A program made the translations under genes and the position numbers. From a virus, in the IMG/VR virus record IMGVR_UViG_3300033233_000006, positions 1-64,000 of that record: DNA of 64,000 bases; one strand, written 5' to 3'. Position 1 is the stretch's first letter; every line of letters begins with the position of its first letter. This document shows, piece after piece, positions 1 through 64,000 of this stretch. The notes beneath the pieces are model-generated. The model did no database searches and was not told the origin of the DNA. It was given only the letters and a program-made list of their open reading frames with translations.

Positions 1-18
1 GGGGTTGAAGAAGCTCAC
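1..18 (-). CDS. Partial gene at window edge, leaderless GTG start
   Basis: Only the first six codons (VSFFNP) lie in the window. The start is inferred because a GTAGAAC box sits exactly 6 nt upstream of the GTG, the same spacing seen at better supported genes. Nothing can be said about function. Confidence 0.4.
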
Positions 19-24
19 GTCCTC

Positions 25-32
25 GTTCTACC
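25..32 (-). promoter_or_regulatory. GGTAGAAC promoter-like box, leaderless geometry
   Basis: Reads GGTAGAAC on the minus strand. TAGAAC ends 6 nt before a GTG start, so a transcript beginning about 7 nt downstream would start at the initiation codon. A second copy (AGTAGAAC) lies at 76-83. Confidence 0.5.
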
Positions 33-94
33 CACCGCCCCGTTTCCGAGAGGCGAGGAGCGCCAGCACACACACGTTCTACTTCGACTCGCGG

Positions 95-328
95 TCACAC
101 TAGCTCCGCCAGCCGCTCGACCGCGTCGAGCACGCGCAACTCGTCGTCGAAGTACGACCGGGACGATCGCGCCTCATCGTCGAGGGTGACCGTCACGAGG
201 TGCTCGTCGAGGATCACGACGACGCTGCCACGCTGACCGTAGTGAAGCGAGACCCGTAGCTCGGAACTGATGCTGACGACCTCGACGCGGTCGCCCACCG
301 CGACCAGATTCGACTTCGAGCCCTTCAC
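95..328 (-). CDS. Small SH3-like protein with C-terminal tag
   Basis: 77 residues. The first half has the pattern VGDRVEVV...RGSVVVI of a small SH3/KOW-like barrel; the protein ends VLDAVERLAELV, the tag shared by about 40 proteins here. The start GTG (328) overlaps the TGA of the upstream gene as GTGA, which implies translational coupling. Longer in-frame extensions upstream would overlap the neighbour entirely. Function unknown. Confidence 0.75.
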   Translation of the reverse strand: MKGSKSNLVAVGDRVEVVSISSELRVSLHYGQRGSVVVILDEHLVTVTLDDEARSSRSYFDDELRVLDAVERLAELV

Positions 329-507
329 GCCAGCTCGCCCAGCAGCTCGACGGGGTCTACGACTCGGAACCAGCACGAGAGCACTGCGAGGATCGTCCCG
401 TCGGCCAGCTCGATCGTCCAACGCTCCCCGTCGCAGGCCGTGACGATGCCGCGGTCTCCGTACCGCAGGAAGCCCTCTCCGGTGATCTCGACGGTCGAGC
501 CGATCAT
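325..507 (-). CDS. Small SH3-like protein with C-terminal tag
   Basis: 60 residues, starting MIGSTVEITGEGF and ending VVDPVELLGELA. The body looks like a minimal beta barrel (YGDRGIVTA...WTIELADG). ATG overlaps the preceding stop as ATGA, and a GGTAGAAC box lies 7 nt before the ATG, so it could be read both by coupling and from a leaderless transcript. Confidence 0.75.
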   Translation of the reverse strand: MIGSTVEITGEGFLRYGDRGIVTACDGERWTIELADGTILAVLSCWFRVVDPVELLGELA

Positions 508-743
508 GGTTGCTGTTCTACCTCGTCCAGCGACGCGAGAAGCTCGACGACATCGTCCGTCGGCCACACGTTCCTGCGGTCGCACGGCGTGTAGCAGCTG
601 CCCCACCTCGGATCGTTCAGCTGGACGTGGATGGAACCACCCGCGCTTACGAACCGGAAGGTTCCGCGCATCCCGCCCGCGACCTCGATCGGGGTCTTGT
701 AGGGGAGCTTCTCCCACTCCTCGATCGTCAAGAAGCGCGTCAC
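504..743 (-). CDS. Small tagged protein
   Basis: 79 residues from GTG at 743, chosen because AGGAGG lies five bases upstream. Sequence VTRFLTIEEWEKLPY... is followed by a short beta-rich section and a tag-like end (DDVVELLASLDEVE) with a four-residue tail. Function unknown. Confidence 0.7.
   Translation of the reverse strand: MTRFLTIEEWEKLPYKTPIEVAGGMRGTFRFVSAGGSIHVQLNDPRWGSCYTPCDRRNVWPTDDVVELLASLDEVEQQP
515..522 (-). promoter_or_regulatory. GGTAGAAC box inside the end of the upstream gene
   Basis: TAGAAC lies 7 nt before the ATG at 507. It overlaps codons for EVEQ at the end of the upstream gene, so the sequence is under two constraints or the match is partly fortuitous. Confidence 0.4.
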
Positions 744-1457
744 ACCGACCTCCTGCTTCGAGCCGCTTGCTCGACTCGGCCACGGTCGCTGTTCTACCTC
801 GACCAGTCGGATCAGGCTCCCACGACGACTCGCGGCGGCATCGGTGCTGACAACTTCAGGATCTTGTCTATCCCCGCCAAGTCCGATCAACTTCAGCGAT
901 GCGCACTCTCCAGTGAAGTGATGCGCATCTTTGGAAATTCCGGCATCTTCACCAACCATGTGTGTGGTCGATCTCTCCTGTGTGCGGGTGAGCGGGGCGA
1001 GCGGGGTGAGGTGATGAGGAAAGAGGAGGCTGTCTGAGTGATCCAGGCCGGGACAGGAAACGCGGTCAAGCAGCGCTTCCGAGACGTGTCGGTGTCCGAG
1101 GCATCCTGGGAGGGACATCGGGGCCAGAAGACTTAGGAGGATTGCTTGGGGGAGGGGCGGACATGCGTGGACAAGTGATGCGCAATTCTCAGAGAGGTCA
1201 GGTCTTGGAAGGTAGCACGGTGAGACATGACCAGAGCTAAGTGCTGCCCTCTCCGAGATGGGCATCACTAAAAGGAGCGGATAAGGCCCTTTGCGCGAGA
1301 GCCGATACCAAAGATCACCCGGAACCACCGTGTCCTAGCGGGCTCCGGCGCCTGATTTTAGAACACTTCCCCGATCCGAACTCTAAGCGACTGGTTGGGG
1401 CTTCTCGGAGATGATCTGCGCGGCGCACCTCCGCTCGCCGACGGCTGTCCTAGCGGG
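744..1457. other. Non-coding region with repeats
   Basis: No convincing gene on either strand. It holds two exact AAGTGATGCGC repeats (916-926, 1173-1183) and a diverged one at 894-904, a GGTGAGACAT word (about 1219-1228) that recurs near 1958, a GGTAGAAC box (791-798, minus) and one copy of the dispersed CCCGCTAGGACA element (1331-1343). It may hold regulatory sites or a small RNA; no fold was established. Confidence 0.5.
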
Positions 1458-1898
1458 CTACGGAGCCCGCCCTTCGCCCGGCGGATGTGTGATGGGGATC
1501 GGACGCTTGTGGGGGCAGATCCCACCGCCTACGCGTTTTCCCCAATTGCAGTTCTGGCAGAGGACGCCGAAGCCGTCGGGGTAACCGGTTGTCCTGAGCC
1601 AGAAGTAGAAGCCAGTGCCGCCCCGACGAAGCAACCTGCGCTGTTTGTTTCCGCCGCCAGTGAGGTGGTCAACTACGAGAAACTCGACTGTCGACTCTGA
1701 ACAGCATGAGCACTTGGGTGGCGAACCGCCGTAGTGTGCGAGCACTTCGAGCCGCAACTTGACGCGGGTCTTGGCGCAGAGCCGCCCGGCATAGGTCGGG
1801 TCGGCATCACGACGTGCTTGGGCTTTTTCGGCGCCACACGCCTTGCACCGATAGCGCGGGGGGAGTTTTTCTACACCGTGCTTCGCGCAGACCGCCAT
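1458..1898 (-). CDS. HNH endonuclease, zinc-binding
   Basis: 146 residues. Cysteine pairs CKAC (about 18-21) and CSCC (about 63-66) precede VVDHLTGGGNKQRR and a final CQNCNWG and CPH group. This is the layout of small phage HNH nucleases (HNH core D-H, a GGGNK turn, then CxxC). The C-terminal half closely resembles the HNH gene at 51052-51693 (DHIDGGGNKHRKE, FPDGFRTLCFNCNCG), so the two are related copies. Such genes are usually mobile homing-type nucleases. The stop TAG lies in a hairpin that runs into a CCCGCTAGGACA element. Confidence 0.85.
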   Translation of the reverse strand: MAVCAKHGVEKLPPRYRCKACGAEKAQARRDADPTYAGRLCAKTRVKLRLEVLAHYGGSPPKCSCCSESTVEFLVVDHLTGGGNKQRRLLRRGGTGFYFWLRTTGYPDGFGVLCQNCNWGKRVGGGICPHKRPIPITHPPGEGRAP

Positions 1899-2180
1899 CG
1901 CCTACACGCTAATGGCACCAAGCAGAGATGTCAACAACGACTCATCGTGAGTGGCGTGGTGAGACATCTAAGGCTCACCGTGCGACATAAGATGACCGCT
2001 CCAGGCTATCGGCGTCTCACGCTGCGACATCGAGATGGCCTGCGGCGGCGATCGCCGATGGCAACTACTCCGACCAGGAGAGGCCGCGCTTGGTCGTCTT
2101 ACTTGCCGTTGAGGTGGGGCCCCAGCCGAGAGGCGAAGCCTGTCCTAGCGCCGGAGGCGCGGGAACAGACTTCGTCTGTC
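1899..2180. other. Non-coding region with phased repeats
   Basis: No gene recognised. It contains the 21-bp-phased repeats described separately and two CCCGCTAGGACA-type elements (2141-2153, 2177-2189) next to short hairpins such as GACAGACGAAGTCTGT. Confidence 0.5.
1958..2030. repeat. Three helically phased TGMGACAT direct repeats
   Basis: GGTGAGACAT (1958), CGTGCGACAT (1979) and GCTGCGACAT (2021) start 21 and 42 bp apart, i.e. two and four helical turns. Such phasing suits a multimeric regulator. A fourth copy, GGTGAGACAT, lies near 1219. Confidence 0.5.
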
Positions 2181-2831
2181 CTAGCGGGCTTGTTCGCTTC
2201 GCCATCCGAAGGCGTCGTCCTGCTCGCGCTCCTCTTGAGCGGTGTCGGAGCCGATCGGTGTGGGCGGCGCCATCGTGAACTCGGATTGCGAAGCTGTCGG
2301 TGCTGATGTCGAATCCGGCTGGAGGCGCGTGTTGAGACCTGGCATCGTCTCCGGTCGAGGTTCGAGTGGAACGTAGGTATTCCTAGCGGGTTGTGATGGC
2401 GGCGCGTTGCGGATCTGGTCGCCGACCGATCCCCTCTGGTTCCTCTCCACGCTGCCGAGGACCAAGTAGCCGGACTTGGTCACCACGTTGCCGCTGGGGC
2501 GGGCACGACGTTCTTCTGCCTCTATCGCCTCCTGCGCCTCGATCTCGGCGAAGGTCATGAATCCATTTCTCGGCTCAGGACTCGGCTGTGTCAGCTCGGG
2601 CTGTGTCAGCTGTGTCGGTTGCGTATCTTCCTTCAACTCGGGATGTTGCTCGGTTACCGGCTTGAATGAGAAGTCGGGCGACGACGGTCTTCCCGTCGCG
2701 AATCTGGTGAGAATGTCCCCGGCGACCTTCGAGATCGACACCACACCGCAGTCGCGCCGGATCGCTTCGAGCCTCTCGGCGACCTCATCGCTCACGTAAG
2801 CCGTGACTCGGATTCGGTTTGTCTTACCCAC
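2181..2831 (-). CDS. Ribbon-helix-helix protein, possible segregation or regulatory DNA binder
   Basis: 216 residues from GTG 2831, which has GGAGG six bases upstream; an upstream in-frame GTG (2843) lacks this. Residues 5-45 (NRIRVTAYVSDEVAERLEAI...SKVAGDILTRF) fit a ribbon-helix-helix fold: one basic strand and two helices. A TQP-rich repeat (about 70-85), an acidic helix (EAQEAIEAEERRA) and a disordered tail follow. The TQP repeat is encoded by the same CTGTGTCAGCT words that form palindromes around the next gene. RHH proteins with iterated sites act in plasmid or phage partition or as repressors; which applies here is unknown. The stop is the TAG in a CCCGCTAGGACA element. Confidence 0.65.
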   Translation of the reverse strand: MGKTNRIRVTAYVSDEVAERLEAIRRDCGVVSISKVAGDILTRFATGRPSSPDFSFKPVTEQHPELKEDTQPTQLTQPELTQPSPEPRNGFMTFAEIEAQEAIEAEERRARPSGNVVTKSGYLVLGSVERNQRGSVGDQIRNAPPSQPARNTYVPLEPRPETMPGLNTRLQPDSTSAPTASQSEFTMAPPTPIGSDTAQEEREQDDAFGWRSEQAR

Positions 2832-2997
2832 GTCGTCCTCCACAAAGCTGTGTCAGCTTCGGCAGCAAAGCTGTAACAGCTTTCCGTCCGGCGGCCTTGT
2901 TGGCGAGATCAGCTGCTCGGCGAGGTGACGCAAGGCCCGACGGCCTGGTCACTAGCGTGAGCTGTTACAGCTGTGTCAGCTCGGGCTGTGTCAGCTT
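2585..2997. repeat. Iterated AGCTGTnnCAGCT sites around two RHH genes
   Basis: About eight copies: 2585-2595, 2600-2610, a half site at 2608-2618, 2844-2859, the perfect 17-bp palindrome AAAGCTGTAACAGCTTT at 2867-2883, 2960-2972, 2969-2981 and 2984-2997. They fall in the intergenic gap and in the coding ends of both RHH genes. The arrangement resembles a centromere-like partition site or a cooperative operator. Confidence 0.65.
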
Positions 2998-3139
2998 GCT
3001 CGAAGCGCACTCGAAGCGCGCCAGTGATGATGTTGTTCACCACGTCGAGATAGTCCATGCCCGTCTTCGCGACGACCTTCTTCACAACCTCGTGGGCCTC
3101 GCGACGGATGCGGAACATGCGAGGTCGGTCGGCTCTCAT
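2909..3139 (-). CDS. Small ribbon-helix-helix protein
   Basis: 76 residues. ATG 3139 has AGGAG at good distance. Residues 7-45 (RMFRIRREAHEVVKKVVAKTG...VVNNIITGALRV) match a strand-helix-helix DNA-binding unit. The tail (QADTARADTAVTAHA) is encoded by the CTGTGTCAGCT repeats, so the operator-like sites sit inside the coding sequence. It is likely a partner or paralogue of the RHH protein encoded just downstream. Confidence 0.65.
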   Translation of the reverse strand: MRADRPRMFRIRREAHEVVKKVVAKTGMDYLDVVNNIITGALRVRFEQADTARADTAVTAHASDQAVGPCVTSPSS

Positions 3140-3185
3140 GGCTAGCCACTCCTAGCTATCCATCTACTTGGTCCTTCCGACAAAG

Positions 3186-3584
3186 TCAACTGGTGATTGG
3201 CGGCGCCTCCTCGGCGAGCCGCCAGACCATTACGCCAGTCGCCGCCGCCTCGACGAAGTTACAGATCCTCTTGCAGTCGAAGCAGACGATCTCCTCGGTG
3301 CCGACTCGGTCGAGGTCTTCGTGCTTGCACTCCGTCTCGTGATCCTCACGTTCGATGCTCGCCAGTGCGTCAACCACGTCGAGTCGACGAAGGTCGTTCT
3401 TGTAGAGCGTCCAGTCGGAGGTGATGTAGCGGTCCAGCCTTACACGAACTGCGTAGGCGTTGTTCTCGCACAACCCGATCACGGTGCCGGAGAAGCCTGG
3501 TCCGGGCCACGGGTAGTCACCACGCTCGATCACGACTCGATCGCCGACTCGGAACTCAGGTGTGGGGTCGATGACTTCGATCAC
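3186..3584 (-). CDS. SH3-like domain, internal tag and C-terminal zinc ribbon
   Basis: 132 residues from GTG 3584, preceded by GGAGGTGGAG; it shares one base with the upstream TAG. Residues 8-60 form an SH3/KOW-like barrel (EFRVGDRVVIERGDY...FSGTVIGL). The tag-like segment RLDVVDALASIERED follows at about 70-84, then CKH and CFDCKRIC suggest a bound zinc. Here the tag joins two domains instead of ending the protein. Confidence 0.65.
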   Translation of the reverse strand: MIEVIDPTPEFRVGDRVVIERGDYPWPGPGFSGTVIGLCENNAYAVRVRLDRYITSDWTLYKNDLRRLDVVDALASIEREDHETECKHEDLDRVGTEEIVCFDCKRICNFVEAAATGVMVWRLAEEAPPITS

Positions 3585-3943
3585 TACTCCACCTCCGCCA
3601 GTCCCCCGAGCAGGTCGACCGGGCTCGGGTGGGTGACCAGCTTCGTGACGCGCTCCCAGTCTTCCTGCTGGTTGAACACCCAGCGCAGGAGAGGCATGAG
3701 GCGGACGAGCTGTTCGATCTCCGTGCCCGCCAGTCGCACAACGAACCTGTCAGTAACGACTTGGCTGTCGTTGAGGAGCGCTCGCTTCAACGACCAGAAC
3801 TTGTTCCGACCAGAGACGGCGCTCGACACTCGGTCGTGGGCTTCGGCAGACATCGACAGCGACAGCAGTGACGGCCCCAGCCACCTCGGCTCGAACTCAC
3901 ATGGCTGTCGATGCTCGTTCACGCGATGCCCGCCCCAGCGCAC
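3584..3943 (-). CDS. Tagged helical protein of unknown function
   Basis: Up to 119 residues. The GTG at 3943 is only 3 nt from a GGTAGAAC box (3947-3954), so a GTG seven codons inside (VNEH) may be the true start. The body (RFVVRLAGTEIEQLVRLMPLLRW) is helical and resembles the 56.4-58.3 kb group; the end is SPVDLLGGLAEVE. Confidence 0.6.
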   Translation of the reverse strand: MRWGGHRVNEHRQPCEFEPRWLGPSLLSLSMSAEAHDRVSSAVSGRNKFWSLKRALLNDSQVVTDRFVVRLAGTEIEQLVRLMPLLRWVFNQQEDWERVTKLVTHPSPVDLLGGLAEVE

Positions 3944-3949
3944 CGAGTT

Positions 3950-5134
3950 CTACCTCGTCGAGTTGACGGACGAGCTGGTCGGCAGGTTGACGATCGGTTT
4001 CCACTTCGAGGCGTAGTCGAAGATGTTGGCGAGGAAGCAGCGGTCGTAGAGCGACTCAGTCCTAGCGGGCCCTCCACCCCCACCGGCGGTCGGGCCAGCC
4101 TGGGCGGCCTTCATCTGCTTCTCGATCGCCGGCCTCAAGCTCTTGAGGGTATCGCCGATCCGTCCGCCGAGCTTGGCCGCCTTCCAGATCGGCATGAAGC
4201 GAGCCTCGCCCATCTCCTGATCGTGCGATTGGTCCGGGTGGGTGATCGGAGTTCCGCCGGTGTGCTGCATGAGGTAGTAGTGCGACTGGTTCTCGTAGGA
4301 GAAGTGCTCCTCGTTGGCGAGGTGGTCCTTCATCTTGTCGATGAACTCCTCCTCGCCGGGGTGGGCCTTCTTGAGCGCGCTCACCACTAGCGGGAGGTCG
4401 TACTTCCCTCGCTCGCCGAACGTGGAGGTGTGGACGAAGGGTTCGTGACCGGGGATCACCTTGGCCTTGACGCCGGTCTCCTCCTCGACCTCACGCGCCG
4501 CCGTGTCGTGAATGTGCTCGCCCTCGTCTGCTCCGCCCTTGGGGAAGACCCACTGTCCGCCCCACTTCGGGTGGGTCTTGGCGACGAGGATCTCCAGATC
4601 GTCCGGGTGGGCAGCGTCGAAGTTCTTGAACACCACTCCGCCGGCAGCAACGCGCTTGAGCGGACCGAGCTTGCGGACCGACCTGGCGAGGTGATGGAGC
4701 TTCTGCTCGTCCGGCGAGTAGGCCCTCGGTGGCGCCTTCGGCTTGTCGCTCGGCTTGTCGCCCCAGTTGCCGGGCTTGCTCTCGTGCCCGAACAGCGAAC
4801 TCCAGAACTCGTGGGAGGGCTTCTTCTCGGTCTTCCCAGCGGGCGCCTCCGGCTCGTCCGAACCCCAGTACTTCGACTTCTTCTTGACCGGCTCTTGAGG
4901 AGGCGGTTGTTGAGCTGGTTGCTGGGGCGGCTGCTGGGCGGCCTGCGGAGGAGGTTGTTGTGGCTGGGGCTGGGGCGTTGGGGCCGCCGGCTTGGGTTGT
5001 TGTCTCGGAACTCCGTAGGGAAGAGCGATCGGGGCCTTGCCCTTCAGGTAGACGGGATGGCCCTTGATCATCGCCCAGTGTCCTTGCTGATCACCGGGCT
5101 GGGGAGCCGCCTCGACCACTCGATCCCAGAGCAT
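3950..5134 (-). CDS. Nudix hydrolase domain protein with proline/glutamine-rich linker
   Basis: 394 residues. The N-terminus (LWDRVV..., then HWAMIKGHPVYLKGK) resembles short segments of phage head-associated proteins. A P/Q-rich linker covers about 45-85. The Nudix domain (about 160-270) has a complete box, GX5EX7REVEEETGV. The C-terminus has GGPARTESLYDR. Nudix enzymes hydrolyse nucleoside diphosphates linked to another moiety; the substrate cannot be told. PART is encoded by a CCCGCTAGGAC element and is followed by a peptide like the N-termini of this protein and the 663-residue neighbour. The stop TAG is part of a GGTAGAAC box. Confidence 0.8.
   Translation of the reverse strand: MLWDRVVEAAPQPGDQQGHWAMIKGHPVYLKGKAPIALPYGVPRQQPKPAAPTPQPQPQQPPPQAAQQPPQQPAQQPPPQEPVKKKSKYWGSDEPEAPAGKTEKKPSHEFWSSLFGHESKPGNWGDKPSDKPKAPPRAYSPDEQKLHHLARSVRKLGPLKRVAAGGVVFKNFDAAHPDDLEILVAKTHPKWGGQWVFPKGGADEGEHIHDTAAREVEEETGVKAKVIPGHEPFVHTSTFGERGKYDLPLVVSALKKAHPGEEEFIDKMKDHLANEEHFSYENQSHYYLMQHTGGTPITHPDQSHDQEMGEARFMPIWKAAKLGGRIGDTLKSLRPAIEKQMKAAQAGPTAGGGGGPARTESLYDRCFLANIFDYASKWKPIVNLPTSSSVNSTR
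4058..4070 (-). repeat. CCCGCTAGGAC dispersed element, in coding sequence
   Basis: Minus-strand GCCCGCTAGGACT, read here as Pro-Ala-Arg-Thr near the C-terminus of the Nudix protein. Other copies: 1331, 1446, 2141, 2177, 2379, 6111, 10481, 12515 and, weaker, 15318. Confidence 0.5.
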
Positions 5135-5146
5135 TTCTCGAATCTA

Positions 5147-5551
5147 TCACGACGACTCGTCGAGTGCAGCGATCGAGTCGACCAGCGGGAGCTTCGCCGT
5201 GAGCCCGACTCGGAGAATGCTCCAGAGTTCCTCGGCGTGCTGGGGCGTGTACATCGCCAGGTAGCGAGTTCCCTCGACAGCGACGTGGAGAGCTTCGCGG
5301 AGGTCGGCGATCACAAGACGGCGCTTGGTTTCCGGGTCGTGCTTGCCGTCCTTCAGGTGGCCTTCAGCTCGGTCCACCGAGATGCCGAGCGACCAATCGA
5401 AGCGATGGAGGCCGTCCCGTTGGCTGATCTTCGCCCGAGCAGCGACGTAGCCGTGGGCACCCCGGAAGATCGAGATGACGAAGGCGAGGAGGTCGGCCTT
5501 GTTGACCTCGAAGTTCCGCTCCAACAAGACTTCGAGTTCGCGAGGGTTCAC
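5147..5551 (-). CDS. Tagged helical protein, leaderless GTG start
   Basis: 134 residues, MNPRELEVLLERNFEVNK...; start GTG 5551 is exactly 6 nt after TAGAAC and has no ribosome-binding site, which supports leaderless initiation. Mostly helical; ends KLPLVDSIAALDESS, a tag variant. Function unknown. Confidence 0.7.
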   Translation of the reverse strand: MNPRELEVLLERNFEVNKADLLAFVISIFRGAHGYVAARAKISQRDGLHRFDWSLGISVDRAEGHLKDGKHDPETKRRLVIADLREALHVAVEGTRYLAMYTPQHAEELWSILRVGLTAKLPLVDSIAALDESS

Positions 5552-5870
5552 TCGGGAGTTCTACCGCGAGCGTAAGTCGTGGTTCCTGGCCCGGACCGAC
5601 CGGCGGCAAATTCTGCGTGTCAGTCCCCGGCCAGTCCCCCGAGCAGAACTGGCCGCCTGCTGGCCGCCTGCTGGCCGCCTGCCGGGCAGTTCGACCAAGC
5701 CACCGGCACTTACGACGCGACTGCCGGCGCTGGGCAGAAAGAGATGATCCAGCGCTGGGCCAGAAGCAGACCCGCTGGCCTGAGCCGGCGGCGGATCAGC
5801 CGCAGATCAAGCAGTTCAAATCAACACCGAACACCAAGCCGTCGTTTGGGCCGCAGAACAGGGACTTACG
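5552..5870. other. Intergenic region with 11-bp tandem repeat
   Basis: CTGGCCGCCTG occurs three times in tandem at 5649-5681. Downstream, plus-strand frames give short coding-like stretches (QFDQATGTYD, QIKQFKSTPNTKP) in different frames, possibly a frameshifted gene remnant. No intact gene is supported. Confidence 0.45.
5558..5565 (-). promoter_or_regulatory. GGTAGAAC box, leaderless geometry
   Basis: TAGAAC ends 6 nt before the GTG start at 5551, in otherwise non-coding sequence; one of the clearest instances. Confidence 0.55.
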
Positions 5871-7862
5871 TCAGTCCGACCCGCCGTTGCCCTTCATCCG
5901 GGCGCGCATCCTGGCGCCGGATGCGCCAGACTTCTGGCCGACCTTGATCGTCTGGAGCGGAATCGCTCCGACTTCTGGCGGAGGAGCAGTACCGACGCCG
6001 GTTCTCCCCGAGCCGACGGACACGCTCTGGTACTTGTTGCCCGGCATGTCGGACTGTTCCACCGCCTTCCCTTCGACGACGGAGTCGAGCATCCGGTCGA
6101 ACAGGGTGCCTGTCCTAGCGGGCCCCCCTTCGGACTCCTCCTTCTCGCCGCTCCGGGTGAGCCGCGCCGCCGCGGCGTGGACGTTGTCCTTGCCGGCGAA
6201 GTAGACGCCGCCCTTGGTCCTCATCTGATGCGCGAGGTGGGCGTCGCGAGCTGCGTGAGCCGTGTCGGCGATCCGGCTGATCTTGGTGTGGTGCTCGTGG
6301 TGGCCGTGATCCTGGGGGAACATGGCGTCGTTGCCGATCTTGTGGAACTTCTTGAAGCCCTCCATGCCGCCGTGGAGGAGCTTGTGGAGGGACTTCGACT
6401 CGGCGTGGACCTCGGCGGCACTCGGGTCGTCGGCAACCGACTTGACGAGGTGGTTGAGGTCGTGACTGCTGACGTGAGCCCCGTGCTCGGGGTGGAACCA
6501 GGCGTCGGCAGTGGCGAGAAGGTTGTCGTGGATCGACGCCTTCGGATCGAACTCGTCGTGGTTCGTGACCGCGTCGTGGAGGGTCTTGGTCGAGCCGCCG
6601 AACAACGCCTGGGCGAGATGCGGATGCCAGCGCGGATCACCAGGCTGGGGGTCGGGCGCCTCCCACGACTGGGCGTCGCCGCCGAGGTGGGCGTGGACGA
6701 ACTGCGAGACACCGTCGTTGCCGTCCAGCTCGGGGCCTTCGTGATGAACTCCGTGCTTGGCGTGCTTCTTGACCTTCTCGATCGTCTCCGGCGCGAGGTT
6801 GGGCATCGCACCGTGCTTGGAGCCGACCACGATCGAATGGCCGTGCTCGAAGTGCGGATCGAACTCGGGCTCCTCCGGCTCCTGCTCGTCACGGGGAACT
6901 CCTGGCTGCTGGTTGCGACCGGGATCGAGGCTGCGGTCGAGGGCGGCCTTGAGCTTCTTCGCCTTCTCGTCGTCCGGGCTGGCCTTCTTGGCTGGCTTGC
7001 CACCAGCGGGCGGTGCTCCGGGCTTCGAGCCGGGTTCGACCGCCGGGTGCCCAGCTCCGCCCTCACCGGCGTTGGCTCCGTCGGCCTCGCCGAGCGCCAG
7101 CGAGAGAAAGCGCGATTCCTTCACGACCTTGCCGCCTTCCATGTTGTCGAACTCCGCTCTCTGCATGATGTCAGGTGGGCCGCCATCGGTCATCGAACTT
7201 CCGAACGGCGGAGCTGGGCTCATCCCAGCCCCGCACGGCTGGTCGGCGGTGGTCTTTCCCAGCGGGATGCGGTACTTCTCCCAGCCCCAGACCTCGACCT
7301 CGGTGACCATGAAGCTGCCCGTCGGCTTCGGCCCGGAGTAGGCTGGCTCGCCTTTGTTCACGTAAGCGAGGGTCGTGTGGAGCTTGAAGGTCCGGGCGCG
7401 GTCGCTGAACGATGGCTTGACCTTGGTGTGGCCGTAGGTGTGGCCGACCAAAACCCCGCACGACTCCACCGCCGCGAACAGGTCAGCGTGCAGTTCGCCG
7501 ATGGTCCTGTAGTAGACACCAGTGGGCCCCTTCACTCGGATGTCCGCCGTTGGCTCCATGTGGGCGATCGTCTGGGCCTTCTCGTTCTTGAACTCGGCGT
7601 AGGCACGCACGTTCATCGTGAACGGCGGCCAGTCCGTCACGCACTCCCGGACGGCCTCGACGACTCTCGTCTGCTCATCAGCAGTGACTTCACCGATGTA
7701 GAGCACCGTGACGTGCGGGATCGAGTCGTCCTCATCGCTCTTGTCGGGGAAGTGCTTTGCGAGGTTGCGGGGCAGCGGGATGAACACGCCGCAGGAAATC
7801 TTCCCGGTCTTGTCGACCTCGGTGGTTTCCAGCACTGGAACAACGCGGTCGAACAGGCTCAC
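5871..7862 (-). CDS. Large protein with N-terminal 2H phosphoesterase domain
   Basis: 663 residues. Two H-x-T/S motifs, H50-V-T52 (IPHVTVLY) and H162-T-T164 (LHTTLAYV), about 110 residues apart, are the signature of the 2H phosphoesterase/2'-5' RNA ligase superfamily, which cleaves 2'-5' or cyclic phosphodiester bonds. Known phage members include Acb1-type anti-CBASS nucleases; whether this one acts on signalling nucleotides is inference. A low-complexity linker (about 255-330), a histidine-rich helical region (about 340-580) and a tail with GGPARTGTLFDR follow. The N-terminus SLFDRVV resembles that tail and the Nudix and portal N-termini, hinting at a shared head-targeting peptide. Confidence 0.7.
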   Translation of the reverse strand: MSLFDRVVPVLETTEVDKTGKISCGVFIPLPRNLAKHFPDKSDEDDSIPHVTVLYIGEVTADEQTRVVEAVRECVTDWPPFTMNVRAYAEFKNEKAQTIAHMEPTADIRVKGPTGVYYRTIGELHADLFAAVESCGVLVGHTYGHTKVKPSFSDRARTFKLHTTLAYVNKGEPAYSGPKPTGSFMVTEVEVWGWEKYRIPLGKTTADQPCGAGMSPAPPFGSSMTDGGPPDIMQRAEFDNMEGGKVVKESRFLSLALGEADGANAGEGGAGHPAVEPGSKPGAPPAGGKPAKKASPDDEKAKKLKAALDRSLDPGRNQQPGVPRDEQEPEEPEFDPHFEHGHSIVVGSKHGAMPNLAPETIEKVKKHAKHGVHHEGPELDGNDGVSQFVHAHLGGDAQSWEAPDPQPGDPRWHPHLAQALFGGSTKTLHDAVTNHDEFDPKASIHDNLLATADAWFHPEHGAHVSSHDLNHLVKSVADDPSAAEVHAESKSLHKLLHGGMEGFKKFHKIGNDAMFPQDHGHHEHHTKISRIADTAHAARDAHLAHQMRTKGGVYFAGKDNVHAAAARLTRSGEKEESEGGPARTGTLFDRMLDSVVEGKAVEQSDMPGNKYQSVSVGSGRTGVGTAPPPEVGAIPLQTIKVGQKSGASGARMRARMKGNGGSD
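6111..6123 (-). repeat. CCCGCTAGGACA dispersed element, in coding sequence
   Basis: GGCCCGCTAGGACA, read as Gly-Pro-Ala-Arg-Thr about 80 codons before the end of the 2H protein. Confidence 0.5.
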
Positions 7863-7912
7863 CTAGCGGACCTCGGGGCTCCCCCCAATGATCCGCTACT
7901 CGGGGCTCCCGA

Positions 7913-8137
7913 TCAACCGCCGAGCGAGCCCAAGATGTCCACGAGGCTCATGGGTTCGAGCCGGTCGGCCCCGAACCGGCGCACGGCCCTGAGTCCGTCG
8001 ATGTGGATCAGGTAGGTCGAGCCGGCGATCTTGACGACTGTGCCCTCGGTCGGCAGCTTCGCGCGGAACGCGCCCTCGCGGAGCACGCCCTCCTCTTGGG
8101 TGGGCATGACCCGAACTCGTGCTCCTTCGCCGATCAC
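7913..8137 (-). CDS. SH3-like protein with C-terminal tag
   Basis: 74 residues from GTG 8137 (GTGA overlap with the upstream stop). Pattern GEGARVRVMPTQEEG...EGTVVKIAG...YLIHIDGL fits a small barrel; ends PMSLVDILGSLGG. Function unknown. Confidence 0.7.
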   Translation of the reverse strand: MIGEGARVRVMPTQEEGVLREGAFRAKLPTEGTVVKIAGSTYLIHIDGLRAVRRFGADRLEPMSLVDILGSLGG

Positions 8138-8571
8138 TGCTGGTCCTCGGGCTTGGAGCCCAAGATGCCCAAGTCGTCGAGATACTCCTCGAACTCACCC
8201 TCGCTCAAGTCCGGCGCCTTCGAGTGCTCCTGCACGAGAGTCATGAGTTTCTCGCGGCAGAGCTTCACCAGCTCCTCGGGCAGCGGCGGAACTGCGATCT
8301 GCCCAGCCTGCTCGGCCAGCTCGCCGGAGGTGGGTCCGTCCTTCTTGTTGTTCCACGACTCGCCGGTCGCCAGCGCGTAGAAGAGGCCCCGGATGTCCGC
8401 GCGCGTCGTCTCGTCGCCAGCGTAGTAGCTCACCAGCGCGTCGAAGGCCCGGTGGGGGTCCTCCCCGGCCTGGGCCTTCAACTCCTCCTTCATGAGACCT
8501 TCGGGGAGGTGACGAATGAACTCGTCGTTGTGCTGCTTGATCTGGTCGAGCGGGATCGGGTTGGTGCTCAC
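8134..8571 (-). CDS. Helical protein of unknown function
   Basis: 145 residues, MSTNPIPLDQIKQHNDEF... GTG 8571 has GGAGG upstream and a GGTAGAAC box at 8589-8596. Largely helical, acidic C-terminus (LSEGEFEEYLDDLG). No recognised domain. Confidence 0.7.
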   Translation of the reverse strand: MSTNPIPLDQIKQHNDEFIRHLPEGLMKEELKAQAGEDPHRAFDALVSYYAGDETTRADIRGLFYALATGESWNNKKDGPTSGELAEQAGQIAVPPLPEELVKLCREKLMTLVQEHSKAPDLSEGEFEEYLDDLGILGSKPEDQQ

Positions 8572-8596
8572 GACCGTCCTCCGATCACGTTCTACC

Positions 8597-8866
8597 CTAG
8601 TGGCTCGTCGGCTTGCACACGAGCTTGAAGCGGTCGATGTCGATGAGCGCCTCGGGGTAGCCCCATTTCGATCTGTTGAGCACGGTGCAGATGATGACGG
8701 GGCGGTCTTTCGAGTAGCTCCAGCCAGCGCACTTCACGAGAAGGCGGCGCTTGAACGAGAGGCCGTTCCGTCTGGGGGGCGCCTTCTTGTCCTCCCAGAT
8801 GGACCCGACAGCGATTCCGGCGGCGTCCATCCGCCTCTCGATGGCGAGCCGGTCGGGCGCGGCCAC
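8597..8866 (-). CDS. Small basic protein of unknown function
   Basis: 89 residues from GTG 8866. The pattern VGSIWEDKK...RRLLVKCAGW...PEALIDIDRFKLV recalls small phage proteins with G-x-x-W-x-D, a beta-rich core and an I-x-x-x-RF ending. Its stop TAG is the first part of a GGGTAGAAC box. Confidence 0.65.
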   Translation of the reverse strand: MAAPDRLAIERRMDAAGIAVGSIWEDKKAPPRRNGLSFKRRLLVKCAGWSYSKDRPVIICTVLNRSKWGYPEALIDIDRFKLVCKPTSH

Positions 8867-8869
8867 GGC

Positions 8870-9310
8870 CTAGATCATCTCCTGAACGTAGCCGTTGGTG
8901 AGCTTCCGCAGGCGCTCGCACACGTCGCGGTAGCGGATGCAGTCCTTGGACGAGAAGCCCTCCTGGTTGTCGCGAAGCGAGATGAACCAGTGGTCGAGGG
9001 AGTCCTTCTCCAGCTCGCACTCGGGGAGCGTGAGGTTCTCGACCTTGACCGTGTAGCGCGTGTCGAGTCGGGGAGCCGGTTCGAGCGACAGCTCGACCTC
9101 GGCGACCTCGACCGGCAGCGGCTCACCGTCCTGCTTGATCTCGTAGAGGACTTGGCCGCCAACTCGGCTCGCGTCCCGGACCAAGCCGGAGCGCTGGGTA
9201 GACGAGCCGTCGGACCACACGACCCGGTGCCCGTTCTGGAACTTTGTGCGCCGCTTGGGGCGCGGGGCGAACGGGTCTCGGCGCTTGTTGTTGCGCTTGG
9301 TCTTGTTCAC
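8870..9310 (-). CDS. Basic N-terminus, beta-rich protein of unknown function
   Basis: 146 residues from GTG 9310, preceded by AAGGGA and a TGCAACTC-N12-GTGT element. A Lys/Arg-rich head (KTKRNNKRRDPF) precedes a section with FQNGHRVVW and paired hydrophobic strands. Possibly nucleic-acid binding; not recognised. Confidence 0.7.
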   Translation of the reverse strand: MNKTKRNNKRRDPFAPRPKRRTKFQNGHRVVWSDGSSTQRSGLVRDASRVGGQVLYEIKQDGEPLPVEVAEVELSLEPAPRLDTRYTVKVENLTLPECELEKDSLDHWFISLRDNQEGFSSKDCIRYRDVCERLRKLTNGYVQEMI

Positions 9311-9626
9311 GGGTCGGCTCCCTTCGTTGGATCGTCCGTTGGATTGACACGGGGACTCGCCGGAGTTGCAGGACGGGCTTGGGTGCCGGCTTGGTCGCAG
9401 CCGCCGGACGCGACACGAGCCGGACGACCGCGATCGCGTCCGGGACCTTCGCTACGCGGTTCTCGCCGATCATGCGGGCTTTGGTCACGGCGAGCAGCGC
9501 CGGAGAGACTCCCTCGCACACGGGGCAGTAGGAGTAGAGCCCGAAGAACCCGAACAGTTGGTGTCGACCGCAGAAGAAGTCGTAAGGACCCCAGTGAGCG
9601 GGGCGCCTCTTGTTGTCCACGGTCAC
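9123..9626 (-). CDS. Cysteine-containing small protein, 3' end overlaps next gene
   Basis: Up to 167 residues from GTG 9626 (GTGA overlap upstream). The first 70 residues look real (FFCGRHQLFGFFGLYSYCPVC, a possible zinc site). The frame then runs on for 188 nt over the next gene with arginine-rich, shadow-like sequence. The original stop may have been lost or lies after a frame change. Start is firm, end uncertain. Confidence 0.45.
   Translation of the reverse strand: MTVDNKRRPAHWGPYDFFCGRHQLFGFFGLYSYCPVCEGVSPALLAVTKARMIGENRVAKVPDAIAVVRLVSRPAAATKPAPKPVLQLRRVPVSIQRTIQRREPTREQDQAQQQAPRPVRPAPQAAHKVPERAPGRVVRRLVYPALRLGPGREPSWRPSPLRDQAGR
9347..9370 (-). promoter_or_regulatory. TGCAACTC-N12-GTGT promoter-like element
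   Basis: Minus strand TGCAACTC, 12 nt, GTGTCA; 37 nt before the GTG at 9310. Confidence 0.6.
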
Positions 9627-9937
9627 TCCGTCGCCTCGGCCTCGGCGACTTCGTCGTCGCCGCGCGAACAGAGGTTGCAGACCCCTTCGTCGTTGAGCGT
9701 CGTCTCGGGCGGGAAGACAGGAGCGTCGCACTCGGCGCAGAACTCCTGCTCGTCCTCGGGTATCTCGCGGACGTTGGCAACCGCCTCGGCGAGTCCGGCG
9801 CCGCTGTAGACCAGCTCGGCCCCGCTCTCGTAGGACGTGAGCGTGAGCGTGTAACCGGCACCGTTCGACTCGAACTTCACCGACCACAGCAGGGCCAGCT
9901 TTTCGAGCGTGGTCTCCAACTCGGTCTTCGCGGTCAC
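9623..9937 (-). CDS. Small protein with C-terminal zinc ribbon
   Basis: 104 residues from GTG 9937. A helix-strand N-terminal half (ETTLEKLALLWSVKFES) is followed by CAEC...CNLC spaced about 20 residues apart, a zinc ribbon. Coupled by GTGA overlaps on both sides. Confidence 0.7.
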   Translation of the reverse strand: MTAKTELETTLEKLALLWSVKFESNGAGYTLTLTSYESGAELVYSGAGLAEAVANVREIPEDEQEFCAECDAPVFPPETTLNDEGVCNLCSRGDDEVAEAEATE

Positions 9938-10194
9938 GACCGCACCTCGGCGTAATCGAGCGCGTCCTTCACGGACGACACGGCACCCATTTCCTTGAGC
10001 ACGGCGAGCGCCCGGCGGAGCCCGGCCTTGGTGGCGGCCTCGACGCGAATCGCCGTGTGCCCGACGTACCACGACGGGGTCTGCCGGGCACGCACGCCCG
10101 GCAGCTTGGCCCGGTTGACCGCCCGGACCGCGTCGGTGACGCCCGGACCACCCTCCGACCGCTTGAGCTTGGTGTTCGTCCACGAGTAGCTCAT
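9934..10194 (-). CDS. Small basic protein of unknown function
   Basis: 86 residues, MSYSWTNTKLKRSEG...; ATG 10194 has GGAGGA upstream. Strand-strand-helix pattern (PSWYVGHTAIRVEAATKAGLRRAL). Function unknown. Confidence 0.7.
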   Translation of the reverse strand: MSYSWTNTKLKRSEGGPGVTDAVRAVNRAKLPGVRARQTPSWYVGHTAIRVEAATKAGLRRALAVLKEMGAVSSVKDALDYAEVRS

Positions 10195-10376
10195 GTGCGT
10201 TCCTCCTCCGCCGGACTGACACTCGAACCTGCCGGAGTTGCAGCGCGCCGAACTCGGACCTTCCGCCCCGCGCCGGGGCACGTCCACCCCAGTGAGCCGT
10301 GGGTTGCTATGCGACCGTCGAAGACGGACATGGGCCGGTGACAGCCGGGGCACTTGCGCTTGACGATCGGGGTCAT
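10191..10376 (-). CDS. Small zinc-finger-like protein
   Basis: 61 residues, MTPIVKRKCPGCHRPMSV... with CPGC (9-12) and HGSLGWTCPGAG (about 28-39), a compact Cys/His zinc site typical of tiny phage proteins. AAGGAG precedes ATG 10376; the stop overlaps the next start as ATGA. Confidence 0.65.
   Translation of the reverse strand: MTPIVKRKCPGCHRPMSVFDGRIATHGSLGWTCPGAGRKVRVRRAATPAGSSVSPAEEERT
10219..10242 (-). promoter_or_regulatory. TGCAACTC-N12-GTGT promoter-like element
   Basis: TGCAACTC, 12 nt, GTGTCA, 25 nt before ATG 10194; it overlaps the 3' end of the upstream coding sequence. Confidence 0.6.
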
Positions 10377-10506
10377 GGGCGAGCGGCTCCTTCTTGCCGC
10401 CACCAGTAGAACGGCGGAGAGCCGCGAATCTGACAGCGCATCGCCTCGGCGACAGCGACTCGGCATCAGCGCCGATGGCCCTCTAGCGGGCGATCCCATG
10501 GGACTC

Positions 10507-10522
10507 GCGGCCCAAAGGCCGC
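10507..10522 (-). terminator. Short hairpin downstream of the 10526 gene
   Basis: GCGGCC-caaa-GGCCGC, a few bases past the stop of the small gene; no clear U-tract. Confidence 0.4.
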
Positions 10523-10525
10523 ACC

Positions 10526-10690
10526 CTACTCCTTCTTCTCCTTCCTCCGCGTGCTTACCGTCACCCGACCGCTTGCCGTGGTCTTGACGCGAACGCCGCC
10601 CGCCTCGACGACGACGTGGGAGAGCTGGCGCGTTGTGCCCTCGGCGCTGCTGCTCGGGTTGACCATCGTCACCGTCATGGCCGCGCTCAT
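10526..10690 (-). CDS. Very small basic protein
   Basis: 54 residues, MSAAMTVTMVNPSSS... ending STRRKEKKE. It sits head to tail with its neighbours and has codon use like them. Beta-strand pattern (HVVVEAGGVRVKTT). Function unknown. Confidence 0.55.
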   Translation of the reverse strand: MSAAMTVTMVNPSSSAEGTTRQLSHVVVEAGGVRVKTTASGRVTVSTRRKEKKE

Positions 10691-10693
10691 GGC

Positions 10694-10841
10694 TCAGTCC
10701 CACCCCTTCTGCTTGCGGCGCGCATCGTCGCGACGGCGTCGCTCCTTCTTTGTTGGGCGTGGCGGTGAACCTCGCGACCCCGCCGTTCCAGTCGTTCCTG
10801 TGTCCGAGCCCGTTGCCGGGCTGTCCGATCTTCTTGGTCAC
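10694..10841 (-). pseudogene. Small gene with a frame jump (frameshift or +1 slippage)
   Basis: GTG 10841 (GTGA overlap) opens VTKKIGQPGNGLGHRNDW...TPNK. In that frame there is no stop near the next gene. One base further, the frame reads KKERRRRDDARRKQKGWD and stops at 10694, just before the next start. The total is one base more than a multiple of three. Either a +1 slip at CCC-AAC-AAA or a one-base insertion explains it. Confidence 0.55.
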
Positions 10842-11167
10842 GCTTCCTCCACGTAGGCCCGAACCTCGGCCCCGGTCGCCTTGACCGCCGCGGCGTCCAA
10901 GTGATCGCCGCAGCGCTCGCAGCTCGCCTTCCCCTTCTCGTACGGGTGCGCCGTAAGGAGGTCGTGCTTGCAGCCCGGCAGCGGCTCGCGGTTGTATCCG
11001 CCGGGGTTGGCGTTGTTCTCGTGCAAGTGCGTGTAGGCCGCCGTGAACGTCTTGAACGGCCCCTGCGTGTCGTAGTCGGGGTTCTCCCCGTAGGGCCACT
11101 CCTGAAGGTCGTAGAACCACTTCCCCGGCGTCTTCTCGTAGAACCGGCAGTCCGCTCCCGTGCTCAC
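10838..11167 (-). CDS. Conserved-type phage protein with zinc ribbon
   Basis: 109 residues from GTG 11167. An aromatic N-terminal half (KWFYDLQEWPYG, GPFKTFTAAYTHL, then NANPGGY) resembles small conserved phage proteins; CKH and CERCG later form a zinc site. Role unknown. Confidence 0.7.
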   Translation of the reverse strand: MSTGADCRFYEKTPGKWFYDLQEWPYGENPDYDTQGPFKTFTAAYTHLHENNANPGGYNREPLPGCKHDLLTAHPYEKGKASCERCGDHLDAAAVKATGAEVRAYVEEA

Positions 11168-11188
11168 TCGGTCACCTCCGCTTCGCTG

Positions 11189-11212
11189 ACACTTGAGCTT
11201 CGACGAGTTGCA
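11189..11212 (-). promoter_or_regulatory. TGCAACTC-N12-GTGT promoter-like element
   Basis: TGCAACTC, 12 nt, GTGTCA, 21 nt before GTG 11167. Confidence 0.6.
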
Positions 11213-11236
11213 GCCATCCGGTGCATCTGTGATCCG

Positions 11237-12022
11237 TTACCACAGCGGAAGCTGGTCGTCTCCGAGCAGCGTCGTCTTCCCGAGCCGGTCGTCCGTGGAA
11301 CTCGACACCGGCCCAGTCCACGCGCTCGTCTTGTAGTCGACCGTGAGCGTGCGCACGGTGAGGTTGTCGCGGTCGCCGTTGAAGATCGCCGCGTGGAGCT
11401 TGCCGCGGCCCTCGCCGTCGAGCCCGATCGCGTGCTCGAAGAACTTCGGCTTCTCGAAGCTCTCGTGCCCGAACAGGACGGTGCCGAACCGTCCGTCGTA
11501 CTCCTCGGCCCAGAAGCGCGAGCTTCCCGTGAAGCCGGGGATCGGACGGCCCGTCTGGGGGTCGAGGTAGCGGCAGCGGAGCACGCGCGCATCGAGATCC
11601 GCCTCGCGTCGCATCTCCGGGAGGATTCCGCCGTGGACAAGAAGGAGGCCCATCTCCTCGACCCTGAGCGTGACCGGAAGGCTCGCCATCCAGTGAACCT
11701 CGTCGGCTCGAAGCGCCTTGAGGAAGCCGTCGCTGTTCGCGTGGCACGGCTGAGTCTCTCCCGGTTTGGGAACCCCGAACCACGCGCGGACGTACGCGTC
11801 CTCGTGGTTGCCGCGGACGACCTCGAAGCGACGGCGCTGCCCACAGCGTGACTTGAAGCTGCCCGAGCGCGCGAGGCGCAAGCAGCCGAAGCTGTCATCG
11901 CCGCGGTCCACCAGGTCTCCGAGCATGAGCACGCGGTCGACACGGGCGTCCTCGATCCGGCCAAGCATCTCGACCAGCTCGGCCTTATGCCCGTGAATGT
12001 CCCCGACAACCGCGATCCTCAT
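11237..12022 (-). CDS. Calcineurin-like metallophosphoesterase
   Basis: 261 residues, MRIAVVGDIHGH... All metal-binding motifs are present in order: GDIHG (7-11), GDLVDRG (about 35-41), GNHE (about 70-73), VHGG (about 126-129) and GHE (about 187). This is the serine/threonine phosphatase or diadenosine-tetraphosphatase type that uses two metals. Phage relatives of this family remove phosphates from proteins or nucleotide ends; the substrate here is not known. ATG 12028 (MN-MRI) is an alternative start; AAGGGA fits ATG 12022. Confidence 0.9.
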   Translation of the reverse strand: MRIAVVGDIHGHKAELVEMLGRIEDARVDRVLMLGDLVDRGDDSFGCLRLARSGSFKSRCGQRRRFEVVRGNHEDAYVRAWFGVPKPGETQPCHANSDGFLKALRADEVHWMASLPVTLRVEEMGLLLVHGGILPEMRREADLDARVLRCRYLDPQTGRPIPGFTGSSRFWAEEYDGRFGTVLFGHESFEKPKFFEHAIGLDGEGRGKLHAAIFNGDRDNLTVRTLTVDYKTSAWTGPVSSSTDDRLGKTTLLGDDQLPLW

Positions 12023-12044
12023 GTTCATTCCCTTCACTCCTCCG

Positions 12045-12068
12045 ACACACGGACGGCAAGGAGTTGCA
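12045..12068 (-). promoter_or_regulatory. TGCAACTC-N12-GTGT promoter-like element
   Basis: TGCAACTC, 12 nt, GTGTCG, upstream of the phosphoesterase gene. Confidence 0.6.
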
Positions 12069-12069
12069 C

Positions 12070-12378
12070 TCACTCGCCGCTGAACAGGTCGTCCTTCTTG
12101 TTCTTCAAGAGACGGCACCCATTCGGGATCGCCGCCACCTTGGCCGACGCGATCAGGGTGAGCGCCGCGAAGACGGCGGTGTCCGAGTCGCAGGCGAGCG
12201 TCTCGCTCCCGAACAGGTTCCCCTGCGTCACGTAGTAGGTTCCGGCGACGCCTTCACGGACCTCGGTGAGCCGCTCCCCGACCTTGCCGCGGAAAACGAT
12301 CCGGTAGCCCGTCAAGACCTCCGGCTGGTCGTTCCACGACAGCGGCATCTTGCCGCTCGTCTCGCACGTCTTCGCCAT
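12070..12378 (-). CDS. Small protein of unknown function
   Basis: 102 residues, MAKTCETSGKMPL...; GAGGAG precedes ATG 12378. Beta-rich middle (YRIVFRGKVGERLTEV), hydrophobic helix (FAALTLIASAKVAAI). No recognised domain. Confidence 0.7.
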   Translation of the reverse strand: MAKTCETSGKMPLSWNDQPEVLTGYRIVFRGKVGERLTEVREGVAGTYYVTQGNLFGSETLACDSDTAVFAALTLIASAKVAAIPNGCRLLKNKKDDLFSGE

Positions 12379-12401
12379 GGTTCGTTCTCCTCGATCTCCT
12401 G

Positions 12402-12425
12402 ACACGCCGAGCCGGAGGAGTTGCA
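12402..12425 (-). promoter_or_regulatory. TGCAACTC-N12-GTGT promoter-like element
   Basis: TGCAACTC, 12 nt, GTGTCA, 23 nt before ATG 12378. Confidence 0.6.
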
Positions 12426-12430
12426 GCCAG

Positions 12431-12466
12431 TCGTAAGTGCCGGTGGCGTCGTAAGTGCCGGTGGCG
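12431..12466. repeat. 18-bp tandem duplication
   Basis: TCGTAAGTGCCGGTGGCG occurs twice in tandem just upstream of a TGCAACTC element. Confidence 0.7.
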
Positions 12467-12530
12467 TCGTCGGAGTGACGGGTCGGGCTAGCACCCGACG
12501 CCGGACCGGAGCACCCCTAGCGGGACACCC

Positions 12531-12546
12531 CGGCCCCTTCGGGCCG
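12531..12546 (-). terminator. Hairpin downstream of the 12551 gene
   Basis: CGGCCC-gaag-GGGCCG directly after the stop, followed by a CCCGCTAGG element (12515-12524). Confidence 0.5.
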
Positions 12547-12550
12547 CGGC

Positions 12551-12790
12551 CTAGACCTCCTTCTCGTTGGCGAAGAACAGCTCGACGACGAGCCTGCCCA
12601 GCTCGCCCGCGTCGGCGAACAGGTCGAGTCCGGTGTGGGCGTGGATCGGCGCTCCCTCGGCGAGCTTCCGGGCGAGCTGGAGCACGCGAGCGCGCTTCTG
12701 CTTGAGCTGCTCGGCCTCGGCCTTGGCCGCCGCCTTCTTTGCTTCTTCGGCGGCCCGCGCCGCCTTCTTGGCCGTGGTGACCATGTTCAC
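12551..12790 (-). CDS. Small coiled-coil-like protein
   Basis: 79 residues from GTG 12790 (GTGA overlap, GGAGG); ATG 12784 is an alternative. An alanine/lysine-rich helix (AKKAARAAEEAKKAAAKAEA) covers half the protein, then LGRLVVELFF. Function unknown. Confidence 0.65.
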   Translation of the reverse strand: MNMVTTAKKAARAAEEAKKAAAKAEAEQLKQKRARVLQLARKLAEGAPIHAHTGLDLFADAGELGRLVVELFFANEKEV

Positions 12791-12984
12791 TTGACCTCCA
12801 CATCGGCACTGATGTCGTGCCAGTCCGTGATCGAGGCGGTCGCGTCCTCGATCTCCATGTTCGTCCCGATCGTGTCCTCGAACTTGAGGTTGTGAACGAT
12901 CGCCCCAGCGATCTCCCGCGCGTCCCGGAGGTGGTCGTCGGAGTCGAGCGTCACCTTCACCGTGATCGTCACCGTTCTGAGCAT
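12787..12984 (-). CDS. Small alpha/beta protein of unknown function
   Basis: 65 residues, MLRTVTITVKVTLDSDDHL... strand-helix-strand (ITVKVTLDS, DAREIAGAIVHNL, TASITDW). GGAGGA before ATG 12984. Confidence 0.65.
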   Translation of the reverse strand: MLRTVTITVKVTLDSDDHLRDAREIAGAIVHNLKFEDTIGTNMEIEDATASITDWHDISADVEVK

Positions 12985-13003
12985 GCGTTCCTCCGGTCCT
13001 ACA

Positions 13004-13027
13004 ACACCGGGAGCGGCCCGAGTTGCA
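13004..13027 (-). promoter_or_regulatory. TGCAACTC-N12-GTGT promoter-like element
   Basis: TGCAACTC, 12 nt, GTGTTG, 19 nt before ATG 12984. Confidence 0.6.
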
Positions 13028-13074
13028 TGCGATCGCAACTGGGGGCCGCCCCGGAACTTGTCTTGTTGTTTCCC

Positions 13075-13323
13075 TTACCAGGGCTTGCCCGCCTGCTCGA
13101 ATCCGCGCGTCTCGACCTTCACGAGCCAGCCGTGGATCGAGCCCCGGTAGCCGTAGGGAAAGACCACCGCGCGCTCGATCGTGAAGTCCGTCCGGTTGCC
13201 AGCCTGGACATACTTCGCGTGGTTGAAGGCGTCGGCGAGCTTCTGCGCCATGAACTCCTCGGCGACGAAACCGAGCACGTTGAGGTAGGTCTCGGTAACC
13301 GTCGCGGCAGCGGCGGCGGCCAT
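13075..13323 (-). CDS. Small protein of unknown function
   Basis: 82 residues, MAAAAAATVTETYL...; one helix then beta strands (DFTIERAVVFPYGYRG, GWLVKVETRGF). It follows the 458-residue gene by one base and probably shares its transcript. Confidence 0.65.
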   Translation of the reverse strand: MAAAAAATVTETYLNVLGFVAEEFMAQKLADAFNHAKYVQAGNRTDFTIERAVVFPYGYRGSIHGWLVKVETRGFEQAGKPW

Positions 13324-13324
13324 G

Positions 13325-14701
13325 TTAGTACTTCGCTCCGGCGAGCCCCGACGCGCTCACGAAGCCCTCCGCACCCGGCAGCGGCCCCATGACCTCCGTC
13401 TCGGCGTCCTCGGCGCCGACAGCGGTCGGCTTGACCGCCTCGGTGCCCTTCTCGCCCTTCGCCGTGATCCGCTCGAAGAGCTTCTGCTGGCTCGACGAGG
13501 CGAAGGTTCCGTACTTCTCGACCTTCGCGGCGATGTCCTTGAGCGTGCCCTGCTCCCAACCGTTGAGCGCGCCGAGCTTGGTCGGATCGGCGAGCACGGC
13601 GAGTCCGGCGTCGATCACCGGCTTGGCGGCGGCCTTGGCCGCCTCCTTTGCCGCGTCGATCGCGACCTTGCTCGCCTCGGCCTTCGCGAGCAGCTTGAGG
13701 AGGAAGCCCTTCTGGCTCTCCGACGCGAAGCTGCCGTAGCTCTTGACCTTGCGGCAGATGTCCTTGACCGCGCCCTGCTCGTAGCTGTTGAGGCGGTCGA
13801 GCTTCTCCTTCGAGCCGAGCACCTCGGTCCCGCGGTCGAGGAGCTGCTGGATCTCGGTCGCCTTGGCCTTCGCGAGCGCGAGCGCCGCGATCTGCTCCGG
13901 CGTGAGGGGAGCGGGGAGCGACCCGTCCGGCTCGATCGAGGAGCTGGTCGCCTCGGCGGCGCCAACCGCGGCGCCCTCCATCTCGGCTTCGAGCTGCATC
14001 TCGTCCTTCTCGACCGTCACGGGGGTCGTGCCGGGCGTCCACGTCTCGATCTTCTTGAGCGCGTTGGCGAAGAGGCTGACCGCCTTCGCCGATCCCCACT
14101 TCCGCTTGAGCGTGTGCCGGTGCGGGCTCGCCGCCTTGTAGCCGATCTTCGCGAGCGCCCGACGCTCGTACCAGTCGATCGGGCACTTCTCGGTCGCGTG
14201 GAAGCTCGGGAGCGCGTGGTTCGCCTTGAGCTTCGCCTGCGCGGCGTTGAACCGCTCGATCGCCTTCTCGGTCGTCTCCAGCCCCGCCTTCACGAGCGCG
14301 TTGCCGATCGCCTGCTCGTTCTTGGCATCCTTCTCCTTCGCCATCTCGATCTTCCACCGCTTGAGCAGTTCGAGCTTCTCGACCGACTCCGGCAAGGCAT
14401 CCATCCAGTCACTTATGCACACCGAGCCGACCGGGTTGAACACCACCTCGGCGGTCCGGGTGATCCCCTTCGTGATCGCGGCGATCGCGACCGTCAGGTC
14501 CGGCGCGTCGAACTTGATCGCGAAGAGCCAGAGGAGGTGCTGCTGGCCGCAGAGCGTGCAGGTTCCGCCCTCGGGCGTGTTGTCCTTGCCGAGAAACTGG
14601 GGGTGCGCGTACTTCGCGTCCCAGTCCGAGACGCCGAACTTCTTGAACGTTTCCGCCCTCTTGAGATTGTGGTCGGAAGCCGTCGCCTTCGAGAGAGCCA
14701 T
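13325..14701 (-). CDS. Zinc-finger protein with two ~55-residue C-terminal repeats
   Basis: 458 residues. An N-terminal motif (CTLCGQQHLLWLF, about 48-60, then FNPVGSVCISDW) suggests a zinc site. Two copies of a motif follow: LNSYEQGAVKDICRKV-KSYGSFASESQ (about 303-330) and LNGWEQGTLKDIAAKV-EKYGTFASSSQ (about 390-415). Each has the W/Y-E-Q ... I..K...YG.F...Q pattern found in small modules attached to phage and bacterial DNA-processing proteins. The linker is disordered. A nucleic-acid role is likely but unproven. AAGGAG precedes ATG 14701. Confidence 0.7.
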   Translation of the reverse strand: MALSKATASDHNLKRAETFKKFGVSDWDAKYAHPQFLGKDNTPEGGTCTLCGQQHLLWLFAIKFDAPDLTVAIAAITKGITRTAEVVFNPVGSVCISDWMDALPESVEKLELLKRWKIEMAKEKDAKNEQAIGNALVKAGLETTEKAIERFNAAQAKLKANHALPSFHATEKCPIDWYERRALAKIGYKAASPHRHTLKRKWGSAKAVSLFANALKKIETWTPGTTPVTVEKDEMQLEAEMEGAAVGAAEATSSSIEPDGSLPAPLTPEQIAALALAKAKATEIQQLLDRGTEVLGSKEKLDRLNSYEQGAVKDICRKVKSYGSFASESQKGFLLKLLAKAEASKVAIDAAKEAAKAAAKPVIDAGLAVLADPTKLGALNGWEQGTLKDIAAKVEKYGTFASSSQQKLFERITAKGEKGTEAVKPTAVGAEDAETEVMGPLPGAEGFVSASGLAGAKY

Positions 14702-14727
14702 GTTTCGCGGTCTCCTTCAACTAGTGA

Positions 14728-14751
14728 ACACCGGCACGTCGAGGAGTTGCA
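14728..14751 (-). promoter_or_regulatory. TGCAACTC-N12-GTGT promoter-like element
   Basis: TGCAACTC, 12 nt, GTGTTC, 26 nt before ATG 14701. Confidence 0.65.
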
Positions 14752-14768
14752 GTAAGTTATACCTCACG

Positions 14769-14776
14769 GGTAGAAT
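14769..14776 (+). promoter_or_regulatory. GGTAGAAT box for the plus-strand HNH gene
   Basis: CGGGTAGAATAGCG about 40 nt before the GTG at 14818; the only plus-strand promoter candidate in this minus-strand region. Confidence 0.4.
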
Positions 14777-14817
14777 AGCGAAGCGCGTAGTCGTAAGCCG
14801 ACGCGGCGGAGGTTCTT

Positions 14818-15321
14818 GTGCGATCCCACGGCGAAGGGGGCCGGAAACCCTCGCGTCTATATCTGGCGTGGACGCGGATGCGGCGCCGGTGCAATAACCC
14901 CAACCACAACACCTATGCCCACTACGGCGGGCGCGGTGTGCGGGTCGTCCCAGAATGGGACGACTTTGTCGTCTTCCGCGATTACGTGGTCGCCAATCTC
15001 GGCGAACCGCCACCTCGGTCGTCGATCGACCGGATCGACAACAACGGCAACTACGCTCCGGGGAACATCCGGCTTGCCACAGCCAAACAGCAAGCGCGCA
15101 ATCGCCGAAGCGGTCGACACATTACCCATCCCGGCACTGGCGAGATGCTCCTCTTGTGCGAATGGGCTGAGCGCCTTCACTCGACGCCAAGCGTCCTGCT
15201 CATGCGCATCAAGATGGGCTGGCCGCTCGAACGCGCGCTGAGTGAACCAGTCGACCGAACGGCGGGACGCTTCCGATCGAAGTCAGCTCTCCGACGGTCC
15301 AAACGCGCGAGGGGCTACTAG
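14818..15321 (+). CDS. HNH homing-type endonuclease, inserted against gene direction
   Basis: 167 residues. The pattern SRLYLAWTRMRRRCNNPN...YAHYGGRGVRVVPEWDDFVVF...SIDRIDNNGNYAPGNIRLAT is that of a common free-standing phage nuclease with an AP2/HNH-like core. GTG 14818 has GGAGG at good spacing. It lies on the plus strand between minus-strand genes, with its own promoter candidate and a terminator, as expected for a recent mobile insertion. Confidence 0.85.
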   Translation: MRSHGEGGRKPSRLYLAWTRMRRRCNNPNHNTYAHYGGRGVRVVPEWDDFVVFRDYVVANLGEPPPRSSIDRIDNNGNYAPGNIRLATAKQQARNRRSGRHITHPGTGEMLLLCEWAERLHSTPSVLLMRIKMGWPLERALSEPVDRTAGRFRSKSALRRSKRARGY

Positions 15322-15335
15322 CGGGCACCATTCGG

Positions 15336-15372
15336 GGGGCGGGGAGTCGAGACCGTCCCGGCTCCCCGCCCC
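15336..15372. terminator. Bidirectional terminator between convergent genes
   Basis: GGGGCGGGGAG and CTCCCCGCCCC form an 11-bp perfect stem with a 15-nt loop between the plus HNH gene and the minus gene ending at 15385. Confidence 0.65.
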
Positions 15373-15384
15373 AAGGATCGTAGG

Positions 15385-15714
15385 TCACTTCACCCCTTCG
15401 AGGAGCCGCACGAGCATCCGCACCGCGCGGTCCTGCTCCGCGGCGCACGCCGTCACCAGCTCGATCACGAGCGAGCCTTCGGAGACGTTGATCACCCACT
15501 CCTCGGCGGCCACATCGCTCAGCTCGCACGCGCGAGCGGCGAGCTTGAACGTCGTCGCCGCGACGGCGCGGTAGTCGCCGCTGTGAACCCCGTCGAGCGT
15601 GAGAACCGCCGACATGCGCGAGGAGCTGGCGAACACGACGCCACTCGCCGTCACCCACGACATGCCGCCCGCCCTGGGCGTCTCGACGGCCTTCGCCTTC
15701 ACCCGGATCACCAT
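15385..15714 (-). CDS. Small protein of unknown function
   Basis: 109 residues, MVIRVKAKAVETP...; beta-rich N-terminus and a C-terminal helix (QDRAVRMLVRLLEGVK). GAGGAG precedes ATG 15714. Confidence 0.7.
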   Translation of the reverse strand: MVIRVKAKAVETPRAGGMSWVTASGVVFASSSRMSAVLTLDGVHSGDYRAVAATTFKLAARACELSDVAAEEWVINVSEGSLVIELVTACAAEQDRAVRMLVRLLEGVK

Positions 15715-15738
15715 GGTTCACGTCTCCTCGATCACCCA

Positions 15739-15762
15739 ACACGCGAGCGCCAACGAGTTGCA
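15739..15762 (-). promoter_or_regulatory. TGCAACTC-N12-GTGT promoter-like element
   Basis: TGCAACTC, 12 nt, GTGTTG, 24 nt before ATG 15714. Confidence 0.65.
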
Positions 15763-15920
15763 GCAGCCATCTCCCCAAACAAAGCCGCGCGCGGGTTCCC
15801 GGAGTTGTCGGTCAGGGCCGTAGCCCCTCCGCTTCCCTCCGAGCCCGCGCGCGACCCCCGAAACGGCGTCCCCGAACGAGCGCGCGAAACCGTTCGCGCC
15901 TATTGTTTTACCCTCGGCCC

Positions 15921-16136
15921 CTAGACCTCGTCGCTATCGCCAAGTGCCGGGCAGTAGTTGAGGTGAGCGAGCACCGCGCCGCGAAACTTCGCGTGGTCGA
16001 GCGAGAGCCGGAACGCCCGACTCTTGATCCAGGCTTCGATCTCCTCGCCCAGCTCGGCAGCGAGCTGGAGCACCGGAGCGCCCGGTTCCGCCTTCCCGGC
16101 GAGCGCGCCCATCGTCCGCTTCTTCGGCTTGCCCAT
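15921..16136 (-). CDS. Small basic protein of unknown function
   Basis: 71 residues, MGKPKKRTMGALAG...; helices (PVLQLAAELGEEIEAWIK, KFRGAVLAHLNY). GGAGGA before ATG 16136. Confidence 0.65.
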   Translation of the reverse strand: MGKPKKRTMGALAGKAEPGAPVLQLAAELGEEIEAWIKSRAFRLSLDHAKFRGAVLAHLNYCPALGDSDEV

Positions 16137-16158
16137 GTTCGCGTCCTCCGCCCCCATG

Positions 16159-16182
16159 ACACCCGAACCTCGACGAGTTGCA
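16159..16182 (-). promoter_or_regulatory. TGCAACTC-N12-GTGT promoter-like element
   Basis: TGCAACTC, 12 nt, GTGTCA, 22 nt before ATG 16136. Confidence 0.65.
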
Positions 16183-16212
16183 GTTCGCTTCCCGTTCGCT
16201 ACCGAGAGGAGC

Positions 16213-16245
16213 GGGGAGGGACCGGGAACACCCCAGTCCCTCCCC
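16213..16245 (-). terminator. Hairpin terminator after the 16284 gene
   Basis: GGGGAGGGAC and GTCCCTCCCC, a 10-bp stem with a 13-nt loop, downstream of the gene ending at 16284. Confidence 0.55.
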
Positions 16246-16283
16246 ATAGAACGCGTGAACACGGAGATTGAGTTGGTCGCGTC

Positions 16284-16541
16284 CTACTCGAACGCGGAGT
16301 TGAGCTGGTCGGCGAGCCCGTCGATCTCGCCCATCGAGAGCGGCGAGCCGTGGTAGCCAGCGATCGTCGCCAGCCCGTCCTCGTCCGGCGTCTGGCCCTC
16401 CAGCAAGTCCTGGTGGCGCCGGAGAGCTGCGAGGATCGTGTCGAGCTGCCGGAGCGTGAGCGGCACCTCGGCCTGGCTCCGGCTCGTGTTCCTGAACACC
16501 GGCTTCTTGTCGGCCTTCGGCTTCTTGTTCGTCTTCGCCAT
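16284..16541 (-). CDS. Small helical protein
   Basis: 85 residues: basic head (MAKTNKKPKADKKP), helix LTLRQLDTILAALRRHQDLL and IDGLADQLNSAFE. GAGGAGG precedes ATG 16541. Function unknown. Confidence 0.7.
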   Translation of the reverse strand: MAKTNKKPKADKKPVFRNTSRSQAEVPLTLRQLDTILAALRRHQDLLEGQTPDEDGLATIAGYHGSPLSMGEIDGLADQLNSAFE

Positions 16542-16560
16542 GTTCGTCCTCCTCGACCCC

Positions 16561-16764
16561 TCAACCCGCGACCGTCGAGGAGTTGCAGCCCGTGTTCGCT
16601 TCCTTGGTCCGCTTGTTCATGCACCGCGCGATCTGTTCCGCCTCGAAGCGGTAGCAGCCGAAGCTTTTGCACTCGCCCGTGACTCGGTCGAAGACCTCGA
16701 AGCAGTCGGGCCGCTCCCACCTCTCGGCGAAGCGCCGAACTCCGAACCTCCTCGGCTTGCCCAC
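16561..16764 (-). CDS. Small basic protein of unknown function
   Basis: 67 residues from GTG 16764. Beta section RPDCFEVFDRVTGECKSFGC, then a short basic helix. The last residues are encoded by the promoter element of the next gene. Confidence 0.6.
   Translation of the reverse strand: MGKPRRFGVRRFAERWERPDCFEVFDRVTGECKSFGCYRFEAEQIARCMNKRTKEANTGCNSSTVAG
16564..16587 (-). promoter_or_regulatory. TGCAACTC-N12-GGGT promoter-like element
   Basis: Variant with GGGT in place of GTGT; 22 nt before ATG 16541. It overlaps the C-terminal codons (CNSST) of the upstream gene. Confidence 0.55.
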
Positions 16765-16765
16765 G

Positions 16766-17011
16766 CTACACCACCAGCGCTTGCGCGAGGTGCCGGAGGA
16801 AGTGACGCACGTCGCCGTTCACGAAGTCGATCCGGCGGAGCTTGTCGCCGATCTCTCGCTGCTCGGCGAGCGGCGCCGACTTGATCGCGTCGATCACGAC
16901 GCCGTAGCTCATGCCGAAGTTGGGCCCGGACGGGCCGTCAACCGTGAACGTCTCGTCCCGGTCGATCCCCTTCTCCGCGAAGAACTTCTTGAGGTAGCTG
17001 GTGGTCCTCAT
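16766..17011 (-). CDS. Small protein of unknown function
   Basis: 81 residues, MRTTSYLKKFFAEKG... with a C-terminal helical half (LAEQREIGDKLRRIDF, RHFLRHLAQALVV). GAGGAGGA precedes ATG 17011. Confidence 0.65.
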   Translation of the reverse strand: MRTTSYLKKFFAEKGIDRDETFTVDGPSGPNFGMSYGVVIDAIKSAPLAEQREIGDKLRRIDFVNGDVRHFLRHLAQALVV

Positions 17012-17035
17012 GCTCGCGTCCTCCTCGATTACCTG

Positions 17036-17059
17036 ACACCCGAACCCGGACGAGTTGCA
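17036..17059 (-). promoter_or_regulatory. TGCAACTC-N12-GTGT promoter-like element
   Basis: TGCAACTC, 12 nt, GTGTCA, 24 nt before ATG 17011. Confidence 0.65.
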
Positions 17060-17062
17060 GCC

Positions 17063-17386
17063 CTAATCGAGCAAAGCGTCGAGTCGCGCCCGAGCGTCGG
17101 CGACCCTCGCCGCGCAGCTGAACGGTCGCCGTGCGCATTTCTGCGCGTCGTCGAAGCTCACGTAGCGCGAGCCGCACCGCTCGCACGCGTGCCCAGCCAC
17201 GCACGGTGCCGCGTCGAGGAGCGACTGCATCCGCCCGCGCTCGATCAGCTCCTCGCGGCTCTCGACCCCGAGAGCGTTGAGCGCCTGCTTGAGCGCCTGG
17301 GGGTCGTGCTCGGCGAGGAATCCGTGAATCCGCGCATCGAGAACCATGACTGACAGCGCCCGTGTGAGCTTCGTCTCCCCGTCCAC
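17063..17386 (-). CDS. Small cysteine-rich protein, likely zinc-binding
   Basis: 107 residues from GTG 17386. A helical first half (ALKQALNALGVESREELI) and a zinc-like half with C, CERCG and CARRPFSC. Follows the winged-helix gene by one base. Confidence 0.65.
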   Translation of the reverse strand: MDGETKLTRALSVMVLDARIHGFLAEHDPQALKQALNALGVESREELIERGRMQSLLDAAPCVAGHACERCGSRYVSFDDAQKCARRPFSCAARVADARARLDALLD

Positions 17387-17387
17387 G

Positions 17388-17762
17388 CTACACCTCCTCC
17401 GCGGCGAGGATCACCCGAACAGCCGCGGCCAGCTCTCGCCCGAGCCCCGCGGCGACCGCGTCGTTGTCGTTGCCGATGCCTTCGATCTCCTTGACGAGCT
17501 GGAGCGCCAAGCTCCGGGCCCCGAGCACGAGTGCCTTGCGCCCCTTGGCCGTGATGCGGACATCGGCAAGCCCACCGCCAGCGCTCTCCCCAGCACGCGT
17601 CGTGACCGAGACGAGTCCGGCGTCTCGAAGCTCCGAGACGATGGACCAGCCAGCGAGAGACGGCGAGCACACGAGCGGTCCGCCCGACTCGGCGAGCCGG
17701 AGAAGCGTGTAGGTCTGGTCCTTGTCGAGCGCTGCGAGCTTCTTGGTCGCCTTCGCGTCCAT
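17388..17762 (-). CDS. Winged-helix-like DNA-binding protein
   Basis: 124 residues, MDAKATKKLAALDK... Residues 15-75 read helix-helix-helix-wing (YTLLRLAESGG, GWSIVSELRDAGLVSVTT, VRITAKGRKALV), the arrangement of MarR/PadR-type winged helices. Probably a phage transcription regulator. GAGGAG precedes ATG 17762. Confidence 0.6.
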   Translation of the reverse strand: MDAKATKKLAALDKDQTYTLLRLAESGGPLVCSPSLAGWSIVSELRDAGLVSVTTRAGESAGGGLADVRITAKGRKALVLGARSLALQLVKEIEGIGNDNDAVAAGLGRELAAAVRVILAAEEV

Positions 17763-17784
17763 GTTCGTTCTCCTCGATACCTCA

Positions 17785-17808
17785 ACACCCGACCGCCGAC
17801 GAGTTGCA
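17785..17808 (-). promoter_or_regulatory. TGCAACTC-N12-GTGT promoter-like element
   Basis: TGCAACTC, 12 nt, GTGTTG, 22 nt before ATG 17762. A GGTAGAAC box lies just upstream (17822-17829). Confidence 0.65.
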
Positions 17809-17858
17809 GCCGCTCGATCCCGTTCTACCCTCGGCTGTTATGCGCGAGAGAGCAGGCA

Positions 17859-17882
17859 CCGGGGAGGAGCCACCCTCCCCGG
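17859..17882 (-). terminator. Hairpin terminator
   Basis: CCGGGGAGG and CCTCCCCGG, a 9-bp perfect stem, between the gene ending at 17964 and the winged-helix promoter. Confidence 0.5.
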
Positions 17883-17963
17883 CACCCTAGCCCGTACTCT
17901 TTCACGGTCACGATCCCCCGCGATCCGACGGGCCTCAAAACCGTCGAGGGACCGGGCTTGGTG

Positions 17964-18419
17964 CTACGCCTCGATCACGTCACCGCGGGAGACCTTCTCC
18001 TCGCCGTGCTCGAAGGCGACCTTGAGCGACGGGAACCCCTCGCGCTCGAACGTCACGCGGCCCTCGCCGAACTCCGCGTGGAACACCGCGCGACCCCCGA
18101 GCACCTTGCGACCGCGCGTGAAGACGAGCTTCTGCGCGCCGCGCGCCAGCCGCTCCTCCTCCGAGACCGGCGCCATGTCCACGAGGCGGTAGCTGTTCTC
18201 GCCGCTCGCCTCGATCACCCAGCCCTGGCAGCGGAGCTGGAAGACGCGCCACGAGACGGACGCGAGCGACAGCCCGCTCTTCTCGGCGAGCGTGTCCTTG
18301 TGGACGTACTCGCCCACGGCGTCGAAGAGGAGCGCGTCCACCGTCTCGGCGCGCTCACCCATGGGGTGACCCTCGCGCTCGGCGTCATACGTCCTGGTGG
18401 TCGTCGTCTCGGTGTTCAT
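17964..18419 (-). CDS. Winged-helix/HTH protein
   Basis: 151 residues, MNTETTTTRTYDAER... Residues 40-75 (DTLAEKSGLSLASVSWRVFQLRCQGWVIEAS) form a helix-turn-helix with a wing-like strand. The C-terminal half is beta-rich (GRKVLGGRAVFHAEFGEG). Probably a DNA-binding regulator. GGAG lies before ATG 18419. Confidence 0.6.
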   Translation of the reverse strand: MNTETTTTRTYDAEREGHPMGERAETVDALLFDAVGEYVHKDTLAEKSGLSLASVSWRVFQLRCQGWVIEASGENSYRLVDMAPVSEEERLARGAQKLVFTRGRKVLGGRAVFHAEFGEGRVTFEREGFPSLKVAFEHGEEKVSRGDVIEA

Positions 18420-18546
18420 GGCGTTCTCGGCTCCTGGGAGGGTTGGCCGGATCACCGGACCGCCACACGCGGTCCTCGCGTCCGGGGTTGTCGGAGGCGT
18501 CACACTCGCCCCCCTCGCTCTCCTGAACGACTCGTGTCTCGATTCC

Positions 18547-18630
18547 TTACGGCGTCTTCTCCGTCACCTTGATCGCGAGCTTCTTCGTCACCTTGATCGA
18601 GAGGCGACGCGTCACCTTGATCGGCCCCAT
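18547..18630 (-). CDS. 27-residue peptide with three IKVT repeats
   Basis: MGPIKVTRRLSIKVTKKLAI... then KVTEKTP: three copies of I-K-V-T followed by two charged residues. The same GAGGAGAACGAAC leader as other genes here precedes ATG 18630, and a TGCAACTC element lies upstream, so it is probably expressed. Predicted to be a strongly basic strand-forming peptide; function unknown. Confidence 0.55.
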   Translation of the reverse strand: MGPIKVTRRLSIKVTKKLAIKVTEKTP

Positions 18631-18652
18631 GTTCGTTCTCCTCGACTCGTGA

Positions 18653-18676
18653 ACGCCGGCACCGGGAGGAGTTGCA
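18653..18676 (-). promoter_or_regulatory. TGCAACTC element in the loop of a 12-bp hairpin
   Basis: The TGCAACTC box (variant second half GCGT) sits between GGCACCGGGAGG and CCTCCCGGTGCC (about 18658-18689), a perfect 12-bp stem. The hairpin may end the upstream gene while the box starts the next transcript. Confidence 0.55.
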
Positions 18677-18718
18677 CCCTCCCGGTGCCTTTCTCGCAAC
18701 TAGGCCCCTCGTAAGGGG

Positions 18719-19033
18719 TTAGCCATCTTCGCCGCCCTTCGACGCGAGCGTGTTCGTCGGAACGTAGTGGGCGAGCACCATGTCCCGGACCGTGTCGAAG
18801 ACGAACGCGACAGCCGCGCGCCGCGTCTCCGGCGTGTCCGACCCCTCGCCGGAGGGGTACTTGATCGCCTTGTAAGCGGCGTGCTTCTCCGGCGCCGCGG
18901 CCTTGAGGAACCCCCGGAGCTGATCTCGGAGCATGGCCCCCACGACGGCGCCCTTCGTGATCGAGGTGACGCCGTTCGCGTCGAGGTGCGACCCGACCAC
19001 GTCATTCAGGTTGAGCCTCGCGTCTCCGTTCAC
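18719..19033 (-). CDS. Small helical protein of unknown function
   Basis: 104 residues from GTG 19033, preceded by GAGAGGGG. Helices VGAMLRDQLRGFLKAA and RRAAVAFVFDTVRDMVLAHY. Function unknown. Confidence 0.65.
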   Translation of the reverse strand: MNGDARLNLNDVVGSHLDANGVTSITKGAVVGAMLRDQLRGFLKAAAPEKHAAYKAIKYPSGEGSDTPETRRAAVAFVFDTVRDMVLAHYVPTNTLASKGGEDG

Positions 19034-19059
19034 GTTCCACGACCCCTCTCGGTCACTCA

Positions 19060-19083
19060 ACACGGGAACGAGGAGGAGTTGCA
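19060..19083 (-). promoter_or_regulatory. TGCAACTC-N12-GTGT promoter-like element
   Basis: TGCAACTC, 12 nt, GTGTTG, 26 nt before GTG 19033. Confidence 0.65.
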
Positions 19084-19822
19084 TTTCTGACGGTCGATTC
19101 CCACGACTCGCGTAAGCCTTGGGGACGTAACGGCTTCGACTCGACGTATCTTTAAAGCTTCGCAAGATACCCTCCCCGACTCGAAATCGCCCCGACTCGC
19201 CCTTCCGGGCCTCGACTCCTCGACTCGTCTTCGAGTCGAGCCACGGGGCTCCGGTAGCGCCAGGAATGGCATCGGCATCGGCGCCGACTCACGAGCGAAG
19301 GTGAAGCGGACATCTCCGAACATCTCGAACATCTCGAAAGGTTCAACCTCGAAGGTTCACCCACCCCCCCCTCCGGGGGGTGTCTCTCGCGAAGAACGAC
19401 TCAGCGCGTCGAAGTATCTCGACGAGGCACGACGCGACGTGTCGCGTCACGAATGCGACAACGAAGGACGACGACAGGACGACGCGAAGGACGACGCGAC
19501 GAGTCACGCGTCGTTCAGGCACGACGTGTGACAGGCACGACGTGTGAACGTAACATCAGGCCCGAGCGAAGCTCGTGCCTGATGTGGAGTGGCACGCCCC
19601 CGCCCCGCTGGGGCTTCGTGCGTTAGGGGAGGGTGGGGGGTGTCCAGAAGAGGCGGAAGAGGAGGTGGACTTTCGACTTCAACATCTCAAAACCTTTGAC
19701 GCTGCGCGTCATAGACCGCCACGAAGCCCGGTCGGTGGGCCAGGTCCGGGGTGGGTAGGGCGGGCCTGATCCGGGCTACCCAGGCGGGCCATCCTTGGCA
19801 CCCGAGCTGACCGGGAAAAACC
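19084..19822. other. Repeat-rich region without genes
   Basis: No supported gene. It holds clustered GACTCG words (19170-19290), AACATCTCG repeats (about 19315-19338), GGACGACG-type repeats (about 19460-19500), a tandem AGGCACGACGTGTGA pair (about 19517-19547) and a long hairpin. Gene direction is minus on both sides. It could be a replication origin, a long untranslated RNA or a regulatory hub; the sequence alone does not decide. Confidence 0.5.
19553..19585. repeat. Long inverted repeat
   Basis: ACATCAGGC...GAGC-gaa-GCTC...GCCTGATGT: 9-bp outer and 4-bp inner stems with a small internal loop. Confidence 0.65.
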
Positions 19823-20038
19823 TCACTCCAACTCCGCGAGCCACTCGACCGCAGAGAGCGGCTCCATCCGCGAGCTTTCGCGGTAGGTCCACGTTCCGTC
19901 GGGGGAACTCTTGTTCCAGTCGCCGTCGATCAAGACGAAGAGGCCACCGCCGGGGAGCATCCGAACGATCGTGCCGAGGTCGAACTTCTTCCCGCCGAAG
20001 TGCCACACGCGAATGCGATCACCCTCGTGAAGCTCCAT
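19823..20038 (-). CDS. SH3-like tagged protein, leaderless
   Basis: 71 residues, MELHEGDRIRVWHFG...DLGTIVRML...LFVLIDGDW, a small barrel ending PLSAVEWLAELE. ATG 20038 is 6 nt after TAGAAC and has no ribosome-binding site. Confidence 0.75.
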   Translation of the reverse strand: MELHEGDRIRVWHFGGKKFDLGTIVRMLPGGGLFVLIDGDWNKSSPDGTWTYRESSRMEPLSAVEWLAELE

Positions 20039-20044
20039 GCCCGC

Positions 20045-20052
20045 GTTCTACC
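20045..20052 (-). promoter_or_regulatory. GGTAGAAC box that also supplies the upstream stop codon
   Basis: GCAGGGTAGAAC: the TAG ends the upstream gene, and ATG follows TAGAAC after 6 nt. Confidence 0.55.
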
Positions 20053-20266
20053 CTGCGGAGCGGGGTGCGACCCTTCGGGTCTCTATCCCGCGCTTCACCT
20101 CGGCGAGCGCCCGACGACGGGCGAACCCGAGATGCGTCTTCTCGACCCAGTCCCGTCCCTGGCAGGCCCGGCAGAGGAAGCGGGCCTTGAAGCGGAGGTC
20201 GCGTCGGAAGGGCGAACCGATCCGGCGTCGTCCGCATCGGGCGCAACGGCCAACCTGGTAGCTCAT
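20048..20266 (-). CDS. Small zinc-ribbon protein
   Basis: 72 residues, MSYQVGRCARCGRRRIG... CARC (8-11) and CRAC (about 32-35) around a basic loop form a zinc ribbon; no C-terminal tag. ATGA overlap with the upstream gene. Confidence 0.7.
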   Translation of the reverse strand: MSYQVGRCARCGRRRIGSPFRRDLRFKARFLCRACQGRDWVEKTHLGFARRRALAEVKRGIETRRVAPRSAG

Positions 20267-20460
20267 GCCAGCGCTCCGAGCAGCTCGATCGGGTCGTAAT
20301 GGCGAAGCTCGTAGTCGTTGAACCAGGAGTCCCTCGTATCGCCCTCGAAGCGGACGGTGACCCTGCCGCCGTGCTGGTAGTGGACGACGCCGATCTGTTC
20401 GAGCCGTGCCACGCCGAGGAAGATGACGATGACTCGGTCGCCGGGCTGGAAGCCGTTCAT
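20263..20460 (-). CDS. SH3-like tagged protein
   Basis: 65 residues, MNGFQPGDRVIVIFLG...IGVVHYQHGGRVTVRF, ending HYDPIELLGALA. Starts and stops by ATGA overlap. Confidence 0.75.
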   Translation of the reverse strand: MNGFQPGDRVIVIFLGVARLEQIGVVHYQHGGRVTVRFEGDTRDSWFNDYELRHYDPIELLGALA

Positions 20461-20726
20461 GCGAGTTCCGCCAGAAGTTCGACGGGGTCGAGCAGCCGGA
20501 CGGACCTCTCCGGGACGCGGATCTCCCGGTCGTTGGCGTCGAGTCGGACGAGGAGCTTCAAGCCCTCGTCGATGACGATGCCGACGCCCGTGACGGTGCC
20601 CCGCAGATTGGGGAGGCCGCACTCCCCGCTCGCGTCTCCCTTCGCGTCCATGCACGCGACCAGGACGAGCTGCTTTCCCTTCGGATGGAGCGGGCAGAGG
20701 AGCTGGACGCGGTCGCCGATCTTCAT
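20457..20726 (-). CDS. SH3-like tagged protein
   Basis: 89 residues, MKIGDRVQLLCPLHPKG...LRGTVTGVGIVIDEGLKLLVRL, ending LLDPVELLAELA. Clear KOW-like barrel pattern; cysteines are scattered and do not form a zinc site. Confidence 0.75.
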   Translation of the reverse strand: MKIGDRVQLLCPLHPKGKQLVLVACMDAKGDASGECGLPNLRGTVTGVGIVIDEGLKLLVRLDANDREIRVPERSVRLLDPVELLAELA

Positions 20727-20968
20727 GCCAGCTCCGCCAGTAGCTCGATCACCGACACGGCTTCGAGCGTCTGGGGCGGATAGCCGGCGAGGAAGCCTCC
20801 GGCGTTGCTCCTCGGGAAGTAATCCCAGAGGACGTAGACGTAGGGCGTCCCGTCCCGGTCACGGACGAAACTGCCGGGCGACTCGTGGACGGTGCCGAAC
20901 ACGATTGACGCCTCTCGCTCGCCCCCTTTGGGGACGTAGCGAACGCGCGTTCCAGGCTCGAAATTCAT
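20723..20968 (-). CDS. SH3-like tagged protein
   Basis: 81 residues, MNFEPGTRVRYVPKGGE...VFGTVHESPG, ending AVSVIELLAELA. Aromatic-rich middle (YVYVLWDYF). Confidence 0.75.
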   Translation of the reverse strand: MNFEPGTRVRYVPKGGEREASIVFGTVHESPGSFVRDRDGTPYVYVLWDYFPRSNAGGFLAGYPPQTLEAVSVIELLAELA

Positions 20969-21028
20969 GCCAGCTCCGCGAGTCGGGAGATCGGGTCGAG
21001 GGGCGCGATCTCCCGTCTTGAAGCTCAT
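20965..21028 (-). pseudogene. Fossil gene reduced to its start and C-terminal tag
   Basis: 64 nt bounded by ATGA overlaps on both sides. It reads MSFKTGD in frame from ATG 21028; one base later the frame reads APLDPISRLAELA and stops at 20965. The body has been deleted and the frame is broken, leaving only the first residues and the shared tag. Confidence 0.7.
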
Positions 21029-21273
21029 TGGATAAAGTCCTCCCCGAGACCGGGAAAACCCTGAAGCCGCATCGGCTCCCCGCCGCCGAGCTGGGTGAGC
21101 CGGCTCAGCGCGTAGACGGCCCCTTCTCGAACCAAGGCGGTTGACGGCACGAGCATCGAGCCGAGCTGGCGGCTGGCTCCGCAGAAGATGCACGGATCGT
21201 CGAGGCCCATCTCGACGCGGTTGAAGGCGTGCCTCTCCGACTGGCAGACCCAGTAGAACTCCCGCTCGCTCAT
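21025..21273 (-). CDS. Small zinc-knuckle-like protein
   Basis: 82 residues, MSEREFYWVCQSERHAF... with C...CIFCG (about 27-31) as a probable zinc site. No tag; lies between tagged genes with ATGA overlaps. Confidence 0.65.
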   Translation of the reverse strand: MSEREFYWVCQSERHAFNRVEMGLDDPCIFCGASRQLGSMLVPSTALVREGAVYALSRLTQLGGGEPMRLQGFPGLGEDFIQ

Positions 21274-21512
21274 GCCAGCTCCGCCAGCCGATCGACGACG
21301 GAGAGCGGCTCAAGCTGCCGTTCGAGCATGATCGAGGACCGGCGTTCCTCGCCGTCGTCGAAGGCATAGTCGTCCGCGTCCCACTCGACAATGACACCGT
21401 GCGGGCCACGCTCTCCGCGCTTCAAGTCGATGACCGTGCCGATGAATGGCCGCACGCCCGGATCGGGCTCGTAGCGGACACGGTCTCCCTTGGCGAACTT
21501 CATCGGCTTCAT
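21270..21512 (-). CDS. SH3-like tagged protein
   Basis: 80 residues, MKPMKFAKGDRVRYEPD...FIGTVIDLKRG...HGVIVEWDADDYAF, ending PLSVVDRLAELA. Confidence 0.75.
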   Translation of the reverse strand: MKPMKFAKGDRVRYEPDPGVRPFIGTVIDLKRGERGPHGVIVEWDADDYAFDDGEERRSSIMLERQLEPLSVVDRLAELA

Positions 21513-21730
21513 GCCAACTCCGCCAAGCGCTCGACCACATCGAGAGCGCGGATCTCGTAGATGGTGAGGACTGTCTCCGGGCGGAACTCCGTCTTTGTCT
21601 GCTCGACGAGGAGTCGGATGCGCCTGCCATCGGTGGCAAGAATCCTACCGGCACAGCCAGTCCACTGTCGGTTCCACTCCGAGCGAGGCGCAACGATGCG
21701 CACGCGGTCGCCCTGCTTGAATGCGCTCAC
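21509..21730 (-). CDS. SH3-like tagged protein
   Basis: 73 residues from GTG 21730, VSAFKQGDRVRIVAPR...CAGRILATDGRRIRLLVE, ending ALDVVERLAELA. Confidence 0.75.
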   Translation of the reverse strand: MSAFKQGDRVRIVAPRSEWNRQWTGCAGRILATDGRRIRLLVEQTKTEFRPETVLTIYEIRALDVVERLAELA

Positions 21731-21981
21731 GGCGTCTTGATCGACGCGATCTGGTCGACCACCGGGACGAGGCGCTGCAAGTACTCGATGAACATCGGCA
21801 GCTCCTCGACCATGATGTAGAAGCAGCCGCTCCCGCCCGTGTCCTGGTGGAGCGAGACGTAGGGCTCGTGTCGCGGCTCCGGGTCGTTCTCGGCGATGCC
21901 GTCGTCCAGCCGCCGGCAGAGCCGGGCCGTCGCCTTCTCGCGGTCCGGTCCCAATTTCCCGAGGTACATCGGTTCGCTCAC
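21727..21981 (-). CDS. Small tagged protein, not SH3-like
   Basis: 84 residues from GTG 21981. Body is mixed (RLCRRLDDGIAEN, GCFYIMVEELPMFIEYL) and lacks the GDRV barrel start, yet ends VPVVDQIASIKTP. Shows that the tag occurs on another fold. Confidence 0.7.
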   Translation of the reverse strand: MSEPMYLGKLGPDREKATARLCRRLDDGIAENDPEPRHEPYVSLHQDTGGSGCFYIMVEELPMFIEYLQRLVPVVDQIASIKTP

Positions 21982-22124
21982 TGGTCCGCTCCCTTCACGA
22001 GCGCGGCGCGCACCGCTTCCTCGTACCGCTTCGCCGCCGCGTCGAACGCGACCTGGGCTTCGCCGAGCCGTTCCCACGCTCGGTTCTTCTCCTGTCGGGC
22101 TTCCTCGACCGGGTCGGGGCTCAC
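21978..22124 (-). CDS. Very small helical protein
   Basis: 48 residues from GTG 22124: VSPDPVEEARQEKNRAW... one long charged helix ending ALVKGADQ. Position, size and GTGA overlaps on both sides support it. No tag. Confidence 0.6.
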   Translation of the reverse strand: MSPDPVEEARQEKNRAWERLGEAQVAFDAAAKRYEEAVRAALVKGADQ

Positions 22125-22378
22125 CGACCAAGCTCCGCGATCTGCTCGATCACGTCGCCCCGGGAGTTCTCCAGGTGCTTGACGAGGTCGTCGCAGGCCA
22201 TCGCCGCGCTCTCCAGAGCGTTCAGGACGTACTCGATGCAGTGCTGGCGTTCGCGCACGTCCTTGATCTTGCGGATGAGCTTCTTGGCCTTCTTGGAGTA
22301 GTCGTAGACCTCGTCTTGGATCTCCTCGGCGAGCCGAATGTCCTCGTCAGTAACGACACGCCGGACCTTCTTGCCCAC
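22121..22378 (-). CDS. Helical tagged protein
   Basis: 85 residues from GTG 22378: charged helices (IRLAEEIQDEVYDYSKKAKK, ERQHCIEYVLNALESAAMAC) and the end RGDVIEQIAELGR. One of few tagged genes with the TGCAACTC element. Confidence 0.7.
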   Translation of the reverse strand: MGKKVRRVVTDEDIRLAEEIQDEVYDYSKKAKKLIRKIKDVRERQHCIEYVLNALESAAMACDDLVKHLENSRGDVIEQIAELGR

Positions 22379-22401
22379 GGCTTCACCTCTCCGCTCCACC
22401 A

Positions 22402-22425
22402 ACACGCGAGCACGCCGGAGTTGCA
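22402..22425 (-). promoter_or_regulatory. TGCAACTC-N12-GTGT promoter-like element
   Basis: TGCAACTC begins directly at the stop of the upstream gene (CTGGCCTGATGCAACTC); 12 nt, GTGTTG, then GTG 22378. Confidence 0.65.
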
Positions 22426-22758
22426 TCAGGCCAGCTCTGCGAGAAGCTCGGGGGCCGTAAGTGGCCGCATCGCCTCCTCGTAGAAGACCCTTGGCCGCTT
22501 CTCTTCGTCGAGCCGGACGACGCATACGGGTCCGCGGGCAACCTTGAGCGGGTCCGTCGTGACCGCCGAGAGCAGCATCATGCCCGTCTCGCAGCACGTC
22601 TGGCACGATGTACGGTTGCCATTGAGGCGGGATTCGGCGGTGATGATGTCGGTCCGGTGGCCCTTTCCGGCGCACGAGAGGCAGCGGACCGTGTCGGCGT
22701 AGGTGACCACGCCTTTCTCTCCCGAGCGCATCCGAATGCGCGTGCCGACCTCAAGCAT
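22426..22758 (-). CDS. SH3-like protein with inserted DnaJ-type zinc finger and tag
   Basis: 110 residues, MLEVGTRIRMRSGEKGVVTYA, then CLSCAGKGH and CQTCCETG (CxxCxGxG-like pairs, about 27-60) inserted in the barrel, then VCVVRLDEE and the end PLTAPELLAELA. A zinc-finger insert in a tagged barrel suggests modular shuffling. Confidence 0.75.
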   Translation of the reverse strand: MLEVGTRIRMRSGEKGVVTYADTVRCLSCAGKGHRTDIITAESRLNGNRTSCQTCCETGMMLLSAVTTDPLKVARGPVCVVRLDEEKRPRVFYEEAMRPLTAPELLAELA

Positions 22759-22972
22759 CGTCCAGCTCGCTCACTCGCTCGACCACGTCCAGGGAACGCA
22801 ACGCGGCTCGACCAAACAGGTGCGGTGCGACGCTCGGCTTATCGAAGCGGACGCTCCACAACGCCCACGCGCGATCCTTGTTCTGAACGCCGACGACAAC
22901 GCCTCGGCGCCGGAAGTGGACCGAGAACGGATCAGTAACGACGACGCGCTCTCCGAGGACGAACGTGACCAA
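22751..22972 (-). CDS. SH3-like tagged protein, TTG start
   Basis: 73 residues, FVLGERVVVTDPF...RRRGVVVGVQNKD, ending SLDVVERVSELDDA. The only start near the upstream stop is TTG 22972. Its 3' end overlaps the next start by 8 nt. Confidence 0.65.
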   Translation of the reverse strand: MVTFVLGERVVVTDPFSVHFRRRGVVVGVQNKDRAWALWSVRFDKPSVAPHLFGRAALRSLDVVERVSELDDA

Positions 22973-22973
22973 G

Positions 22974-23234
22974 CTACGTCGCCGCCGACCCGCAGCACTT
23001 CTTGTGCTTCTTGCCGCTTCCGCACAAGCACGGCTCGTTGCGCCCGACCTTGGGCGCGACGGTCGGCTTCTCGACCGGAGGTGGGCCGCCGAGCTGTGCG
23101 ACCGTCTTCGGAGCTGTTGCGGGTTTGCAGCATAGGCATTGGTTCGCCGAGTTGGCGTCCCTGTGTCGGGGGCTGGTGTAGCCGCCGCCGGTGTTCTGCC
23201 GCGACTGGATGATCTTGTCGTTCGTTCTACTCAT
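22974..23234 (-). CDS. SEC-C zinc motif protein
   Basis: 86 residues ending [19 protein letters not shown], the SEC-C metal-binding motif (C-x-C-x8-C-C type) also found at the SecA C-terminus and in many small proteins. The first half is disordered with CLCC. The motif binds zinc and often mediates protein or nucleic-acid contacts; partner unknown. Confidence 0.85.
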
Positions 23235-23303
23235 AGGCGCGTTACCTCGCTTGTCGTCTCCTCTCCTTCTACCCAGATCGCTCGGATAGAACGAAGCGAG
23301 GGA

Positions 23304-23311
23304 GGTAGAAC
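23304..23311 (+). promoter_or_regulatory. GGTAGAAC box in a divergent promoter region
   Basis: TAGAAC ends 6 nt before GTG 23318. A second box (GGATAGAAC) lies at 23285-23292 and a minus-strand GGGTAGAAGG near 23268; gene direction switches here. Confidence 0.5.
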
Positions 23312-23317
23312 GTGGGT

Positions 23318-23527
23318 GTGACCCAACCGCTCGACGACGATGCCGAGTCTTTTCCGACCAACGGGCTCACGCCGCGAGGCGTTCATCAGGCCGACCAGAT
23401 CATCGCCGCCGCGAAAGACATCGCCAACCAGGCGCTCAAGGGAAACCGTAACCCGGACGAGGCCACAGTCGAAATCTTGGAGAAGCTCCTCGAACTCCGT
23501 GACGTGGATCGGAAGCCCGAGCCGTGA
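23318..23527 (+). CDS. Small helical protein
   Basis: 69 residues if started at GTG 23318 (leaderless spacing); an in-frame GTG two codons upstream is also possible. Helices [18 protein letters not shown] and [16 protein letters not shown]. First gene of a plus-strand chain. Confidence 0.65.
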
Positions 23528-23727
23528 GTGACCACGAGCTGCGCGATTTCCGGGTCGGCGATCTCGTGTGGGCCGACGGCTGGAACCCGAAGGCACCCTA
23601 CCCGCGCGTTCGGAGGGTCATGGGCCACGGGTTTCTACTGATCGAGTCGCCCTACGAGATACGGACGGTCAGCGAGTTCCAGGTCTACCGCGTCGATCCG
23701 ATCGACGCGCTTGCGAGTCTCGCGTGA
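23524..23727 (+). CDS. SH3-like tagged protein
   Basis: 67 residues from GTG 23524: DFRVGDLVWADGW...VRRVMGHGFLLIES, ending RVDPIDALASLA. Confidence 0.75.
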   Translation: MSDHELRDFRVGDLVWADGWNPKAPYPRVRRVMGHGFLLIESPYEIRTVSEFQVYRVDPIDALASLA

Positions 23728-23948
23728 CCCCGGGAGACATCGTCGAGCGTCGTCAGCCGGTCTCGATCAACTCGTGCCCTTGCGTCGGATGTTGGCGTGG
23801 ACACAATCGCGGGACCGTTCGCGGCGTTCAGGAGTCGGTCGTCGCCGTACTCTTCGGGTTCGGCAAGCAGGAGTTGCTCAACGTAGACGAGCTTCGCGTT
23901 CTCGATCCGATCGAGGTACTCGGAGAGCTGCATGATCAAGAAGAGTGA
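23724..23948 (+). CDS. SH3-like tagged protein with Cys motif
   Basis: 74 residues from GTG 23724: VTPGDIVERRQ...CPCVGCWRG...RGTVRGVQESVVAVLFG, ending VLDPIEVLGELHDQEE. The C-P-C-x2-C cluster may bind metal. Confidence 0.7.
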   Translation: MTPGDIVERRQPVSINSCPCVGCWRGHNRGTVRGVQESVVAVLFGFGKQELLNVDELRVLDPIEVLGELHDQEE

Positions 23949-24111
23949 CCCCGACGAACTCGACCCGCCGGTCAAGCACGAGCACGTCCCGACGGGTACC
24001 ACCTGTCTCAAGTGCCGCGGCATCGCCGGAGAGGACGACAAGGGCGCCTGCCACGGCAAGGGTGTGCTCTGCCAGCGGTGCGGCTTCTATCGACTGCCGA
24101 GGCCCACATGA
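23932..24111 (+). CDS. Very small zinc-binding protein
   Basis: 59 residues, MIKKSDPDELDPPVKHE... with CLKC, GAC HGKG and CQRCG: a Cys-rich zinc fold. Overlaps the upstream gene by 17 nt and the next as ATGA. Confidence 0.65.
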   Translation: MIKKSDPDELDPPVKHEHVPTGTTCLKCRGIAGEDDKGACHGKGVLCQRCGFYRLPRPT

Positions 24112-24410
24112 GCGCCCCGAAGTTCGAGGTCGGCGACAGAATCGTCATCGCGTGGCGCGGCCATTTCCCACACGATGACCTCATCGTCAGCGACGGAAGG
24201 GGCGGACTCGCACGGATCAAGCTGCCTCTCAAGGCCACGGTCCGCGTTGCGCGGCGACAGGGCTCCGACGAGCGAGATCCTACCGGCGGCTGCGGGCAGT
24301 GGCTCTACCTCGCGGATCTCGACAAGGGTCCGGTCGGCTACGACGGGTGGTTCGACGAGACGGAGATCGTCTTCCTCAATCCGGTCGACACGCTGGGAGA
24401 GATACGATGA
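24108..24410 (+). CDS. SH3-like tagged protein
   Basis: 100 residues, MSAPKFEVGDRIVIAWRG...KATVRVARRQG...WLYLADLD, ending FLNPVDTLGEIR. Confidence 0.75.
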   Translation: MSAPKFEVGDRIVIAWRGHFPHDDLIVSDGRGGLARIKLPLKATVRVARRQGSDERDPTGGCGQWLYLADLDKGPVGYDGWFDETEIVFLNPVDTLGEIR

Positions 24411-24751
24411 TCTACGAGGTCCATCTCGAAGCGAAGGTCGAACACTACGCGAGCATCGAGGCCAACTCGCCGGAGGAGGCGGCCAAGATCGCGCTGCGCG
24501 ATCACGCGATCCAGACGGTTCAGGTAACGCTTCGCCCGACCTTCTTGGAGGAGAAGGAGAAGGCCAAGAACACCGGCGAGCTGTCGATGGAGGTCATCGG
24601 CATCTGCTCCAAGTGCGACAACGGGATCGTCTCGCGTGAGATCCCCGGCCAGCCGTGGGTCTACCGCCACGACGACAATGAGCACGATCCGAAGCCCATC
24701 TGCTACCCATGTGCGATCGGGCCAGTCGAGTCGCTGGCGAGACTCGCGTGA
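24407..24751 (+). CDS. Tagged protein with zinc motif, not SH3-like
   Basis: 114 residues: alpha/beta start (IYEVHLEAKVEHYASIEANSPEEAAKIAL), CSKCDNG (about 67-73) and CYPC (about 99-102) as zinc ligands, then AIGPVESLARLA. The tag directly follows the zinc cluster. Confidence 0.7.
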   Translation: MIYEVHLEAKVEHYASIEANSPEEAAKIALRDHAIQTVQVTLRPTFLEEKEKAKNTGELSMEVIGICSKCDNGIVSREIPGQPWVYRHDDNEHDPKPICYPCAIGPVESLARLA

Positions 24752-25089
24752 ACGACTTCGAGGCCGGAGACCGCGTCGAGATGATCGAAGTCGCGGCGGG
24801 ACGCATCGAGTTCCCCGCCACGGCGGGATTTCCGGCGCCGATCAGCGAAGACGGGCCACGTCGCGTTTACTCAGCGACCTTGAAGGGCGCGCGGGGCACC
24901 ATCTTGAAGGTTTGGCCCTTTTCGCATCCTTATCAGTTCGCGGTCGACGTTCGACTCGACGACCCGAGGCGGTGGAGCAGGACGGTCGTGGCCGACTGGT
25001 CGGACCTTCGGCTCGTTCGAGCAGCCCCGATCGTTCTTAGGCACCTCGACCCGGTCGAGAGGCTCGCCGAGCTGTCGAAGGTCGATTGA
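24748..25089 (+). CDS. SH3-like tagged protein
   Basis: 113 residues from GTG 24748: VNDFEAGDRVEMIEVAAG...GARGTILKVWPF...FAVDVRLDD, ending HLDPVERLAELSKVD. Last of the plus chain. Confidence 0.75.
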   Translation: MNDFEAGDRVEMIEVAAGRIEFPATAGFPAPISEDGPRRVYSATLKGARGTILKVWPFSHPYQFAVDVRLDDPRRWSRTVVADWSDLRLVRAAPIVLRHLDPVERLAELSKVD

Positions 25090-25094
25090 CCGCC

Positions 25095-25283
25095 CTAGTT
25101 GGCGGAGTCGGTTCGCGTGAGCGGGCGCGTCAGTCCGGTCTTGCACAGCTGACCGGCGACTCCGACGTTGTTGGTCCTGACCGCAACCACCAGCTTGTCC
25201 AGCTCATCCGGCGTGAGCTGCCGGAGCGCGTCCGTCATCATCACGGACGCCGCTCGCACCGCAGCTGCTCCCTCGTTCTTCAC
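25095..25283 (-). CDS. Small helical protein
   Basis: 62 residues from GTG 25283: VRAASVMMTDALRQLTPDELDKLVVAVRTNN..., a single helical unit. Convergent with the plus chain. Function unknown. Confidence 0.6.
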   Translation of the reverse strand: MKNEGAAAVRAASVMMTDALRQLTPDELDKLVVAVRTNNVGVAGQLCKTGLTRPLTRTDSAN

Positions 25284-25327
25284 AGGTCACCTCGCGCGCC
25301 AGGTTACCAGACGGACGTGGTGCGGTT

Positions 25328-25708
25328 CTACTCGGGCTTCTTCTGCTTCTTCTTGCGGACGGCCTTGGGCATCTCTTTCGTCGCCTCGTTGGGTGCCGTC
25401 AGCTTTTCGACGACAGCGAGAGCGGCGATCACTTCGTCGATGGTGCCCTTGTTGGCCTTGTAGGCGGCGAGCGCGGCTTGAGCGTCGGCTTGGGCCTTTG
25501 CGATCGCAGCGCTGTGGCTGGCGAGCTTGCCCATCGCCTCGACAGCGGCCTCGACGGAGCCTTCGTTGTTCTCCACCGAGACGATGGCGTTGTGCGCGGC
25601 GATAGTCGCGTGGTGGACATCGCTCTGGATGGCCTGGGCCTGAGTCGCCGAGCAGCCGGTCGCGATGAGCGACACGGCGGCGGCGAGTGCGAGCAGGATC
25701 TTCCTCAT
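25328..25708 (-). CDS. Small lipoprotein
   Basis: 126 residues. MRKILLALAAAVSLIATGC is a lipoprotein signal: basic start, hydrophobic core and a lipobox-like ATGC at about 16-19. The mature part is alanine-rich helix with a very basic tail (KAVRKKKQKKPE). AAGGAGG precedes ATG 25708. Phage lipoproteins often serve in outer spanins or superinfection exclusion; neither can be assigned. The stop TAG lies in a GTAGAAC box. Confidence 0.75.
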   Translation of the reverse strand: MRKILLALAAAVSLIATGCSATQAQAIQSDVHHATIAAHNAIVSVENNEGSVEAAVEAMGKLASHSAAIAKAQADAQAALAAYKANKGTIDEVIAALAVVEKLTAPNEATKEMPKAVRKKKQKKPE

Positions 25709-25828
25709 GACGCCCTCCTTGGTGGTGGCGCATGATACTCCTCCGCGACGCACCCAGGTCGGTGTGCCGCTTTCCCGATGGCCTTTGCTATCCTCTACGA
25801 ACCGGCTTATCCGCAGGAGGAGACGAGG

Positions 25829-26518
25829 GTGGCGATCGCTGCCGACACCATCATCCACACGCTCAAGGGGAACATGCGCGCGTCTCGCCTGGCTGCGACG
25901 AGCGAACCGTTCTACTGTTTCACCTGGGACGGCAAGCAGATCACCGTGGGCAAAGGCCGGCTCTCGAACCCGCGACGCGTACCGACTCTGAGAATCCTTC
26001 TCGACGACGGAACCTCGGTCCACCTCTCGTCGGAGCAGCCCATCCTGGGACGAGACGGCAACCCGCTCATCCCATCTCAGTCGCCCACCGGCGCCTCGCT
26101 CATGCCACTCTACCTCGGTAAGACGACCCACGGTTACCCGACCTACAAGCAGATGGGCGACCTCTGCAAGACGGCGGTCGCGCCCTCGGACCGAAGACGG
26201 GTAAGGCTGGTAGCTCGAATGGTTTACGAGTGGCGAACGGGCAAGGCGATCGAGACGGGGATGATCGTGCGTTACAAGGACGGAAAGCGAACGAACTGTG
26301 AGCCCGAGAACATGCGACTCGAAGGAAGACCGCACATGAAGCGGAGACAGCGGCTCCTCGGGTTGCAGTCGCGCAAGAAAGTGAAGACCGGGAACAACCA
26401 CAAGACCAACGGCTGCGCGCCGTACGACGAGGAGGATGTGTTCGACATCGACCTCTCCAGCTGCTCGAATGTAGGGGCCGGTGGTATCTTCTTGGTGACC
26501 AATGCCCCCGCTTCGTGA
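25829..26518 (+). CDS. Free-standing Hint/intein-like protein with HNH-type segment
   Basis: 229 residues from GTG 25829, which has GGAGGAG upstream; ATG 25778 lacks one. The start ADTIIHTLKGNMRAS and the segment ILLDDGTSVHLSSEQPIL resemble intein N-terminal blocks but without the nucleophilic cysteine. The end DVFDIDLSSCSNVGAGGIFLV-TN resembles intein C-terminal blocks. Between lies MIVRYKDGKRTNCEPENMRL, like an HNH DNA-recognition part. No extein flanks are visible. Likely a mobile nuclease derived from an intein, just upstream of an intein-bearing portal gene. Confidence 0.6.
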   Translation: MAIAADTIIHTLKGNMRASRLAATSEPFYCFTWDGKQITVGKGRLSNPRRVPTLRILLDDGTSVHLSSEQPILGRDGNPLIPSQSPTGASLMPLYLGKTTHGYPTYKQMGDLCKTAVAPSDRRRVRLVARMVYEWRTGKAIETGMIVRYKDGKRTNCEPENMRLEGRPHMKRRQRLLGLQSRKKVKTGNNHKTNGCAPYDEEDVFDIDLSSCSNVGAGGIFLVTNAPAS

Positions 26519-29500
26519 CCGCGTTGTTGACGCACTTCGCCTCGTCTTCGGCGCCGAGCGCGAGGAGCGGCGGGCGGCAGAATCGCCGTCAGCCGCCGCG
26601 CTCGCTGCTCAGCCGTCGTCGATGTACTCGATGTACGGACGCGACGACCTCGGTGGTCTGCTCTCCGTCTCGCAGATCCTCATGGACCGCTACGCCGACT
26701 ACGAGGCGATGGAGGAGTATCCCGACATCGGGTGCTTGGCCGAGGGCACGCTCGTCTACGTCGTTACTGACACCGGGATCGTGAAGCCCGTCCCGATCGA
26801 AGTGATCGCCGTCGAGGGCGAGGGAATCACGATCCTCGGCTTCGACGTGAACCGAAAGCGCATCGTCAAGATCCAGGCGAACAACCCGCGGCTCACATCG
26901 CCATCGATGGACGTGGTTGCCGTGAAGATGTCGAACGGGCGAACCATCAAGGCGACGCCCGATCACCTCTTCCTCACAGCCGACGGCTGGGCCGCCGCCG
27001 ATCCGTCGAAGGTGAAGGACGGGGTCAAGGCTGCGAAGCTCGTGAAGGGCGCCATCCTCATCGGCATGTTCGCCGGGTTCAACCCGACGGGCCTGACCGC
27101 TCTGGTCGAGCCGCGGTGGGGTAAGCTCGAAGTCCTCGAAGACCCGACGCCCGCCGGCAAGGCGAAGGTCTACGACATCACGACGGTGACGCACAACTTC
27201 ATCGCGGAAGGGACGTGCGTCCACAACTCCGCCTACCGCTACTTCGCCAACGACGCTGTCCAGCCGTCGGTCACCGACGGTCGTGTCATCTGGACCGTCT
27301 CCGACGACGACGCGATCCGCGGCATGACCGACGACCTCATGCACAAGCGGCTGCGCGCCGAGTACGAGCTGTGGTCGCAGGCTTACACGGCTGGGATGTA
27401 CGGCAATAATTTCGAGGAGCTTCTCATAAATGGGAGTGGCGTCGTCGGCCTGAACCATCTCCCCGTGCCGACCATGCGCCGAGTCGAGGGCCTCGACGGC
27501 TCCCTCATCGGCTACGTGCAGGACATCACCGGCCAGTTCACGGCCAACTCGCACGAGCTTCGCGCGATGCTCGCCGGCAACGTCGAGATCCCGAAGTCGC
27601 TCGCGCTGTTCGAGGACTGGCAGGTCGTTCACTTCCGCATGCGGGCTACGCGTCGTCGTTCGCCCTACGGCGTCGGCGTCGGCGAAGGCGCGCGCTGGGT
27701 GTGGAAGCGCCTGATCATGATGGAGGACGCCTCCATCATCTACTGGCTCAATCGCGTTCCTCGCTACGCGTTCTACGTCGACGTGACCGACGTTCCGCCG
27801 GACCGCGTCGAAGGCTTCTTGAAGAAGATGAAGCGGGATCTCAAGAAGAAGAAGATGGTAAATCCCGCGACGGGCAGGCTCGATATGAGGTATAAACCCC
27901 TTTGCCTGTCGGCACTTACGAAGATTCCGCAGCTTGATGGCACCGAGCGAACTGTTAGGGAGATGGCCGATGCTTTCGCTCGCGGTGAGGAGCAGTGGGT
28001 CTACTCGACCGACGTGGAGAAGCAGGGCCGCATCCTCCCCGGCAAGGTCAAGTGGGCTGGCAAGACCCGCGAGAACGCCGAGCTGCTCAAGCTCACGCTC
28101 GACAACGGCGAGTCCATCAAGGTGACGCCGGATCACAAGATGATTCGCCGCAACGGCGACTTCGCGGAAGCGCAGACGCTCAAAGTCGGCGACTCGCTCA
28201 TGCCTTTCCGGCGCGGGATCAGCACGCCAGAGAAAGGCTACGCGATCCACGGCTACGAGTGGGTCTACGACCCGTCGGTGAAGCTTTCGCGCTACACGCA
28301 TCGAATCGTCGCCGGTGAGTTGGGGATCAGGAAGCCAGGTCCGCAGGACACGGTGACGCACCACAAGGACTTCAACAAGCTCAACAACGACCCACGCAAC
28401 CTCGAAGAGATGGACCGGACGGCGCACCGCGAGCTGCACCAACTCGCCGGGCACACCGGCGGAAAAGCCGTGGCCGAGCTGCGGAAGGTGGACTCCGAAC
28501 TCGATCGGAAGCTCCGCGAGGCGTCGACACGAAACATCACAGCCTTCAACAAAGACCCGAAGAAGCGAGCGCGCACTTCCGAGCAGAATCGCGAGCGCGA
28601 CTCGGCGCAGTACATCCGGGCCTACAACGCTTCGGAGAAGCACGAAGCGGACAACGAGACGCGACGCCGGAACATGAAGGCGTTCTGGCGCGACAAGGAG
28701 CGCAGCGCCGCGAGCGCGATCAAGCGCCGTCTCGTCTTCTCCGACGAGTTCGTTCAGGCGATCCGGCGACTGATCGAGGAGCTGCCCGACGCCGGAGCGG
28801 AACGACTGGCGAAGCTCGCCAACGAGCGCGGGCTCGACAAGGTGCTCCAGGCGGCGAACGCGCGCCGGATCAAGCGCATCCACGCGGACATGCTCGTCAA
28901 GATGGTTCGCAAGCTCGGCTACAAGACGCTCGCCGAGTTCAAGGGCGTGGTCGTCTGCGACAACCACAAAGTCGTCGCGATCGAGTGGCTCGTGGAGCGC
29001 GAGGACACCTACACGCTCACCGTCGAGCCAGCTCACACCTTCGGAATCAGCGCCGGCATCTTCGTGAAGAACTCGCAGGACGAGGATTTCATCGTCGGCG
29101 TGCGCGAAGGTCGCGACCTCGCGCGCATCGAGGTCGTCTCGGCGCCCGAGTGGACGAACAACGAGAGCCTGGACTACTTCAAGCGGATGCTCCACGGGAC
29201 GCTCAACGTCCCGCGTGCCTGGCTCGGCCAGGAGGAACCGCTCCCGAGCAAGAACCCACTTAGCAGCGAAGACGTGCGCGCGGCGAGGGTTACGCTGAAT
29301 CTCCAGCAGGAACTCAAGCTCGGCTACGAGCGAATCTGCCGTGTTCATCTCGCGGCGCGGGGGATGAAGAACCCCGACGACGCCGACTTCTCGATCCAGA
29401 TGACGGTGCCCTCGGGCATCTACGAGCTGGCCGCCTACGAGGTACTCAACGCCCGCGCCGACTACGCGACGCGCATCGCGCCGTTCACGTCCGTCCGCTG

Positions 29501-30011
29501 GGTGCTGGAGAACATCCTCAAGATGGGCGAAGCGGAGATCGCGGCGATCGAGAAGCAGAGGAAGAAGGAACAACAAGAGGGCATGGGCGCCCCCGGTGGG
29601 ATGGGCGGCGGGATGGGCATGCCTCCCGCGCCGATGCCGCCGCCCCCGCCTTCGGGGGGTGGAAGTGAACAGCCTCCCGCGGAATCTCCGGGCACGGCTG
29701 GTACTCCCGAGCCTCCGCCTCCGGGCGCTCCGGCGCGCGAGTGGAAGGTCTACGACCAGGGGCGCCGTATCGAGGAGATGCGCTATCGCGAGTCGTGCCG
29801 CAACCACCAATTCCTCGTGGACAAGCTCGGTCAAGTCCTGTCTAATCAGGATGATGCGTTCTCTCATCGTGAGCGCGAGCGCCGCGCTTTCTTCGAGGAC
29901 TTCAAGAAGGCGACGATCAACTCGCGCCGTGGATTCACCACGGCTACCCCATCGGGGCGGGGTCGCGGAACGGCCAACGGATCGCTCCCGGCACTGGGCA
30001 ACGGCCACTAA
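26502..30011 (+). CDS. Portal protein with two inteins (T4-like)
   Basis: 1169 residues as translated; about 614 after removal of two inteins (78-242 and 468-857). Mature parts show a T4 gp20-like core: YWLNRVPRYAFYVDVTDVPP, LKKKKMVNPATGRLDMRYKPL joined to SQDEDFIVGV, then WLGQEEPL. The protein forms the dodecameric DNA entry ring at one head vertex and binds terminase and neck proteins. A P/G-rich section (about 1030-1085) precedes a charged helical tail. The N-terminus LRDRVVDALRLVF resembles the LFDRVV starts of the 2H and Nudix proteins. Overlaps the Hint gene by 17 nt. Confidence 0.9.
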   Translation: MPPLRDRVVDALRLVFGAEREERRAAESPSAAALAAQPSSMYSMYGRDDLGGLLSVSQILMDRYADYEAMEEYPDIGCLAEGTLVYVVTDTGIVKPVPIEVIAVEGEGITILGFDVNRKRIVKIQANNPRLTSPSMDVVAVKMSNGRTIKATPDHLFLTADGWAAADPSKVKDGVKAAKLVKGAILIGMFAGFNPTGLTALVEPRWGKLEVLEDPTPAGKAKVYDITTVTHNFIAEGTCVHNSAYRYFANDAVQPSVTDGRVIWTVSDDDAIRGMTDDLMHKRLRAEYELWSQAYTAGMYGNNFEELLINGSGVVGLNHLPVPTMRRVEGLDGSLIGYVQDITGQFTANSHELRAMLAGNVEIPKSLALFEDWQVVHFRMRATRRRSPYGVGVGEGARWVWKRLIMMEDASIIYWLNRVPRYAFYVDVTDVPPDRVEGFLKKMKRDLKKKKMVNPATGRLDMRYKPLCLSALTKIPQLDGTERTVREMADAFARGEEQWVYSTDVEKQGRILPGKVKWAGKTRENAELLKLTLDNGESIKVTPDHKMIRRNGDFAEAQTLKVGDSLMPFRRGISTPEKGYAIHGYEWVYDPSVKLSRYTHRIVAGELGIRKPGPQDTVTHHKDFNKLNNDPRNLEEMDRTAHRELHQLAGHTGGKAVAELRKVDSELDRKLREASTRNITAFNKDPKKRARTSEQNRERDSAQYIRAYNASEKHEADNETRRRNMKAFWRDKERSAASAIKRRLVFSDEFVQAIRRLIEELPDAGAERLAKLANERGLDKVLQAANARRIKRIHADMLVKMVRKLGYKTLAEFKGVVVCDNHKVVAIEWLVEREDTYTLTVEPAHTFGISAGIFVKNSQDEDFIVGVREGRDLARIEVVSAPEWTNNESLDYFKRMLHGTLNVPRAWLGQEEPLPSKNPLSSEDVRAARVTLNLQQELKLGYERICRVHLAARGMKNPDDADFSIQMTVPSGIYELAAYEVLNARADYATRIAPFTSVRWVLENILKMGEAEIAAIEKQRKKEQQEGMGAPGGMGGGMGMPPAPMPPPPPSGGGSEQPPAESPGTAGTPEPPPPGAPAREWKVYDQGRRIEEMRYRESCRNHQFLVDKLGQVLSNQDDAFSHRERERRAFFEDFKKATINSRRGFTTATPSGRGRGTANGSLPALGNGH
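26733..27227 (+). mobile_element. Mini-intein in the portal gene
   Basis: Codons 78-242 (165 residues). Begins C-L-A-E-G-T, has the block B motif ATPDHLF, and ends GTCVHN before Ser+1. There is no room for an endonuclease, so it can splice but probably cannot home by itself. Inserted after EEYPDIG. Confidence 0.9.
27903..29072 (+). mobile_element. Large intein with HNH endonuclease in the portal gene
   Basis: Codons 468-857 (390 residues). Begins C-L-S-A-L-T, block B VTPDHKM, an HNH nuclease at about 619-646 (THHKDFNKLNNDPRNLEEM), and ends FVKN before Ser+1. The penultimate residue is Lys instead of His. Inserted between RYKPL and SQDED in the most conserved part of the portal. Confidence 0.9.
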
Positions 30012-30073
30012 CCCATCAAGCCCCTAGCCGCGGATAACTGTAGACAGTAGTTTTGCACGGGTCAGGAGATCCC

Positions 30074-30940
30074 GTGTCCAACTCAGCAGCCATCGTCGAT
30101 GCGCTCCGAACCGCGCGCGGGCCGAACGATGTGCTCGCCAAGTTGAAGGCCGAGTCGCTCGAAGCGCGCCGCGATCGCATCGCGGAGGCGCTCGGGAAGA
30201 CCGACTGGATCGGCGGGCCCGCGGACCTCGTCGCGACCTACTCGCATCACGCTCTCTGCTCGAAGGACGGCTCGCTGATGCGCGTCCGCGTGAACGAGGA
30301 CAAGAGCGGCAAGATCACCTTCGACAAGCCGGAAGTCTTCCAGCTGGCGATGCCGGTCTCCGATGTGGGCCGCGAGGTCATGGAGACGGCGAAGGCTGCG
30401 GCGATGCACATCGTCGACGGCAAGTTCGCCGAGGCGACTCCGATGGTCGCGACGATCGCCAACGCGCTTTACACATCAGGCGACCTCAAGCAGCAGATCA
30501 CGACCGAGATCGCCAAGCGAAGCATCACCCGCGACGCCTGGTGGCACAGGGTCGTCGGCGAGCACATGGAGTCGCTCGGAGTCAAGGTCGAGCACACGCT
30601 CGACAACCCGGCTGACTCCGAGCAGCTCGTGCGAGCGGTCGACGCGCTCAAGGCATCGCTGATCGAGGCGCTTTCCTCGGCGTCGGCCTCGATCAAGCGG
30701 CTCGCCGAGCGGAACGAGACGCCCGAAGCCATCACCACGGCGGCGAAAGACATCGCCACCGACCTCAAGTACGCCATCCAAGCCCTCACCGGGGCGCGAC
30801 GCGACGACCCGGCTGAGCTGCAAGGCGTCTTCGAGGGAGTCGGCGCCGTCGCAGGGCAGCTCCGCCTCGGTGCGAAGTTCCTCGACACCCTGGCCGGACC
30901 GATCGGGTCCGCGTCCGTGACCAACAAGGAGACGAACTGA
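30074..30940 (+). CDS. Head-module protein of unknown function
   Basis: 288 residues from GTG 30074 (AGGAG upstream). Helical, with ARGPNDVLAKLKAESLEARRDRIAEAL at the start and long C-terminal helices. It lies between portal and prohead genes, where head assembly factors are usual. No catalytic motif seen. Confidence 0.7.
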   Translation: MSNSAAIVDALRTARGPNDVLAKLKAESLEARRDRIAEALGKTDWIGGPADLVATYSHHALCSKDGSLMRVRVNEDKSGKITFDKPEVFQLAMPVSDVGREVMETAKAAAMHIVDGKFAEATPMVATIANALYTSGDLKQQITTEIAKRSITRDAWWHRVVGEHMESLGVKVEHTLDNPADSEQLVRAVDALKASLIEALSSASASIKRLAERNETPEAITTAAKDIATDLKYAIQALTGARRDDPAELQGVFEGVGAVAGQLRLGAKFLDTLAGPIGSASVTNKETN

Positions 30941-30941
30941 C

Positions 30942-32219
30942 ATGCTTCTGCGCGACGAAGGCCCGACCTCCTCGATGCAAGAGGATCTCGCGGTGCTCAA
31001 GCTGGAACACCTCTTCGAGCACGGCGACGCCCCCATGGCCGCCGCGGCTCCGGCGAAGAAGGGCAAGGATGCCGCTCCGTCGGGCGATGCTGCCGCTCCG
31101 CGTACCGAGGTTCCGGTCCGCGCCGAGGACGACGCCGAGGGCGACGGGTCGGGCGACTTCGGCGCCACCAAGGCGACTCCGCCGAAGGATGACGCGGCTG
31201 GCGCCGAGGGCGGGGAGAAGCCCGCCAAGCCGAACCCGTTCGCCAAGAAGGACGACGACGACGACGAGGGCGGCGAGGAGGGCGGTGACGAGAAGCCGGC
31301 CAAGCCCAACCCCTTCGCCAAGAAGGACGACAAGGGCGACGAAGACGAGATGGGCGAGGCCATCGAGTCGATCCTCTCCATGACGGAAGAGGACATCGAC
31401 GGGCTCACCGAGGAGGAGGCCGCCGGAGTCATCTACGTCCTCGCCGCGCTCGAAGACATCACCGAGAACCCGTCGCCCAAGCTCGAAGCCGCGTTCGCGG
31501 TTCTCGACTCGTTCTACGGCCAACTGGCCGAGGGCGAGACGAGCACGATCGACCGCGATGCGCTCCTCGGCGTCGTCGAGGCGTTCGAGTACGTCGCGAC
31601 CGACCTCGGCATCCTCAGCGAGATGCACGGCGGGATGGGCAAGCACATCGCCCGTCACTCGGCGCGCGCCTCGGCCCACGGCATGATGGCGCACCCCGGC
31701 TCCATGACCCACCAGGGCAAGGTCAAGGAGATCAAGGTCAAGATGAAGAAGGCCCACGCCTTCAAGAAGGGCCTCAAGGACTTCAAGCCCCCGGCCATGA
31801 AGCACGGGAAGCACGGCAAGGGCTACGGCAAGCACGAGGACGAGGAGCAGACCTCGACGCCGCTCAGCGACCTGGTCACCAACCTCAACGCCCTCAAGAA
31901 CGCCGTCACGGCGGGCAAGGTCGAGCAGGAGTCGCAGAGCGAGCTGCTCGACGGCTTCAAGTCCGTCCACGAGACGGCGACCACCTGGTACGAGGCGATC
32001 GCGAACGAGGTCAAGACGGCGATCTCGGAGAACAAGACGGACGAGAACGATCCGCGCATCGTGATCGGTCGCCACCTCGAAGGCATCGCCAACGATGCCG
32101 CAAGCGTCGGGTCGCTCGTGGCCGAGGGCAAGGTCACGGCGGAGCAGGCGGAGAACGATCTCCGCAACCTCGCCGCCGACCTCGACGACACCGTGGAGGT
32201 GATGCGCTCGGTCGAGTAG
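30942..32219 (+). CDS. Acidic scaffold-like head protein
   Basis: 425 residues. A disordered acidic N-terminal part contains two copies of EKPAKPNPFAKKDD (about 88-130). Helical middle (EEDIDGLTEEEAAGVIYVLAALED), a His/Lys-rich segment (about 255-300) and a helical end follow. Composition and position fit a prohead core or scaffold component; not proven. Confidence 0.65.
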   Translation: MLLRDEGPTSSMQEDLAVLKLEHLFEHGDAPMAAAAPAKKGKDAAPSGDAAAPRTEVPVRAEDDAEGDGSGDFGATKATPPKDDAAGAEGGEKPAKPNPFAKKDDDDDEGGEEGGDEKPAKPNPFAKKDDKGDEDEMGEAIESILSMTEEDIDGLTEEEAAGVIYVLAALEDITENPSPKLEAAFAVLDSFYGQLAEGETSTIDRDALLGVVEAFEYVATDLGILSEMHGGMGKHIARHSARASAHGMMAHPGSMTHQGKVKEIKVKMKKAHAFKKGLKDFKPPAMKHGKHGKGYGKHEDEEQTSTPLSDLVTNLNALKNAVTAGKVEQESQSELLDGFKSVHETATTWYEAIANEVKTAISENKTDENDPRIVIGRHLEGIANDAASVGSLVAEGKVTAEQAENDLRNLAADLDDTVEVMRSVE

Positions 32220-32302
32220 CGCCCGAAAGGGCGCCGGCTAGACCGCGCGCTTCGCACCGTAGGCAACGCCCGAGTCCACGAACGAACCCAGGAGATCACC
32301 CG

Positions 32303-34093
32303 ATGAGTCGCCGAGTCCTGAACGACCTGCAAGGCACCTACAAGATGTCCATCCTCGAAGGGCAGCAGGGCGGGAAGCTCGTCGTCGAGGGCAAGATCGG
32401 TCACTGCGATCAGGCCACGGCGAATGGCCGGGTGTACCCGCGCTCCGTCATGGAGCGCGAGATCGGCAGGCTCAAGCCGAAGATCGAGTCGGTCAGCGTC
32501 TACAGCGCTGTCGACCACCCGGGCGACGGCAAGACGCGCATCAAGGACTCGGGCGCGCTCGTTCGCGATCTCTGGATCGAGCCCTCGGGCGAGATCAGAG
32601 GCCGCTTCGAGGTCGTCGAGGAGGCTCCGGCTGGACAGGCGCTCGCCGCCTTCCTGCGCCGGGGCGCCTCGGTCGGCATGTCCTCGCGCGGCATGGGTTC
32701 GACGACGACCGGGCCCGGCGGCCACGATGTCGTCGGCGAGGACTTCCGCCTCAACACCTGGGACTTCGTCTCCGATCCGGCGTGCCAGGACGCCTACCCC
32801 TCGCTCGTCGCCGAGGGGGAGGAGGAGAAGATCACCGAGGATCACATCCGTGCCCGCTTCCCCAAGATCGTCACGGCGATCGAGGAACGCGCCTACGCGA
32901 CCGCTCAGTGCGTCGTCGAGGAGGACGCTCGCGAGCGCATCGGAACCGAGGTCACCACCCAGACCGAGAAGGACGCCGAGGAGGCGATCAAGCTCGCGGC
33001 CCCCAAGATCCGCGAGGAGATGAAGGCCGAGCTGCGCGAGGAGATGAAGAAGGAGCTGAGCGAGGACTTCGCCGTCAAGCTCGTCCGCGCGCTCGCCGAG
33101 ATGAAGGACACGGTGACGGAGGAAGTCCGCTCCGAGCTGTCGTCCGACCCCGAGGTCGCCGGAGCCAAGCTCGCGATCAAGAAGATCGCGGAGATGGTCG
33201 CTCCCTTCAAGGCGCCCGTCGATGTCGAGAAGGTGCTCGCCGAGAAGGACACCAAGGTCACGCGGCTGGAGACGCAGCTCAAGACGGAGCAGGAGAAGGT
33301 CGCGAACCTCGACCACAAGGGCAAGATCCTCGCCTACGCCGTCTACGTCGAGCAGCGCATCGCCAACCGCGAAGATGCCGCCGACCTGCGCAAGCTCATC
33401 GGCAAGCTCGAAGACGTGAAGTCGGGCAAGGAGCTGGAGGCGAAGGTCGACGCCGTCGTCTCCGAGGCCGACAAGCACATCGCCAAGGCCAAGGAGGACG
33501 CCGAGGAGCAGCTCGCTTCGGTCCAGGCCGAGGCCGAGGAGCGGGCCGCCGAGGCGGAGCGCCGCGCGCTCGACGCCGCGACGCGCGAGCGAAAGCTCCG
33601 CGAAGAGGTCGACAAGCGCATCGGGCAGGTCGAGTCGCAGGTCAAGTCCGTCACCGAGGACTTCAAGAAGAAGCTTGACGAGAAGGACAAGGCGCTCGAT
33701 GCCGCCCAGAAGCGGATCACGACGCTGAGCGAGTCCGGCAACAAGGCCAACCTCGCCTCGTACGCGAAGGAGCGGACAGCCGGACACCCCAAGGCGCAGC
33801 AGATCACCGAGGAGGTTCAGGCCGGCAAGCTCACCTCCAAGGTCGAGATCGACAAGCGCGCCACGAAGCTCGAAACGGCGGCCCAGGAGCCCGGCGGCGT
33901 CCACGAGCGCGTGCGCCGCGCGATGAGCGCCGGACGCGAAGCCATGACCGAGGACGAGCGCGTCCAGGTCGAGGCGACCGAGATCGCCTACGGAGACGAT
34001 GGAGAGGCGGCAGACGATCTCAGGGAGATCGGCACGTCCCTCACGGAGCAGACCCATCTCGCCCGAGGCCCCAGTCGGGCCCCGGGCATGTAA
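32303..34093 (+). CDS. Prohead protease fused to long coiled-coil scaffold domain
   Basis: 596 residues. Residues 1-168 match T4 gp21-type prohead proteases: GKIGHCDQATANGRVYPRSV, a His in VDHPGD (72), DLWIEPSGEIRGRFEVV, and the nucleophile region ASVGMSSRGMGS (about 122-133), then WDFVSDPACQDAYPSL. Residues 190-560 are charged coiled coil. Fusing protease and core in one chain would place the enzyme inside the prohead for maturation cleavage. It may cut itself from the coil; no site was assigned. Confidence 0.85.
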   Translation: MSRRVLNDLQGTYKMSILEGQQGGKLVVEGKIGHCDQATANGRVYPRSVMEREIGRLKPKIESVSVYSAVDHPGDGKTRIKDSGALVRDLWIEPSGEIRGRFEVVEEAPAGQALAAFLRRGASVGMSSRGMGSTTTGPGGHDVVGEDFRLNTWDFVSDPACQDAYPSLVAEGEEEKITEDHIRARFPKIVTAIEERAYATAQCVVEEDARERIGTEVTTQTEKDAEEAIKLAAPKIREEMKAELREEMKKELSEDFAVKLVRALAEMKDTVTEEVRSELSSDPEVAGAKLAIKKIAEMVAPFKAPVDVEKVLAEKDTKVTRLETQLKTEQEKVANLDHKGKILAYAVYVEQRIANREDAADLRKLIGKLEDVKSGKELEAKVDAVVSEADKHIAKAKEDAEEQLASVQAEAEERAAEAERRALDAATRERKLREEVDKRIGQVESQVKSVTEDFKKKLDEKDKALDAAQKRITTLSESGNKANLASYAKERTAGHPKAQQITEEVQAGKLTSKVEIDKRATKLETAAQEPGGVHERVRRAMSAGREAMTEDERVQVEATEIAYGDDGEAADDLREIGTSLTEQTHLARGPSRAPGM

Positions 34094-34107
34094 GGAGGTT
34101 CTTCAAG

Positions 34108-35559
34108 ATGTTGACTCAGCGCAGAATGATCAACGAGAGCGATCAGAGGGCCGCGGTGCGCGAGGCCGTCCCGATCGCCGACGAGTCGGCTGTAGGCCGA
34201 TACGTCGCGAAGTGGAACAAGCTCCTCATCGGTCTCGACGAGGAACTCGGTCCGCACGCGACGCCCGGCCAGAAGCAGTACGTGAGGGGCATCGCCGCCC
34301 TCATGATCGAGCAGGAGGTTCGCCACCTCAAGCGGCTGAACGAGGAGACGCGCGCTCTCTCGGTCGGTCCGTTCATGAAGTACGTGCTTCCGGTCATCCG
34401 GCGCACGGCGATCCGCCTCGTGGCGACGCAGATCAGCTCGGTCCAGCCCATGACCGGCCCGATCGGCGGCGTCGCGTTCTACCGTCCGCGCTACGCGAGC
34501 GACAAGGGCTCGATCGTCGCCGGCACGGAGATGAACAAGGTCTTCAACAAGTGGTACAGCTCCAACTTCGTCGACGGCGAGCCCTTCGCCACCGGCGACG
34601 CGGGCGGTACGGTGACGTTCGGACGCAACCTCCAGTGGCCTCGCCCGACGGCGGGGACGCTCGTGGTGAAGGTCAACGGCACGGTCGTCGGCACCGACAA
34701 CGGCGGCGGCAGCTTCAACATCGTCGCGGGGTCGATCCTGGCCGGTGGCTCGGGCTCGATCAACTACCAGTCGGGCCTGCTCAGCCTGACCTTCGGCACC
34801 GCTCCGGCGAACGGTGACAAGGTCACGGTCGAGTACCGCTACGACAACGAGCTGAACAGCCGCATCCCCGAGGTCCAGCTCGACATCGAGATCAAGGAGA
34901 TCCGGGCCGAGAGCCGCAAGCTCAAGAGCCTGGCGTCGGTCGAGGCGGCGGACGACCTCCGCGCTCTCTGGGGCCGCGACGTGGATGCGGACCTGGTCGC
35001 GCAGATGTCGGACGAGATGACCGCCGAGATCGACCGTGAGATCGCCGGCACGGCGCTCAACGCGGTCGAGCCGACGGCGGTCGTCAAGTGGGACCGTGCG
35101 ACCGCCTCCGGCGTGTCGGACCCCGAGCACCTCAAGTCGCTCACGATCCGGCTCTCCAGGGCGAGCCACATCGTCCACCGTCGCACCCAGCGCGCTCCGG
35201 CGAACTGGATCATCACGTCGTCCGAAGTGGCGTCGCTCCTCGACAACATCGACGGCTTCGTGGCCGTCGACGAGGGACACGTCTACCAGGGCGGCATCAT
35301 CAAGCAGGGCGTTCTCCAGCGGAAGTGGGTGGTCTTCGTCGACCCGCTCTTCCCGCAGAACCAGATGCTCTTGGGCTATCAGGGTCCGAGCATTCTGGAC
35401 ACGGGCCTCATCTACAGCCCGTACATCCCGATGGAGATCACTCCGAACTTCATCGACCCCAACGATCTGAGCCTGCGTCGCGCCGTGCGCACCAGGCACA
35501 AGATCACCCTCACTCGCCCCGAATTCTTCGCGCGAGTCGAGATCGACAACCTGACCTAA
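34108..35559 (+). CDS. Major capsid protein (T4-like)
   Basis: 483 residues. VLPVIRRTAIRLVATQISSV then QPMTGPIGGVAFYRPRY matches the region around the conserved QPMTGP of T4 gp23-type capsid proteins (HK97 fold). A beta-rich insertion covers about 165-250 (GTLVVKVNGTVVG...). PNDLSLRRAVRTRHKITL near the end is also typical. AAGGAGG precedes ATG. It assembles the head shell; the protease gene is immediately upstream. Confidence 0.9.
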   Translation: MLTQRRMINESDQRAAVREAVPIADESAVGRYVAKWNKLLIGLDEELGPHATPGQKQYVRGIAALMIEQEVRHLKRLNEETRALSVGPFMKYVLPVIRRTAIRLVATQISSVQPMTGPIGGVAFYRPRYASDKGSIVAGTEMNKVFNKWYSSNFVDGEPFATGDAGGTVTFGRNLQWPRPTAGTLVVKVNGTVVGTDNGGGSFNIVAGSILAGGSGSINYQSGLLSLTFGTAPANGDKVTVEYRYDNELNSRIPEVQLDIEIKEIRAESRKLKSLASVEAADDLRALWGRDVDADLVAQMSDEMTAEIDREIAGTALNAVEPTAVVKWDRATASGVSDPEHLKSLTIRLSRASHIVHRRTQRAPANWIITSSEVASLLDNIDGFVAVDEGHVYQGGIIKQGVLQRKWVVFVDPLFPQNQMLLGYQGPSILDTGLIYSPYIPMEITPNFIDPNDLSLRRAVRTRHKITLTRPEFFARVEIDNLT

Positions 35560-35603
35560 GAGTCCTTTCAGCTCTAGGGCTGGAAGTTGATTCTGGTTAG
35601 AAT

Positions 35604-35644
35604 AGAGACGGCGGTCAAGGTGATAAACCTCGACCGCCGTCTCT
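35604..35644 (+). terminator. Strong intrinsic terminator after the capsid gene
   Basis: AGAGACGGCGGTC and GACCGCCGTCTCT, a 13-bp perfect stem followed by GTTTGT. Separates capsid transcription from the HNH gene. Confidence 0.8.
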
Positions 35645-35684
35645 GTTTGTATACCGATTGCCTTGACTGTTGACGCCTGCCGCG

Positions 35685-35692
35685 GGTAGAAC
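35685..35692 (+). promoter_or_regulatory. GGTAGAAC box with TTGACT upstream
   Basis: TTGACT and TAGAAC are 18 bp apart; a leader with GAGGG then leads to ATG 35710. Confidence 0.55.
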
Positions 35693-35709
35693 ACCGGTCG
35701 AGGGCGCGC

Positions 35710-36771
35710 ATGGAAATCACTGAGAAGGATCGAGCCCGCTTCGATAAGAAGCTCGTCAAGTCACCCGAGCCGGACGGCTGCTGGATGTGGTCGGCGGGGA
35801 AGAACCCGCGCGGCTACGGCCTGTTCAACATCCGGGGCAAGGTCTGGCTCGCCCACCGCCTCGCCTTCGCGATGGCCCACGGCGAGATCCCCAACGAGCA
35901 GCTCGTCCGACACACCTGTCCGGGGAAGCACACCGAGGCGACGCGGGCGTGCTGCCGCCCCGACCACCTCGCCGTAGGCACGCACGCCCAGAACTCGGCT
36001 GACCGGCACGAGCACGGCACCGGACACATCAACGTCGGAGAGGACAACGCGCGCCACGTCCTGACCGGAGCCGATGCGCTGGCGATCTACGCTGACACAG
36101 AGGCCACGCAGAGCGCGCTCGCCGAGCGCTTCGGCGTCAGCCAGAACCTCGTCATGCTCATCAAGAAGGGGCGCGCGTGGGCGCACGTCACTGGCGCAGT
36201 ACCTATTCCCGCCGTCCCGCGTTCGGATCGCGACCGGCACGCCGAGGTCGTCCGCTTCGAGGCTGGTGTCGCATCGGACGCAGATCGCGAGCGCTTCTGG
36301 GCGAAGGTCGACAAGACCGGCGAGCACTGGCTCTGGACAGCGGCGACCGCCAAGGACGGCTACGGGGTCTTCCACTGGCAGGGTCGGAAGATCGAGGCGC
36401 ATCGCTTCGCCTACATCGCCGAAGTTGGTCCGATTCCGCACGGGCTCGACGTGGCGCACGAGTGCGCGATCGACCTCTGTATGAGGCCCGAGCATCTCAT
36501 CCCGAGGACACGGGTCGACAACATGGCGAACGCGGAGACGCGTGAGCGGCTTTCGGCGGCCAAGAAGGGCAACCGCTACCGCTCAAAGTTCTCACCCGAG
36601 CAGGAGCGCGAGATCGCTGCACGGGTGGATGCTGGCGAGTCGAAGACAGCGCTAGCGCGCGAACTCGGCGTCTCGGACACGGCGATCGGGAAGGTCTGTA
36701 CCCGAGTTCTTCGCTCGGGCGGGCACGACAACCCCGTCAGTTCGCTTGATTCGTCGGGGCTTACGGGGTGA
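35710..36771 (+). CDS. Tandem HNH endonuclease with two HTH units
   Basis: 353 residues with two related halves. First: DGCWMWSAGKNPRGYGLFNIRG...AHRLAF...LVRHTC...CCRPDHL (about 20-90) and a helix-turn-helix ALAERFGVSQNLVMLI. Second: HWLWTAATAKDGYGVFHWQG...AHRFAY...VAHECAIDLCMRPEHL (about 205-275) and HTH ALARELGVSDTAIGKV. Each half is an HNH_3-type nuclease plus DNA-recognition helices, so this is an internal duplication. Inserted between terminator and helicase gene. Confidence 0.85.
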   Translation: MEITEKDRARFDKKLVKSPEPDGCWMWSAGKNPRGYGLFNIRGKVWLAHRLAFAMAHGEIPNEQLVRHTCPGKHTEATRACCRPDHLAVGTHAQNSADRHEHGTGHINVGEDNARHVLTGADALAIYADTEATQSALAERFGVSQNLVMLIKKGRAWAHVTGAVPIPAVPRSDRDRHAEVVRFEAGVASDADRERFWAKVDKTGEHWLWTAATAKDGYGVFHWQGRKIEAHRFAYIAEVGPIPHGLDVAHECAIDLCMRPEHLIPRTRVDNMANAETRERLSAAKKGNRYRSKFSPEQEREIAARVDAGESKTALARELGVSDTAIGKVCTRVLRSGGHDNPVSSLDSSGLTG

Positions 36772-36860
36772 CCGACGAGAACGCCAACGACAAGACGTGG
36801 ACTGGAGTCGTGAGATGCTAAGTCGCAAGGACCGGGTAAAACAACGCTCGGGAGGCCAGG

Positions 36861-38462
36861 ATGCCCAAGGGCAAGGATCGCCGCGGTTGGCGTCGCAGAG
36901 AGCACGGAAGCCTCGCCGAATACGCGCCGGAGATAGCCGCGGAATGGCATCCGACAAAGAATGGCGTCCGAACGCCAGACACCATCGCCCCCGGCGCCCG
37001 ACTCGTCGTGTGGTGGCGATGCAAGCTCGGGCACGAATGGGAAACGCCGGTCAGCTGGCGTGGTTCCAACGGGCACGGCTGTCCGTTTTGCAGCGGACGA
37101 CGATTTCTCCCCGAAAATTCGCTCGCCGTTACCCACCCGAACCTTGCGTTGGAGTGGCACCCGACGAAGAACGGCTCGAAGACGCCGTTCGATGTTTCGG
37201 CTCGGAGTTCTCGCCGCGTCCACTGGAGGTGCGACGCCGGACACGAATGGACCACGACGCCGTTCGTTCGTACGTCCAGGCACGACGCCGAAAATTTCTC
37301 TCCATGTTCTCGATGTTCCGGTCGGCGGCACGAAGGCACGCTCGCCGATGAGTTTCCGGCACTGGCGAGTGAATGGCACCCCACCAAGAACGCCCATCCT
37401 GCGTCGGCGATCACGCCCGGTTCTGCGCGGCTAGCCGTGTGGGTTTGTGGGGCGTGCGGAAACGAGTGGAGCGCCGAAGTTTATAGCCGGGCGATCCGCG
37501 GTGATAGTTGCCCACGCTGCTCGGCGGCGCGCAGGAGACACCCACGGATCGTTCCAGGCGTGAACGACCTCGCCACCGTTCGACCTGATCTCGCCGTCCA
37601 ATGGCATCCGACCAAGAACGGCGCCTTGTCTCCGTCCGACGTTACCGCCCATTCTGGTAAGGCCCGATGGTGGCGGCGCATCGCCGATCCTACACACGAA
37701 TGGCGGGCCTCGTGTGCCAACAGGGTCGACCGCGGCTCAGGTTGTACCGTATGCCGCAACGATCGCCGCGGCTGGTCGATCGCCAAGCTCAAACGCTTCG
37801 TTGAATCTCTCCGTCCCCACCTTCGTTCTATGACCTCAGCCGAGCTGTTTGTCATCTTCGAGCAAAGCGGCATCTCGAAATCTAAGCACGGGGCGCTCGT
37901 CGCGAAACTCTTGGCGTCAGGCTCAAGCTCGCTCGCCGACGTGTTGGAGCTGCTCGGCGTCGAAAGAGAGAAGCGCGGGCGTAAGGGGACCGGAACAGCC
38001 CCGGGTTTTACCGACGAAGATGCCTCGCCGGAGGCCGCGCTTGCCGCCATCGACCTCGCCGGAGCCAGCGTCGGCGACGACACCGAGGCGGTCGAGTTCC
38101 TTGTCCAGTCGGCGATCACGAAGCTCTGGCGCGCGGTCTTCAAGGGCGGCGCCGAAGCGGCGAAGGCTATCGCGGCGTTCAAGGTGGGCGACTATTCGCG
38201 TCGGGTGAAGCGTCGCTTCATGAGCGAGTACGGACGGGCGATGCGGCTCAAGACCCCCAAGGGTTACGCCGTTACGCCTTCTCGGTCGCCGGTCTTCCCG
38301 CCGCGCCCAATCTCATGCAGAAGCTCCTGGCCGTGCGGCTGCTCAAGTCGAAGCGGGTCGGCAACTGGTCGGGGGCCGGAGCCGGCAAGACGCTCTCGGC
38401 TGTGCTCGCGAGCCGCGTCTGCGGAGCCAAGCTCACCGTCATCTGCTGCCCGAACAACGTGA
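36861..38462 (+). CDS. Zinc-finger (treble-clef repeat) part of a split helicase gene
   Basis: 533 residues as translated. Four repeats of about 65-70 residues each carry EWHPTKNG (QWHPTKNG in the fourth) plus W..C..GHEW and CPFCSGRR-type pairs, the treble-clef zinc-finger repeat seen in nuclease- or helicase-linked phage proteins. Residues 300-470 are helical. After residue 469 (KGYA) the frame is wrong because of an 8-bp tandem duplication; the last ~65 residues are shadow sequence. Without the duplication this would continue into the helicase. Confidence 0.75.
   Translation: MPKGKDRRGWRRREHGSLAEYAPEIAAEWHPTKNGVRTPDTIAPGARLVVWWRCKLGHEWETPVSWRGSNGHGCPFCSGRRFLPENSLAVTHPNLALEWHPTKNGSKTPFDVSARSSRRVHWRCDAGHEWTTTPFVRTSRHDAENFSPCSRCSGRRHEGTLADEFPALASEWHPTKNAHPASAITPGSARLAVWVCGACGNEWSAEVYSRAIRGDSCPRCSAARRRHPRIVPGVNDLATVRPDLAVQWHPTKNGALSPSDVTAHSGKARWWRRIADPTHEWRASCANRVDRGSGCTVCRNDRRGWSIAKLKRFVESLRPHLRSMTSAELFVIFEQSGISKSKHGALVAKLLASGSSSLADVLELLGVEREKRGRKGTGTAPGFTDEDASPEAALAAIDLAGASVGDDTEAVEFLVQSAITKLWRAVFKGGAEAAKAIAAFKVGDYSRRVKRRFMSEYGRAMRLKTPKGYAVTPSRSPVFPPRPISCRSSWPCGCSSRSGSATGRGPEPARRSRLCSRAASAEPSSPSSAARTT
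38263..38278. repeat. 8-bp tandem duplication breaking the helicase frame
   Basis: GTTACGCC occurs twice in a row. Removing one copy joins ...TPKGYA to FSVAGLPAAPNLMQKLL in frame. Confidence 0.8.
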
Positions 38463-39586
38463 TTCCGACGTGGGTGAAGGAGATCGTGGTGGCCTTCCCC
38501 GACAGCCGAGTCGAGACGAAGACCTTTCACCCGACGTGGTCGCGGTCGAAGGGGCCACGCTACCTCGTCCTCAACTACGAGATGTTCCAGCAGCCCGGCT
38601 CCGAAGACGCGGTCCGATCGTTTGCGGCGCACCACCGCACGGACCTCATCGTCATCGACGAGATCCACTACGCGAAGCACCGCAACGAGGATGTTGACGC
38701 GTCGAAGCGAAGGACGCTCATCGGCGAGCTGGAGCGACTCTCCTCGGCCAAGAATCCGGGGCTTCGCGTTCTCGGCATGTCGTCGACCCCCGTCATCAAC
38801 GAACTCTACGAGGGAAAGAGCCTCGTCGAGTTGGTGAGCGGCTCGCCGCTCGACGTGGAGACGACGGCCACCGTCGCGAACTGCATGAAGCTCCACCGCG
38901 CACTCATGAACCTCGGCGTGCGGTGGGTGCCAAACTACTCCGTCTCGATCGCAACGCAGAAGCCGTCGGTCGATTGCAGCGCCGTCGTCGATGAGATCAG
39001 CGAGAGTCGCACGGTTCTCGACCTCGAACTGGCGCTCACGAAGGCCCGCCTCCCGGAGATCCTCAAGAACATCCAGCCGAAGACGTTCATCTACACGCAC
39101 CTCATCAGCGGAATCGACCGGGTGCTCCAGACCGCGCTCGAAGCGGCGGGGTGGAAGGTCGGCTTCTTCACCGGCGACGACAAGGAAGGACTCGACGGGT
39201 TCCTCCACGGCGACATCGACGTGCTCATTGGAACGAGCGCGATCGGCACCGGCGTGGACGGGCTCCAGAGCGTTTGCCAGCCCCTCATCTTCAACGTGCT
39301 TCCGTGGACCTCCGCTGAGTTCGACCAGATCAAGGGACGAGTCTACCGCCAGGGGCAGAAGGGCGGCGTGACGGTCATCATCCCGGTCACGCACATGACC
39401 GTCGACGGCGAACGGTGGTCGTGGTGCGACGGCAAGATCGAGCGCATCGAGTTCAAGCGGTCCATCGCCGACGCGGCAGTCGACGGCGTCGTTCCGAAGG
39501 ACAAACTCCGGTCGCCGACGCAGGCTTACCGGGACACGATGGAATGGCTCAAGCGACTTGGAAAGACCACAGCCGCATCGAAGTGA
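38315..39586 (+). CDS. SNF2-like superfamily 2 helicase/translocase part
   Basis: 423 residues. Motif I GAGAGKT (about 21-27), motif Ia-like VICCPNNVI, motif II VIDEIH (about 104-109), motif III SSTPVI, motif V GTSAIGTGVDG and motif VI QIKGRVYRQGQ, ending an RecA-like pair as in SNF2/RapA-type translocases. The true protein probably starts 470 codons upstream (zinc-finger part). As written, the ATG at 38315 has no clear ribosome-binding site, so expression of this half alone is doubtful. Confidence 0.85.
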   Translation: MQKLLAVRLLKSKRVGNWSGAGAGKTLSAVLASRVCGAKLTVICCPNNVIPTWVKEIVVAFPDSRVETKTFHPTWSRSKGPRYLVLNYEMFQQPGSEDAVRSFAAHHRTDLIVIDEIHYAKHRNEDVDASKRRTLIGELERLSSAKNPGLRVLGMSSTPVINELYEGKSLVELVSGSPLDVETTATVANCMKLHRALMNLGVRWVPNYSVSIATQKPSVDCSAVVDEISESRTVLDLELALTKARLPEILKNIQPKTFIYTHLISGIDRVLQTALEAAGWKVGFFTGDDKEGLDGFLHGDIDVLIGTSAIGTGVDGLQSVCQPLIFNVLPWTSAEFDQIKGRVYRQGQKGGVTVIIPVTHMTVDGERWSWCDGKIERIEFKRSIADAAVDGVVPKDKLRSPTQAYRDTMEWLKRLGKTTAASK

Positions 39587-39598
39587 GCGACGGCAGCG

Positions 39599-39638
39599 CG
39601 GCCCCGGGCTCTACGCTCGGGGCCGTGTCGTTTCTTCG
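39599..39638 (+). terminator. Terminator with TCGTTTCTTC tail
   Basis: CGGCCCCG and CGGGGCCG, then TGTCGTTTCTTC. Nearly the same tail follows the stems at 43267 and 53757. Confidence 0.65.
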
Positions 39639-39639
39639 T

Positions 39640-39647
39640 GGTAGAAG
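39640..39647 (+). promoter_or_regulatory. GGTAGAAG box directly after a terminator
   Basis: About 19 nt before ATG 39666, which has GGGGAGG. Confidence 0.45.
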
Positions 39648-39665
39648 GTCCGGGGAGGTTCTCGC

Positions 39666-39965
39666 ATGGGCTCGTCGCGCAAGCCGAGGCCGCATCGTAC
39701 CGAAGGTGAGGTCCGGCTCGGCCCGACGCTCGTCGCGCTAGAGTCGAAGGACAACGAGTGGTGTCACCTATGTGGACAGCGCTCGACCGGGATCTTCGTC
39801 GAGGTTTGGCTCCCCAAGAACGCTGAACACGACCGCCGGAACTCAGCCGGAGCCCTCGATCGTAGCTACCTGCGGATGTGCGCGGACTGCGCGACGGCGA
39901 TCGGCGGAGCCGGCGTCTCGGTCGTCGACAGGTTGGCCGCCCTGGACGACAGGCCGCCCAGGTAG
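39666..39965 (+). CDS. Small zinc-binding tagged protein
   Basis: 99 residues, MGSSRKPRPHRTEGEV...; CHLCGQ (about 33-38) and CADC (about 73-76) as zinc ligands, and the end VSVVDRLAALDDRPPR. Confidence 0.7.
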   Translation: MGSSRKPRPHRTEGEVRLGPTLVALESKDNEWCHLCGQRSTGIFVEVWLPKNAEHDRRNSAGALDRSYLRMCADCATAIGGAGVSVVDRLAALDDRPPR

Positions 39966-39985
39966 ACTCTCCCAGGAGGTGCCCG

Positions 39986-40330
39986 ATGGCGCGCGTGTTC
40001 GACGAGTTGGCGAGGAACCCGGACGGCGAGGTCATGCTCAAGACCTACCGGATTCCGTTCCGGCCCGAGTACGTCCTGATCGGGAAGCCGGGGCAGGGCC
40101 CGATGGAGATGGTCTCCATCGCCCAGCCCACGGGCCGCGACATCTGCGCCTTCCGCTTCCACCTCTCCCCGGAGGCGATCGCGCTGGTCATGGCGCAGGA
40201 CCCGAACGTCACGTCCAGCGGCGGCTACTGCTCGCTTTCGATCCACTTCGACGCGGCTGAGTCTGGCTCGGCGATGATCGAGGTGAAGCGCGGTGTGTTG
40301 AAGCGTGAGCTGGAATCGGCATCAGCGTGA
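39986..40330 (+). CDS. Small beta-rich protein of unknown function
   Basis: 114 residues, MARVFDELARNPDGE...; AGGAGG precedes ATG 39986. Beta-rich (MLKTYRIPFRPEYVLIGK, CSLSIHFDA). No tag. Confidence 0.65.
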   Translation: MARVFDELARNPDGEVMLKTYRIPFRPEYVLIGKPGQGPMEMVSIAQPTGRDICAFRFHLSPEAIALVMAQDPNVTSSGGYCSLSIHFDAAESGSAMIEVKRGVLKRELESASA

Positions 40331-40482
40331 TCAAGAGCAAGCTCGTCATCGTCAACAGCGCGGGTGTCTATACAACCGAGGCGACGCTGGATGACAACGG
40401 TGATCTGACAGTCGATCGGGACGCCTTGGAGATGATGTACCGAGAGACACGAAGTCGGTCTCTTGGGACGGCCCGAACCTGA
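40327..40482 (+). CDS. Very small protein of unknown function
   Basis: 51 residues from GTG 40327 (GTGA overlap): VIKSKLVIVNSAGVYTTEATLDDNGDLTV..., a beta-hairpin-like unit and a short helix. Confidence 0.5.
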   Translation: MIKSKLVIVNSAGVYTTEATLDDNGDLTVDRDALEMMYRETRSRSLGTART

Positions 40483-40542
40483 TCGCCGAAGGGAAGAAGC
40501 GCCGCGCTGCGAGAGACGGGTAGAAGGCCGGCATGATCGGGC

Positions 40543-41109
40543 TCACTTCCAGACGAACTTGGTCCCACACGCTTCGCACCTCGGCGTCTTTGCCGGATCG
40601 AGCGCCTTGGGCGGCAGGAGTCGGTGACGACCAGCCGCGGCGCAGCCGGGACAGGCTGGCGGGAGACTCGCGAGCGCGCCTTCGAGTTCCTCCACCCGAG
40701 CGACAAGCTGCTTGCGGGTAAGTTTCTTCTCCGGCCTCTCCGTCGGACACAAGCCCTCGGTGACATCGTAGAGCGGCTCTACCTCCTCGGAGATCGTGCA
40801 GACTCGCTTACGGTCGAGCTTGGTGGCGAGGCCGTGGCGCTTCAACTCGTAGTAGGCGCGGACGGACGTGCTCTTTCTCGACGCGTCCTGCGTCTTCGAC
40901 GACTTGGGCGTCTTGCCCAACGCGCGCGAGCCATCTCGGTCTATCTCTCGCAGCGTGAGCGGTCCTTTCTCGTAGAGAACATCGTAGACAGCCTTCATGG
41001 ACTTGGCGGCCCACCCCGACGCCTTGACGGATTCCCACGCTCTGCGGGAGGCTTCGGTCCTCCACGGGTGCGGGTGAAGCATCGACTCGTCGATCACGAC
41101 CTCGGGCAT
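40543..41109 (-). CDS. Winged-helix-like protein with C-terminal zinc ribbon
   Basis: 188 residues. Residues 35-95 (MKAVYDVLYEKGPLTLREI...VRAYYELKRHGLATKL) fit a winged helix; a coiled segment (KKLTRKQLVARVEELEGAL) and a zinc ribbon (CPGCAAAG...CEACG, about 153-184) follow. Possible regulator. A GGTAGAAC box lies 24 nt upstream (41126-41133). Confidence 0.65.
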   Translation of the reverse strand: MPEVVIDESMLHPHPWRTEASRRAWESVKASGWAAKSMKAVYDVLYEKGPLTLREIDRDGSRALGKTPKSSKTQDASRKSTSVRAYYELKRHGLATKLDRKRVCTISEEVEPLYDVTEGLCPTERPEKKLTRKQLVARVEELEGALASLPPACPGCAAAGRHRLLPPKALDPAKTPRCEACGTKFVWK

Positions 41110-41252
41110 CGCTACCTCAGCACTCGTTCTACCCGCCGGAGCAGAACGCGGTCGGGTGTCGCACGGCCCAGCTTAGCACTCGGGGTCGCGTCGTTTCTTC
41201 ACTGGATCGTCGCCGGATAAGCAGGGTAGAAGCGGGGTGTGGAGGTACGCGT

Positions 41253-43241
41253 GTGACCGCGAAAACAGTAGCACCGCTCAAGGGAACGCCAGACATCTCG
41301 ACCGCTCGGCTGATCCACAGTTACAGGGCCGGACTCAGCCTCGGGCAGTGGATTCGAGAACTCACCGTCAACGCGATCGAGTCGATCGGACGCGCCGGTG
41401 GGACCGGCGTCGTCAGGTGGGATGTGACGCAGCGCAAGGGCTCGATCGCGCCGAACGACCCGCTCTCTGGCAAGCCGCTCATCGCCCCCAAGCTGTTCCT
41501 CGTCGATACCGGCGACGGCATGACGCGCGACCAGCTCGTTTCGTTCCTGACGCGCATCGGGTGGTCGACTGGGAATACCGAGCCTGGTGGTCCGAACTTC
41601 GGGGTCGGAGCGCGCATCTCGCTGCTCCACCTGTGTCCCTACGGCGCACTCTACAGGACACTCCGGGCCGGCGAAAAGGAGGGCCACGAGGCGCTCGGAC
41701 GCCTCACACTAAGCAACGAACTCGAACTGTTGGCCGGCGCCGACGGGCAGCACGTTCGGACGATTCCGCTCTCGGAGTTCCCCGATGAGATCCGCGACGC
41801 AGGACACGGCACCGTCGTCTACCTGCTCGGCGAGTCGGCGGAGCACGACACGACAAGGGTGTGGGGCGACATCAACAACGACGACTACCCCAACAAGATC
41901 AACGGATCGCGCTTCGTCTTGCAGTACCTCAACACGCGCTTCATCAGCTTCCCCCCGACGATCAAGGTTCAAGCCCCGAAGTGCAAGAAAGACGGATCGT
42001 TCGACACGATGGCGACCGCGCAAGGAGCCGACTACTACACGCGCGCCGCCTCTGCGTGGAACGGCATCGTCAAGGTGCGCGGCGCAGAGATCCACTGCTT
42101 CATCCCCAGAAAGCATCCGTCCAAGCACATCACCCCGGGCGACTACGACGACCTGCCGCGCATCGACTTCGTGCTCGACAACGAGGTCTACACGACGCAC
42201 CGCAAGGTCGCCGAGCGCCGCCCCCGCTTCGAGGACTTGAGGCTGTCCATCTCGGCCAGCTATCTCATCCTGCGCGTCCACCTCGACCGCAAGGATGGCT
42301 ACCAAGTTCCGCCCTCACGCGCGTTTGTCTACCGCGGCGACGCCAGGGGTTCCAACCGTGGTTTCCCGTGGGATGCGTGGGTCGCGGACTTCAAGGCCAA
42401 CATGCCGAAGGAGCTGCGAGACTTCGAGGCGCAGCTCGCCGAGGACCAGCTCAAGCACACGTCGTCGAAGAAGGCGATGCAGCGCGAGTTCGTAGAGGTC
42501 TATGGCGACGTGCTGCTCCCCACGGTTCAGCCGAGCACCAAGCCGTCATCCAAGGGCATCCCCGGCTCGGTCCCGGTTACGGGTGGCCCCGGACACGGTG
42601 GCGGGAATGGCGGCGGGAACGGAATCGGAAACGGGACGCTGTCCGGCGGCAAGTACAGTCCCGGTTCTCCCATGAAGAAGCCAGCCACGGTCAAGCCCCA
42701 GAAGACAACCGACTTCGATCTTCCCAAGGTGGTCTGGGAGGAAAAGGGCGCGTTCGAGCGGCGATTCGGAGACATCAATCTGCCCGCCGACTACGATCCC
42801 AACAACCACGTCCTCACGATGAACCTCGGTTCGCTCTTCTACAGGGAGTTCTCGGCCAAGTGGCGCTCGCGCATCAACAGCGAAGACCCGGCGCACGTCC
42901 GAAGGGTCAGGAGCTTCGTGCGCAAGGAGTACGCGCTGGCCTTCGTCGAAGGGGTGATGTCGGCGATTGCCCTCAAGGCCGACAAGACGTTCCGCAAGAA
43001 GGACAAGTGGAAGATCCTGTTCTCCCAGGATGCGATGTTCGCGTACGCGAACGTTCGTCTCCGTCGCGAGAAGCGGGTCAGGGCGTTCATGGCGAAGAAG
43101 CACTTGTTGAAGGCCCAGTCGGCGTGGCCGACCGCCGAGAACTTCCTCAACACGCGAAAGCTCCTCAAGGCCCCCAAGGCAACGGCGCCGGCTATCCCGG
43201 CCTTCACCACGCCGCCCCCCACTGCGCCGACCACGCCGTAG
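41253..43241 (+). CDS. GHKL-type ATPase (HSP90/MutL/MORC fold)
   Basis: 662 residues. The ATP-site motifs are in order: RELTVNAIESI (N-box, E36/N40 region), LVDTGDGM (D-x-G-x-G, about 84-91) and GGPNFGVGARISLL (about 112-125). Such ATPases clamp when they bind ATP. A Gly-rich linker (about 445-470) leads to a helical C-terminal domain (about 490-640). Phage GHKL proteins are uncommon outside topoisomerases; no topoisomerase core is visible. GTG 41253 has GGAGG upstream. Confidence 0.8.
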   Translation: MTAKTVAPLKGTPDISTARLIHSYRAGLSLGQWIRELTVNAIESIGRAGGTGVVRWDVTQRKGSIAPNDPLSGKPLIAPKLFLVDTGDGMTRDQLVSFLTRIGWSTGNTEPGGPNFGVGARISLLHLCPYGALYRTLRAGEKEGHEALGRLTLSNELELLAGADGQHVRTIPLSEFPDEIRDAGHGTVVYLLGESAEHDTTRVWGDINNDDYPNKINGSRFVLQYLNTRFISFPPTIKVQAPKCKKDGSFDTMATAQGADYYTRAASAWNGIVKVRGAEIHCFIPRKHPSKHITPGDYDDLPRIDFVLDNEVYTTHRKVAERRPRFEDLRLSISASYLILRVHLDRKDGYQVPPSRAFVYRGDARGSNRGFPWDAWVADFKANMPKELRDFEAQLAEDQLKHTSSKKAMQREFVEVYGDVLLPTVQPSTKPSSKGIPGSVPVTGGPGHGGGNGGGNGIGNGTLSGGKYSPGSPMKKPATVKPQKTTDFDLPKVVWEEKGAFERRFGDINLPADYDPNNHVLTMNLGSLFYREFSAKWRSRINSEDPAHVRRVRSFVRKEYALAFVEGVMSAIALKADKTFRKKDKWKILFSQDAMFAYANVRLRREKRVRAFMAKKHLLKAQSAWPTAENFLNTRKLLKAPKATAPAIPAFTTPPPTAPTTP

Positions 43242-43266
43242 CTGACAGGCAACGACACCTGACACA

Positions 43267-43306
43267 ACGACCACGGACTCGGAGCCCGTGGTCGTGTCGT
43301 TTCTTT
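43267..43306 (+). terminator. Terminator with TCGTTTCTTT tail
   Basis: ACGACCACGG and CCGTGGTCGT, then GTCGTTTCTTT, after the GHKL gene; a GGTAGAAC box follows at once (43309-43316). Confidence 0.7.
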
Positions 43307-43323
43307 CGGGTAGAACGGTTGGC

Positions 43324-43986
43324 GTGGGCATGAAGATCGTCGTGGTCGGCCTCCACATTGACGAGGATGGCAAGCTCCTCATCCAAGAGCGCCTGCCGAC
43401 CCAGAAGCGCGGCGGCCTCTGGGAGTTCCCGGGCGGCAAGGTCGAAGGCGGCGAGACGATGCGCGAGGCGCTTCGTCACGAGTGGATGGAGGAGCTTGGC
43501 CTTGAGATCGAGGTCGGGCCGCTCATCACCGAGACGGTGATCGAGTTCCCCGAGGGCCTCGCGCTCCTGCCGCTGTTCCGCGTCTTCTACGACCCAAACC
43601 GTAACCCTTACCCCAAGGAGGGCCAGAAGATCGACCGGGCTACTCTCGACGAGGCGATGGCACTGCCCGGCGTCCCGAGCATGGTGCGTTACCAGCCGGT
43701 CCTCCGCGACTACCTCGGCGAGCACCTCACTGGCCGCGGGTGGCCCAAGGGCAACGATCAGTGCGGCGACCCCTACCCGAAGACGGACAAGGGCAACGCG
43801 CTCGCGCGCCTCATGAGCGTGCCGGCGTCGATCGGTCTCCTGCCGCGCGGGTTCAAGGTCCACCACGACGGCGAGGCGGGGCCGTGCGTGCGGTGTGGCC
43901 GAAGCGCGAACACGACCAACGCGAAGGACGAGTGGGAGCACCACGAGATCCGGTGCCCGTTCCCCAAGGAGAGCGAGAGGCGATGA
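43324..43986 (+). CDS. MutT-like Nudix hydrolase with C-terminal Cys motif
   Basis: 220 residues from GTG 43324, 7 nt after TAGAAC (ATG 43330 is an alternative). A MutT-like core has the Nudix box G-KVEGG-E-TMREALR-HEWMEELGL, where the usual first Arg is His. The C-terminal part (CVRCGRS, H, C) may bind zinc. Probably cleans or cleaves a nucleotide; substrate unknown. Confidence 0.85.
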   Translation: MGMKIVVVGLHIDEDGKLLIQERLPTQKRGGLWEFPGGKVEGGETMREALRHEWMEELGLEIEVGPLITETVIEFPEGLALLPLFRVFYDPNRNPYPKEGQKIDRATLDEAMALPGVPSMVRYQPVLRDYLGEHLTGRGWPKGNDQCGDPYPKTDKGNALARLMSVPASIGLLPRGFKVHHDGEAGPCVRCGRSANTTNAKDEWEHHEIRCPFPKESERR

Positions 43987-44297
43987 TCCTCACCATCCCC
44001 GAGAAGCACGTCTCGCTGGTGCTCGACGCCGCCAAGTTCCTCGGCGGCCATGCCGGCCACCAAGAGGGAGGCATGAACACCATCCTCGCCGGCCTGCGGA
44101 CGACGATCGCCGCGGCGGTCCCGAACGTCACACGCCGTCGCACGATCGAGGTCGACATCCAGACCCGCGTCGGCCTCATGCTCATCGTCGATCGCATCGC
44201 CGAGACGGCGCCACCGTCGGCGAAGCACTGGGCGGAACGCGCTCGCTCGAAGCTCGTCAGCACCGACCCGGCGACCGCGGCGCGGGTGATCCTGTGA
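43983..44297 (+). CDS. Small helical protein
   Basis: 104 residues, MILTIPEKHVSLVLDAAKFL...; ATGA overlap. Two helical blocks (AGLRTTIAAAVP, AKHWAERARSKLV). Function unknown. Confidence 0.65.
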   Translation: MILTIPEKHVSLVLDAAKFLGGHAGHQEGGMNTILAGLRTTIAAAVPNVTRRRTIEVDIQTRVGLMLIVDRIAETAPPSAKHWAERARSKLVSTDPATAARVIL

Positions 44298-44518
44298 GCG
44301 CGACCGACGATGTCTTCATCCCGTGCGATGCGGAACACGGCTGGTGCCAGTGCGGCGAGTGGCACGAGAACCCCGAGAAGGAGAAGCGGCGCCTCGGGTC
44401 GAAGGAGCACGGGCTCACCCTGTGGTCGATAGACAGCGGGCTCTCCTACGACGCGAACCCCCGAGAGAAGCTCCGAGGAGAGGCGATCAAGCGCGGCGCC
44501 CACCGAGTCGACAAGTGA
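44294..44518 (+). CDS. Small zinc-like protein
   Basis: 74 residues from GTG 44294: CDAEHGWCQCGEWH (about 11-24) resembles a Cys/His metal site. Charged tail. Confidence 0.65.
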   Translation: MSATDDVFIPCDAEHGWCQCGEWHENPEKEKRRLGSKEHGLTLWSIDSGLSYDANPREKLRGEAIKRGAHRVDK

Positions 44519-44733
44519 CCCTCGCCGTTGGCGACATCGTCGTCATCGCCGTCCGCGCGGGCGTCCCTCAGACCTTCTACCGTGGTCCGACAGGGCGGGG
44601 CACGGTCACGAAAGGCGACGACCGCCACGGCTTCGTCTACGTCGACTTCCGCGACGACGGGGCCCCGATCTACATCGATGCGCGCGAGCTGCGCCTCGTG
44701 AGCGCGCCCGAACTGCTGGTCGACCTCGCCTAG
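44515..44733 (+). CDS. SH3-like tagged protein
   Basis: 72 residues from GTG 44515: AVGDIVVIAVRAG...GRGTVTKGDDR, ending LVSAPELLVDLA. Confidence 0.75.
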   Translation: MTLAVGDIVVIAVRAGVPQTFYRGPTGRGTVTKGDDRHGFVYVDFRDDGAPIYIDARELRLVSAPELLVDLA

Positions 44734-45215
44734 TCGATGTCGCGCAGCACGTCGTCGACCTGGCGGATTCGCTCGATCGCCTGCCCCGGCGTCTCATTGT
44801 CAGCACCGATGACGGTCCAGAGCGCCCGGTAGCCGCGGTCCTCGCGCATCGGATCGAGCTGGCGCAGCCGCCCGACGAGCCCTTGAGCCGCTTCCGTGAA
44901 GAGATCGGCGTACTTGGAGAGAAGCAGGTCGGCAATGCCGCTCGCCCGACCGATCGCGCCCACGGCGCTCGCCATCTCCTGCAAGCGGCCCAACTCGCGA
45001 GCGTCGGCGATCACGGCGCGGAGCGCCTCGCGGACCTCGATCCGGTCGGCGAGGATCTGTCCGCCGTCGACGCCGTCGGACATCCGCTTCGAGTCCGGGT
45101 CGAGCCCCGCCAGCCGCTCGACCACGGAGACGTAGGCCGAGATCCGCGGGGCGAGGCTCTCGGCGAGTGCCCCGAGCGAGAGCATGTCCATGTCGGAAGC
45201 GTTGAAGTGGGTCAT
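44730..45215 (-). CDS. Helical protein with tag-like segment near its N-terminus
   Basis: 161 residues, MTHFNASDMDMLSLGAL...; SVVERLAGLDPDS at about 31-43 resembles the shared tag but is internal. AAGGAG precedes ATG 45215. Convergent with the preceding gene, overlapping 4 nt. Confidence 0.65.
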   Translation of the reverse strand: MTHFNASDMDMLSLGALAESLAPRISAYVSVVERLAGLDPDSKRMSDGVDGGQILADRIEVREALRAVIADARELGRLQEMASAVGAIGRASGIADLLLSKYADLFTEAAQGLVGRLRQLDPMREDRGYRALWTVIGADNETPGQAIERIRQVDDVLRDID

Positions 45216-45405
45216 GTGGTCGGGCTCCTTCTGCCCTTCTTCGGAACGCGCGGCGGTCGGACATCTCACTGTCGAACGCGCTTCCGCGTCCGATCACCGG
45301 ACGCGTCGGACGCTTAGGTCCAGTTCCGACTGAGGCTTGCAGGAATTCTGGAAAGTTCCGACAGGAGCCCCTGCCCCTCGCAGTCGGGGGGCTGTCCGAC
45401 ACGAA
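45216..45405. other. Leader region before the tRNA array
   Basis: No gene. Contains the promoter side of the minus gene and a possible hairpin (CCCC...GGGG, about 45368-45392) shortly before the first tRNA. A tRNA-operon promoter probably lies here but none is clear. Confidence 0.4.
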
Positions 45406-45477
45406 CGGGCTGTAGCGAAGGAGCAACGCGCTGCACTGGGGGTGCAGAGATCGTGGGTGCAATCCCCACCAGCCCGA
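45406..45477 (+). tRNA. tRNA-Pro (GGG)
   Basis: 7-bp acceptor CGGGCTG/CAGCCCG, anticodon loop CTGGGGG, T-loop TGCAATC. D-loop AAGGAGCAA with A18-G19. No CCA encoded. Confidence 0.85.
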
Positions 45478-45496
45478 TCAAACGACGCGAACGCAT

Positions 45497-45570
45497 GGTG
45501 GCTGTAGCTCAGCAAGTAGAGCAACCGGCTGTGAACCGGAAGGTCGCGAGTGCAAGCCTCGCCAGTCACC
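45497..45570 (+). tRNA. tRNA-His (GTG)
   Basis: Acceptor with encoded G-1 opposite C73, as required for His identity. Anticodon loop CTGTGAA, T-loop TGCAAGC, D-loop AGCAAGTA. Confidence 0.9.
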
Positions 45571-45578
45571 TCTGGGCT

Positions 45579-45612
45579 TGACCGTGGTTACACACGGAGC
45601 TATACCCCGGTC
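45579..45612 (+). promoter_or_regulatory. Sigma70-like promoter, leaderless
   Basis: TTGACC, 17 bp, TATACC, then 6 nt to ATG 45613. Confidence 0.7.
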
Positions 45613-46020
45613 ATGCCCTACAAAGACCCCGACAAGCAGCGTGCGTTTCAACGGGAGCGTTGCCGTCGTCTAAGGAAAGAGTGGCTCGACGCTCACGGCC
45701 CCTGTGCGAAGTGCGGGAGCCGGAAAGATCCTCAAGTCGATCACATAGACCCGGAGACCAAGGTAGCCCACAACGTCTGGTCGTGGACGCCGAAGCGGCG
45801 AGACGCTGAGCTGGCGAAGTGCCAAGTCCTGTGCATCGACTGTCACAAGGAGAAGACGAAAGCAGAACGGTGGAGACCAATCACGCACGGTCACGAATCA
45901 GCCTACACCCGACGCGGGTGTAGGTGTCCGGCTTGCACCGAAGCGCACCGGCTCGCGAGGGCCAAGTACCGAAAGAAACAGCGCAGGTCAGTCACTCCAA
46001 TGCCCGAGAAGTTCAGGTAG
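45613..46020 (+). CDS. HNH endonuclease in the tRNA array
   Basis: 135 residues, MPYKDPDKQRAFQRER... HNH core CAKCGSRKDPQVDHIDPETK (about 37-56) and VLCIDCHKEKT (about 80-90), plus a second Cys group (CRCPAC). No ribosome-binding site; the own promoter places the start at the transcript end. The last codons (MPEKFR-stop) lie inside the next tRNA gene, whose D-loop supplies the TAG. Confidence 0.85.
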   Translation: MPYKDPDKQRAFQRERCRRLRKEWLDAHGPCAKCGSRKDPQVDHIDPETKVAHNVWSWTPKRRDAELAKCQVLCIDCHKEKTKAERWRPITHGHESAYTRRGCRCPACTEAHRLARAKYRKKQRRSVTPMPEKFR

Positions 46021-46074
46021 CGGAACATGTGCTTGGTAAGCACGAGGTGGTCGGTGCAACTCCGACCTCGGGCT
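46002..46074 (+). tRNA. tRNA-Thr (GGT), overlapped by HNH gene
   Basis: Acceptor GCCCGAG/CTCGGGC, anticodon loop TTGGTAA, T-loop TGCAACT, D-loop AGGTAGCG. Its first 19 nt encode the end of the HNH protein. Confidence 0.85.
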
Positions 46075-46092
46075 TCACGAGAGGGGTAACGA

Positions 46093-46233
46093 ATGCTTGG
46101 TCCCGCGATGCCGAGTGGTCCCGATCCGAAGTCGACGTGCGACGCCTTCACGATGCTGATCGGAAGGGCCTACGAGGTGCGGGAACGCGAACGAGAGAAG
46201 GGAACCAAGCGGAGGTTGCTTCATCGACGCTGA
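46093..46233 (+). CDS. Very small basic protein between tRNAs
   Basis: 46 residues, MLGPAMPSGPDPKST..., with GAGGGG six bases before ATG and a charged helix (EVREREREKGTKRRLLHRR). Ends 4 nt before a tRNA. Could be a nuclease remnant or a small RNA-binding protein. Confidence 0.45.
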   Translation: MLGPAMPSGPDPKSTCDAFTMLIGRAYEVREREREKGTKRRLLHRR

Positions 46234-46237
46234 TCGT

Positions 46238-46310
46238 GGCGCGCAGGCCAAAGAAGTGAGGCACGCCCCTCATAAGGGCGAGAAACGGGGTGCAACTCCC
46301 TGGCGCGCTA
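46238..46310 (+). tRNA. tRNA-Met or Ile2 (CAT)
   Basis: Acceptor GGCGCGC/GCGCGCT, anticodon stem CGCCC/GGGCG, loop CTCATAA, T-loop TGCAACT. Without C1-A72 it is not the initiator; could be elongator Met or, after C34 modification, Ile. Confidence 0.8.
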
Positions 46311-46327
46311 TCGACGAAGACAAGAAT

Positions 46328-46415
46328 GGATCGCACACGTCCGGGGTAGTCCCGGCGCCCGCCTCGAAAGCGGTGGAGCCCGAAAGGGTTCGGGGTGCAA
46401 CTCCTCGGCGATCCG
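46328..46415 (+). tRNA. tRNA-Ser (CGA)
   Basis: Acceptor GGATCGC/GCGATCC, long variable arm (GCCC-GAAA-GGGT), anticodon loop CTCGAAA, T-loop TGCAACT. Confidence 0.85.
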
Positions 46416-46455
46416 TGAGACGTTCAACTGGCCGTCTTTGACAATTGGGTCCGTC

Positions 46456-46526
46456 CGGGCATTGGCCTAAGCCAAGGCATCGACCAAAGAGGGTCGAGGA
46501 TTCAGGTGCGAGTCCTGAGTGCCCGA
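46456..46526 (+). tRNA. tRNA-like gene with abnormal anticodon loop
   Basis: Acceptor CGGGCAT/GTGCCCG, D-stem GCC/GGC and T-arm TCAGG-TGCGAGT-CCTGA are sound. The anticodon arm pairs TCGAC/GTCGA around an 8-nt loop CAAAGAGG without U33 (or 6 bp with a 6-nt loop). Identity cannot be assigned; it may be a pseudo-tRNA or a frame-altering tRNA. Confidence 0.55.
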
Positions 46527-46531
46527 TTGCT

Positions 46532-46557
46532 GCGCGGAGCAGCTGCGCCTAGACTTG
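46532..46557 (+). promoter_or_regulatory. Sigma70-like promoter for an HNH gene
   Basis: TTGCTG (about 46527), 17 bp, TAGACT (46550-46555), 8 nt to ATG 46564. The words TAGACT and GGCG are shared with the promoter of the HNH gene at 51052. Confidence 0.55.
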
Positions 46558-46563
46558 ATGGCG

Positions 46564-47034
46564 ATGAGTCAAACGAAGGTGTGCCCGCGCTGTCCGACGC
46601 CGACACCCAAGCCGATAGAGGAGTTCAGTCTCCGAGCCCAAAGCGCCGACGGTCGCGACCTCTACTGCCGCAAGTGCAAGCGGGCCATCAACCGCCGCTC
46701 CTACGAAGGGAACAAGAAGGCTCACATCGCCGCGAACAGGGCGGCGATGGATCGGCGCCGAGTCGAGGTGCAAGAGTTCGTGTGGAACTTCCTCCTCTCT
46801 CACCCGTGCGCGGACTGCGGCGAGGGTGATCCGATCGTCCTCGACTTCGACCACCTCTACGGCAAGCGGAAACACACTCGCGGCGTGTCTGAGATGACGC
46901 GCGGCTGTCACACCGTCGAGACGGTTGCCGCCGAGATCGAGAAGTGCGCCGTGCGATGCGCCAACTGCCACCGCCGGAAGACCGCCAGGGAAAGAGGCTA
47001 CTGGCGCTCGGAGAGAACCAACACAGCGTCGTAG
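46564..47034 (+). CDS. HNH endonuclease in the tRNA array
   Basis: 156 residues, MSQTKVCPRC... (an ATG two codons upstream is possible). Zinc pairs CPRC and CRKC, then HPCADCGEGDPIVLDFDHLYGKR (about 80-102) and CAVRCANCHRRKT near the end: a complete HNH fold. Probably a homing-type nuclease aimed at the tRNA region. Confidence 0.85.
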   Translation: MSQTKVCPRCPTPTPKPIEEFSLRAQSADGRDLYCRKCKRAINRRSYEGNKKAHIAANRAAMDRRRVEVQEFVWNFLLSHPCADCGEGDPIVLDFDHLYGKRKHTRGVSEMTRGCHTVETVAAEIEKCAVRCANCHRRKTARERGYWRSERTNTAS

Positions 47035-47043
47035 TCCGTCTTT

Positions 47044-47115
47044 CGGGGTGTAGCGCAGGAGTAGCGCGCTGCTTTCGGGAAGCAGAGGTCGTGGGTGCGA
47101 ATCCCACCACTCCGA
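47044..47115 (+). tRNA. tRNA-Pro (CGG)
   Basis: Acceptor CGGGGTG/CACTCCG, loop TTCGGGA, D-loop AGGAGTA, T-loop TGCGAAT. Confidence 0.9.
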
Positions 47116-47129
47116 TTCAGCAGCATCAT

Positions 47130-47202
47130 GGGCTCGTAGCTCTAATAGGAGAGCGTTCCCCTCGCACGGGAAAGGTTACGGGTGCAACTCCCGTCGGGTC
47201 CA
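47130..47202 (+). tRNA. tRNA-Ala (CGC)
   Basis: Acceptor GGGCTCG/CGGGTCC, loop CTCGCAC, D-loop TAATAGGA, T-loop TGCAACT. Confidence 0.9.
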
Positions 47203-47207
47203 CTCAA

Positions 47208-47280
47208 GGGGTCGTAGCTCTAACGGGAGAGCGTCTCGATGGCATCGAGAAGGCTGCGGGTGCAATTCCCGCCGACTCCA
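47208..47280 (+). tRNA. tRNA-Ala (GGC)
   Basis: Acceptor GGGGTCG/CGACTCC, loop ATGGCAT, T-loop TGCAATT. D-loop TAACGGGA places C before G19, so C18 could pair with G55. Confidence 0.9.
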
Positions 47281-47293
47281 TCAGCAACGATGA

Positions 47294-47379
47294 GGAGAGC
47301 GAACCGGCCAAGGCGCCGGGCTCGTCTTGAAAGCGATGCGCCCGCTTCGGCGGGTGGGGTGCGAGACCTCCGTTCTCCG
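47294..47379 (+). tRNA. tRNA-Ser (TGA)
   Basis: Acceptor GGAGAGC/GTTCTCC, long variable arm, loop CTTGAAA, T-loop TGCGAGA. Confidence 0.85.
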
Positions 47380-47393
47380 TGCAAGCTTCTCGA

Positions 47394-47439
47394 ATCTTGA
47401 CCCCGAGACCTGCCTTCGAGGCCGTCACGCGGTCAAGAT
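47394..47439 (+). repeat. 9-bp inverted repeat between tRNAs
   Basis: ATCTTGACC and GGTCAAGAT enclose 28 nt. It fills a 66-nt gap and may be a processing signal, terminator or small structured RNA. Confidence 0.55.
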
Positions 47440-47445
47440 GTTCCT

Positions 47446-47518
47446 GGGTTCGTAGTTCAGCAGCTAGAACAGCACCTTGACATGGTGAAGATCGCGGGTG
47501 CGAGTCCCGCCGAGCCCA
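47446..47518 (+). tRNA. tRNA-Val (GAC)
   Basis: Acceptor GGGTTCG/CGAGCCC, loop TTGACAT, D-loop AGCAGCTA, T-loop TGCGAGT. Confidence 0.9.
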
Positions 47519-47527
47519 TTTCAACAC

Positions 47528-47601
47528 GGGTCTGTAGCTCCAATAGCCAGAGCAGCTCGCTCTTAACGAGATGGTTGTCGGTGCAAGTCCGACCAGGCCC
47601 A
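47528..47601 (+). tRNA. tRNA-Lys (CTT)
   Basis: Acceptor GGGTCTG/CAGGCCC, loop CTCTTAA, D-loop CAATAGCCA, T-loop TGCAAGT. Confidence 0.9.
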
Positions 47602-47605
47602 TCAT

Positions 47606-47677
47606 GGCGTGGTGGTCTAACAGTAGGACGCCCGGCTTTCAATCGGGACCGTACGGGTGCAAGTCCCGTCCACGTCA
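47606..47677 (+). tRNA. tRNA-Glu (TTC)
   Basis: Acceptor GGCGTGG/CCACGTC, loop CTTTCAA, D-loop AACAGTA, T-loop TGCAAGT. Confidence 0.9.
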
Positions 47678-47681
47678 ACTT

Positions 47682-47754
47682 GGTCTGCGAGTCGTCTAGT
47701 GATGGCAACCGATTGCAACCCGGTTCGAGCAGGGTGCGATTCCCTGGCAGACCT
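47682..47754 (+). tRNA. tRNA-Cys (GCA)
   Basis: Acceptor GGTCTGC/GCAGACC with U73, loop TTGCAAC closed by an A-C mismatch, T-loop TGCGATT. Confidence 0.85.
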
Positions 47755-47758
47755 TCAT

Positions 47759-47830
47759 GCGGGTGTAGCTCAGCAGCAGAGCGCCGGTCTTCCAAACCGA
47801 TGGTCGAGGGTGCGACTCCCTCCGTCCGCT
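47759..47830 (+). tRNA. tRNA-Gly (TCC)
   Basis: Acceptor GCGGGTG/CGTCCGC, loop CTTCCAA, D-loop AGCAGCA, T-loop TGCGACT. Confidence 0.9.
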
Positions 47831-47831
47831 T

Positions 47832-48182
47832 CTACGTGACGACCGGGGCCGATGCGGTCAGGAAGACCTGATTCGCGGGCGGCAACGGAGTCGGGTTGGA
47901 GGTGACCGTCACCCTGGCGATCGTGTCGGGAGGACTCGGCAGGTTGCCGCGCGCCGAACAGGTGATGGTAGCGTTGCCGAAGCCGACCCCGTACACGAGA
48001 CACCGGAGCCCGTCCTCGGTAGGCGCGAGCCTGACGGCGACGGGGTTGTCGACCCGCCATACCGGGGTGATGCCGGAAGGAAGCTGTCCCGGGCCGCCCG
48101 AGTCGAAGTCGACCCCGTTGATGGTCAGCGTGAACTTCTCGCCGGGCGCCAACTGGAGGCTCGGAACAATCGAGGCGGGCAT
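47832..48182 (-). CDS. Small Ig-like beta-sandwich protein inside the tRNA array
   Basis: 116 residues: GEKFTLTINGVDFDSGG...ITPVWRVDNPVAVRLAPTED...GVGFGNATITCSARGN is an Ig-like (BIG-type) beta-sandwich, common in phage virion decoration or tail proteins. GAGGAGG precedes ATG 48182. The only minus-strand gene within the array. Confidence 0.7.
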   Translation of the reverse strand: MPASIVPSLQLAPGEKFTLTINGVDFDSGGPGQLPSGITPVWRVDNPVAVRLAPTEDGLRCLVYGVGFGNATITCSARGNLPSPPDTIARVTVTSNPTPLPPANQVFLTASAPVVT

Positions 48183-48240
48183 GGGTGCTCCTCCTCGCCG
48201 ATCTTACTACACGCCAAGGTCGCCCATGCGACCGAGGAAT

Positions 48241-48313
48241 GCCCCCGTAGCTCAGTAGACAGAGCAGCCGCCTTCTAAGCGGAAGGTCGAAGGTGCGAAT
48301 CCTTCCGGGGGCA
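48241..48313 (+). tRNA. tRNA-Arg (TCT)
   Basis: Acceptor GCCCCCG/CGGGGGC, loop CTTCTAA, D-loop AGTAGACA, T-loop TGCGAAT. Confidence 0.9.
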
Positions 48314-48326
48314 ACGCGACGAACAC

Positions 48327-48398
48327 GGGGTCGTAGCTCAGCAGGAGAGCGTCTGCCTTGCAAGCAGAGGGTCGCGGGTGCGATTCCCGCCGATTCCA
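48327..48398 (+). tRNA. tRNA-Ala (TGC)
   Basis: Acceptor GGGGTCG/CGATTCC, loop CTTGCAA, D-loop AGCAGGA, T-loop TGCGATT. Confidence 0.9.
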
Positions 48399-48414
48399 TG
48401 AAGGAGGAGATGAG

Positions 48415-48453
48415 ATGCACACGTACCAGAGGTTCCCCAAACGCCCGTGGTGA
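48415..48453 (+). CDS. Possible 12-residue peptide
   Basis: ATG 48415 with GGAGGAG upstream gives MHTYQRFPKRPW and a stop inside a 12-bp inverted repeat. A real peptide or chance; the strong ribosome-binding site is the only support. Confidence 0.25.
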   Translation: MHTYQRFPKRPW

Positions 48454-48471
48454 TTCCCTTCACCACGGGCG
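48442..48471 (+). repeat. 12-bp inverted repeat overlapping a tRNA start
   Basis: CGCCCGTGGTGA and TCACCACGGGCG with a 6-nt loop. The right arm includes the first 5 nt of tRNA-Lys (TTT), so forming the stem would compete with the tRNA acceptor. Confidence 0.75.
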
Positions 48472-48538
48472 CGTAGCTCGAAGGACGTAGCAACCGCCTT
48501 TTAAGCGGAAGGTCTGGGTCCGATTCCCAGCGTGCCCA
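48467..48538 (+). tRNA. tRNA-Lys (TTT) with C55
   Basis: Acceptor GGGCGCG/CGTGCCC, loop CTTTTAA. The T-loop is TCCGATT (C55), and the D-loop CGAAGGACGT has G18-G19, so G18 could pair with C55. The only tRNA here with C at 55. Confidence 0.9.
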
Positions 48539-48543
48539 TTCGA

Positions 48544-48616
48544 GGACTCGTAGCTCAATTAGTAGAGCACCGGATTGAAGATCCGGGTGTTGATGGTGCA
48601 ACTCCGTCCGAGTCCA
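48544..48616 (+). tRNA. tRNA-Phe (GAA)
   Basis: Acceptor GGACTCG/CGAGTCC, loop TTGAAGA, D-loop AATTAGTA, T-loop TGCAACT. Confidence 0.9.
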
Positions 48617-48621
48617 TTCAA

Positions 48622-48696
48622 GCTCCCATAGCTCATGACAGGTAGAGCGTCGGATTGTCGATCCGAAGGTGGCGGGTGCAACTCCCGTTGGGGGCG
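48622..48696 (+). tRNA. tRNA-Asp (GTC)
   Basis: Acceptor GCTCCCA/TGGGGGC with G73, loop TTGTCGA, T-loop TGCAACT. Confidence 0.9.
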
Positions 48697-48701
48697 TACG
48701 T

Positions 48702-48768
48702 CGCGGGTCCCGGAGAGGGACGTTGGGCTCATAACCCGACTGAGGCTGTGCGACTCGGCCACCCGCAA
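48702..48768 (+). tRNA. Initiator tRNA-fMet (CAT), shortened D-arm
   Basis: C1-A72 mismatch (CGCGGGT/ACCCGCA) and three G-C pairs at the base of the anticodon stem (TTGGG/CCCGA) are hallmarks of bacterial initiators. Loop CTCATAA, T-loop TGCGACT. Only 14 nt lie between acceptor and anticodon stems, so the D-arm is cut down. Confidence 0.85.
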
Positions 48769-48776
48769 TTCATCAT

Positions 48777-48848
48777 GGCGCATTCGTCCAGCAGCTAGGA
48801 CATCGGCCCCTCACGCCGAAGACACGGGTGCAATTCCCGTATGCGTCA
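48777..48848 (+). tRNA. tRNA-Glu (CTC), C33
   Basis: Acceptor GGCGCAT/ATGCGTC, anticodon loop CCCTCAC with C at 33 instead of U, D-loop AGCAGCTA, T-loop TGCAATT. Confidence 0.85.
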
Positions 48849-48850
48849 TT

Positions 48851-48904
48851 CTCCCGTAGGCTCAAACAGTAGAGTCGCCGAAGTGGCTGTGGACCTAAGA
48901 TAGA
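48851..48904 (+). pseudogene. Possible truncated tRNA (5' half)
   Basis: CTCCCGTAGGCTCAAACAG followed by TAGAGT resembles an acceptor 5' strand and D-arm, but no matching T-arm or 3' acceptor follows; an HNH gene begins instead. Confidence 0.3.
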
Positions 48905-48925
48905 GTGCCTGTTAACATCGGTCGC

Positions 48926-49321
48926 ATGAGGAACGGGCCTTACATCCTGGTTGTTGCGCCGGTTGGCTACCCGGGGAAGAAGTATCGCGGGCGCTACGCC
49001 TACGAGCACTCGGTTGTGTGGTGGCAGAACACCGGGCGAATCGTCCCAAGGGGCTGGCTCGTCCATCACAAGAACGAGGACAAGCATGACAACGCGTTCG
49101 CGAACCTGGAGGCGAAGCGGACCGGCAAGCACACAGCCGACCACAACGCCGTCGCTCCGACCGTTCTCGGGTGCGCTTACTGCGGCTCAAAGATCGAGCG
49201 GAAGCGCGCCGAGCACGAATACCGTCTGAGCATCGGGCAAACAGACTTCTACTGCAACCGATCGTGCTTCGGAAAACACAAAAGGCCGAGAGGTCCGAGG
49301 TATCCAGTTATTGCGCTCTAG
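48926..49321 (+). CDS. HNH endonuclease in the tRNA array
   Basis: 131 residues, MRNGPYILVVAPVGYPGK...YEHSVVWWQNTGRIVPRGWLVHHKNEDKHDNAFANLE..., a typical HNH_3 nuclease with a late zinc pair (CAYCG, C). A TGGACC, 17 bp, TAACAT promoter ends 7 nt before ATG 48926. The stop TAG is made by positions 8-10 of the next tRNA (GCGCTC-TAG). Confidence 0.85.
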   Translation: MRNGPYILVVAPVGYPGKKYRGRYAYEHSVVWWQNTGRIVPRGWLVHHKNEDKHDNAFANLEAKRTGKHTADHNAVAPTVLGCAYCGSKIERKRAEHEYRLSIGQTDFYCNRSCFGKHKRPRGPRYPVIAL

Positions 49322-49384
49322 CATCAAAGTAGATGTCCGGCACTGTTAATGCCGTGGTTCTCGGTGCGAGTCCGAGGGGCGCAG
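49312..49384 (+). tRNA. tRNA-Asn (GTT), overlapped by HNH gene
   Basis: Acceptor TGCGCTC/GGGCGCA, loop CTGTTAA, T-loop TGCGAGT. First 10 nt encode the end of the HNH protein. Confidence 0.85.
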
Positions 49385-49389
49385 TCGGT

Positions 49390-49451
49390 CTGGTCTTCGC
49401 CGTCGAGCGGAAGAGCGCAAGCCGTCGCGAGCGCGGCGAAGACCAGCTTTT
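49390..49451 (+). terminator. Terminator-like hairpin inside the tRNA array
   Basis: CTGGTCTTCGCCG and CGGCGAAGACCAG, a 13-bp stem with a branched 31-nt loop, followed by CTTTT. Confidence 0.65.
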
Positions 49452-49523
49452 AGGTCGCTGGGGTCAACAGAAACCTACTCGGCTCCAACCCGAGTGATCT
49501 CCGTGCAAGTCGGAGGCGGCCTG
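49452..49523 (+). tRNA. tRNA-Trp (CCA)
   Basis: Acceptor AGGTCGC/GCGGCCT with G73, loop CTCCAAC, T-loop TGCAAGT. Abuts the next tRNA. Confidence 0.85.
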
Positions 49524-49594
49524 TGCCTCGTCGTTCAACAGTAGGACGGCGGTCTTTGAAGCCGCGAATCTCGGTGCGAATCCGAGCGAGGCAT
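49524..49594 (+). tRNA. tRNA-Gln (TTG)
   Basis: Acceptor TGCCTCG/CGAGGCA, loop CTTTGAA, D-loop AACAGTA, T-loop TGCGAAT. Confidence 0.9.
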
Positions 49595-49601
49595 TCTCCT
49601 T

Positions 49602-49674
49602 TGCCCACTAGCTCAACCAGCAGAGCGACGGATTCTGAATCCGTAGGTTCAAGGTGCGAATCCTTGGTGGGCAG
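49602..49674 (+). tRNA. tRNA-Gln (CTG)
   Basis: Acceptor TGCCCAC/GTGGGCA, loop TTCTGAA, D-loop AACCAGCA, T-loop TGCGAAT. Confidence 0.9.
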
Positions 49675-49680
49675 TCTTTC

Positions 49681-49752
49681 GGGCTCGTCTTCCAGCAGCA
49701 AGGATGCCTCTCTCACACGGAGGAGACGAAGGTGCGAGTCCTTCCGAGCCCA
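49681..49752 (+). tRNA. tRNA-Val (CAC)
   Basis: Acceptor GGGCTCG/CGAGCCC, loop CTCACAC, T-loop TGCGAGT; D-stem weak. Confidence 0.85.
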
Positions 49753-49756
49753 TCAT

Positions 49757-49828
49757 GCGGACGTAGTTCAGCAGCAGAACGACAGGTTGCCAATCTGTAG
49801 GTCGCGGGTGCAATCCCCGCCGTCCGCT
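49757..49828 (+). tRNA. tRNA-Gly (GCC)
   Basis: Acceptor GCGGACG/CGTCCGC, loop TTGCCAA, D-loop AGCAGCA, T-loop TGCAATC. Confidence 0.9.
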
Positions 49829-49837
49829 TCTCTCCGA

Positions 49838-49924
49838 GGGCGTGTCATCGTAGTAGCGATCGACCCAGACTGTAAATCTGGTTCCCGGAAGGGATCAACG
49901 TAGGTGCGAGTCCTACCACGCCCA
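49838..49924 (+). tRNA. tRNA-Tyr (GTA)
   Basis: Acceptor GGGCGTG/CACGCCC, long variable arm as in bacterial Tyr tRNAs, loop CTGTAAA, T-loop TGCGAGT. Confidence 0.9.
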
Positions 49925-49931
49925 TCATCAT

Positions 49932-50004
49932 GCGGACGTAGCTCAGCCAGCAGAGCGAGTGCTTCCCAAGCACTAGGTCGCGGGTGCAACTCCCGCCGTC
50001 CGCT
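49932..50004 (+). tRNA. tRNA-Gly (CCC)
   Basis: Acceptor GCGGACG/CGTCCGC, identical to Gly (GCC); loop TTCCCAA, D-loop AGCCAGCA, T-loop TGCAACT. Confidence 0.9.
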
Positions 50005-50008
50005 TCAA

Positions 50009-50082
50009 GTCCTCGTAGCTCAGCAGATCAGAGCGACGCCCTCCGAAGGCGAAGGTCGCTGGTGCGATTCCAGCCGAGGACA
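50009..50082 (+). tRNA. tRNA-Arg (CCG)
   Basis: Acceptor GTCCTCG/CGAGGAC, loop CTCCGAA, D-loop AGCAGATCA, T-loop TGCGATT. Confidence 0.9.
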
Positions 50083-50087
50083 TGCTT

Positions 50088-50161
50088 GTCTCCGTAGCTC
50101 AGCAGATCAGAGCAACGCGCTACGAACGCGGAGGTCGCAGGTGCAATCCCTGCCGGGGACA
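50088..50161 (+). tRNA. tRNA-Arg (ACG)
   Basis: Acceptor GTCTCCG/CGGGGAC, loop CTACGAA (A34, a candidate for deamination to inosine), D-loop AGCAGATCA, T-loop TGCAATC. Confidence 0.9.
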
Positions 50162-50169
50162 TCTCTCAA

Positions 50170-50242
50170 GCCGTCGTAGCCCAATAGCAGAGGCGCTTGA
50201 TTCAGGGTCAAGAGGTTGTGGGTGCAACTCCCACCGGCGGCA
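50170..50242 (+). tRNA. tRNA-Leu (CAG), short variable loop
   Basis: Acceptor GCCGTCG/CGGCGGC, loop TTCAGGG, T-loop TGCAACT. Variable loop is only AGGTT; bacterial Leu tRNAs normally carry a long arm. Confidence 0.85.
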
Positions 50243-50246
50243 TCGC

Positions 50247-50319
50247 GGGTCGCTAGGGAAGCGAGCACACCCGCCCGGCCTAAACCCGGGAACGCTCGGT
50301 GCAAGTCCGAGGCGACCTA
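50247..50319 (+). tRNA. tRNA-Leu (TAA), short variable loop, C33
   Basis: Acceptor GGGTCGC/GCGACCT, anticodon stem CCCGG/CCGGG, loop CCTAAAC with C33, 4-nt variable loop, T-loop TGCAAGT. Confidence 0.8.
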
Positions 50320-50325
50320 CCACAC

Positions 50326-50398
50326 GCCCCTCTAGCCCAACAGCAGAGGCGCTCGGCTTAGGACCGAGAGGTTCCGGGTGCGAATCCCGGGAGGGGCA
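50326..50398 (+). tRNA. tRNA-Leu (TAG), short variable loop
   Basis: Acceptor GCCCCTC/GAGGGGC, loop CTTAGGA, variable loop AGGTT, T-loop TGCGAAT. Confidence 0.85.
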
Positions 50399-50402
50399 TC
50401 GC

Positions 50403-50472
50403 CGGGCGCGGTCTAGTCGACCAGGTGAGGCTTATATCCTTGCCGCGCTGGGTGCGATCCCCAGGCGCCCCA
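50403..50472 (+). tRNA. tRNA-Ile (TAT), reduced D-arm
   Basis: Acceptor CGGGCGC/GCGCCCC with C1-C72 mismatch, anticodon arm TGAGG-CTTATAT-CCTTG, T-loop TGCGATC. The D-arm pairs GGTC/GACC round a 5-nt loop with no usual linker. Confidence 0.7.
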
Positions 50473-50476
50473 TCAA

Positions 50477-50550
50477 GCCGCTCTAGCCCAACCAGCAGAG
50501 GCGCCGGTCTCAAAAGCCGGAGGTTCTCGGTGCAAGTCCGAGGAGCGGCA
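50477..50550 (+). tRNA. tRNA-Leu (CAA), short variable loop
   Basis: Acceptor GCCGCTC/GAGCGGC, loop CTCAAAA, variable loop AGGTT, T-loop TGCAAGT. Confidence 0.85.
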
Positions 50551-50639
50551 GCAGCAGCGAGTGTCACCGGGCGACCAAAAGCCCGGCGAGGCGTGGAGCG
50601 ATGTCCTCGCGAGAGGGCTACGCAACCGACAACAACTAC

Positions 50640-50727
50640 GCGGTCGTGGCGGAATCTAGCAGACGCACCAGGTTGAGGGCCTGGCGTCCCGAAAGGGCGA
50701 CTGTGGGTGCAAGTCCCACCGACCGCA
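50640..50727 (+). tRNA. tRNA-Leu (GAG), long variable arm
   Basis: Acceptor GCGGTCG/CGACCGC, loop TTGAGGG, long variable arm (TCCC-GAAA-GGGC), T-loop TGCAAGT. The only Leu tRNA here of the usual bacterial type. A CCGGGC/GCCCGG hairpin lies upstream (about 50565-50584). Confidence 0.9.
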
Positions 50728-50732
50728 TTCAA

Positions 50733-50805
50733 GGGTGTGTAGCTCAGTAGTTAGAGCGCGCGGCTGATAACCGCGAGGTCGAGAGTGCGATCCTCTCCTC
50801 ACCCA
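50733..50805 (+). tRNA. tRNA-Ile (GAT)
   Basis: Acceptor GGGTGTG/CTCACCC (one T-T mismatch), loop CTGATAA, D-loop AGTAGTTA, T-loop TGCGATC. Confidence 0.85.
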
Positions 50806-50810
50806 TCTCT

Positions 50811-50897
50811 GGAGAGCGAACCGAACGAGCGCATCGGTCCTCGGTGCTAACGAGTGAGTGCCCGAGAGGGTATGGGGTGCAAGTCCTCCGTTCTCCG
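50811..50897 (+). tRNA. tRNA-Ser (GCT)
   Basis: Acceptor GGAGAGC/GTTCTCC, long variable arm, loop GTGCTAA, T-loop TGCAAGT. Confidence 0.85.
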
Positions 50898-50923
50898 TGC
50901 GATCATGTCGTCCAACCCTAAGA

Positions 50924-50995
50924 CGGGGTGTAGCTCAGCAGCAGAGCCTCGCGTTTGGGACGCGAAGGTCGCGGGTGCAATCCCCGCCACCCCGA
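50924..50995 (+). tRNA. tRNA-Pro (TGG)
   Basis: Acceptor CGGGGTG/CACCCCG, loop TTTGGGA, D-loop AGCAGCA, T-loop TGCAATC. Confidence 0.9.
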
Positions 50996-51015
50996 TCCGC
51001 ATACATAATTAGGCC

Positions 51016-51051
51016 GTGACATCGCGCGAGTCGATGACTAGACTCGTTGGC
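51016..51051 (+). promoter_or_regulatory. Sigma70-like promoter for an HNH gene
   Basis: GTGACA, 17 bp, TAGACT (51039-51044), 7 nt to GTG 51052. A CATAAT box (51004-51009) 6 nt before an in-frame GTG at 51016 is an alternative. Confidence 0.6.
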
Positions 51052-51693
51052 GTGAGCGACGCAGCGGGCATCTCCGAGACGAAGACGTGCAGCCGATGCG
51101 ACTTTCCCAAGCCCATCGGCGAGTTTTCGCTCAAGAAGAAGTCGACCGGCGAACGCCGCTCGGAATGCAAGAAGTGTCGAGTCGATGCACACGCCGCCCA
51201 CGTCGCGCAGTGCAAGTCCGATGGTGTGTGCCCCGACTGTCGAGCCTCGACAGACGGCGAGCGTCTCTACTGCGACAAGTGTCGCGCCAAGCGCGCCAAG
51301 GCTTCTCGCGCCAAGCGCGCAAGACGCAAGAGTGCTCGCCGTTGCGTCCACTGCGGGACTCCGAGTGGCAGACTTTCGCTCTGCAAGGGGTGTCGCCCGA
51401 TCTACGCTGCCCACAACAAGCGGCTGCGGGACAAGAACAAGCAAGCCGTCCTCGACCACTACGGACACGCTTGCGCGTGTTGCGGCGAGGCTCGAAGCGC
51501 CTTCCTCACGATCGACCACATCGACGGTGGAGGGAACAAGCACCGGAAGGAGATCGGCGGGTCAGCGCATCTTCATTCGTGGCTCATCAAGAACAAGTTT
51601 CCCGACGGATTCAGGACGTTGTGCTTCAACTGCAACTGCGGTCGGCGCTTCACAGGAGGTGTCTGCCCACACGAACTGGAGAGGAAGACATGA
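51052..51693 (+). CDS. HNH endonuclease in the tRNA array
   Basis: 213 residues from GTG 51052 (or 225 from GTG 51016). Many zinc pairs (CSRC, CKKC, CPDC, CDKC, CVHC), then CACCGEARSAFLTIDHIDGG, KHRKE and LCFNCNCG with CPHEL. Homologous to the 1458-1898 nuclease in the last third. The long cysteine array probably reads DNA. Stop overlaps the next gene as ATGA. Confidence 0.85.
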   Translation: MSDAAGISETKTCSRCDFPKPIGEFSLKKKSTGERRSECKKCRVDAHAAHVAQCKSDGVCPDCRASTDGERLYCDKCRAKRAKASRAKRARRKSARRCVHCGTPSGRLSLCKGCRPIYAAHNKRLRDKNKQAVLDHYGHACACCGEARSAFLTIDHIDGGGNKHRKEIGGSAHLHSWLIKNKFPDGFRTLCFNCNCGRRFTGGVCPHELERKT

Positions 51694-53297
51694 GCGTCTT
51701 GAACGAGCCCGTGCTCGTACTCAATCGCAACTGGCAACCAGTGACCTTCCTTCCGGTTCAAGTGGCGATCGTCAACGTTATGCGGGACATGGCAAGTGTA
51801 CTGGATGCTCAGAACTACCTCCTCCTCACCTTCGAGGAGTGGGCGGTGAGCGAGCCGGACACGGACCGCTGGATCAAGACGGCTCGCGATCCGATCCCGG
51901 CGCCCGAGGTGATCGTCCTCAAGAAGTACGGCGAGCGTCCTCCCCGGAAGATCGTGTTCAACCGACCGAACCTCGCCAAGCGGGACGCCCACCAGTGCTT
52001 CGCTTCTGGCACGCCGGTCCAACTCGGCGGTGGTCGGTGGGTTTCGATCGAAGATGTGTCGATAGGCGATTCGATCATTACGGCGACTGGTGTTTCGGTC
52101 GTTACCGACAAGATGGCGCAGGAACCGTCTCGTCCCTGTGTCTCAGTTAAGCCGTACTACGGACTGCCGGTCGTCGTTACCGACGACCACAAGTTCCTGG
52201 TGCTCGACAGGGCGGGTGGACTCCGTTTCGTTCCTGCGGCTGAGTTGAAGGGGCATCACGTCGTCTGGCCGCTCGATCGAACGGGAGATGTAATAACTCT
52301 GCCTGCGCCGCTCGCCCGCTTGATCGGTTACTTCATGTCCGAGGGACACACCGCGCGCGACTACCGAGACGGCGTAGAGCAGTATGTTGGCTTCACGATC
52401 GCGCCGCATGAGGACGAACTGGCGGAGGGTATCAAGAGCGCCGTCAGGGCGGTGCTCTCGCTCGACGACAAGCACATCGCCGACAAGATCAATGTCGACC
52501 CGCGAAACGGGAACCAGAGTCGCCGGATCAATGTCGGTTCTCGCGAGCTTGCCAGGATAGTGAAGACTTACGTCTCTGGAAGGAAGGCGCGCGTTAAGCA
52601 GTTCCCGTTCGACCCCATCAACCTCGACGAGAGAACGGCAACCGAACTTTTCGAGGCGATGATGTCCGGTGATGGCTGTGATCTCATGACACGCGATTCG
52701 CCAACTCGCGTGCTTACGACCGCGTCACGGACGCTTGCGCTCCAGTCCCAACGTCTCGCGTGGGGTCTTGGGCGCTTCGCTTCGATCGTACAGGGGCGGC
52801 AGGTCAACTTCAACCCAGGCGCTCCTGTCTACCACGTCCGCTGGTTCCCCGAGACGACGCGGCATCTCGGAAAGGTTGTTCGGGTCGACGGACACACCTA
52901 TATGTCTGCTCCCGTTCAATACGTCCGAGACGTTTCATATGACGGTTTGGTCTGGGATCTCACAGTGAGGTCGGAGGACGAGCGCGGACACACCTTTGTG
53001 ACATCCGCCGGAATCGCGAGCAACTGCCAGTACTGCGGCGCGGACCTCTTTCGCGAGAAGATCACGGTGGAGCACATCCTGCCGCGGTCGCGCGGAGGCC
53101 CGACGAGCTGGGAGAACTGCGTCGCCGCGTGCGAGAGCTGCAACTCGCGCAAGGCCGACCAGACCCCTCAAGAGGCCGGCATGAGGCTCCGCACGGTGCC
53201 GAAGGTACCGGCGTGGCGAACTCGACTCCGGGCGCCCCGAGGCGTAGTGAGGCCGTCGTGGGAGCCGTTCCTCGCGAAAGAGCTGGAGTCGGCCTGA
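51690..53297 (+). CDS. HNH endonuclease (McrA-like layout) interrupted by an intein
   Basis: 535 residues as translated, about 192 after splicing. Mature parts: VLVLNRNWQPVTFLPVQVAI...VIVLKKYGERPPRKIVFNRPNLAKRDAHQ joined to CQYCGADLFREKITVEHILP then RSRGGPTSWENCVAACESCNSRK and AGMRLRTVPKVPAW. This matches a widespread phage/bacterial HNH nuclease with one zinc finger. The intein sits exactly before the first zinc cysteine, so the protein is inactive until splicing. Confidence 0.85.
   Translation: MSVLNEPVLVLNRNWQPVTFLPVQVAIVNVMRDMASVLDAQNYLLLTFEEWAVSEPDTDRWIKTARDPIPAPEVIVLKKYGERPPRKIVFNRPNLAKRDAHQCFASGTPVQLGGGRWVSIEDVSIGDSIITATGVSVVTDKMAQEPSRPCVSVKPYYGLPVVVTDDHKFLVLDRAGGLRFVPAAELKGHHVVWPLDRTGDVITLPAPLARLIGYFMSEGHTARDYRDGVEQYVGFTIAPHEDELAEGIKSAVRAVLSLDDKHIADKINVDPRNGNQSRRINVGSRELARIVKTYVSGRKARVKQFPFDPINLDERTATELFEAMMSGDGCDLMTRDSPTRVLTTASRTLALQSQRLAWGLGRFASIVQGRQVNFNPGAPVYHVRWFPETTRHLGKVVRVDGHTYMSAPVQYVRDVSYDGLVWDLTVRSEDERGHTFVTSAGIASNCQYCGADLFREKITVEHILPRSRGGPTSWENCVAACESCNSRKADQTPQEAGMRLRTVPKVPAWRTRLRAPRGVVRPSWEPFLAKELESA
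51996..53024 (+). mobile_element. LAGLIDADG intein inside the HNH gene
   Basis: Codons 103-445 (343 residues). Starts C-F-A-S-G-T, block B VTDDHKF, two dodecapeptide helices LIGYFMSEGH (about 211-220) and LFEAMMSGDGC (about 320-330), ends AGIASN before Cys+1. The penultimate His is replaced by Ser. The +1 residue doubles as a zinc ligand of the host protein. Confidence 0.9.
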
Positions 53298-53334
53298 AAG
53301 ACTGCGGTCGGCGCTGATGTTGGCGTCGGCCAAT

Positions 53335-53421
53335 GGAGTAGGACCCGCGGGGTAGTCCTGCGGCTCGCCTGGAAAGCGATGGCGCCCGAAAGGGCGTGGG
53401 GTGCAACTCCTCCCTGCTCCG
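53335..53421 (+). tRNA. tRNA-Ser (GGA)
   Basis: Acceptor GGAGTAG/CTGCTCC, long variable arm, loop CTGGAAA, T-loop TGCAACT. Confidence 0.85.
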
Positions 53422-53425
53422 TCTC

Positions 53426-53497
53426 GCCCTCGAAGCGTAGTCAGCGACGCACTGGTTTCGTAAACCAGAGAGCCCGGCGCACCTCCGGGCGAGGGCT
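53426..53497 (+). tRNA. tRNA-Thr (CGT) with atypical T-loop
   Basis: Acceptor GCCCTCG/CGAGGGC, D-stem GCGT/ACGC, loop TTCGTAA. The T-arm is CCCGG-CGCACCT-CCGGG: C54, G55 and C58 all depart from the usual T-loop. Confidence 0.8.
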
Positions 53498-53582
53498 TCT
53501 CGTCGAATCCGGTTGGGACTACATCTGGCCTAATCAGCCTGAACCAACTACGTCTCAGCCACCCTTTCATCGACGGGTTTTC

Positions 53583-53657
53583 GCTCCCGTAGCTCAGGCA
53601 GATCAGAGCGACGTTTTCCTAAAGCGTAGGTCCCAGGTGCAAGTCCTGGCGGGAGCA
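53583..53657 (+). tRNA. tRNA-Arg (CCT)
   Basis: Acceptor GCTCCCG/CGGGAGC, loop TTCCTAA, D-loop AGGCAGATCA, T-loop TGCAAGT. Confidence 0.9.
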
Positions 53658-53660
53658 TCT

Positions 53661-53732
53661 GCCTCCGAAACTTTGAGAGTGAAGCCCGGTCCTGTAAACC
53701 GGCGGAACTCGGTGCGAGTCCGAGCGGGGGCT
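53661..53732 (+). tRNA. tRNA-Thr (TGT), C33
   Basis: Acceptor GCCTCCG/CGGGGGC, loop CCTGTAA with C33, T-loop TGCGAGT, weak D-arm. Confidence 0.8.
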
Positions 53733-53756
53733 TCGACGATCCCAGTTGATGCGCGT

Positions 53757-53790
53757 GGCGCCGGGGTTCCTGCCCGGCGCCGCTTCGTTT
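53757..53790 (+). terminator. Terminator with TTCGTTTCC tail
   Basis: GGCGCCGGG and CCCGGCGCC, a 9-bp stem, then GCTTCGTTTCC; ends the tRNA array just before a GGTAGAAC box. Confidence 0.65.
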
Positions 53791-53794
53791 CCAG

Positions 53795-53802
53795 GGTAGA
53801 AC
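53795..53802 (+). promoter_or_regulatory. GGTAGAAC box, leaderless geometry
   Basis: TAGAAC ends 6 nt before ATG 53809; no ribosome-binding site between. Confidence 0.6.
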
Positions 53803-53808
53803 ATCGGC

Positions 53809-54150
53809 ATGCGAGGCTTCGTCCACTACCTCGTCACCGGTGGCGTTCCGCTCGTCGTCCTGTTCATGGCGCTCTGGCTCATTCTCTACTTCTTCCGGCT
53901 CTCTCGTCCACCAGGGCCCCCGCCTTTCAAGCCGGGTGAAGAGGTCGAGTACAGGCGCGAGACGCCGCTCACCGACGAGGAGGCGCGCTGCCCGGTCCAC
54001 GTCGTCGGGTGCGAGTGGAGCGCGCGGAAGGGCGAGTGGGAGGTTCGACTCGCCTTCACGTTTGCCAAGGACTCGACCTGGGAGGCGACGGCGCCCGCCT
54101 CCCGCGTCCACCACCTCGACATCGTGCGAAGACTGGCCGAACTGGCATGA
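53809..54150 (+). CDS. Membrane-anchored SH3-like tagged protein
   Basis: 113 residues. One transmembrane helix (LVTGGVPLVVLFMALWLILY, about 8-27), then KPGEEVEYRRET...VVGCEWSARKGEWEVRLAF, a barrel-like part, and the end HLDIVRRLAELA. It would hold the tag in the cytoplasm if N-out. First gene of the long tagged operon. Confidence 0.75.
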   Translation: MRGFVHYLVTGGVPLVVLFMALWLILYFFRLSRPPGPPPFKPGEEVEYRRETPLTDEEARCPVHVVGCEWSARKGEWEVRLAFTFAKDSTWEATAPASRVHHLDIVRRLAELA

Positions 54151-54413
54151 CCCCGCCCTTCGCTTCCGGCGACCGCGTCGAGGTCACGGAGTTCCACGGC
54201 GGCTCGATCGAGCAGGAGCCGTGGCACGAGCGGTTCAAGTGCCCGGTACGCGGCTTCGTCGACGATACGGAGTGGTGCCAGGAAGATGACAACTGGCTCA
54301 TCTACGTGGTCGTCGACGGCCACCCAGGATTCGGAGTCACCTACCCCGAGCGCGCCAGGCTCATCTCCGCACCAGAACACCTCGCCGAGTTGAACGATGC
54401 GCCTCCCGCCTGA
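54147..54413 (+). CDS. SH3-like tagged protein
   Basis: 88 residues, MTPPFASGDRVEVTEFHGG...PVRGFVDDTEW...IYVVVDGHPG, ending LISAPEHLAELNDAPPA. Confidence 0.75.
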   Translation: MTPPFASGDRVEVTEFHGGSIEQEPWHERFKCPVRGFVDDTEWCQEDDNWLIYVVVDGHPGFGVTYPERARLISAPEHLAELNDAPPA

Positions 54414-54891
54414 GTCGGAATGGCCCGAATGGAAGCGTGGCGATCGCGCCATCATCGGCGTCATGCGCACCAGACCGCCCGACGGCGTGAGGCGTAGTCC
54501 GAGCGAGACGGTCTACATCCGCGGGACGGTGACGAGCGTCGTGATCGACCTCGGGTGGGGCGGAGCGTGGCGCATCTTCATCCACACCGATGACGGGGAG
54601 ATCGAGAGCTGCTCCCCAGAGAACCTACGCCGGCCCGACGTGATCGAGCTGATCGGAGAGATCCCATGCACTCCAAGACACCGCCCTTCGAGATCGGCGA
54701 CCGCATCCGCCACGGAGAGCGAACCTACGCCCCGGCTAAGAAAGGGTGGCAGCGGGTCTACCCAGGCAGCGTCACCGCGTGCTACTGGAATGACGAAGAC
54801 TCGGACACCGGCTGGTGGGTTACGGCGAAGCTCGACGAAGGTCGAGAGGTCCACGGCACGGCGGGCGAGTTCGAGAAGGTCGTCGACGTGA
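54397..54891 (+). CDS. SH3-like tagged protein with lost stop codon
   Basis: 164 residues as read. Residues 1-90 form the expected unit (WKRGDRAIIGVMRT...IRGTVTSVVIDL) ending RPDVIELIGEI at about 54666. Where neighbours have an ATGA overlap this gene has ATGC, so the stop is missing. Translation runs on for about 73 residues in a frame that overlaps the next gene and looks non-coding. Confidence 0.65.
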   Translation: MRLPPESEWPEWKRGDRAIIGVMRTRPPDGVRRSPSETVYIRGTVTSVVIDLGWGGAWRIFIHTDDGEIESCSPENLRRPDVIELIGEIPCTPRHRPSRSATASATESEPTPRLRKGGSGSTQAASPRATGMTKTRTPAGGLRRSSTKVERSTARRASSRRSST

Positions 54892-54962
54892 TCGAGGCGT
54901 TGGCGGATCTCTACAAGGAGAAGCCGCTGCGTTTCCTGCCCCGAGGTAGAACGGAGACATGA
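54666..54962 (+). CDS. SH3-like tagged protein
   Basis: 98 residues, MHSKTPPFEIGDRIRHGERT...YPGSVTACYWND; the tag VVDVIEALADLYKEK is followed by a basic tail encoded by the next gene's GGTAGAAC box. Confidence 0.7.
   Translation: MHSKTPPFEIGDRIRHGERTYAPAKKGWQRVYPGSVTACYWNDEDSDTGWWVTAKLDEGREVHGTAGEFEKVVDVIEALADLYKEKPLRFLPRGRTET
54945..54952 (+). promoter_or_regulatory. GGTAGAAC box, leaderless geometry
   Basis: TAGAAC ends 6 nt before ATG 54959. Confidence 0.55.
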
Positions 54963-55303
54963 GCGGCGACCTGCCCAAGACGCTCCAAGACGGCCAGCAT
55001 CGCCCCGACCCCCAGGAGCGCGAGCTGGCCGAGAAGACGATCGAGCTGTCCGCGCTGGTGGACGACATCAAGCAGATGCGGGAACGGCTCATCCTCAAGT
55101 CGTCGGCGATCTTCAAGCGAATCCGATCGGGCGAGAAGCTCAAGGCGTCGGAGCGGCAGAAGGTCGAAAAGCTCGCCAAGCACTTCGGCAAGACGCCGTT
55201 CGGGCTCACTGAGGCAGTTCGAGCCGCCAAGGAGGCCGATCTCAGTCCGATGCTCCACGCCTGGATCGAGGCGACGGAAGCACGGGTAACTCGGGGGCTG
55301 TGA
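54959..55303 (+). CDS. Helical coiled-coil-like protein
   Basis: 114 residues, leaderless ATG. Long helices ELAEKTIELSALVDDIKQMRE and KASERQKVEKLAKHFGKT. No tag. Function unknown. Confidence 0.7.
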   Translation: MSGDLPKTLQDGQHRPDPQERELAEKTIELSALVDDIKQMRERLILKSSAIFKRIRSGEKLKASERQKVEKLAKHFGKTPFGLTEAVRAAKEADLSPMLHAWIEATEARVTRGL

Positions 55304-55306
55304 CCA

Positions 55307-55552
55307 ATGCGCGACGCCGATGGCCGCTACTACAAGGTGCTCGATCGCGTCGTGGTCGAGCCGGCGTGGCACGACGGCTCCAGCATCGGAACGACCCACC
55401 TGGTCGGGCGGCCTACGCGCGGCACGCTCATGGAGACGGAGGGGCCCTCTCGGTTCCGCATCCGACTCGACAACGGCCCGATCATCTACGCGATGCCGGA
55501 GTACGTCCGGCACCTCGACGCGATCGAGGCGGTTTCCGAGGCTGACCGATGA
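55307..55552 (+). CDS. SH3-like tagged protein
   Basis: 81 residues, MRDADGRYYKVLDRVVVEPAW...PTRGTLMETEG...RFRIRLDNG, ending HLDAIEAVSEADR. Confidence 0.7.
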   Translation: MRDADGRYYKVLDRVVVEPAWHDGSSIGTTHLVGRPTRGTLMETEGPSRFRIRLDNGPIIYAMPEYVRHLDAIEAVSEADR

Positions 55553-55806
55553 GCGAGAAGCCACTGCCGTGCCCCTTCGCCGCTTATGCGCTGGTCAAGG
55601 TGCCCGAATGGGCACGTCCTCTGTACGTCGGGGTTGTCATGGGCACTGAGTCTCGACTCGCGCCCACACCGGCGGGGGCTCGCCCAGACGGCGCCTGGAC
55701 CTGGTTCATCACGATCGACTTCGGGAAGGGAAGAGGCGTTGGCGTTTTTGAGATGCGACACGTCAAACACGTCGACCCGATCTCGGCGCTGGCGCTCATC
55801 CGATGA
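55549..55806 (+). CDS. SH3-like tagged protein
   Basis: 85 residues, MSEKPLPCPFAAYALVKVPE...YVGVVMGTES...WFITIDFGKG, ending HVDPISALALIR. Confidence 0.7.
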   Translation: MSEKPLPCPFAAYALVKVPEWARPLYVGVVMGTESRLAPTPAGARPDGAWTWFITIDFGKGRGVGVFEMRHVKHVDPISALALIR

Positions 55807-56051
55807 GCGCCGAGGCGAAGGTCGGCGACTGCGTGCGCGTGGTGCGTCCGCACTCTGAGGGCGTGGACAAGTACATCGGCACGGTCGAGGACATCCGCAA
55901 GTACGGCCAATTCCTCCGTTACTACATCCGCCTTCGGAGCGGGAAGCTCCTCAATCTCGACTCGCGGGTCATCAAGCAGCTCGACATCGTGACGGGCTTG
56001 GCGATGCTCGACCCGGAGTTCCAGCCCGACTCGGAGAACGAGAAGCCGTGA
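55803..56051 (+). CDS. SH3-like tagged protein
   Basis: 82 residues, MSAEAKVGDCVRVVRPHSEG...YIGTVEDIRKYG...YYIRLRSGK; tag QLDIVTGLAMLDPE followed by a short acidic tail. Confidence 0.7.
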   Translation: MSAEAKVGDCVRVVRPHSEGVDKYIGTVEDIRKYGQFLRYYIRLRSGKLLNLDSRVIKQLDIVTGLAMLDPEFQPDSENEKP

Positions 56052-56281
56052 GCGGCTTCGAGCGCGGGCAGCGCGTGATCGTTCAGCCAGACAAGAACCT
56101 CGAAGTGGTGCGCGCTGAGGGAGTGGAGATCCGGCTCCCGGCGTTCGGTACCATCGCCCAAGAAGACCCGTGGGGTTATGCGATCGTCCTCGTAGACGGG
56201 CTCACCGAACCGAAGTCGTTCCCGGCCTGGCGCTGCACGCCGCGGAACGTCATCGACGAGATCGGGATGCTCGATAAGTAG
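56048..56281 (+). CDS. SH3-like tagged protein
   Basis: 77 residues from GTG 56048: FERGQRVIVQPDKN...FGTIAQEDPWGYAIVLVDG, ending PRNVIDEIGMLDK. Confidence 0.7.
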   Translation: MSGFERGQRVIVQPDKNLEVVRAEGVEIRLPAFGTIAQEDPWGYAIVLVDGLTEPKSFPAWRCTPRNVIDEIGMLDK

Positions 56282-56306
56282 CGCCACGGCCCGAACTTCG
56301 ACTCGA

Positions 56307-56343
56307 TGCAACTCCTCGCCGGTCGCGTGTCTCAGGGTAGAAC
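56307..56343 (+). promoter_or_regulatory. Both promoter-like elements side by side
   Basis: TGCAACTC, 12 nt, GTGT (56307-56330), then GGTAGAAC (56336-56343), upstream of GTG 56361. The only place where both classes occur together on the plus strand. Confidence 0.6.
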
Positions 56344-56360
56344 GAGGGCGAGGTGACGGC

Positions 56361-56780
56361 GTGGGCATATTCGAGAAGGCGACCAAGTCGAAGCTGACCA
56401 AGAACGGGCGCAAGCTGTCACTCACCTTCACGCAGCTCGTCGGACTGCGCGCGGCGATCCCACACGCGTTCGAGCTGGGCGGTCTCCAGCCGGAGATCGC
56501 TGCGCAGCTTGTTGCTCTTCGGGCGTGGCTCCCCAAGCCACCGATCCCGCACCCGACCACGGACGAAGGCACGATCACGGCGTGGCGAAGCGAGTGGCAA
56601 GGGACGCACCACCTCACGGTGCCGGGCGAGCACCTGACCGCGCTCGCGTTCGCGCTCAAGTTCGCCTTCTGGCTCGCCACGCAGGGGCTCATCGTCGGCC
56701 AGCCGATCGTCTACCAGCGTCGGATCGAGGCGATCGAGAAGCTCGGCGCCGTCGATCTTCTTGCGATCGCGGAGGGCTAG
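56361..56780 (+). CDS. Helical tagged protein, group of five related genes
   Basis: 139 residues from GTG 56361 (GGGCGAGG upstream). Helical body (LSLTFTQLVGLRAAIPHAFELGG, LTALAFALKFAFWLATQG) without a barrel; ends LGAVDLLAIAEG. The next four genes share the layout: LTVPG/LQLHW-type strand, helix in the second half and the tag. Confidence 0.7.
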   Translation: MGIFEKATKSKLTKNGRKLSLTFTQLVGLRAAIPHAFELGGLQPEIAAQLVALRAWLPKPPIPHPTTDEGTITAWRSEWQGTHHLTVPGEHLTALAFALKFAFWLATQGLIVGQPIVYQRRIEAIEKLGAVDLLAIAEG

Positions 56781-56782
56781 TC

Positions 56783-57157
56783 ATGTCTGTCGACTTCGTC
56801 TTCACGATCCCGTTGAGGTACCACGCCGAGGCGGTCGCGGTCTCCAAAGCCGCCGCCTTCGCGGAGGCGTCAGCCGCGGCGGACCGCGTCCTCAGCGCGA
56901 TCGAGCGCGGAACGAAGATCACCGCACTCTACCCGTCCCTTACGCCGCACGATGCGATCGAAGTCCGCGTGGGGCTCGACGACATCTCGGCGCTCAAGGC
57001 GATCCTCGATGCGAACCACTCGCACAGCTTTCCCGTCGTTTCTCCCGACACCGACGAGGTCCAGCTCGACTGGGAGGACTGGAGCTGGCACACGATGCAC
57101 TTGCTCTACTCGTTCGAGCGCGAGTCGGTCGTCGATCATCTCGGGAAGATCCAGTGA
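56783..57157 (+). CDS. Helical tagged protein
   Basis: 124 residues, MSVDFVFTIPLRYHAE...; VQLDWEDWSWHTMHLLYSF then RESVVDHLGKIQ. Same architecture as the gene before. Confidence 0.7.
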   Translation: MSVDFVFTIPLRYHAEAVAVSKAAAFAEASAAADRVLSAIERGTKITALYPSLTPHDAIEVRVGLDDISALKAILDANHSHSFPVVSPDTDEVQLDWEDWSWHTMHLLYSFERESVVDHLGKIQ

Positions 57158-57537
57158 GCCTTCCCGCGTTTCAGCTCACGTCCCCCGCGCCGCGCGATCT
57201 CTACGAGGTGATGACCTGCGCCGAGCAGATCCTCTGGGACACCAGGAACGAGAAGATGCGACCCGACAGCAACCGCGAGTCGCTCCAGCGGATCGTTGCC
57301 GTGATCAAGACGGACCCCGACTACGGTCGTGGGTGCATCCCCAGCCGATCGCCTGTGCTCGAAATCGCGCACGAAGATGTCCGCACTCTGCGCTTCGTCT
57401 TCCTCGTCCTCCACACCGAGCTGGCGATCAAGGAGGAAGTGACCATCCGCTACGAGGAGTGGCTCGAAGTGACGATGGAGACCCTCGCCAAGATCGGCGA
57501 CACCTCGATCGTCGAGCACATCGGACGAATCCTGTGA
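57154..57537 (+). CDS. Helical tagged protein
   Basis: 127 residues from GTG 57154: SLPAFQLTSPAPRDLYEVMTCAE..., YEEWLEVTMETLAKIG, ending DTSIVEHIGRIL. The start SLPAF is repeated in the next gene. Confidence 0.7.
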   Translation: MSLPAFQLTSPAPRDLYEVMTCAEQILWDTRNEKMRPDSNRESLQRIVAVIKTDPDYGRGCIPSRSPVLEIAHEDVRTLRFVFLVLHTELAIKEEVTIRYEEWLEVTMETLAKIGDTSIVEHIGRIL

Positions 57538-57896
57538 GCCTACCCGCGTTCAAGTTCTACGTTCACGCCGGCATCTTCACAGGCTTCGTGGAGGGCCTTC
57601 GCGTTCACAGCCTGAAGACCAACGGCATGCCCGAACCGCCGTTCGTCTGCGATCGGCCCGCCATCAAGGCGATCGACGAGATGGCGGCGCTCAACGCCCA
57701 CCGGCTCCAGCTTCACTGGACGATTCCCTACGACCTGCTCGACGCTCTCATGGACGTGCTCGCGTGGTGGATGGCGAACACGAAAGCCGGCGCGTTGACC
57801 GACGCGGACGAGTTCGCGTTCGACCTCCTCGAATCGGCCCGGGAGTGGCGGCGTCGGTCGATCGTCGATCACATCAGCGAGATCCGGCATGAGTAA
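57534..57896 (+). CDS. Helical tagged protein
   Basis: 120 residues from GTG 57534: SLPAFKFYVHAG..., LQLHWTIPYDLLDALMDVLAWW, ending RRSIVDHISEIRHE. Tandem paralogue of the previous gene. Confidence 0.7.
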   Translation: MSLPAFKFYVHAGIFTGFVEGLRVHSLKTNGMPEPPFVCDRPAIKAIDEMAALNAHRLQLHWTIPYDLLDALMDVLAWWMANTKAGALTDADEFAFDLLESAREWRRRSIVDHISEIRHE

Positions 57897-58290
57897 AGAC
57901 CGACTCGGACCCCCGGTTCGTGTCGAGATCGCAGCCGGCGAGTGGCAGGTCTTCATGCTCGGCCTCTCGTGGGCGATCCGTCGCAGCTACGTCGATCACG
58001 TTACGCTCGGCTACTCGGCGCTTGTCGAGGAGGCGCTTCTCGCGGCGAGCAAGAAGCGGCGGACGCGCGACAAGACGCCCGCCGTGCTCGAATTGCCGAG
58101 GTCGACGCTCGACTGGACTGGCGAGGCGCTCATCCGGGCCAGTCGCGACGCGAAGGCCAAGGTCAACTACTTCAATGGTCGCACGACTAAGGAACGGCGA
58201 GCGTTCATGCGGAACGCCGGGAAGACGATCGAGCGTCTCAAGGCGGAGAACAAGAAGACGGTCATCGACCTCATCGGAGACCTCGGGTAG
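57889..58290 (+). CDS. Helical tagged protein
   Basis: 133 residues, MSKDRLGPPVRVEIAAGEW...; ends KKTVIDLIGDLG with a TAG that is part of a GGGTAGAAC box. Overlaps the previous gene by 8 nt. Confidence 0.7.
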   Translation: MSKDRLGPPVRVEIAAGEWQVFMLGLSWAIRRSYVDHVTLGYSALVEEALLAASKKRRTRDKTPAVLELPRSTLDWTGEALIRASRDAKAKVNYFNGRTTKERRAFMRNAGKTIERLKAENKKTVIDLIGDLG

Positions 58291-58293
58291 AAC
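58286..58293 (+). promoter_or_regulatory. GGTAGAAC box supplying the upstream stop codon
   Basis: CTCGGGTAGAACGG; followed by GGAGAGG and GTG 58309, so here the transcript would have a short leader. Confidence 0.5.
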
Positions 58294-58308
58294 GGAGAGG
58301 GCTTATCC

Positions 58309-58677
58309 GTGTGGTATCCGAATCGAGATCCGAGCCGCGACCCAGACCTCGGCAAGCTCCACTACGGCGTGCTCGTCGACGAAGACTGGTCGTGGACGAC
58401 GCGCCAACCGCAGAAGGGCGAGCAGCGGCCTTACTCACGCGCGCTCAAGCGTGTGATCGGCAAGAACCCGGAGCTGCTCTCCAGTCTTTTCCGAGCGCTC
58501 GCTACCGGCGACGTGACGAGCATTCGTGTGGCCCAGGATGCGATCGCAGACGCCGTCCTGAGCAAGCGCTCAACGTGGTTCCGCAGCGACCGCGGAGCGC
58601 GTCAGAAGATCGACGCCCGGATTCGCGACCTCGCGCTCGCCGACCCGATGACCGTTCTGGCGACGCTCCACGAGTAG
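58309..58677 (+). CDS. Helical protein with tag-like end
   Basis: 122 residues from GTG 58309: WYPNRDPSRDPDLGKL..., helices LKRVIGKNPELLSSLFRAL and VAQDAIADAVL, ending LADPMTVLATLHE. Confidence 0.7.
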   Translation: MWYPNRDPSRDPDLGKLHYGVLVDEDWSWTTRQPQKGEQRPYSRALKRVIGKNPELLSSLFRALATGDVTSIRVAQDAIADAVLSKRSTWFRSDRGARQKIDARIRDLALADPMTVLATLHE

Positions 58678-58692
58678 GAAGGGGTGAGGGAG

Positions 58693-59034
58693 ATGAGGAA
58701 CATCGGCACTGACAACATCGTCGAGTTCGTGCGCGGGATGCTCAATCGCCCGATGATGTACTGTCAGTCGACCGAGTCGCTGGAGATGGCGCTCCTCACC
58801 GCCATGACCTGCTGGGCCTACGCCAGCGGAGCTGACTCGGACGAACGCGTCAGGAATCTGTGGCGTCGCGAGATCCACCGACTCCATGGCAACACCGGCT
58901 CGCGCGCAGTAACGCTCTCCGATCTTCCCACTTGTGGCAAGGCGATGCACATGGACGCTGTGACCGTGCCGATGCGCCGCATCTGGCTCGCGCTCACGGA
59001 GCCGATCACTGCTATCGGAAACGTCGAGCTATGA
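58693..59034 (+). CDS. Helical protein of unknown function
   Basis: 113 residues, MRNIGTDNIVEFVRGMLNR...; GAGGGAG abuts ATG 58693 (GTG 58684 is an alternative). C-terminal helix MRRIWLALTEPITAIG. No tag. Confidence 0.6.
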   Translation: MRNIGTDNIVEFVRGMLNRPMMYCQSTESLEMALLTAMTCWAYASGADSDERVRNLWRREIHRLHGNTGSRAVTLSDLPTCGKAMHMDAVTVPMRRIWLALTEPITAIGNVEL

Positions 59035-59213
59035 AGATCCTGCGGTGTATGGTCTGCCACCACGAGCACCCGCTCGAAGACGCGCCCGAGCGCTGCCTGT
59101 GCGGTGCTAAGCTCTACGGGAAGTGGGCTCGGGCTACCGAGCGCGTCATGGTGGCCGCGCGGGCTCGTGGCGCTGAAATCAGGTCTCAGATCAACGTGCG
59201 AGAGCAGACATGA
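59031..59213 (+). CDS. Very small zinc protein
   Basis: 60 residues, MKILRCMVCHHEHPLED... CMVC (6-9) and CLCG (22-25) form a zinc knuckle; basic helical tail. Confidence 0.7.
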   Translation: MKILRCMVCHHEHPLEDAPERCLCGAKLYGKWARATERVMVAARARGAEIRSQINVREQT

Positions 59214-59599
59214 GCGTCGACGCCGACTCCATCAAGCAGAAGTGGGGTGTGCTCGCCGGTTCGCTCGACTCGAACGCGGCGGCGCTCATGGAGAGATTCG
59301 TTCGTGGGGAGACGGAGCTGCTCGAACGGCTTGAGGCAAAGGGCTCCAAGATCCCGGCGTGGGTGATGGCGGCGCACAGGCCGATCAACCCACCGCACAC
59401 ACCGCTCATCTCGGTTCAACCCATGTCGGCGCCGGTCGGCGGCATCGCGTTCTACAGGCCGCGATACGGGTCGGAGCCCGAGTGCATCATCGACGCGCTC
59501 GCCACGCTCGACTCGAAGAAGCCGGTCGAGAACCCCTACAAGCGCAAGCGCAGAGGGGGCGAGATCGCGCCGGGTCGCGAGGGTATGAAGACGGTCTGA
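59210..59599 (+). CDS. Small protein carrying a major-capsid-protein segment
   Basis: 129 residues. SVQPMSAPVGGIAFYRPRY-GS (about 68-88) nearly repeats SVQPMTGPIGGVAFYRPRY-AS of the capsid protein encoded at 34108. The N-terminal helix (IKQKWGVLAGSL) loosely resembles the capsid N-terminal region, and the C-terminus is basic (KRKRRGG). It lacks the rest of the capsid fold. It could interact with capsomers or mimic them; it may also be a duplicated fragment put to new use. Confidence 0.7.
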   Translation: MSVDADSIKQKWGVLAGSLDSNAAALMERFVRGETELLERLEAKGSKIPAWVMAAHRPINPPHTPLISVQPMSAPVGGIAFYRPRYGSEPECIIDALATLDSKKPVENPYKRKRRGGEIAPGREGMKTV

Positions 59600-59880
59600 T
59601 GGCGAAGTCTGGTCCGAGCCAGGAAGATGATGCTCGCCTCGCCGCCGAGCGGGAGAAGGTCGCCTGCCGCTACTGCGGCGGCAAGCCTATTCACTTCCCA
59701 CCGCCGGGACGCCCTCAATCGGATGCTGTCTGCGAGGACTGCTCGCATCGCGCGCCGTGGATGTCGGTCGTCGAATCCGTCGTCCAGTTGGCGCACCCGG
59801 AACCGAAGGCTGTCGACATCCGAGTCGACGGTGTCAAGTACCGGCCCACGACCGATTTCTCCAAGGAGAACTTCACTTGA
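59599..59880 (+). CDS. Small zinc-ribbon protein with internal tag-like segment
   Basis: 93 residues, MAKSGPSQEDDARLAAE...; CRYCGG (about 23-28) and CEDC (about 48-51), then MSVVESVVQLAHPE at about 58-71 and a beta tail. Confidence 0.65.
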   Translation: MAKSGPSQEDDARLAAEREKVACRYCGGKPIHFPPPGRPQSDAVCEDCSHRAPWMSVVESVVQLAHPEPKAVDIRVDGVKYRPTTDFSKENFT

Positions 59881-60230
59881 CCCCGAACAGGCCGGCGTTC
59901 GCCGCGTGCATGGTCGCCTACACGGCGGTCGATGTGCTGGCGAACCTTCGGCTCAAGGTCTGGCTCGCCGATGGAAGCTGGATAGCGTTCGCGCAGGGCA
60001 TGTTCTTCTACGTCGGATGCGGCGCGCTGTGGGCGCTGAGCCTCAAGTTCGAGAGCTTCGCCAAAGCAGCGCTCGTCTACACGCTGATTGCCCTCGCGGC
60101 GGGCGTCATCCTCGGCGTATTCTTCTTCAAGGAGAAGCTGTCGACGTTGAACTGGGTGGGCGTGGGCGTCGCGCTCATCGCCATCATCCTCGTCGAGTGG
60201 CCCAGCAACCAGGGAGTGAACGAACAGTGA
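59877..60230 (+). CDS. Four-helix membrane protein, SMR/EamA-like
   Basis: 117 residues from TTG 59877 (TTGA overlap). Four hydrophobic helices: about 7-25, 35-56, 62-85 and 92-110, with GVILGVFFFKEKLSTLNWVG, the pattern of the last helices in small multidrug-resistance/EamA transporters. Such proteins are inner-membrane exporters; in a phage it may act in lysis timing, exclusion or transport. Function not proven. Confidence 0.65.
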   Translation: MTPNRPAFAACMVAYTAVDVLANLRLKVWLADGSWIAFAQGMFFYVGCGALWALSLKFESFAKAALVYTLIALAAGVILGVFFFKEKLSTLNWVGVGVALIAIILVEWPSNQGVNEQ

Positions 60231-60508
60231 GCGAAGACAACGAGATGCCGAACGGCGAGATCCCCCACCGCACCGACGAGCGCGAGTGGCGCCCAGGAGA
60301 ACTTGCCGAGGTGAAGACGCGCGGCGCGGGTCCGGGCCAGCGCGTCAAGATCCTCTCGGCGTGGTGGGGCAAGGACACCGGTCACCGCGTCTGCAAGGTC
60401 ATCGACGAGTCGACCGGCAAGGAGTACGTCGTCTTCGGCGACGTGCTCAAGCCGCTCGATGCGGTCACGGCGGTCGGCGGCGCGGCTTCGACCACCCAGC
60501 AGCGGTGA
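60227..60508 (+). CDS. SH3-like tagged protein
   Basis: 93 residues from GTG 60227: WRPGELAEVKTRGAGPGQRVKILSAWW..., KPLDAVTAVGGAA near the end as a weak tag variant. Confidence 0.65.
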   Translation: MSEDNEMPNGEIPHRTDEREWRPGELAEVKTRGAGPGQRVKILSAWWGKDTGHRVCKVIDESTGKEYVVFGDVLKPLDAVTAVGGAASTTQQR

Positions 60509-60735
60509 ACCGGGTCTACGAGTTCGCGGTAGGAGAACGTGTCAGGTGGGAGTATCCGCCCGGCGAGTTCGGCGTGGTCACGAAGCTCGGCCCGCCGAAC
60601 GGCATCTTCGGGAACTACGGAGTCCTCGTGAAGTGGGACGACAGGAAAGACCCGGCGTGGCATGACGATCTCGACCTCGTTTCGGCACCAGTCGTCGACC
60701 TCCTCGCCTCCATCCATGCGCACCATCGGCACTGA
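60505..60735 (+). CDS. SH3-like tagged protein
   Basis: 76 residues from GTG 60505: EFAVGERVRWEYPPGEFGVVTKLG...GVLVKWDD, ending APVVDLLASIHAHHRH. Confidence 0.75.
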   Translation: MNRVYEFAVGERVRWEYPPGEFGVVTKLGPPNGIFGNYGVLVKWDDRKDPAWHDDLDLVSAPVVDLLASIHAHHRH

Positions 60736-61039
60736 TACCGCTCGCCGGTGCGCGCAGATGCGCATTGGCGGCGGTCGCCAGGTCGCCTGCAACAAGCCGG
60801 CGACCTGGCGCGTCGGCCTCGGGCTCCGCTCCTACAAGGACGGCCAAGAGCGGCTCTACATGATCGACGCAGCGGTGTGCTGTAACCGCTGCCGCGCGTC
60901 GGTCACCTTGAAGAACTTCGTCGACGACCGCATCTTCGCCTACGTCTCCCATCAGGCTATCGCAAGCGGGTGGCCGCCGCCCAAGCGGGGGCTCGTGCGG
61001 CTCGTGTTCGAGCACCTACGCCGCGGCTACACCACGTAG
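60716..61039 (+). CDS. Small cysteine-containing protein
   Basis: 107 residues, MRTIGTDTARRCAQM...; C (about 25) and CCNRC (about 55-59) suggest a metal site. Overlaps the previous gene by 20 nt. Confidence 0.65.
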   Translation: MRTIGTDTARRCAQMRIGGGRQVACNKPATWRVGLGLRSYKDGQERLYMIDAAVCCNRCRASVTLKNFVDDRIFAYVSHQAIASGWPPPKRGLVRLVFEHLRRGYTT

Positions 61040-61094
61040 ACCAGCTACCGCGTTCGAGTCCGGGGTGCTAGGGTAGACGCCGAAGGAGACCTCG

Positions 61095-61421
61095 ATGTCC
61101 ACCACGATCACCATCAACGTCGGTGCGGTTGCCGATGCCGTCCAGCCGGTTCTCGACGCGCTCGACTCGATCCTCCAGTCGACGGTCGTGCCGCTCCAGA
61201 ACCAGCTCGCGTGCTCGAAGCAGCTCAACAGCCCGCTCACGCAGGTCATCTACACGTTCCCCGACTCGGTCCCGGCGGACCAGGTCTACAACTTCTACCG
61301 GCGCGTGAAGCTGGAGACCGGCATCCTCGGGACGAAGCTCACCGAGACGACGCCCGCCGGTATCCCGCAGGCCCTCTCGGCGGTCGTCTTCGAGGTCCCC
61401 GCCTACGGCCAGCCGGTCTAG
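61095..61421 (+). CDS. Small protein of unknown function
   Basis: 108 residues, MSTTITINVGAVADAVQPVL...; amphipathic N-terminal helix then beta strands. GAAGGAGA before ATG and GGTAGACG at 61072-61079. Confidence 0.65.
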   Translation: MSTTITINVGAVADAVQPVLDALDSILQSTVVPLQNQLACSKQLNSPLTQVIYTFPDSVPADQVYNFYRRVKLETGILGTKLTETTPAGIPQALSAVVFEVPAYGQPV

Positions 61422-61457
61422 TCGACACACTCCGACGCGCTCCTTGGTTTGATCGTC

Positions 61458-61491
61458 CAGCGCCGGGCCGTGGTGGGCTCGGCGCTGTTTT
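61458..61491 (+). terminator. Intrinsic terminator
   Basis: CAGCGCCG and CGGCGCTG, 8-bp stem with a 14-nt loop and TTTT. Ends the tagged operon. Confidence 0.75.
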
Positions 61492-61534
61492 GCCGTCTGG
61501 CTTCTGCTACCTTATCCGCGAACTGGAGGGTTCG

Positions 61535-62023
61535 ATGGAGACGACGGCGGTGCTCGCACCCGGTCTTCTTCCGCATCAGCATCATCGCGCTGTCGGCACC
61601 GTCAAGAAGACGGAGGCCCACATCGCCCGCGTCAAGGCGGCCCACAGACGCGAAAGGACGAAGGCGTCGTCGCGGTCGCCCAAGTGGGCCTACTTCCGTA
61701 CGAAGCTCCTTGTCAAGCACCGGGCGGCTGGGAAGGGCTGTGAGGCGTGCGGCTCGAAGGTCGGACTTCAACTCCACCACATCGTGCCGTTCAACGTGAA
61801 TCCCAAGCGCGAGCTGGACCCGACGAACATCATCGTGCTCTGCGAGTTCGTGGGAGGGCTGGAGTGCCACGAGTTGCTCGGCCACGGCGACAACTGGAAG
61901 CGCTACAACCCGCGCATCCGCGAGGACGCGGCTGCGCTCATGGCCGACCCCAAGAAGCTCAGCGAGATCCGAGCCAGCGCAAGGAAGAATCGCGTCCTCA
62001 ACGCGCCCCCGCGCGCGAGCTAG
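61535..62023 (+). CDS. HNH endonuclease
   Basis: 162 residues. CEACGSKVGLQLHHIVPFNV (about 69-88), ELDPTNIIVLC and GHGDNWKRYNP form an HNH nuclease of the type often beside phage structural genes. GGAGGG precedes ATG 61535. Confidence 0.8.
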   Translation: METTAVLAPGLLPHQHHRAVGTVKKTEAHIARVKAAHRRERTKASSRSPKWAYFRTKLLVKHRAAGKGCEACGSKVGLQLHHIVPFNVNPKRELDPTNIIVLCEFVGGLECHELLGHGDNWKRYNPRIREDAAALMADPKKLSEIRASARKNRVLNAPPRAS

Positions 62024-62088
62024 CCGAACACCGTCTTCCGGTAGGCCGGGGGCGGCTTGTGCGATAGGATGGGTCCGAGGAGCAGTCC

Positions 62089-62958
62089 ATGGCGCCGACT
62101 CCCGAACCCCCGAAGATCGGTCCGAACGGGCTTCCCATCCTCTCCGGGCAGGGCCCGGTGGTTACCGAGGACAAGCTTTGGCGCTACGTCATCCGCCAAC
62201 TTGGCGGCGGCGTCACCGACGTTGAGCTGCTTTCGCCCGGCGACAGGGACCCCTACACGAAGGGGACGATCGAGGAGGGCGAGTCGGATCGCGACGACTG
62301 CTTCATGCTCACGAAGGAGTGGTACGCCCACCGCGTCGGCTTCCCCAAGATCATCTCGGTCACGCTCGGCAACCGGCAGAGCGCCTACCTCATGCCGCCG
62401 GACTGCATCGAGGTGATCGACCTCTGGCTTCCGAGCTTCCAGCTGCCGAGCCTCGACGCCGACCAGTTCTCCTACACCTACTTCTCGCTCCTCTTCGGCC
62501 AATGGACGAATCCGAACGCCGCGCCGATGCCCTATTCGGATCTCGTGCAACGGCTCCAGTATCTCGCCACGATCGGACGCGTCTTCTCGTCCGACCGCGA
62601 CTGGGAGTACAACAACACGACGCGCATCTTGGAGATCCTTCCGCCGCCGTCGGCGATCGGGTCCTTCACAGGCTTCCCGTTCGGCTCCGACGTGCGCGCG
62701 CTCGTCACGATCTGGACGAACCACATCGACGTGCGACAGCTCGACCCGATGGAGCTTGGCTTCTTCAGGCGGAAGCTCGTTGCCAGGGCCCACTTCACGC
62801 TCGGCAACAAGCGCATGAAGTTCATGGAGACGGCGAGCGCCGGAGGAAACGTCCAGCTCAACGGCGAGAAGCTCATCGAGATCGCCGAGAAGGCCGAGGA
62901 ACAGCTGGAGAAAGACGTGATAAATTGGAAGCGAACAACGCCACTTATTTCGGGGTGA
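62089..62958 (+). CDS. Head-completion/neck-type structural protein
   Basis: 289 residues. Body (DKLWRYVIRQLGGGVTDVEL, MPPDCIEVIDLWLPSF, DPMELGFFRRKLVARAHFTLGNKR, LIEIAEKAEEQLEKDVINWK) resembles proteins of the head-tail joining module by position and helical end. The last codons TTPLISG are repeated after the next HNH gene (TVPLISG), indicating that a mobile cassette was inserted at this 3' end. Confidence 0.65.
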   Translation: MAPTPEPPKIGPNGLPILSGQGPVVTEDKLWRYVIRQLGGGVTDVELLSPGDRDPYTKGTIEEGESDRDDCFMLTKEWYAHRVGFPKIISVTLGNRQSAYLMPPDCIEVIDLWLPSFQLPSLDADQFSYTYFSLLFGQWTNPNAAPMPYSDLVQRLQYLATIGRVFSSDRDWEYNNTTRILEILPPPSAIGSFTGFPFGSDVRALVTIWTNHIDVRQLDPMELGFFRRKLVARAHFTLGNKRMKFMETASAGGNVQLNGEKLIEIAEKAEEQLEKDVINWKRTTPLISG

Positions 62959-62962
62959 ATTG

Positions 62963-63517
62963 ATGCCGAAATGGCGAGCGATACCAGGGTGCTTTGGCTA
63001 CGCGGCCTCGCGAAGCGGGAAGATTCTGTCGATCAAGACCGGCATCGTCCGCAAGTCTTCGCCGGTACGGTCGGCTAGTAGACCGAACGACCGACACCGC
63101 CGCGTGTCGCTCTTTGTCGGCGGTCGCCACAAGACGTTTGCGCTGCATCGGCTCATCGCGCGGACGTTTATCGGGCCGCCGCCGACCGCCAAGCACCAAG
63201 TGAACCACAAGAATGGCCGAGCCGACGACAACCGCGCTCGGAACCTGGAGTGGGTGACGCCGAAGGAAAACGGCGAGCACGCCGCGAGACTTCGACTGGT
63301 AGCGAGCGGAGAACGACACGGCACGCACACGAAACCCGAGACGAGATGCTTCGGCTCGAAGCACGGACGATCGAAGCTGACAGAAGCGGACATCCTTGAA
63401 ATCCGCCGTCGCGGGGCCAACGGCGAGTCCCAAGCGGTTCTCGCCGCTGCTTTCAGCGTGACACAAGCGTCGGTTTCGATGATTCTCACGAGACGGACAT
63501 GGCGGCATGTTGCATGA
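62963..63517 (+). CDS. HNH endonuclease with NUMOD-like start and HTH
   Basis: 184 residues. WRAIPGCFGYAASRSGKILS (NUMOD4-like), HRLIARTFIGPP...KHQVNHKNGRADDNRARNLEWVT (HNH_3 core, about 60-100) and LTEADILEIRRRGANGESQAV plus a helix-turn-helix. A homing-type nuclease; starts 5 nt after the upstream stop. Confidence 0.85.
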   Translation: MPKWRAIPGCFGYAASRSGKILSIKTGIVRKSSPVRSASRPNDRHRRVSLFVGGRHKTFALHRLIARTFIGPPPTAKHQVNHKNGRADDNRARNLEWVTPKENGEHAARLRLVASGERHGTHTKPETRCFGSKHGRSKLTEADILEIRRRGANGESQAVLAAAFSVTQASVSMILTRRTWRHVA

Positions 63518-63537
63518 TGACGGTCCCGCTCATCTCG
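63518..63537 (+). other. Orphan copy of the upstream gene's last codons
   Basis: ACGGTCCCGCTCATCTCGGG followed by TTAG reads TVPLISG-stop, the original 3' end of the 62089 gene displaced by the HNH cassette. Confidence 0.6.
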
Positions 63538-63552
63538 GGTTAGGAGTAGAGC

Positions 63553-63945
63553 TTGTCCTTCACCCCGCCGTACAAACTCGATCCGTATGAGTCCGTGAGG
63601 AGCCCGGGAGGGCTCCCCATCCTCATGCAGCGCGGGATGCACGACGTGATCGAGAAGGAGAAGGACGGGAGCCTACACGACAAGTTCGTAAAAGCCTTTA
63701 ACGTTATCGCGTTCTCGCTCGCGGAGTCGGGTCGGTTGAAGGAGGGCCACCTCACGCTCACCGGGAGCAAGGGGCTCGCGCGCGAGAAGGAAGTGAAGCG
63801 GCTCCCCGATACGCTGGCAAAGCAGCGACAGCTCGTGAAGTGGGCCGACAAGCTCAAGGCCCAATACCCGGGCCGCTACGACAACTCGTGGTGGAACGAC
63901 CCGTACCGCGGCGTCGCGCCCAAGCCGCAAGCGGCTCCGCGATGA
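63553..63945 (+). CDS. Structural-module protein of unknown function, TTG start
   Basis: 130 residues from TTG 63553, with AGGAG seven bases upstream. SFTPPYKLDPYESVRSPGG..., helices DKFVKAFNVIAFSLAESGRL and LAKQRQLVKWADKLK, proline-rich end. Confidence 0.65.
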   Translation: MSFTPPYKLDPYESVRSPGGLPILMQRGMHDVIEKEKDGSLHDKFVKAFNVIAFSLAESGRLKEGHLTLTGSKGLAREKEVKRLPDTLAKQRQLVKWADKLKAQYPGRYDNSWWNDPYRGVAPKPQAAPR

Positions 63946-63954
63946 GGTGCGCCC

Positions 63955-64000
63955 GTGGCTGACATCCAGAACCCGAATCCCCCTTCGTATCCCTATGGGC
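63955..64000 (+). CDS. Partial gene at the window end
   Basis: GTG 63955 with GAGG upstream opens VADIQNPNPPSYPYG and continues past the window. A structural gene by context. Confidence 0.45.
   Translation, partial: MADIQNPNPPSYPYG

What the first reader, a model, noticed from the sequence alone, without database searches (positions are those of the whole stretch)
45406..53732. Whole tRNA set replaces U55 with G55 and G18 with A18
Seen directly: 44 of 45 tRNAs have G at T-loop position 55 (TGCRA instead of the near-universal TTCRA), and the D-loop base before G19 is A in nearly all. U55 (pseudouridine) normally pairs with G18 to join the loops. The two off-pattern cases look compensatory: tRNA-Ala (GGC) has C18 with G55, and tRNA-Lys (TTT) has G18 with C55. 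Covariation at both partners argues for selection, not decay. Host TruB (Psi55) and Gm18 methylation would have no target. Inference: the phage tRNAs may avoid host tRNA-modifying, sensing or cleaving enzymes, or mark themselves for a phage factor. Standard tRNA models may miss or down-score the genes.
Basis: partly seen in the sequence, partly recalled or inferred. Interest (0 to 1): 0.97.

Follow-up and report, generated by a model that had tools for sequence, protein, structure and literature searches.

The report
Phage tRNAs with a swapped elbow pair
A bacterial virus carries 45 tRNA genes covering all 20 amino acids in which a contact that holds almost every known tRNA in shape (G18 with U55) is replaced by a different, co-varying pair (A18 with G55), a swap also found scattered through other phages and in some bacteria's own essential tRNAs.

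Summary
In the 45-gene tRNA array (window 45406-53732), 44 have G55 and about 42 have A18; Lys-TTT has G18/C55.

The pattern is not private to this phage. Three T4-like phages related by capsid protein carry arrays 81-100% swapped, and three very distant ones are largely swapped too. Among co-located viral tRNAs, positions 18 and 55 covary almost perfectly (186 A18/G55, 272 G18/U55, 3 A18/U55, 2 G18/G55). Whole IMG/VR holds 47 contigs of the A18/U55 intermediate and 6 of G18/G55.

Single housekeeping tRNAs of bacteria use the same pair, for example the only tRNA-His seen in isolate HIMB114. A18-G55 tRNAs therefore almost certainly work in translation.

Best reading: A18 and G55 complete the UGNRA 'composite GNRA' form of the T-loop known from riboswitches. 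The elbow is kept without the U55 and G18 that host enzymes modify. Why whole phage sets adopted it is inferred: independence from host modification is my first choice, with evasion and drift open. The literature held here did not describe it.

The parts
45406..53732 (+). array of 45 tRNA genes with elbow pair A18/G55, interrupted by HNH-type genes
45406..45477 (+). tRNA-Pro GGG, A18/G55
45498..45570 (+). tRNA-His GTG, A18/G55
46002..46074 (+). tRNA-Thr GGT, A18/G55
46238..46310 (+). tRNA-Met/Ile CAT (elongator type), A18/G55
46328..46415 (+). tRNA-Ser CGA, G55, hand parse
46456..46526 (+). tRNA with 8-nt anticodon loop (ARAGORN aaga), G55; identity unclear
47044..47115 (+). tRNA-Pro CGG, A18/G55
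47130..47202 (+). tRNA-Ala CGC, A18/G55
47208..47280 (+). tRNA-Ala GGC, G55; position 18 G or C depending on alignment
47294..47379 (+). tRNA-Ser TGA, G55, hand parse
47446..47518 (+). tRNA-Val GAC, A18/G55
47528..47601 (+). tRNA-Lys CTT, A18/G55
47606..47677 (+). tRNA-Glu TTC, A18/G55
47682..47754 (+). tRNA-Cys GCA, A18/G55
47759..47830 (+). tRNA-Gly TCC, A18/G55
48241..48313 (+). tRNA-Arg TCT, A18/G55
48327..48398 (+). tRNA-Ala TGC, A18/G55
48467..48538 (+). tRNA-Lys TTT, G18/C55 (the exception)
48544..48616 (+). tRNA-Phe GAA, A18/G55
48622..48696 (+). tRNA-Asp GTC, A18/G55
48702..48768 (+). initiator-type tRNA-fMet CAT (C1xA72 mismatch, GGG/CCC anticodon stem), G55
   Evidence: features read from the sequence
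48777..48848 (+). tRNA-Glu CTC, A18/G55
49312..49384 (+). tRNA-Asn GTT, A18/G55
49452..49523 (+). tRNA-Trp CCA, A18/G55
49524..49594 (+). tRNA-Gln TTG, A18/G55
49602..49674 (+). tRNA-Gln CTG, A18/G55
49681..49752 (+). tRNA-Val CAC, A18/G55
49757..49828 (+). tRNA-Gly GCC, A18/G55
49838..49924 (+). tRNA-Tyr GTA, A18/G55, hand parse
49932..50004 (+). tRNA-Gly CCC, A18/G55
50009..50082 (+). tRNA-Arg CCG, A18/G55
50088..50161 (+). tRNA-Arg ACG, A18/G55
50170..50242 (+). tRNA-Leu CAG (short variable loop), A18/G55
50247..50319 (+). tRNA-Leu TAA (short variable loop), A18/G55
50326..50398 (+). tRNA-Leu TAG (short variable loop), A18/G55
50403..50472 (+). tRNA-Ile TAT, G55; D-arm parse uncertain
50477..50550 (+). 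tRNA-Leu CAA (short variable loop), A18/G55
50640..50727 (+). tRNA-Leu GAG (long variable arm), A18/G55
50733..50805 (+). tRNA-Ile GAT, A18/G55
50811..50897 (+). tRNA-Ser GCT, A18/G55
50924..50995 (+). tRNA-Pro TGG, A18/G55
53335..53421 (+). tRNA-Ser GGA, G55, hand parse
53426..53497 (+). tRNA-Thr CGT, T-loop CGCACCT (G55 but C54 and C58)
53583..53657 (+). tRNA-Arg CCT, A18/G55
53661..53732 (+). tRNA-Thr TGT, G55, hand parse

Best explanation
The phage carries a near-complete translating tRNA set whose elbow uses an alternative tertiary pair. Shown: positions 18 and 55 change together (A18 with G55, G18 with U55, G18 with C55), while G19-C56 and T54-A58 stay, and bacteria keep such tRNAs as their only copy of an isoacceptor. 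Inferred from known RNA motifs: the T-loop U54-G55-C56-R57-A58 is the UGNRA lone-pair triloop, and A18 slides between R57 and A58 to complete a 'composite GNRA' fold (G55, C56, R57, A18), so the L shape and the outer G19-C56 face used by RNase P and the ribosome are preserved. Inferred, less certain: whole phage sets adopted the pair because such an elbow folds without pseudouridine 55, Gm18 and dihydrouridine. Tens of tRNAs made quickly in an infected cell would then not wait for, or depend on, host modification enzymes.
For: Near-perfect 18/55 covariation in viral (186 A/G, 272 G/U, 3 A/U, 2 G/G) and cellular (246, 169, 1, 7) samples; few intermediates in all of IMG/VR. C56 is 100% kept; T54 and A58 92-97% in swapped tRNAs. 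Relatives found by capsid protein carry the swap in 31/31, 31/34 and 25/31 tRNAs, and their exceptions (Met, Leu-TAA, Asn, Tyr) are T55 with G18. Three phages with only 27-31% capsid identity also have mostly swapped arrays. Anticodons cover 99.7% of the phage's codons. HIMB114 has one A18/G55 tRNA-His and 29 canonical tRNAs. A Kaiserbacteria tRNA-Asp is near-identical to a canonical one but for the 15-48 and 18-55 pairs plus 57 and 59. UGNRA plus outside A forming a composite GNRA is described for other RNAs (PMC2258182). Dihydrouridine sites U16/17 and U20 are depleted in swapped tRNAs (p from 5e-5 to 3e-10). No TruB was found in four phage records.
Against: No structure, expression, charging or modification data. 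Cells with TruB (HIMB114, Endomicrobium, Elusimicrobia) also use the pair, so it is not simply compensation for a missing enzyme, and most phage arrays sampled in isolates stay canonical. The samples are anchored on G55 genes, and related sequences are not independent. Dihydrouridine-site depletion may follow from D-loop length or base composition rather than selection. E. coli LeuRS is reported to need G18:U55 (PMC9976931), so charging of the swapped tRNA-Leu is not assured.
Confidence: 0.6

Rival explanations
1. Immune evasion: the altered elbow stops host tRNA-cleaving or tRNA-sensing defences from acting on the phage tRNAs, or lets a phage factor destroy host tRNAs while sparing its own.
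For: Phage tRNAs evading tRNA-targeting defences by anticodon-loop changes have been proposed and supported (PMC10264068). The set covers all amino acids, as needed if host tRNAs are lost. The phage's own tmRNA keeps the canonical TTCGATT loop, so the swap is confined to tRNAs.
Against: The same swap occurs in bacterial housekeeping tRNAs. Many phages carry it in one tRNA among canonical ones. No tRNase was found among the 40 proteins scanned. The defences I know of act at the anticodon or the tail, not the elbow.
Confidence: 0.18
2. Near-neutral inheritance: A18-G55 is an equally good alternative reached through rare A18-U55 intermediates; whole arrays became fixed by descent, array exchange and gene duplication without a specific benefit.
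For: Both states coexist in the same arrays. A18-U55 intermediates exist in 47 viral contigs. Single swaps are scattered over 53 phylum-anticodon combinations in cells.
Against: Near-total fixation across 30-45 isoacceptors in distantly related phages is unexpected under drift. The arrays do not look like a recent spread from one founder: 22 of 37 window tRNAs match a canonical tRNA of their own isotype better than any other-isotype tRNA in the window, although that split is weak.
Confidence: 0.3
3. The tRNAs do not serve ribosomal translation but a side task, as the non-proteinogenic tRNA-Gly of Staphylococcus do.
For: Those tRNAs also have an altered T-arm that escapes EF-Tu (PMC9976931).
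Against: All 20 amino acids, an initiator-type tRNA, 99.7% codon coverage and cellular single-copy examples.
Confidence: 0.02
4. Decaying pseudogenes or sequencing error.
For: A few members are irregular (46456, Thr-CGT, a fragment near 48852).
Against: Stems intact, two-position covariation, same pattern in many independent metagenomes and in isolate genomes.
Confidence: 0.01

Closest known systems
Canonical bacterial tRNA (Rfam RF00005), elbow pair G18-Psi55
   Same: Cloverleaf, G19-C56, T54-A58, discriminator base; 32 of 45 pass Rfam's cut-off.
   Different: A18-G55 in place of G18-U55, so neither Psi55 nor Gm18 can form.
UGNRA T-loop / lone-pair triloop of riboswitches (TPP, AdoCbl, FMN)
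   Same: T-loop letters U-G-N-R-A and an outside A positioned to complete a composite GNRA (PMC2258182).
   Different: Described there in other RNAs, not as the elbow of a whole tRNA set; geometry in these tRNAs is not shown.
Phage tRNAs that evade anticodon nucleases (PMC10264068)
   Same: Phage-borne tRNA sets differing from the host's at conserved sites.
   Different: There the changes are in the anticodon loop; here in the elbow, with no tested link to a defence.
Non-proteinogenic tRNA-Gly of Staphylococcus
   Same: Altered T-arm (PMC9976931); from memory, unverified, their T-loop also reads UGC.
   Different: One isotype for cell-wall synthesis, EF-Tu avoiding; here all isotypes with codon coverage.

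Membership tests
bacterial tRNA | cloverleaf with 7-bp acceptor and 5-bp T arms and standard anticodon stem-loop | tested here: met
   37 strict parses plus 8 hand parses; one has an 8-nt anticodon loop
bacterial tRNA | G19-C56 and T54-A58 elbow contacts | tested here: met
   C56 37/37 in strict parses; T54 and A58 were required by that scan, and the hand parses keep them except Thr-CGT
bacterial tRNA | G18 and U55 (tertiary pair, targets of TrmH and TruB) | tested here: not met
   44/45 G55, about 42/45 A18
bacterial tRNA | aminoacylation and ribosomal use | not testable with these tools
   supported only indirectly by codon coverage and by cellular single-copy examples
UGNRA T-loop with composite GNRA | U-G-N-R-A loop letters closed by U-A | tested here: met
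   TGCRA in 43 of 45
UGNRA T-loop with composite GNRA | an outside A contacting the loop G | tested here: inconclusive
   A18 covaries with G55; geometry not determined
phage tRNAs evading tRNA-targeting defences | resistance to a host tRNase | not testable with these tools
   no assay possible; no tRNase found in scanned proteins
Staphylococcus-type non-proteinogenic tRNA | dedicated to a single amino acid | tested here: not met
   20 amino acids represented
Staphylococcus-type non-proteinogenic tRNA | escape from EF-Tu | not testable with these tools
   needs a binding assay

The most novel reading that the evidence does not exclude
A18-G55 is a second, self-sufficient form of the tRNA elbow, overlooked because the G18-Psi55 pair was taken as universal; phages have rebuilt whole tRNA sets on it so that their tRNAs fold and work without host elbow modifications and are invisible to elbow-recognising host enzymes.
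Probability: 0.3. Interest if true: 0.93.

Novelty: new variant of a known kind. Interest (0 to 1): 0.82.

Why it matters
G18-Psi55 is treated as one of the constants of tRNA, and Psi55 as near-universal. Finding a coupled two-base replacement in hundreds of phage tRNAs, in entire phage sets and in essential tRNAs of bacteria shows that the elbow has at least one other working solution. It gives natural experiments on what Psi55, Gm18 and dihydrouridine are for, and warns that tRNA finders and modification maps miss a class of genes. Named examples outside the metagenomes exist (HIMB114 tRNA-His; Brevundimonas phage Kikimora tRNA-Met), so the question can be tested now.

Tried and rejected
Nucleotide search for close relatives of the array in cultured phages: no near match; distant hits are ordinary tRNA similarity. 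A first pattern was mis-spaced in the anticodon loop and found nothing; corrected. The 662-aa protein at 41253 gave no relatives, so the capsid protein was used. Literature searches for A18/G55, 'purine trap' and phage elbow changes found no report in the held library. I recall selections of active suppressor tRNAs from randomised D/T loops (Steinberg group) that may contain this pair; the papers I tried by id are not held, so this is an unverified lead. Rejected: pseudogene decay, sequencing error, phage-wide mutational bias (the phage's tmRNA keeps U55), simple loss of TruB by the cell, and array size alone as the cause. The founder-duplication test was indecisive (22 of 37).
Full report
What is there. 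The window is the first 64 kb of a 131,251-base virus record from IMG/VR. Gene content is that of a T4-like myovirus: portal gp20 with an intein, prohead protease, major capsid gp23 and tail sheath. Between 45406 and 53732 lie 45 tRNA genes on one strand, with HNH-type genes between them. Forty-four have G at position 55 and one (Lys-TTT) has C. A18 stands before G19 in 34 of the 37 strictly parsed genes, and an A-G is present in the D-loop of the eight parsed by hand. G19-C56 and T54-A58 are kept, apart from Thr-CGT. Perfect T-arms in the stretch are 39 TGCRA and none TTCRA. The set covers all 20 amino acids, has an initiator-type tRNA (C1xA72, three G-C pairs in the anticodon stem, read from the sequence), and reads 99.7% of the phage's codons; only GUA is uncovered. 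The array is thus most simply a translation set, not debris.

It is shared by relatives and by strangers. The capsid protein finds 27 related contigs at 59-84% identity. Of twelve searched whole, three carry arrays: swapped in 31/31, 31/34 and 25/31 tRNAs. In these the T55 exceptions (Met, Leu-TAA, Tyr, and Asn in one) are read as G18 (the classifier mis-reads two CAGG loops of Met as A18). Three other largely swapped arrays (18/18, 14/15 and 5/5 in the stretch read) sit in phages with only 27-31% capsid identity. Among all tRNAs on those stretches, unambiguous cases are 186 A18/G55, 272 G18/U55, 3 A18/U55 and 2 G18/G55. Exhaustive scans of 2.9 million viral contigs for the intermediates found 6 contigs with G18/G55 and 47 with A18/U55. 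Twelve cultured phages looked at are canonical in 141 of 144 tRNAs. One of them, Brevundimonas phage Kikimora, has an A18/G55 initiator-like tRNA-Met.

It also works in cells. Some are arrays in Planctomycetota and Verrucomicrobiota bins whose other tRNAs are canonical; whether these arrays are mobile elements was not settled. Others are single housekeeping genes between canonical neighbours: Ile-GAT beside Ala-TGC in Endomicrobium and other Elusimicrobia, Thr-GGT in Elusimicrobia, Met-CAT in many Patescibacteria, Arg-CCT in Daviesbacteria, His-GTG in Pelagibacter-like bacteria. There are 53 phylum-anticodon combinations in this limited sample, though these are not all independent events. In HIMB114, 30 of 32 tRNAs were read: the single tRNA-His is A18/G55 and the other 29 are G18/U55. 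The two unread ones are long, which suggests Ser or Leu type. A cell cannot grow without histidine tRNA, so A18-G55 must serve charging and translation there; this is an inference from the genome, not a measurement. A near-ideal natural pair is tRNA-Asp of a Kaiserbacteria bin and of another bin: they differ at six sites, of which four are the two tertiary pairs 15-48 and 18-55.

How it probably works. In other RNAs a T-loop of the form UGNRA is known, and the loop G commonly contacts an outside A so that the whole becomes a composite GNRA tetraloop (PMC2258182). In the tRNA elbow, residue 18 intercalates between 57 and 58 and pairs with 55 (PMC4810234). Put together, T54-G55-C56-R57-A58 with A18 would be the same composite motif. 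That is a structural inference, strongly suggested by the covariation and not demonstrated. One consequence is direct: no U55 for TruB and no G18 for TrmH. The swapped tRNAs are also poorer in the uridines that become dihydrouridine (U20 in 33% against 63% in the viral set). I therefore favour the view that phage sets were rebuilt on an elbow that does not need host modification. Cells with TruB also use the pair, so this is not compensation for a lost enzyme. Evasion of host tRNA-targeting systems is possible and untested; no tRNase gene turned up among 40 scanned proteins. Drift plus array inheritance is the main rival.

What is known. The searches of the held library found no report of an A18-G55 elbow. 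The library lacks most subscription papers, and I recall in-vivo selections of suppressor tRNAs with randomised loops that may bear on it, so priority is not established. Reviews read here describe G18-U55 as conserved (PMC7912444; PMC4810234), and E. coli leucine identity is said to depend on it (PMC9976931), which makes the charging of the swapped tRNA-Leu an open question.

Limits. Fisher tests ignore relatedness. No host could be assigned. Some members of the array (46456, Ile-TAT, Ala-GGC, Thr-CGT) have uncertain parses.

Noticed in passing
record 126430-128844 (L012:6430-8844): A Ro60/TROVE protein gene followed by a tmRNA gene (Rfam RF00023, 117.9 bits) whose T-loop is the canonical TTCGATT; ARAGORN misses it. 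The tag region looks long.
   Followed up: partly
L012:9085-9159 and about 9225-9302: tRNA-like stretches with TTCGA loops near the Ro60 gene; perhaps Y-RNA-like (YrlA) partners of Ro60.
   Followed up: no
window 50170-50550: Four tRNA-Leu genes (CAG, TAA, TAG, CAA) have short 4-5 nt variable loops instead of the long arm usual for bacterial tRNA-Leu; also seen in related phages.
   Followed up: no
window 26502-30011 and 51690-53297: Inteins: one in the T4-like portal protein, one intein-like insert in an HNH protein inside the tRNA array.
   Followed up: no
record 104838-107057 and 111811-115119: ADP-ribosylglycohydrolase and DNA methylase genes, each with a LAGLIDADG-type insert.
   Followed up: no
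L155, L164, L171: tRNA arrays with 24/25, 17/18 and 15/15 swapped tRNAs on contigs binned as Planctomycetota or Verrucomicrobiota; phage or mobile-element origin not settled. TruB_N was not found in the two Planctomycetota bins.
   Followed up: partly
window 46456-46526: tRNA-like gene with intact acceptor and T stems but an 8-nt anticodon loop (ARAGORN: aaga).
   Followed up: no

Follow-up and report, generated by a model that had tools for sequence, protein, structure and literature searches.

A small gene of a T4-like phage carries a segment of the major capsid protein and belongs to a set of predicted, mostly tagged small proteins made from head-protein pieces

The window analyzed here, a stretch of 64,000 nucleotides (positions 1 to 64,000 of the virus record IMGVR_UViG_3300033233_000006), encodes a T4-type portal with two intein-domain matches (26502..30011, +; PF07230, E 3.1e-31; PF14890), an S77 prohead protease (32303..34093, +; PF03420, E 3.3e-13) and, adjoining the protease gene, a gp23-type major capsid protein of 483 aa (34108..35559, +; PF07068, E 2.7e-54). 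With a T4-type portal and an S77 prohead protease encoded ahead of its gp23-type gene, this virus is a T4-like phage, and because portal, protease, and capsid are all encoded in the record itself, it is not that of a simple satellite. HNH-like ORFs are found near the capsid gene (35710-36771) as well as at 61535-62023 and 62960-63517. The ORF of interest (59210..59599, +) starts with ATG and encodes a protein of 129 aa. It lies within a run of small genes and overlaps both of its neighbors, as in a coupled operon: an upstream ORF of 60 aa with four cysteines in two CxxC-like pairs (59031..59213, +) is joined to it by an ATGA overlap, and a downstream ORF (59599..59880, +) by a TGATG overlap.

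The middle of this small protein resembles the capsid protein of the same phage. Residues 68-86 (SVQPMSAPVGGIAFYRPRY; 59411..59467, +) are identical to residues 111-129 of the gp23-type capsid (34438..34494, +) at 15 of 19 positions, and the four differences between capsid and small protein are T/S, G/A, I/V, and V/I, so that both proteins share the pattern SVQPM..P.GG.AFYRPRY. An earlier note on this DNA had described an ORF at exactly these coordinates with a capsid segment that differs at four positions, and our comparison agrees. Within the 131,251-base virus record, the capsid gene is the only non-self match of the small protein (E 2.2e-9), which, together with reversed-sequence controls, rules out chance similarity. 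The segment also matches the capsid profile (E 2.7e-10), and this match is restricted to residues 63-90 (about 28 residues); scored as a whole, the small protein reaches 14.2 bits against PF07068 over 32 of 376 positions, below the curated cut-off of 24.4 bits. A fresh DNA duplication was likewise considered and ruled out: the two genes agree at 48 of the 60 shared nt (80%), four of the 15 codons for the same residue differ synonymously, and pS between the small gene and its own capsid gene is 0.33-0.41. The segment is thus not a recent copy. We also considered whether the N-terminal helix of the small protein corresponds to the gp23 N-terminus, to which it gave at most a suggestive match (E 0.003 at a probability of 10% in hhalign with the motif left out, against E 0.19 for the reversed control).

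When aligned by profile with T4 structures that have been solved, the segment falls at about residues 113-131 of T4 gp23, within a block matching T4 residues 94-136. The Gol region, which we take to span about residues 93-122 of T4 gp23, would overlap the segment by about ten residues if those limits hold. Gol, which is 29 residues long and located within the first quarter of gp23, binds EF-Tu, enables its cleavage by Lit, and is conserved more strongly than any other part of gp23 (PMC3014915). Residue Met98 of the T4 protein belongs to the N-arm and contributes to portal binding (PMC7136217), so the segment comes directly after this arm; by this alignment, it is the stretch of gp23 that follows the N-arm and leads into the E-loop. 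The Gol region also occurs in another small protein, of 77 aa, from one of the related viruses (G022; gp23 82-109). In addition, a distant T4-like phage (IMGVR_UViG_3300014913_000053) encodes a 92-aa protein (L164:1856-2134, -) that has the N-arm/Gol region of gp23 and lacks the peptide tag described below; its Gol-region sequence reads RRFKKFTIPIVKRN...RIVSVQPMTKP.

The small protein had no convincing match among known phages, no relative in bacterial genomes, and no PHROGs family that included it. Among the matches listed for the motif peptide in known phages, the annotated ones are capsids; the one record with two matches that we examined has a second head-protein gene next to the first, as expected for a gp24-type paralog. 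A DNA pattern for the P-L/I-I-S-V-Q-P-M junction matched solely an unrelated frame of 19 aa. When the small protein was initially compared with viral contigs, only full-length capsids were returned, and its relatives were located through records of viruses with related capsids, followed by an alignment-based rescan. These relatives are on metagenomic contigs of unknown completeness, and gene calls beyond the window are our own.

This approach recovered three further hybrids, in G003 (L073:13995-14372), G022 (L082:5086-5493), and G025 (L089:4989-5339), with overall identities of 32-37% to the protein in the window. The earlier note had suggested a search of relatives for the same hybrid, and this check is positive, with three more viruses. 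Across all four, the capsid segment varies less than any other part of the family, with SVQPM, P, GG, FY, P, and Y invariant within it, contrary to the lack of conservation that the note had named as refuting its reading. The segment is also constrained at the protein level: the G003-G022 pair has a pN of 0.08 and a pS of 0.37, and for the G000-G003 pair the values are 0.13 and 0.45, with few sites in either comparison. For the whole small gene dN/dS is 0.48, while the head genes have lower values (0.11-0.34). The small-gene frames are open, and gene order is retained between G003 and G022. In the three relatives the capsid-profile match spans gp23 residues ~67 to ~125, reaching about 30 residues further upstream, where P-W-V-K....IRR stands against P-F-M-K....IRR, so that in these viruses the upstream part is also derived from gp23. 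The claim that the rest of the protein is unrelated to the capsid therefore stands for the window protein taken alone, but not for its relatives, and the C-terminal part bears a shared tag. A partial duplication, which had been proposed as one origin, is in turn supported by the homology of the segment to gp23 and by this longer gp23-derived stretch. The role suggested in the note, that the protein may cap, regulate, or poison assembly, is a possible one. Judged by its conservation and constraint, the ORF is a maintained small gene, the middle part of which comes from gp23.

What the earlier note omits is a wider pattern, namely that many small proteins combine different head-protein pieces with a common tag. 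We searched short ORFs in the genomes of the related viruses with the full-capsid profile, and again with a second gp23-like protein of G016 added. At E<0.05, 15 short proteins matched, not counting a fragment of the G016 gp23-like protein created by the gene caller, compared with 0 among the same proteins reversed; cases with E 0.05 to 1 are treated as leads only. The pieces jointly span most of gp23 (for example, residues 67-125, 80-107, 139-235, 241-267, 256-319, 285-306, 333-359, 416-458, 420-439, and 437-472). Nine candidate pieces, three of them weak, lie in scrambled order inside about 9.5 kb of G025, and the genome of the window phage has one detectable piece only. Clusters of gp23 and prohead protease pieces, scrambled and mostly tagged, are found at L158:7542-17027 (G025), L073:12193-14788 (G003), and L082:4742-6936 (G022). 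Other head proteins are sources as well. Pieces of prohead proteases homologous to that of the window occur in small proteins of relatives (L158:15144-15584, a gene that also appears as L089:5841-6281; PF03420, E 3.8e-4; BLAST, E 4e-10), and in a 65-aa protein of G006 (L159:7721-7918, -) the tag comes after a C-terminal piece of the portal (E 2e-8; 40 residues at 40% identity). This last protein sits among large genes. When 84 large-protein clusters were compared with a reversed control, gp23 stood out, and the remaining matches were mostly orthologs, intein or HNH genes, and genes split by the caller. The second gp23-like protein of G016 (L067; G016:174 kb, minus strand) has 327 aa, lacks the E-loop/insertion region, and is encoded at a distance from the head genes. 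By these matches, the ORF in the window is one of a set of mostly tagged small proteins made from pieces of gp23, prohead protease, and portal, and the set probably descends from duplicated head genes.

The tag, (S/D)A(V/I)(D/E)xL(A/G)xL, is present on most piece-bearing proteins and on many short proteins without a head-derived part, reaching up to one third of short, otherwise unrelated proteins. In its strict form, it occurs in 52 of the 168 short proteins in the examined part of G022 (0.06 expected after shuffling) and in 33 of 147 in G003 (0.02 expected after shuffling), and a looser form is found in 22 of 126 in the genome of the window phage (0.6 expected). It is rare in long proteins and mostly lies within 25-60 residues of the C-terminus. 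The small protein itself has a loose copy, IIDALATL (residues 93-100; 59486..59509, +), which aligns with SAVDRLAAL in its three relatives. Two runs of small genes in the window have it at the ends of their products: one at 54666..58290 (+), in which most end in the loose form (VIEALADL, IVTGLAML, VIDEIGML, VVDHLGKI, IVEHIGRI, IVDHISEI, and VIDLIGDL), and another at 19823..22378 (-; SAVEWLAEL, VIELLAEL, VVDRLAEL, VVERLAEL, VVDQIASI, and VIEQIAEL). Tagged small proteins as a group occupy 54666-60735 (+), 95-8107 (-), and 19823-22378 (-) of the window and are present on L079, L080, L082, L084, L085, L086, and L158. Two proteins have the tag embedded in capsid-derived sequence (L158:15961-16176 and L085:11204-11554). 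The tag core PSAVDRLAA is also seen in the N-terminal part of an HNH-like gene (L087:16323-17429) that follows the G022 capsid gene. Codon identity between tag copies equals random expectation (0.399 against 0.404, 0.449 against 0.422, and 0.340 against 0.400), which rules out a DNA repeat or recombination site; the codons are scrambled to saturation, and it is the peptide signal that is conserved by selection. The tag may be an ssrA-like end degron, although many copies lie at least 30 residues from the end. It had no match in 50,697 phage records, and we found no report in the openly licensed literature of small phage proteins that share a motif at the C-terminus.

While the architecture of this set is well supported, its function we infer. 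We tentatively favor the possibility that these are tagged proteins of an accessory or internal kind that become part of the head as it assembles, in which the gp23 segment would serve for docking. The head-derived segment would act during prohead assembly as a short docking module for a partner of its parent protein, and the tag would bring all of them to a single place, in the simplest case the prohead core. The proteins would thereby resemble the internal proteins of T4, which have a capsid-targeting sequence. The pieces come from portal-vertex, core-protease, and shell proteins, and T4 loads its internal proteins into the prohead core by way of a short sequence that they have in common; as both features point to the head, we prefer this reading. 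In T4, a targeting sequence of about 10 residues on internal proteins brings foreign proteins into the core, and IPII and IPIII are likewise unrelated small proteins with one common short peptide (PMC9958956). However, the T4 targeting sequence is N-terminal, while the tag described here is mostly C-terminal, has another sequence, and is on far more proteins. Other observations sit uneasily with accessory head proteins: tagged proteins by the dozen would make a heavy load for the head, nearly all of gp23 contributes pieces (20-60 residues), which are not apparently chosen for one interface, the genome of the window phage has a single detectable piece, the small gene has a dN/dS above that of the head genes, and AlphaFold2 models the small protein poorly (pLDDT 52). 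Binding to a partner, a location within the head, and any effect on assembly would follow from this reading.

Several other explanations account for part of the same data. The pieces could be relics of a duplicated portal-protease-gp23 block, kept in small genes with no function tied to the capsid sequence. This would explain why they span most of gp23 in scrambled order and include its neighbor, the protease, as well as the portal, why G016 has a 327-aa second gp23-like protein, and why the small gene is under weaker constraint than the head genes. Decay of a duplicate is a plausible origin of the pieces, but the open frames, the gene order kept between G003 and G022, the constraint on a capsid segment that is the most conserved part of its family, and the presence of a selected tag make it somewhat unlikely that they are relics and nothing else. 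Another possibility is that the pieces serve as decoys for capsid-sensing immunity, occupying sensors without activating them. They come chiefly from capsid and protease, and known defense triggers include exactly these proteins: gp23 for Lit (PMC3014915), other capsid proteins for CapRel and Thoeris, and a prohead protease for CBASS (PMC9712102, PMC11312562). Most known sensors read folded capsid protein, however, which short pieces may not mimic; the portal is a source too, and a duplicated block of neighboring genes would give the same sources. We regard decoys as unlikely. The position of the segment raises the further possibility that the small protein binds host EF-Tu and thereby affects translation or capsid folding, or competes with Gol. 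The apparent overlap with a conserved region that binds EF-Tu in T4 and the recurrence of this region in the 77-aa protein of G022 and the 92-aa protein of the distant T4-like contig are consistent with such a ligand, but the window protein retains only the C-terminal half of Gol (VQPM..P.G), with the RR...LIA part unrecognizable, and many pieces of the set come from other regions of gp23, which makes this quite unlikely. Lastly, the set may be a library of adaptors, in which every small protein would bring a different recognition part, in several cases taken from the capsid, prohead protease, or portal of the phage itself, while the common peptide would dock on one hub such as the prohead core, a protease, or another effector. 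The pieces would then be re-used against whatever recognizes the parent proteins, including host sensors and competing heads. We hold this to be doubtful, and it would be categorically new if true.

The set has parallels in several known systems. The gp23 N-arm/Gol of T4, known from Lit-EF-Tu exclusion, involves what is probably the same conserved stretch and acts as a separate peptide (PMC3014915), whereas here the stretch belongs to a conserved small gene of its own that also encodes a tag and retains only half of Gol. Paralogs of gp23, such as gp24-type vertex proteins and the 327-aa protein of G016, are also second gp23-related genes in the same phage, but they retain most of the capsid sequence, in contrast to about 27-60 residues in the small proteins described here. 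If the small protein acts on capsid assembly, the capsid regulators of satellites (P4 Sid, SaPI CpmA/CpmB, and PLE TcaP) would be a functional parallel; to our knowledge none of these is a fragment of the capsid protein of the helper, and the small protein here is encoded by the phage.

If the tag targets the head, dozens of proteins would be packaged in uncultured T4-like phages, and the tag would be a new cargo-loading signal for heads; if it instead docks on another hub, it would represent an unseen way to organize small phage proteins. If the set is functional, this phage lineage has converted parts of its head proteins into modules that are tagged and expressed separately, and the set would make it possible to ask directly which regions of a capsid protein function as peptides in their own right, of which T4 Gol has so far been the main example.
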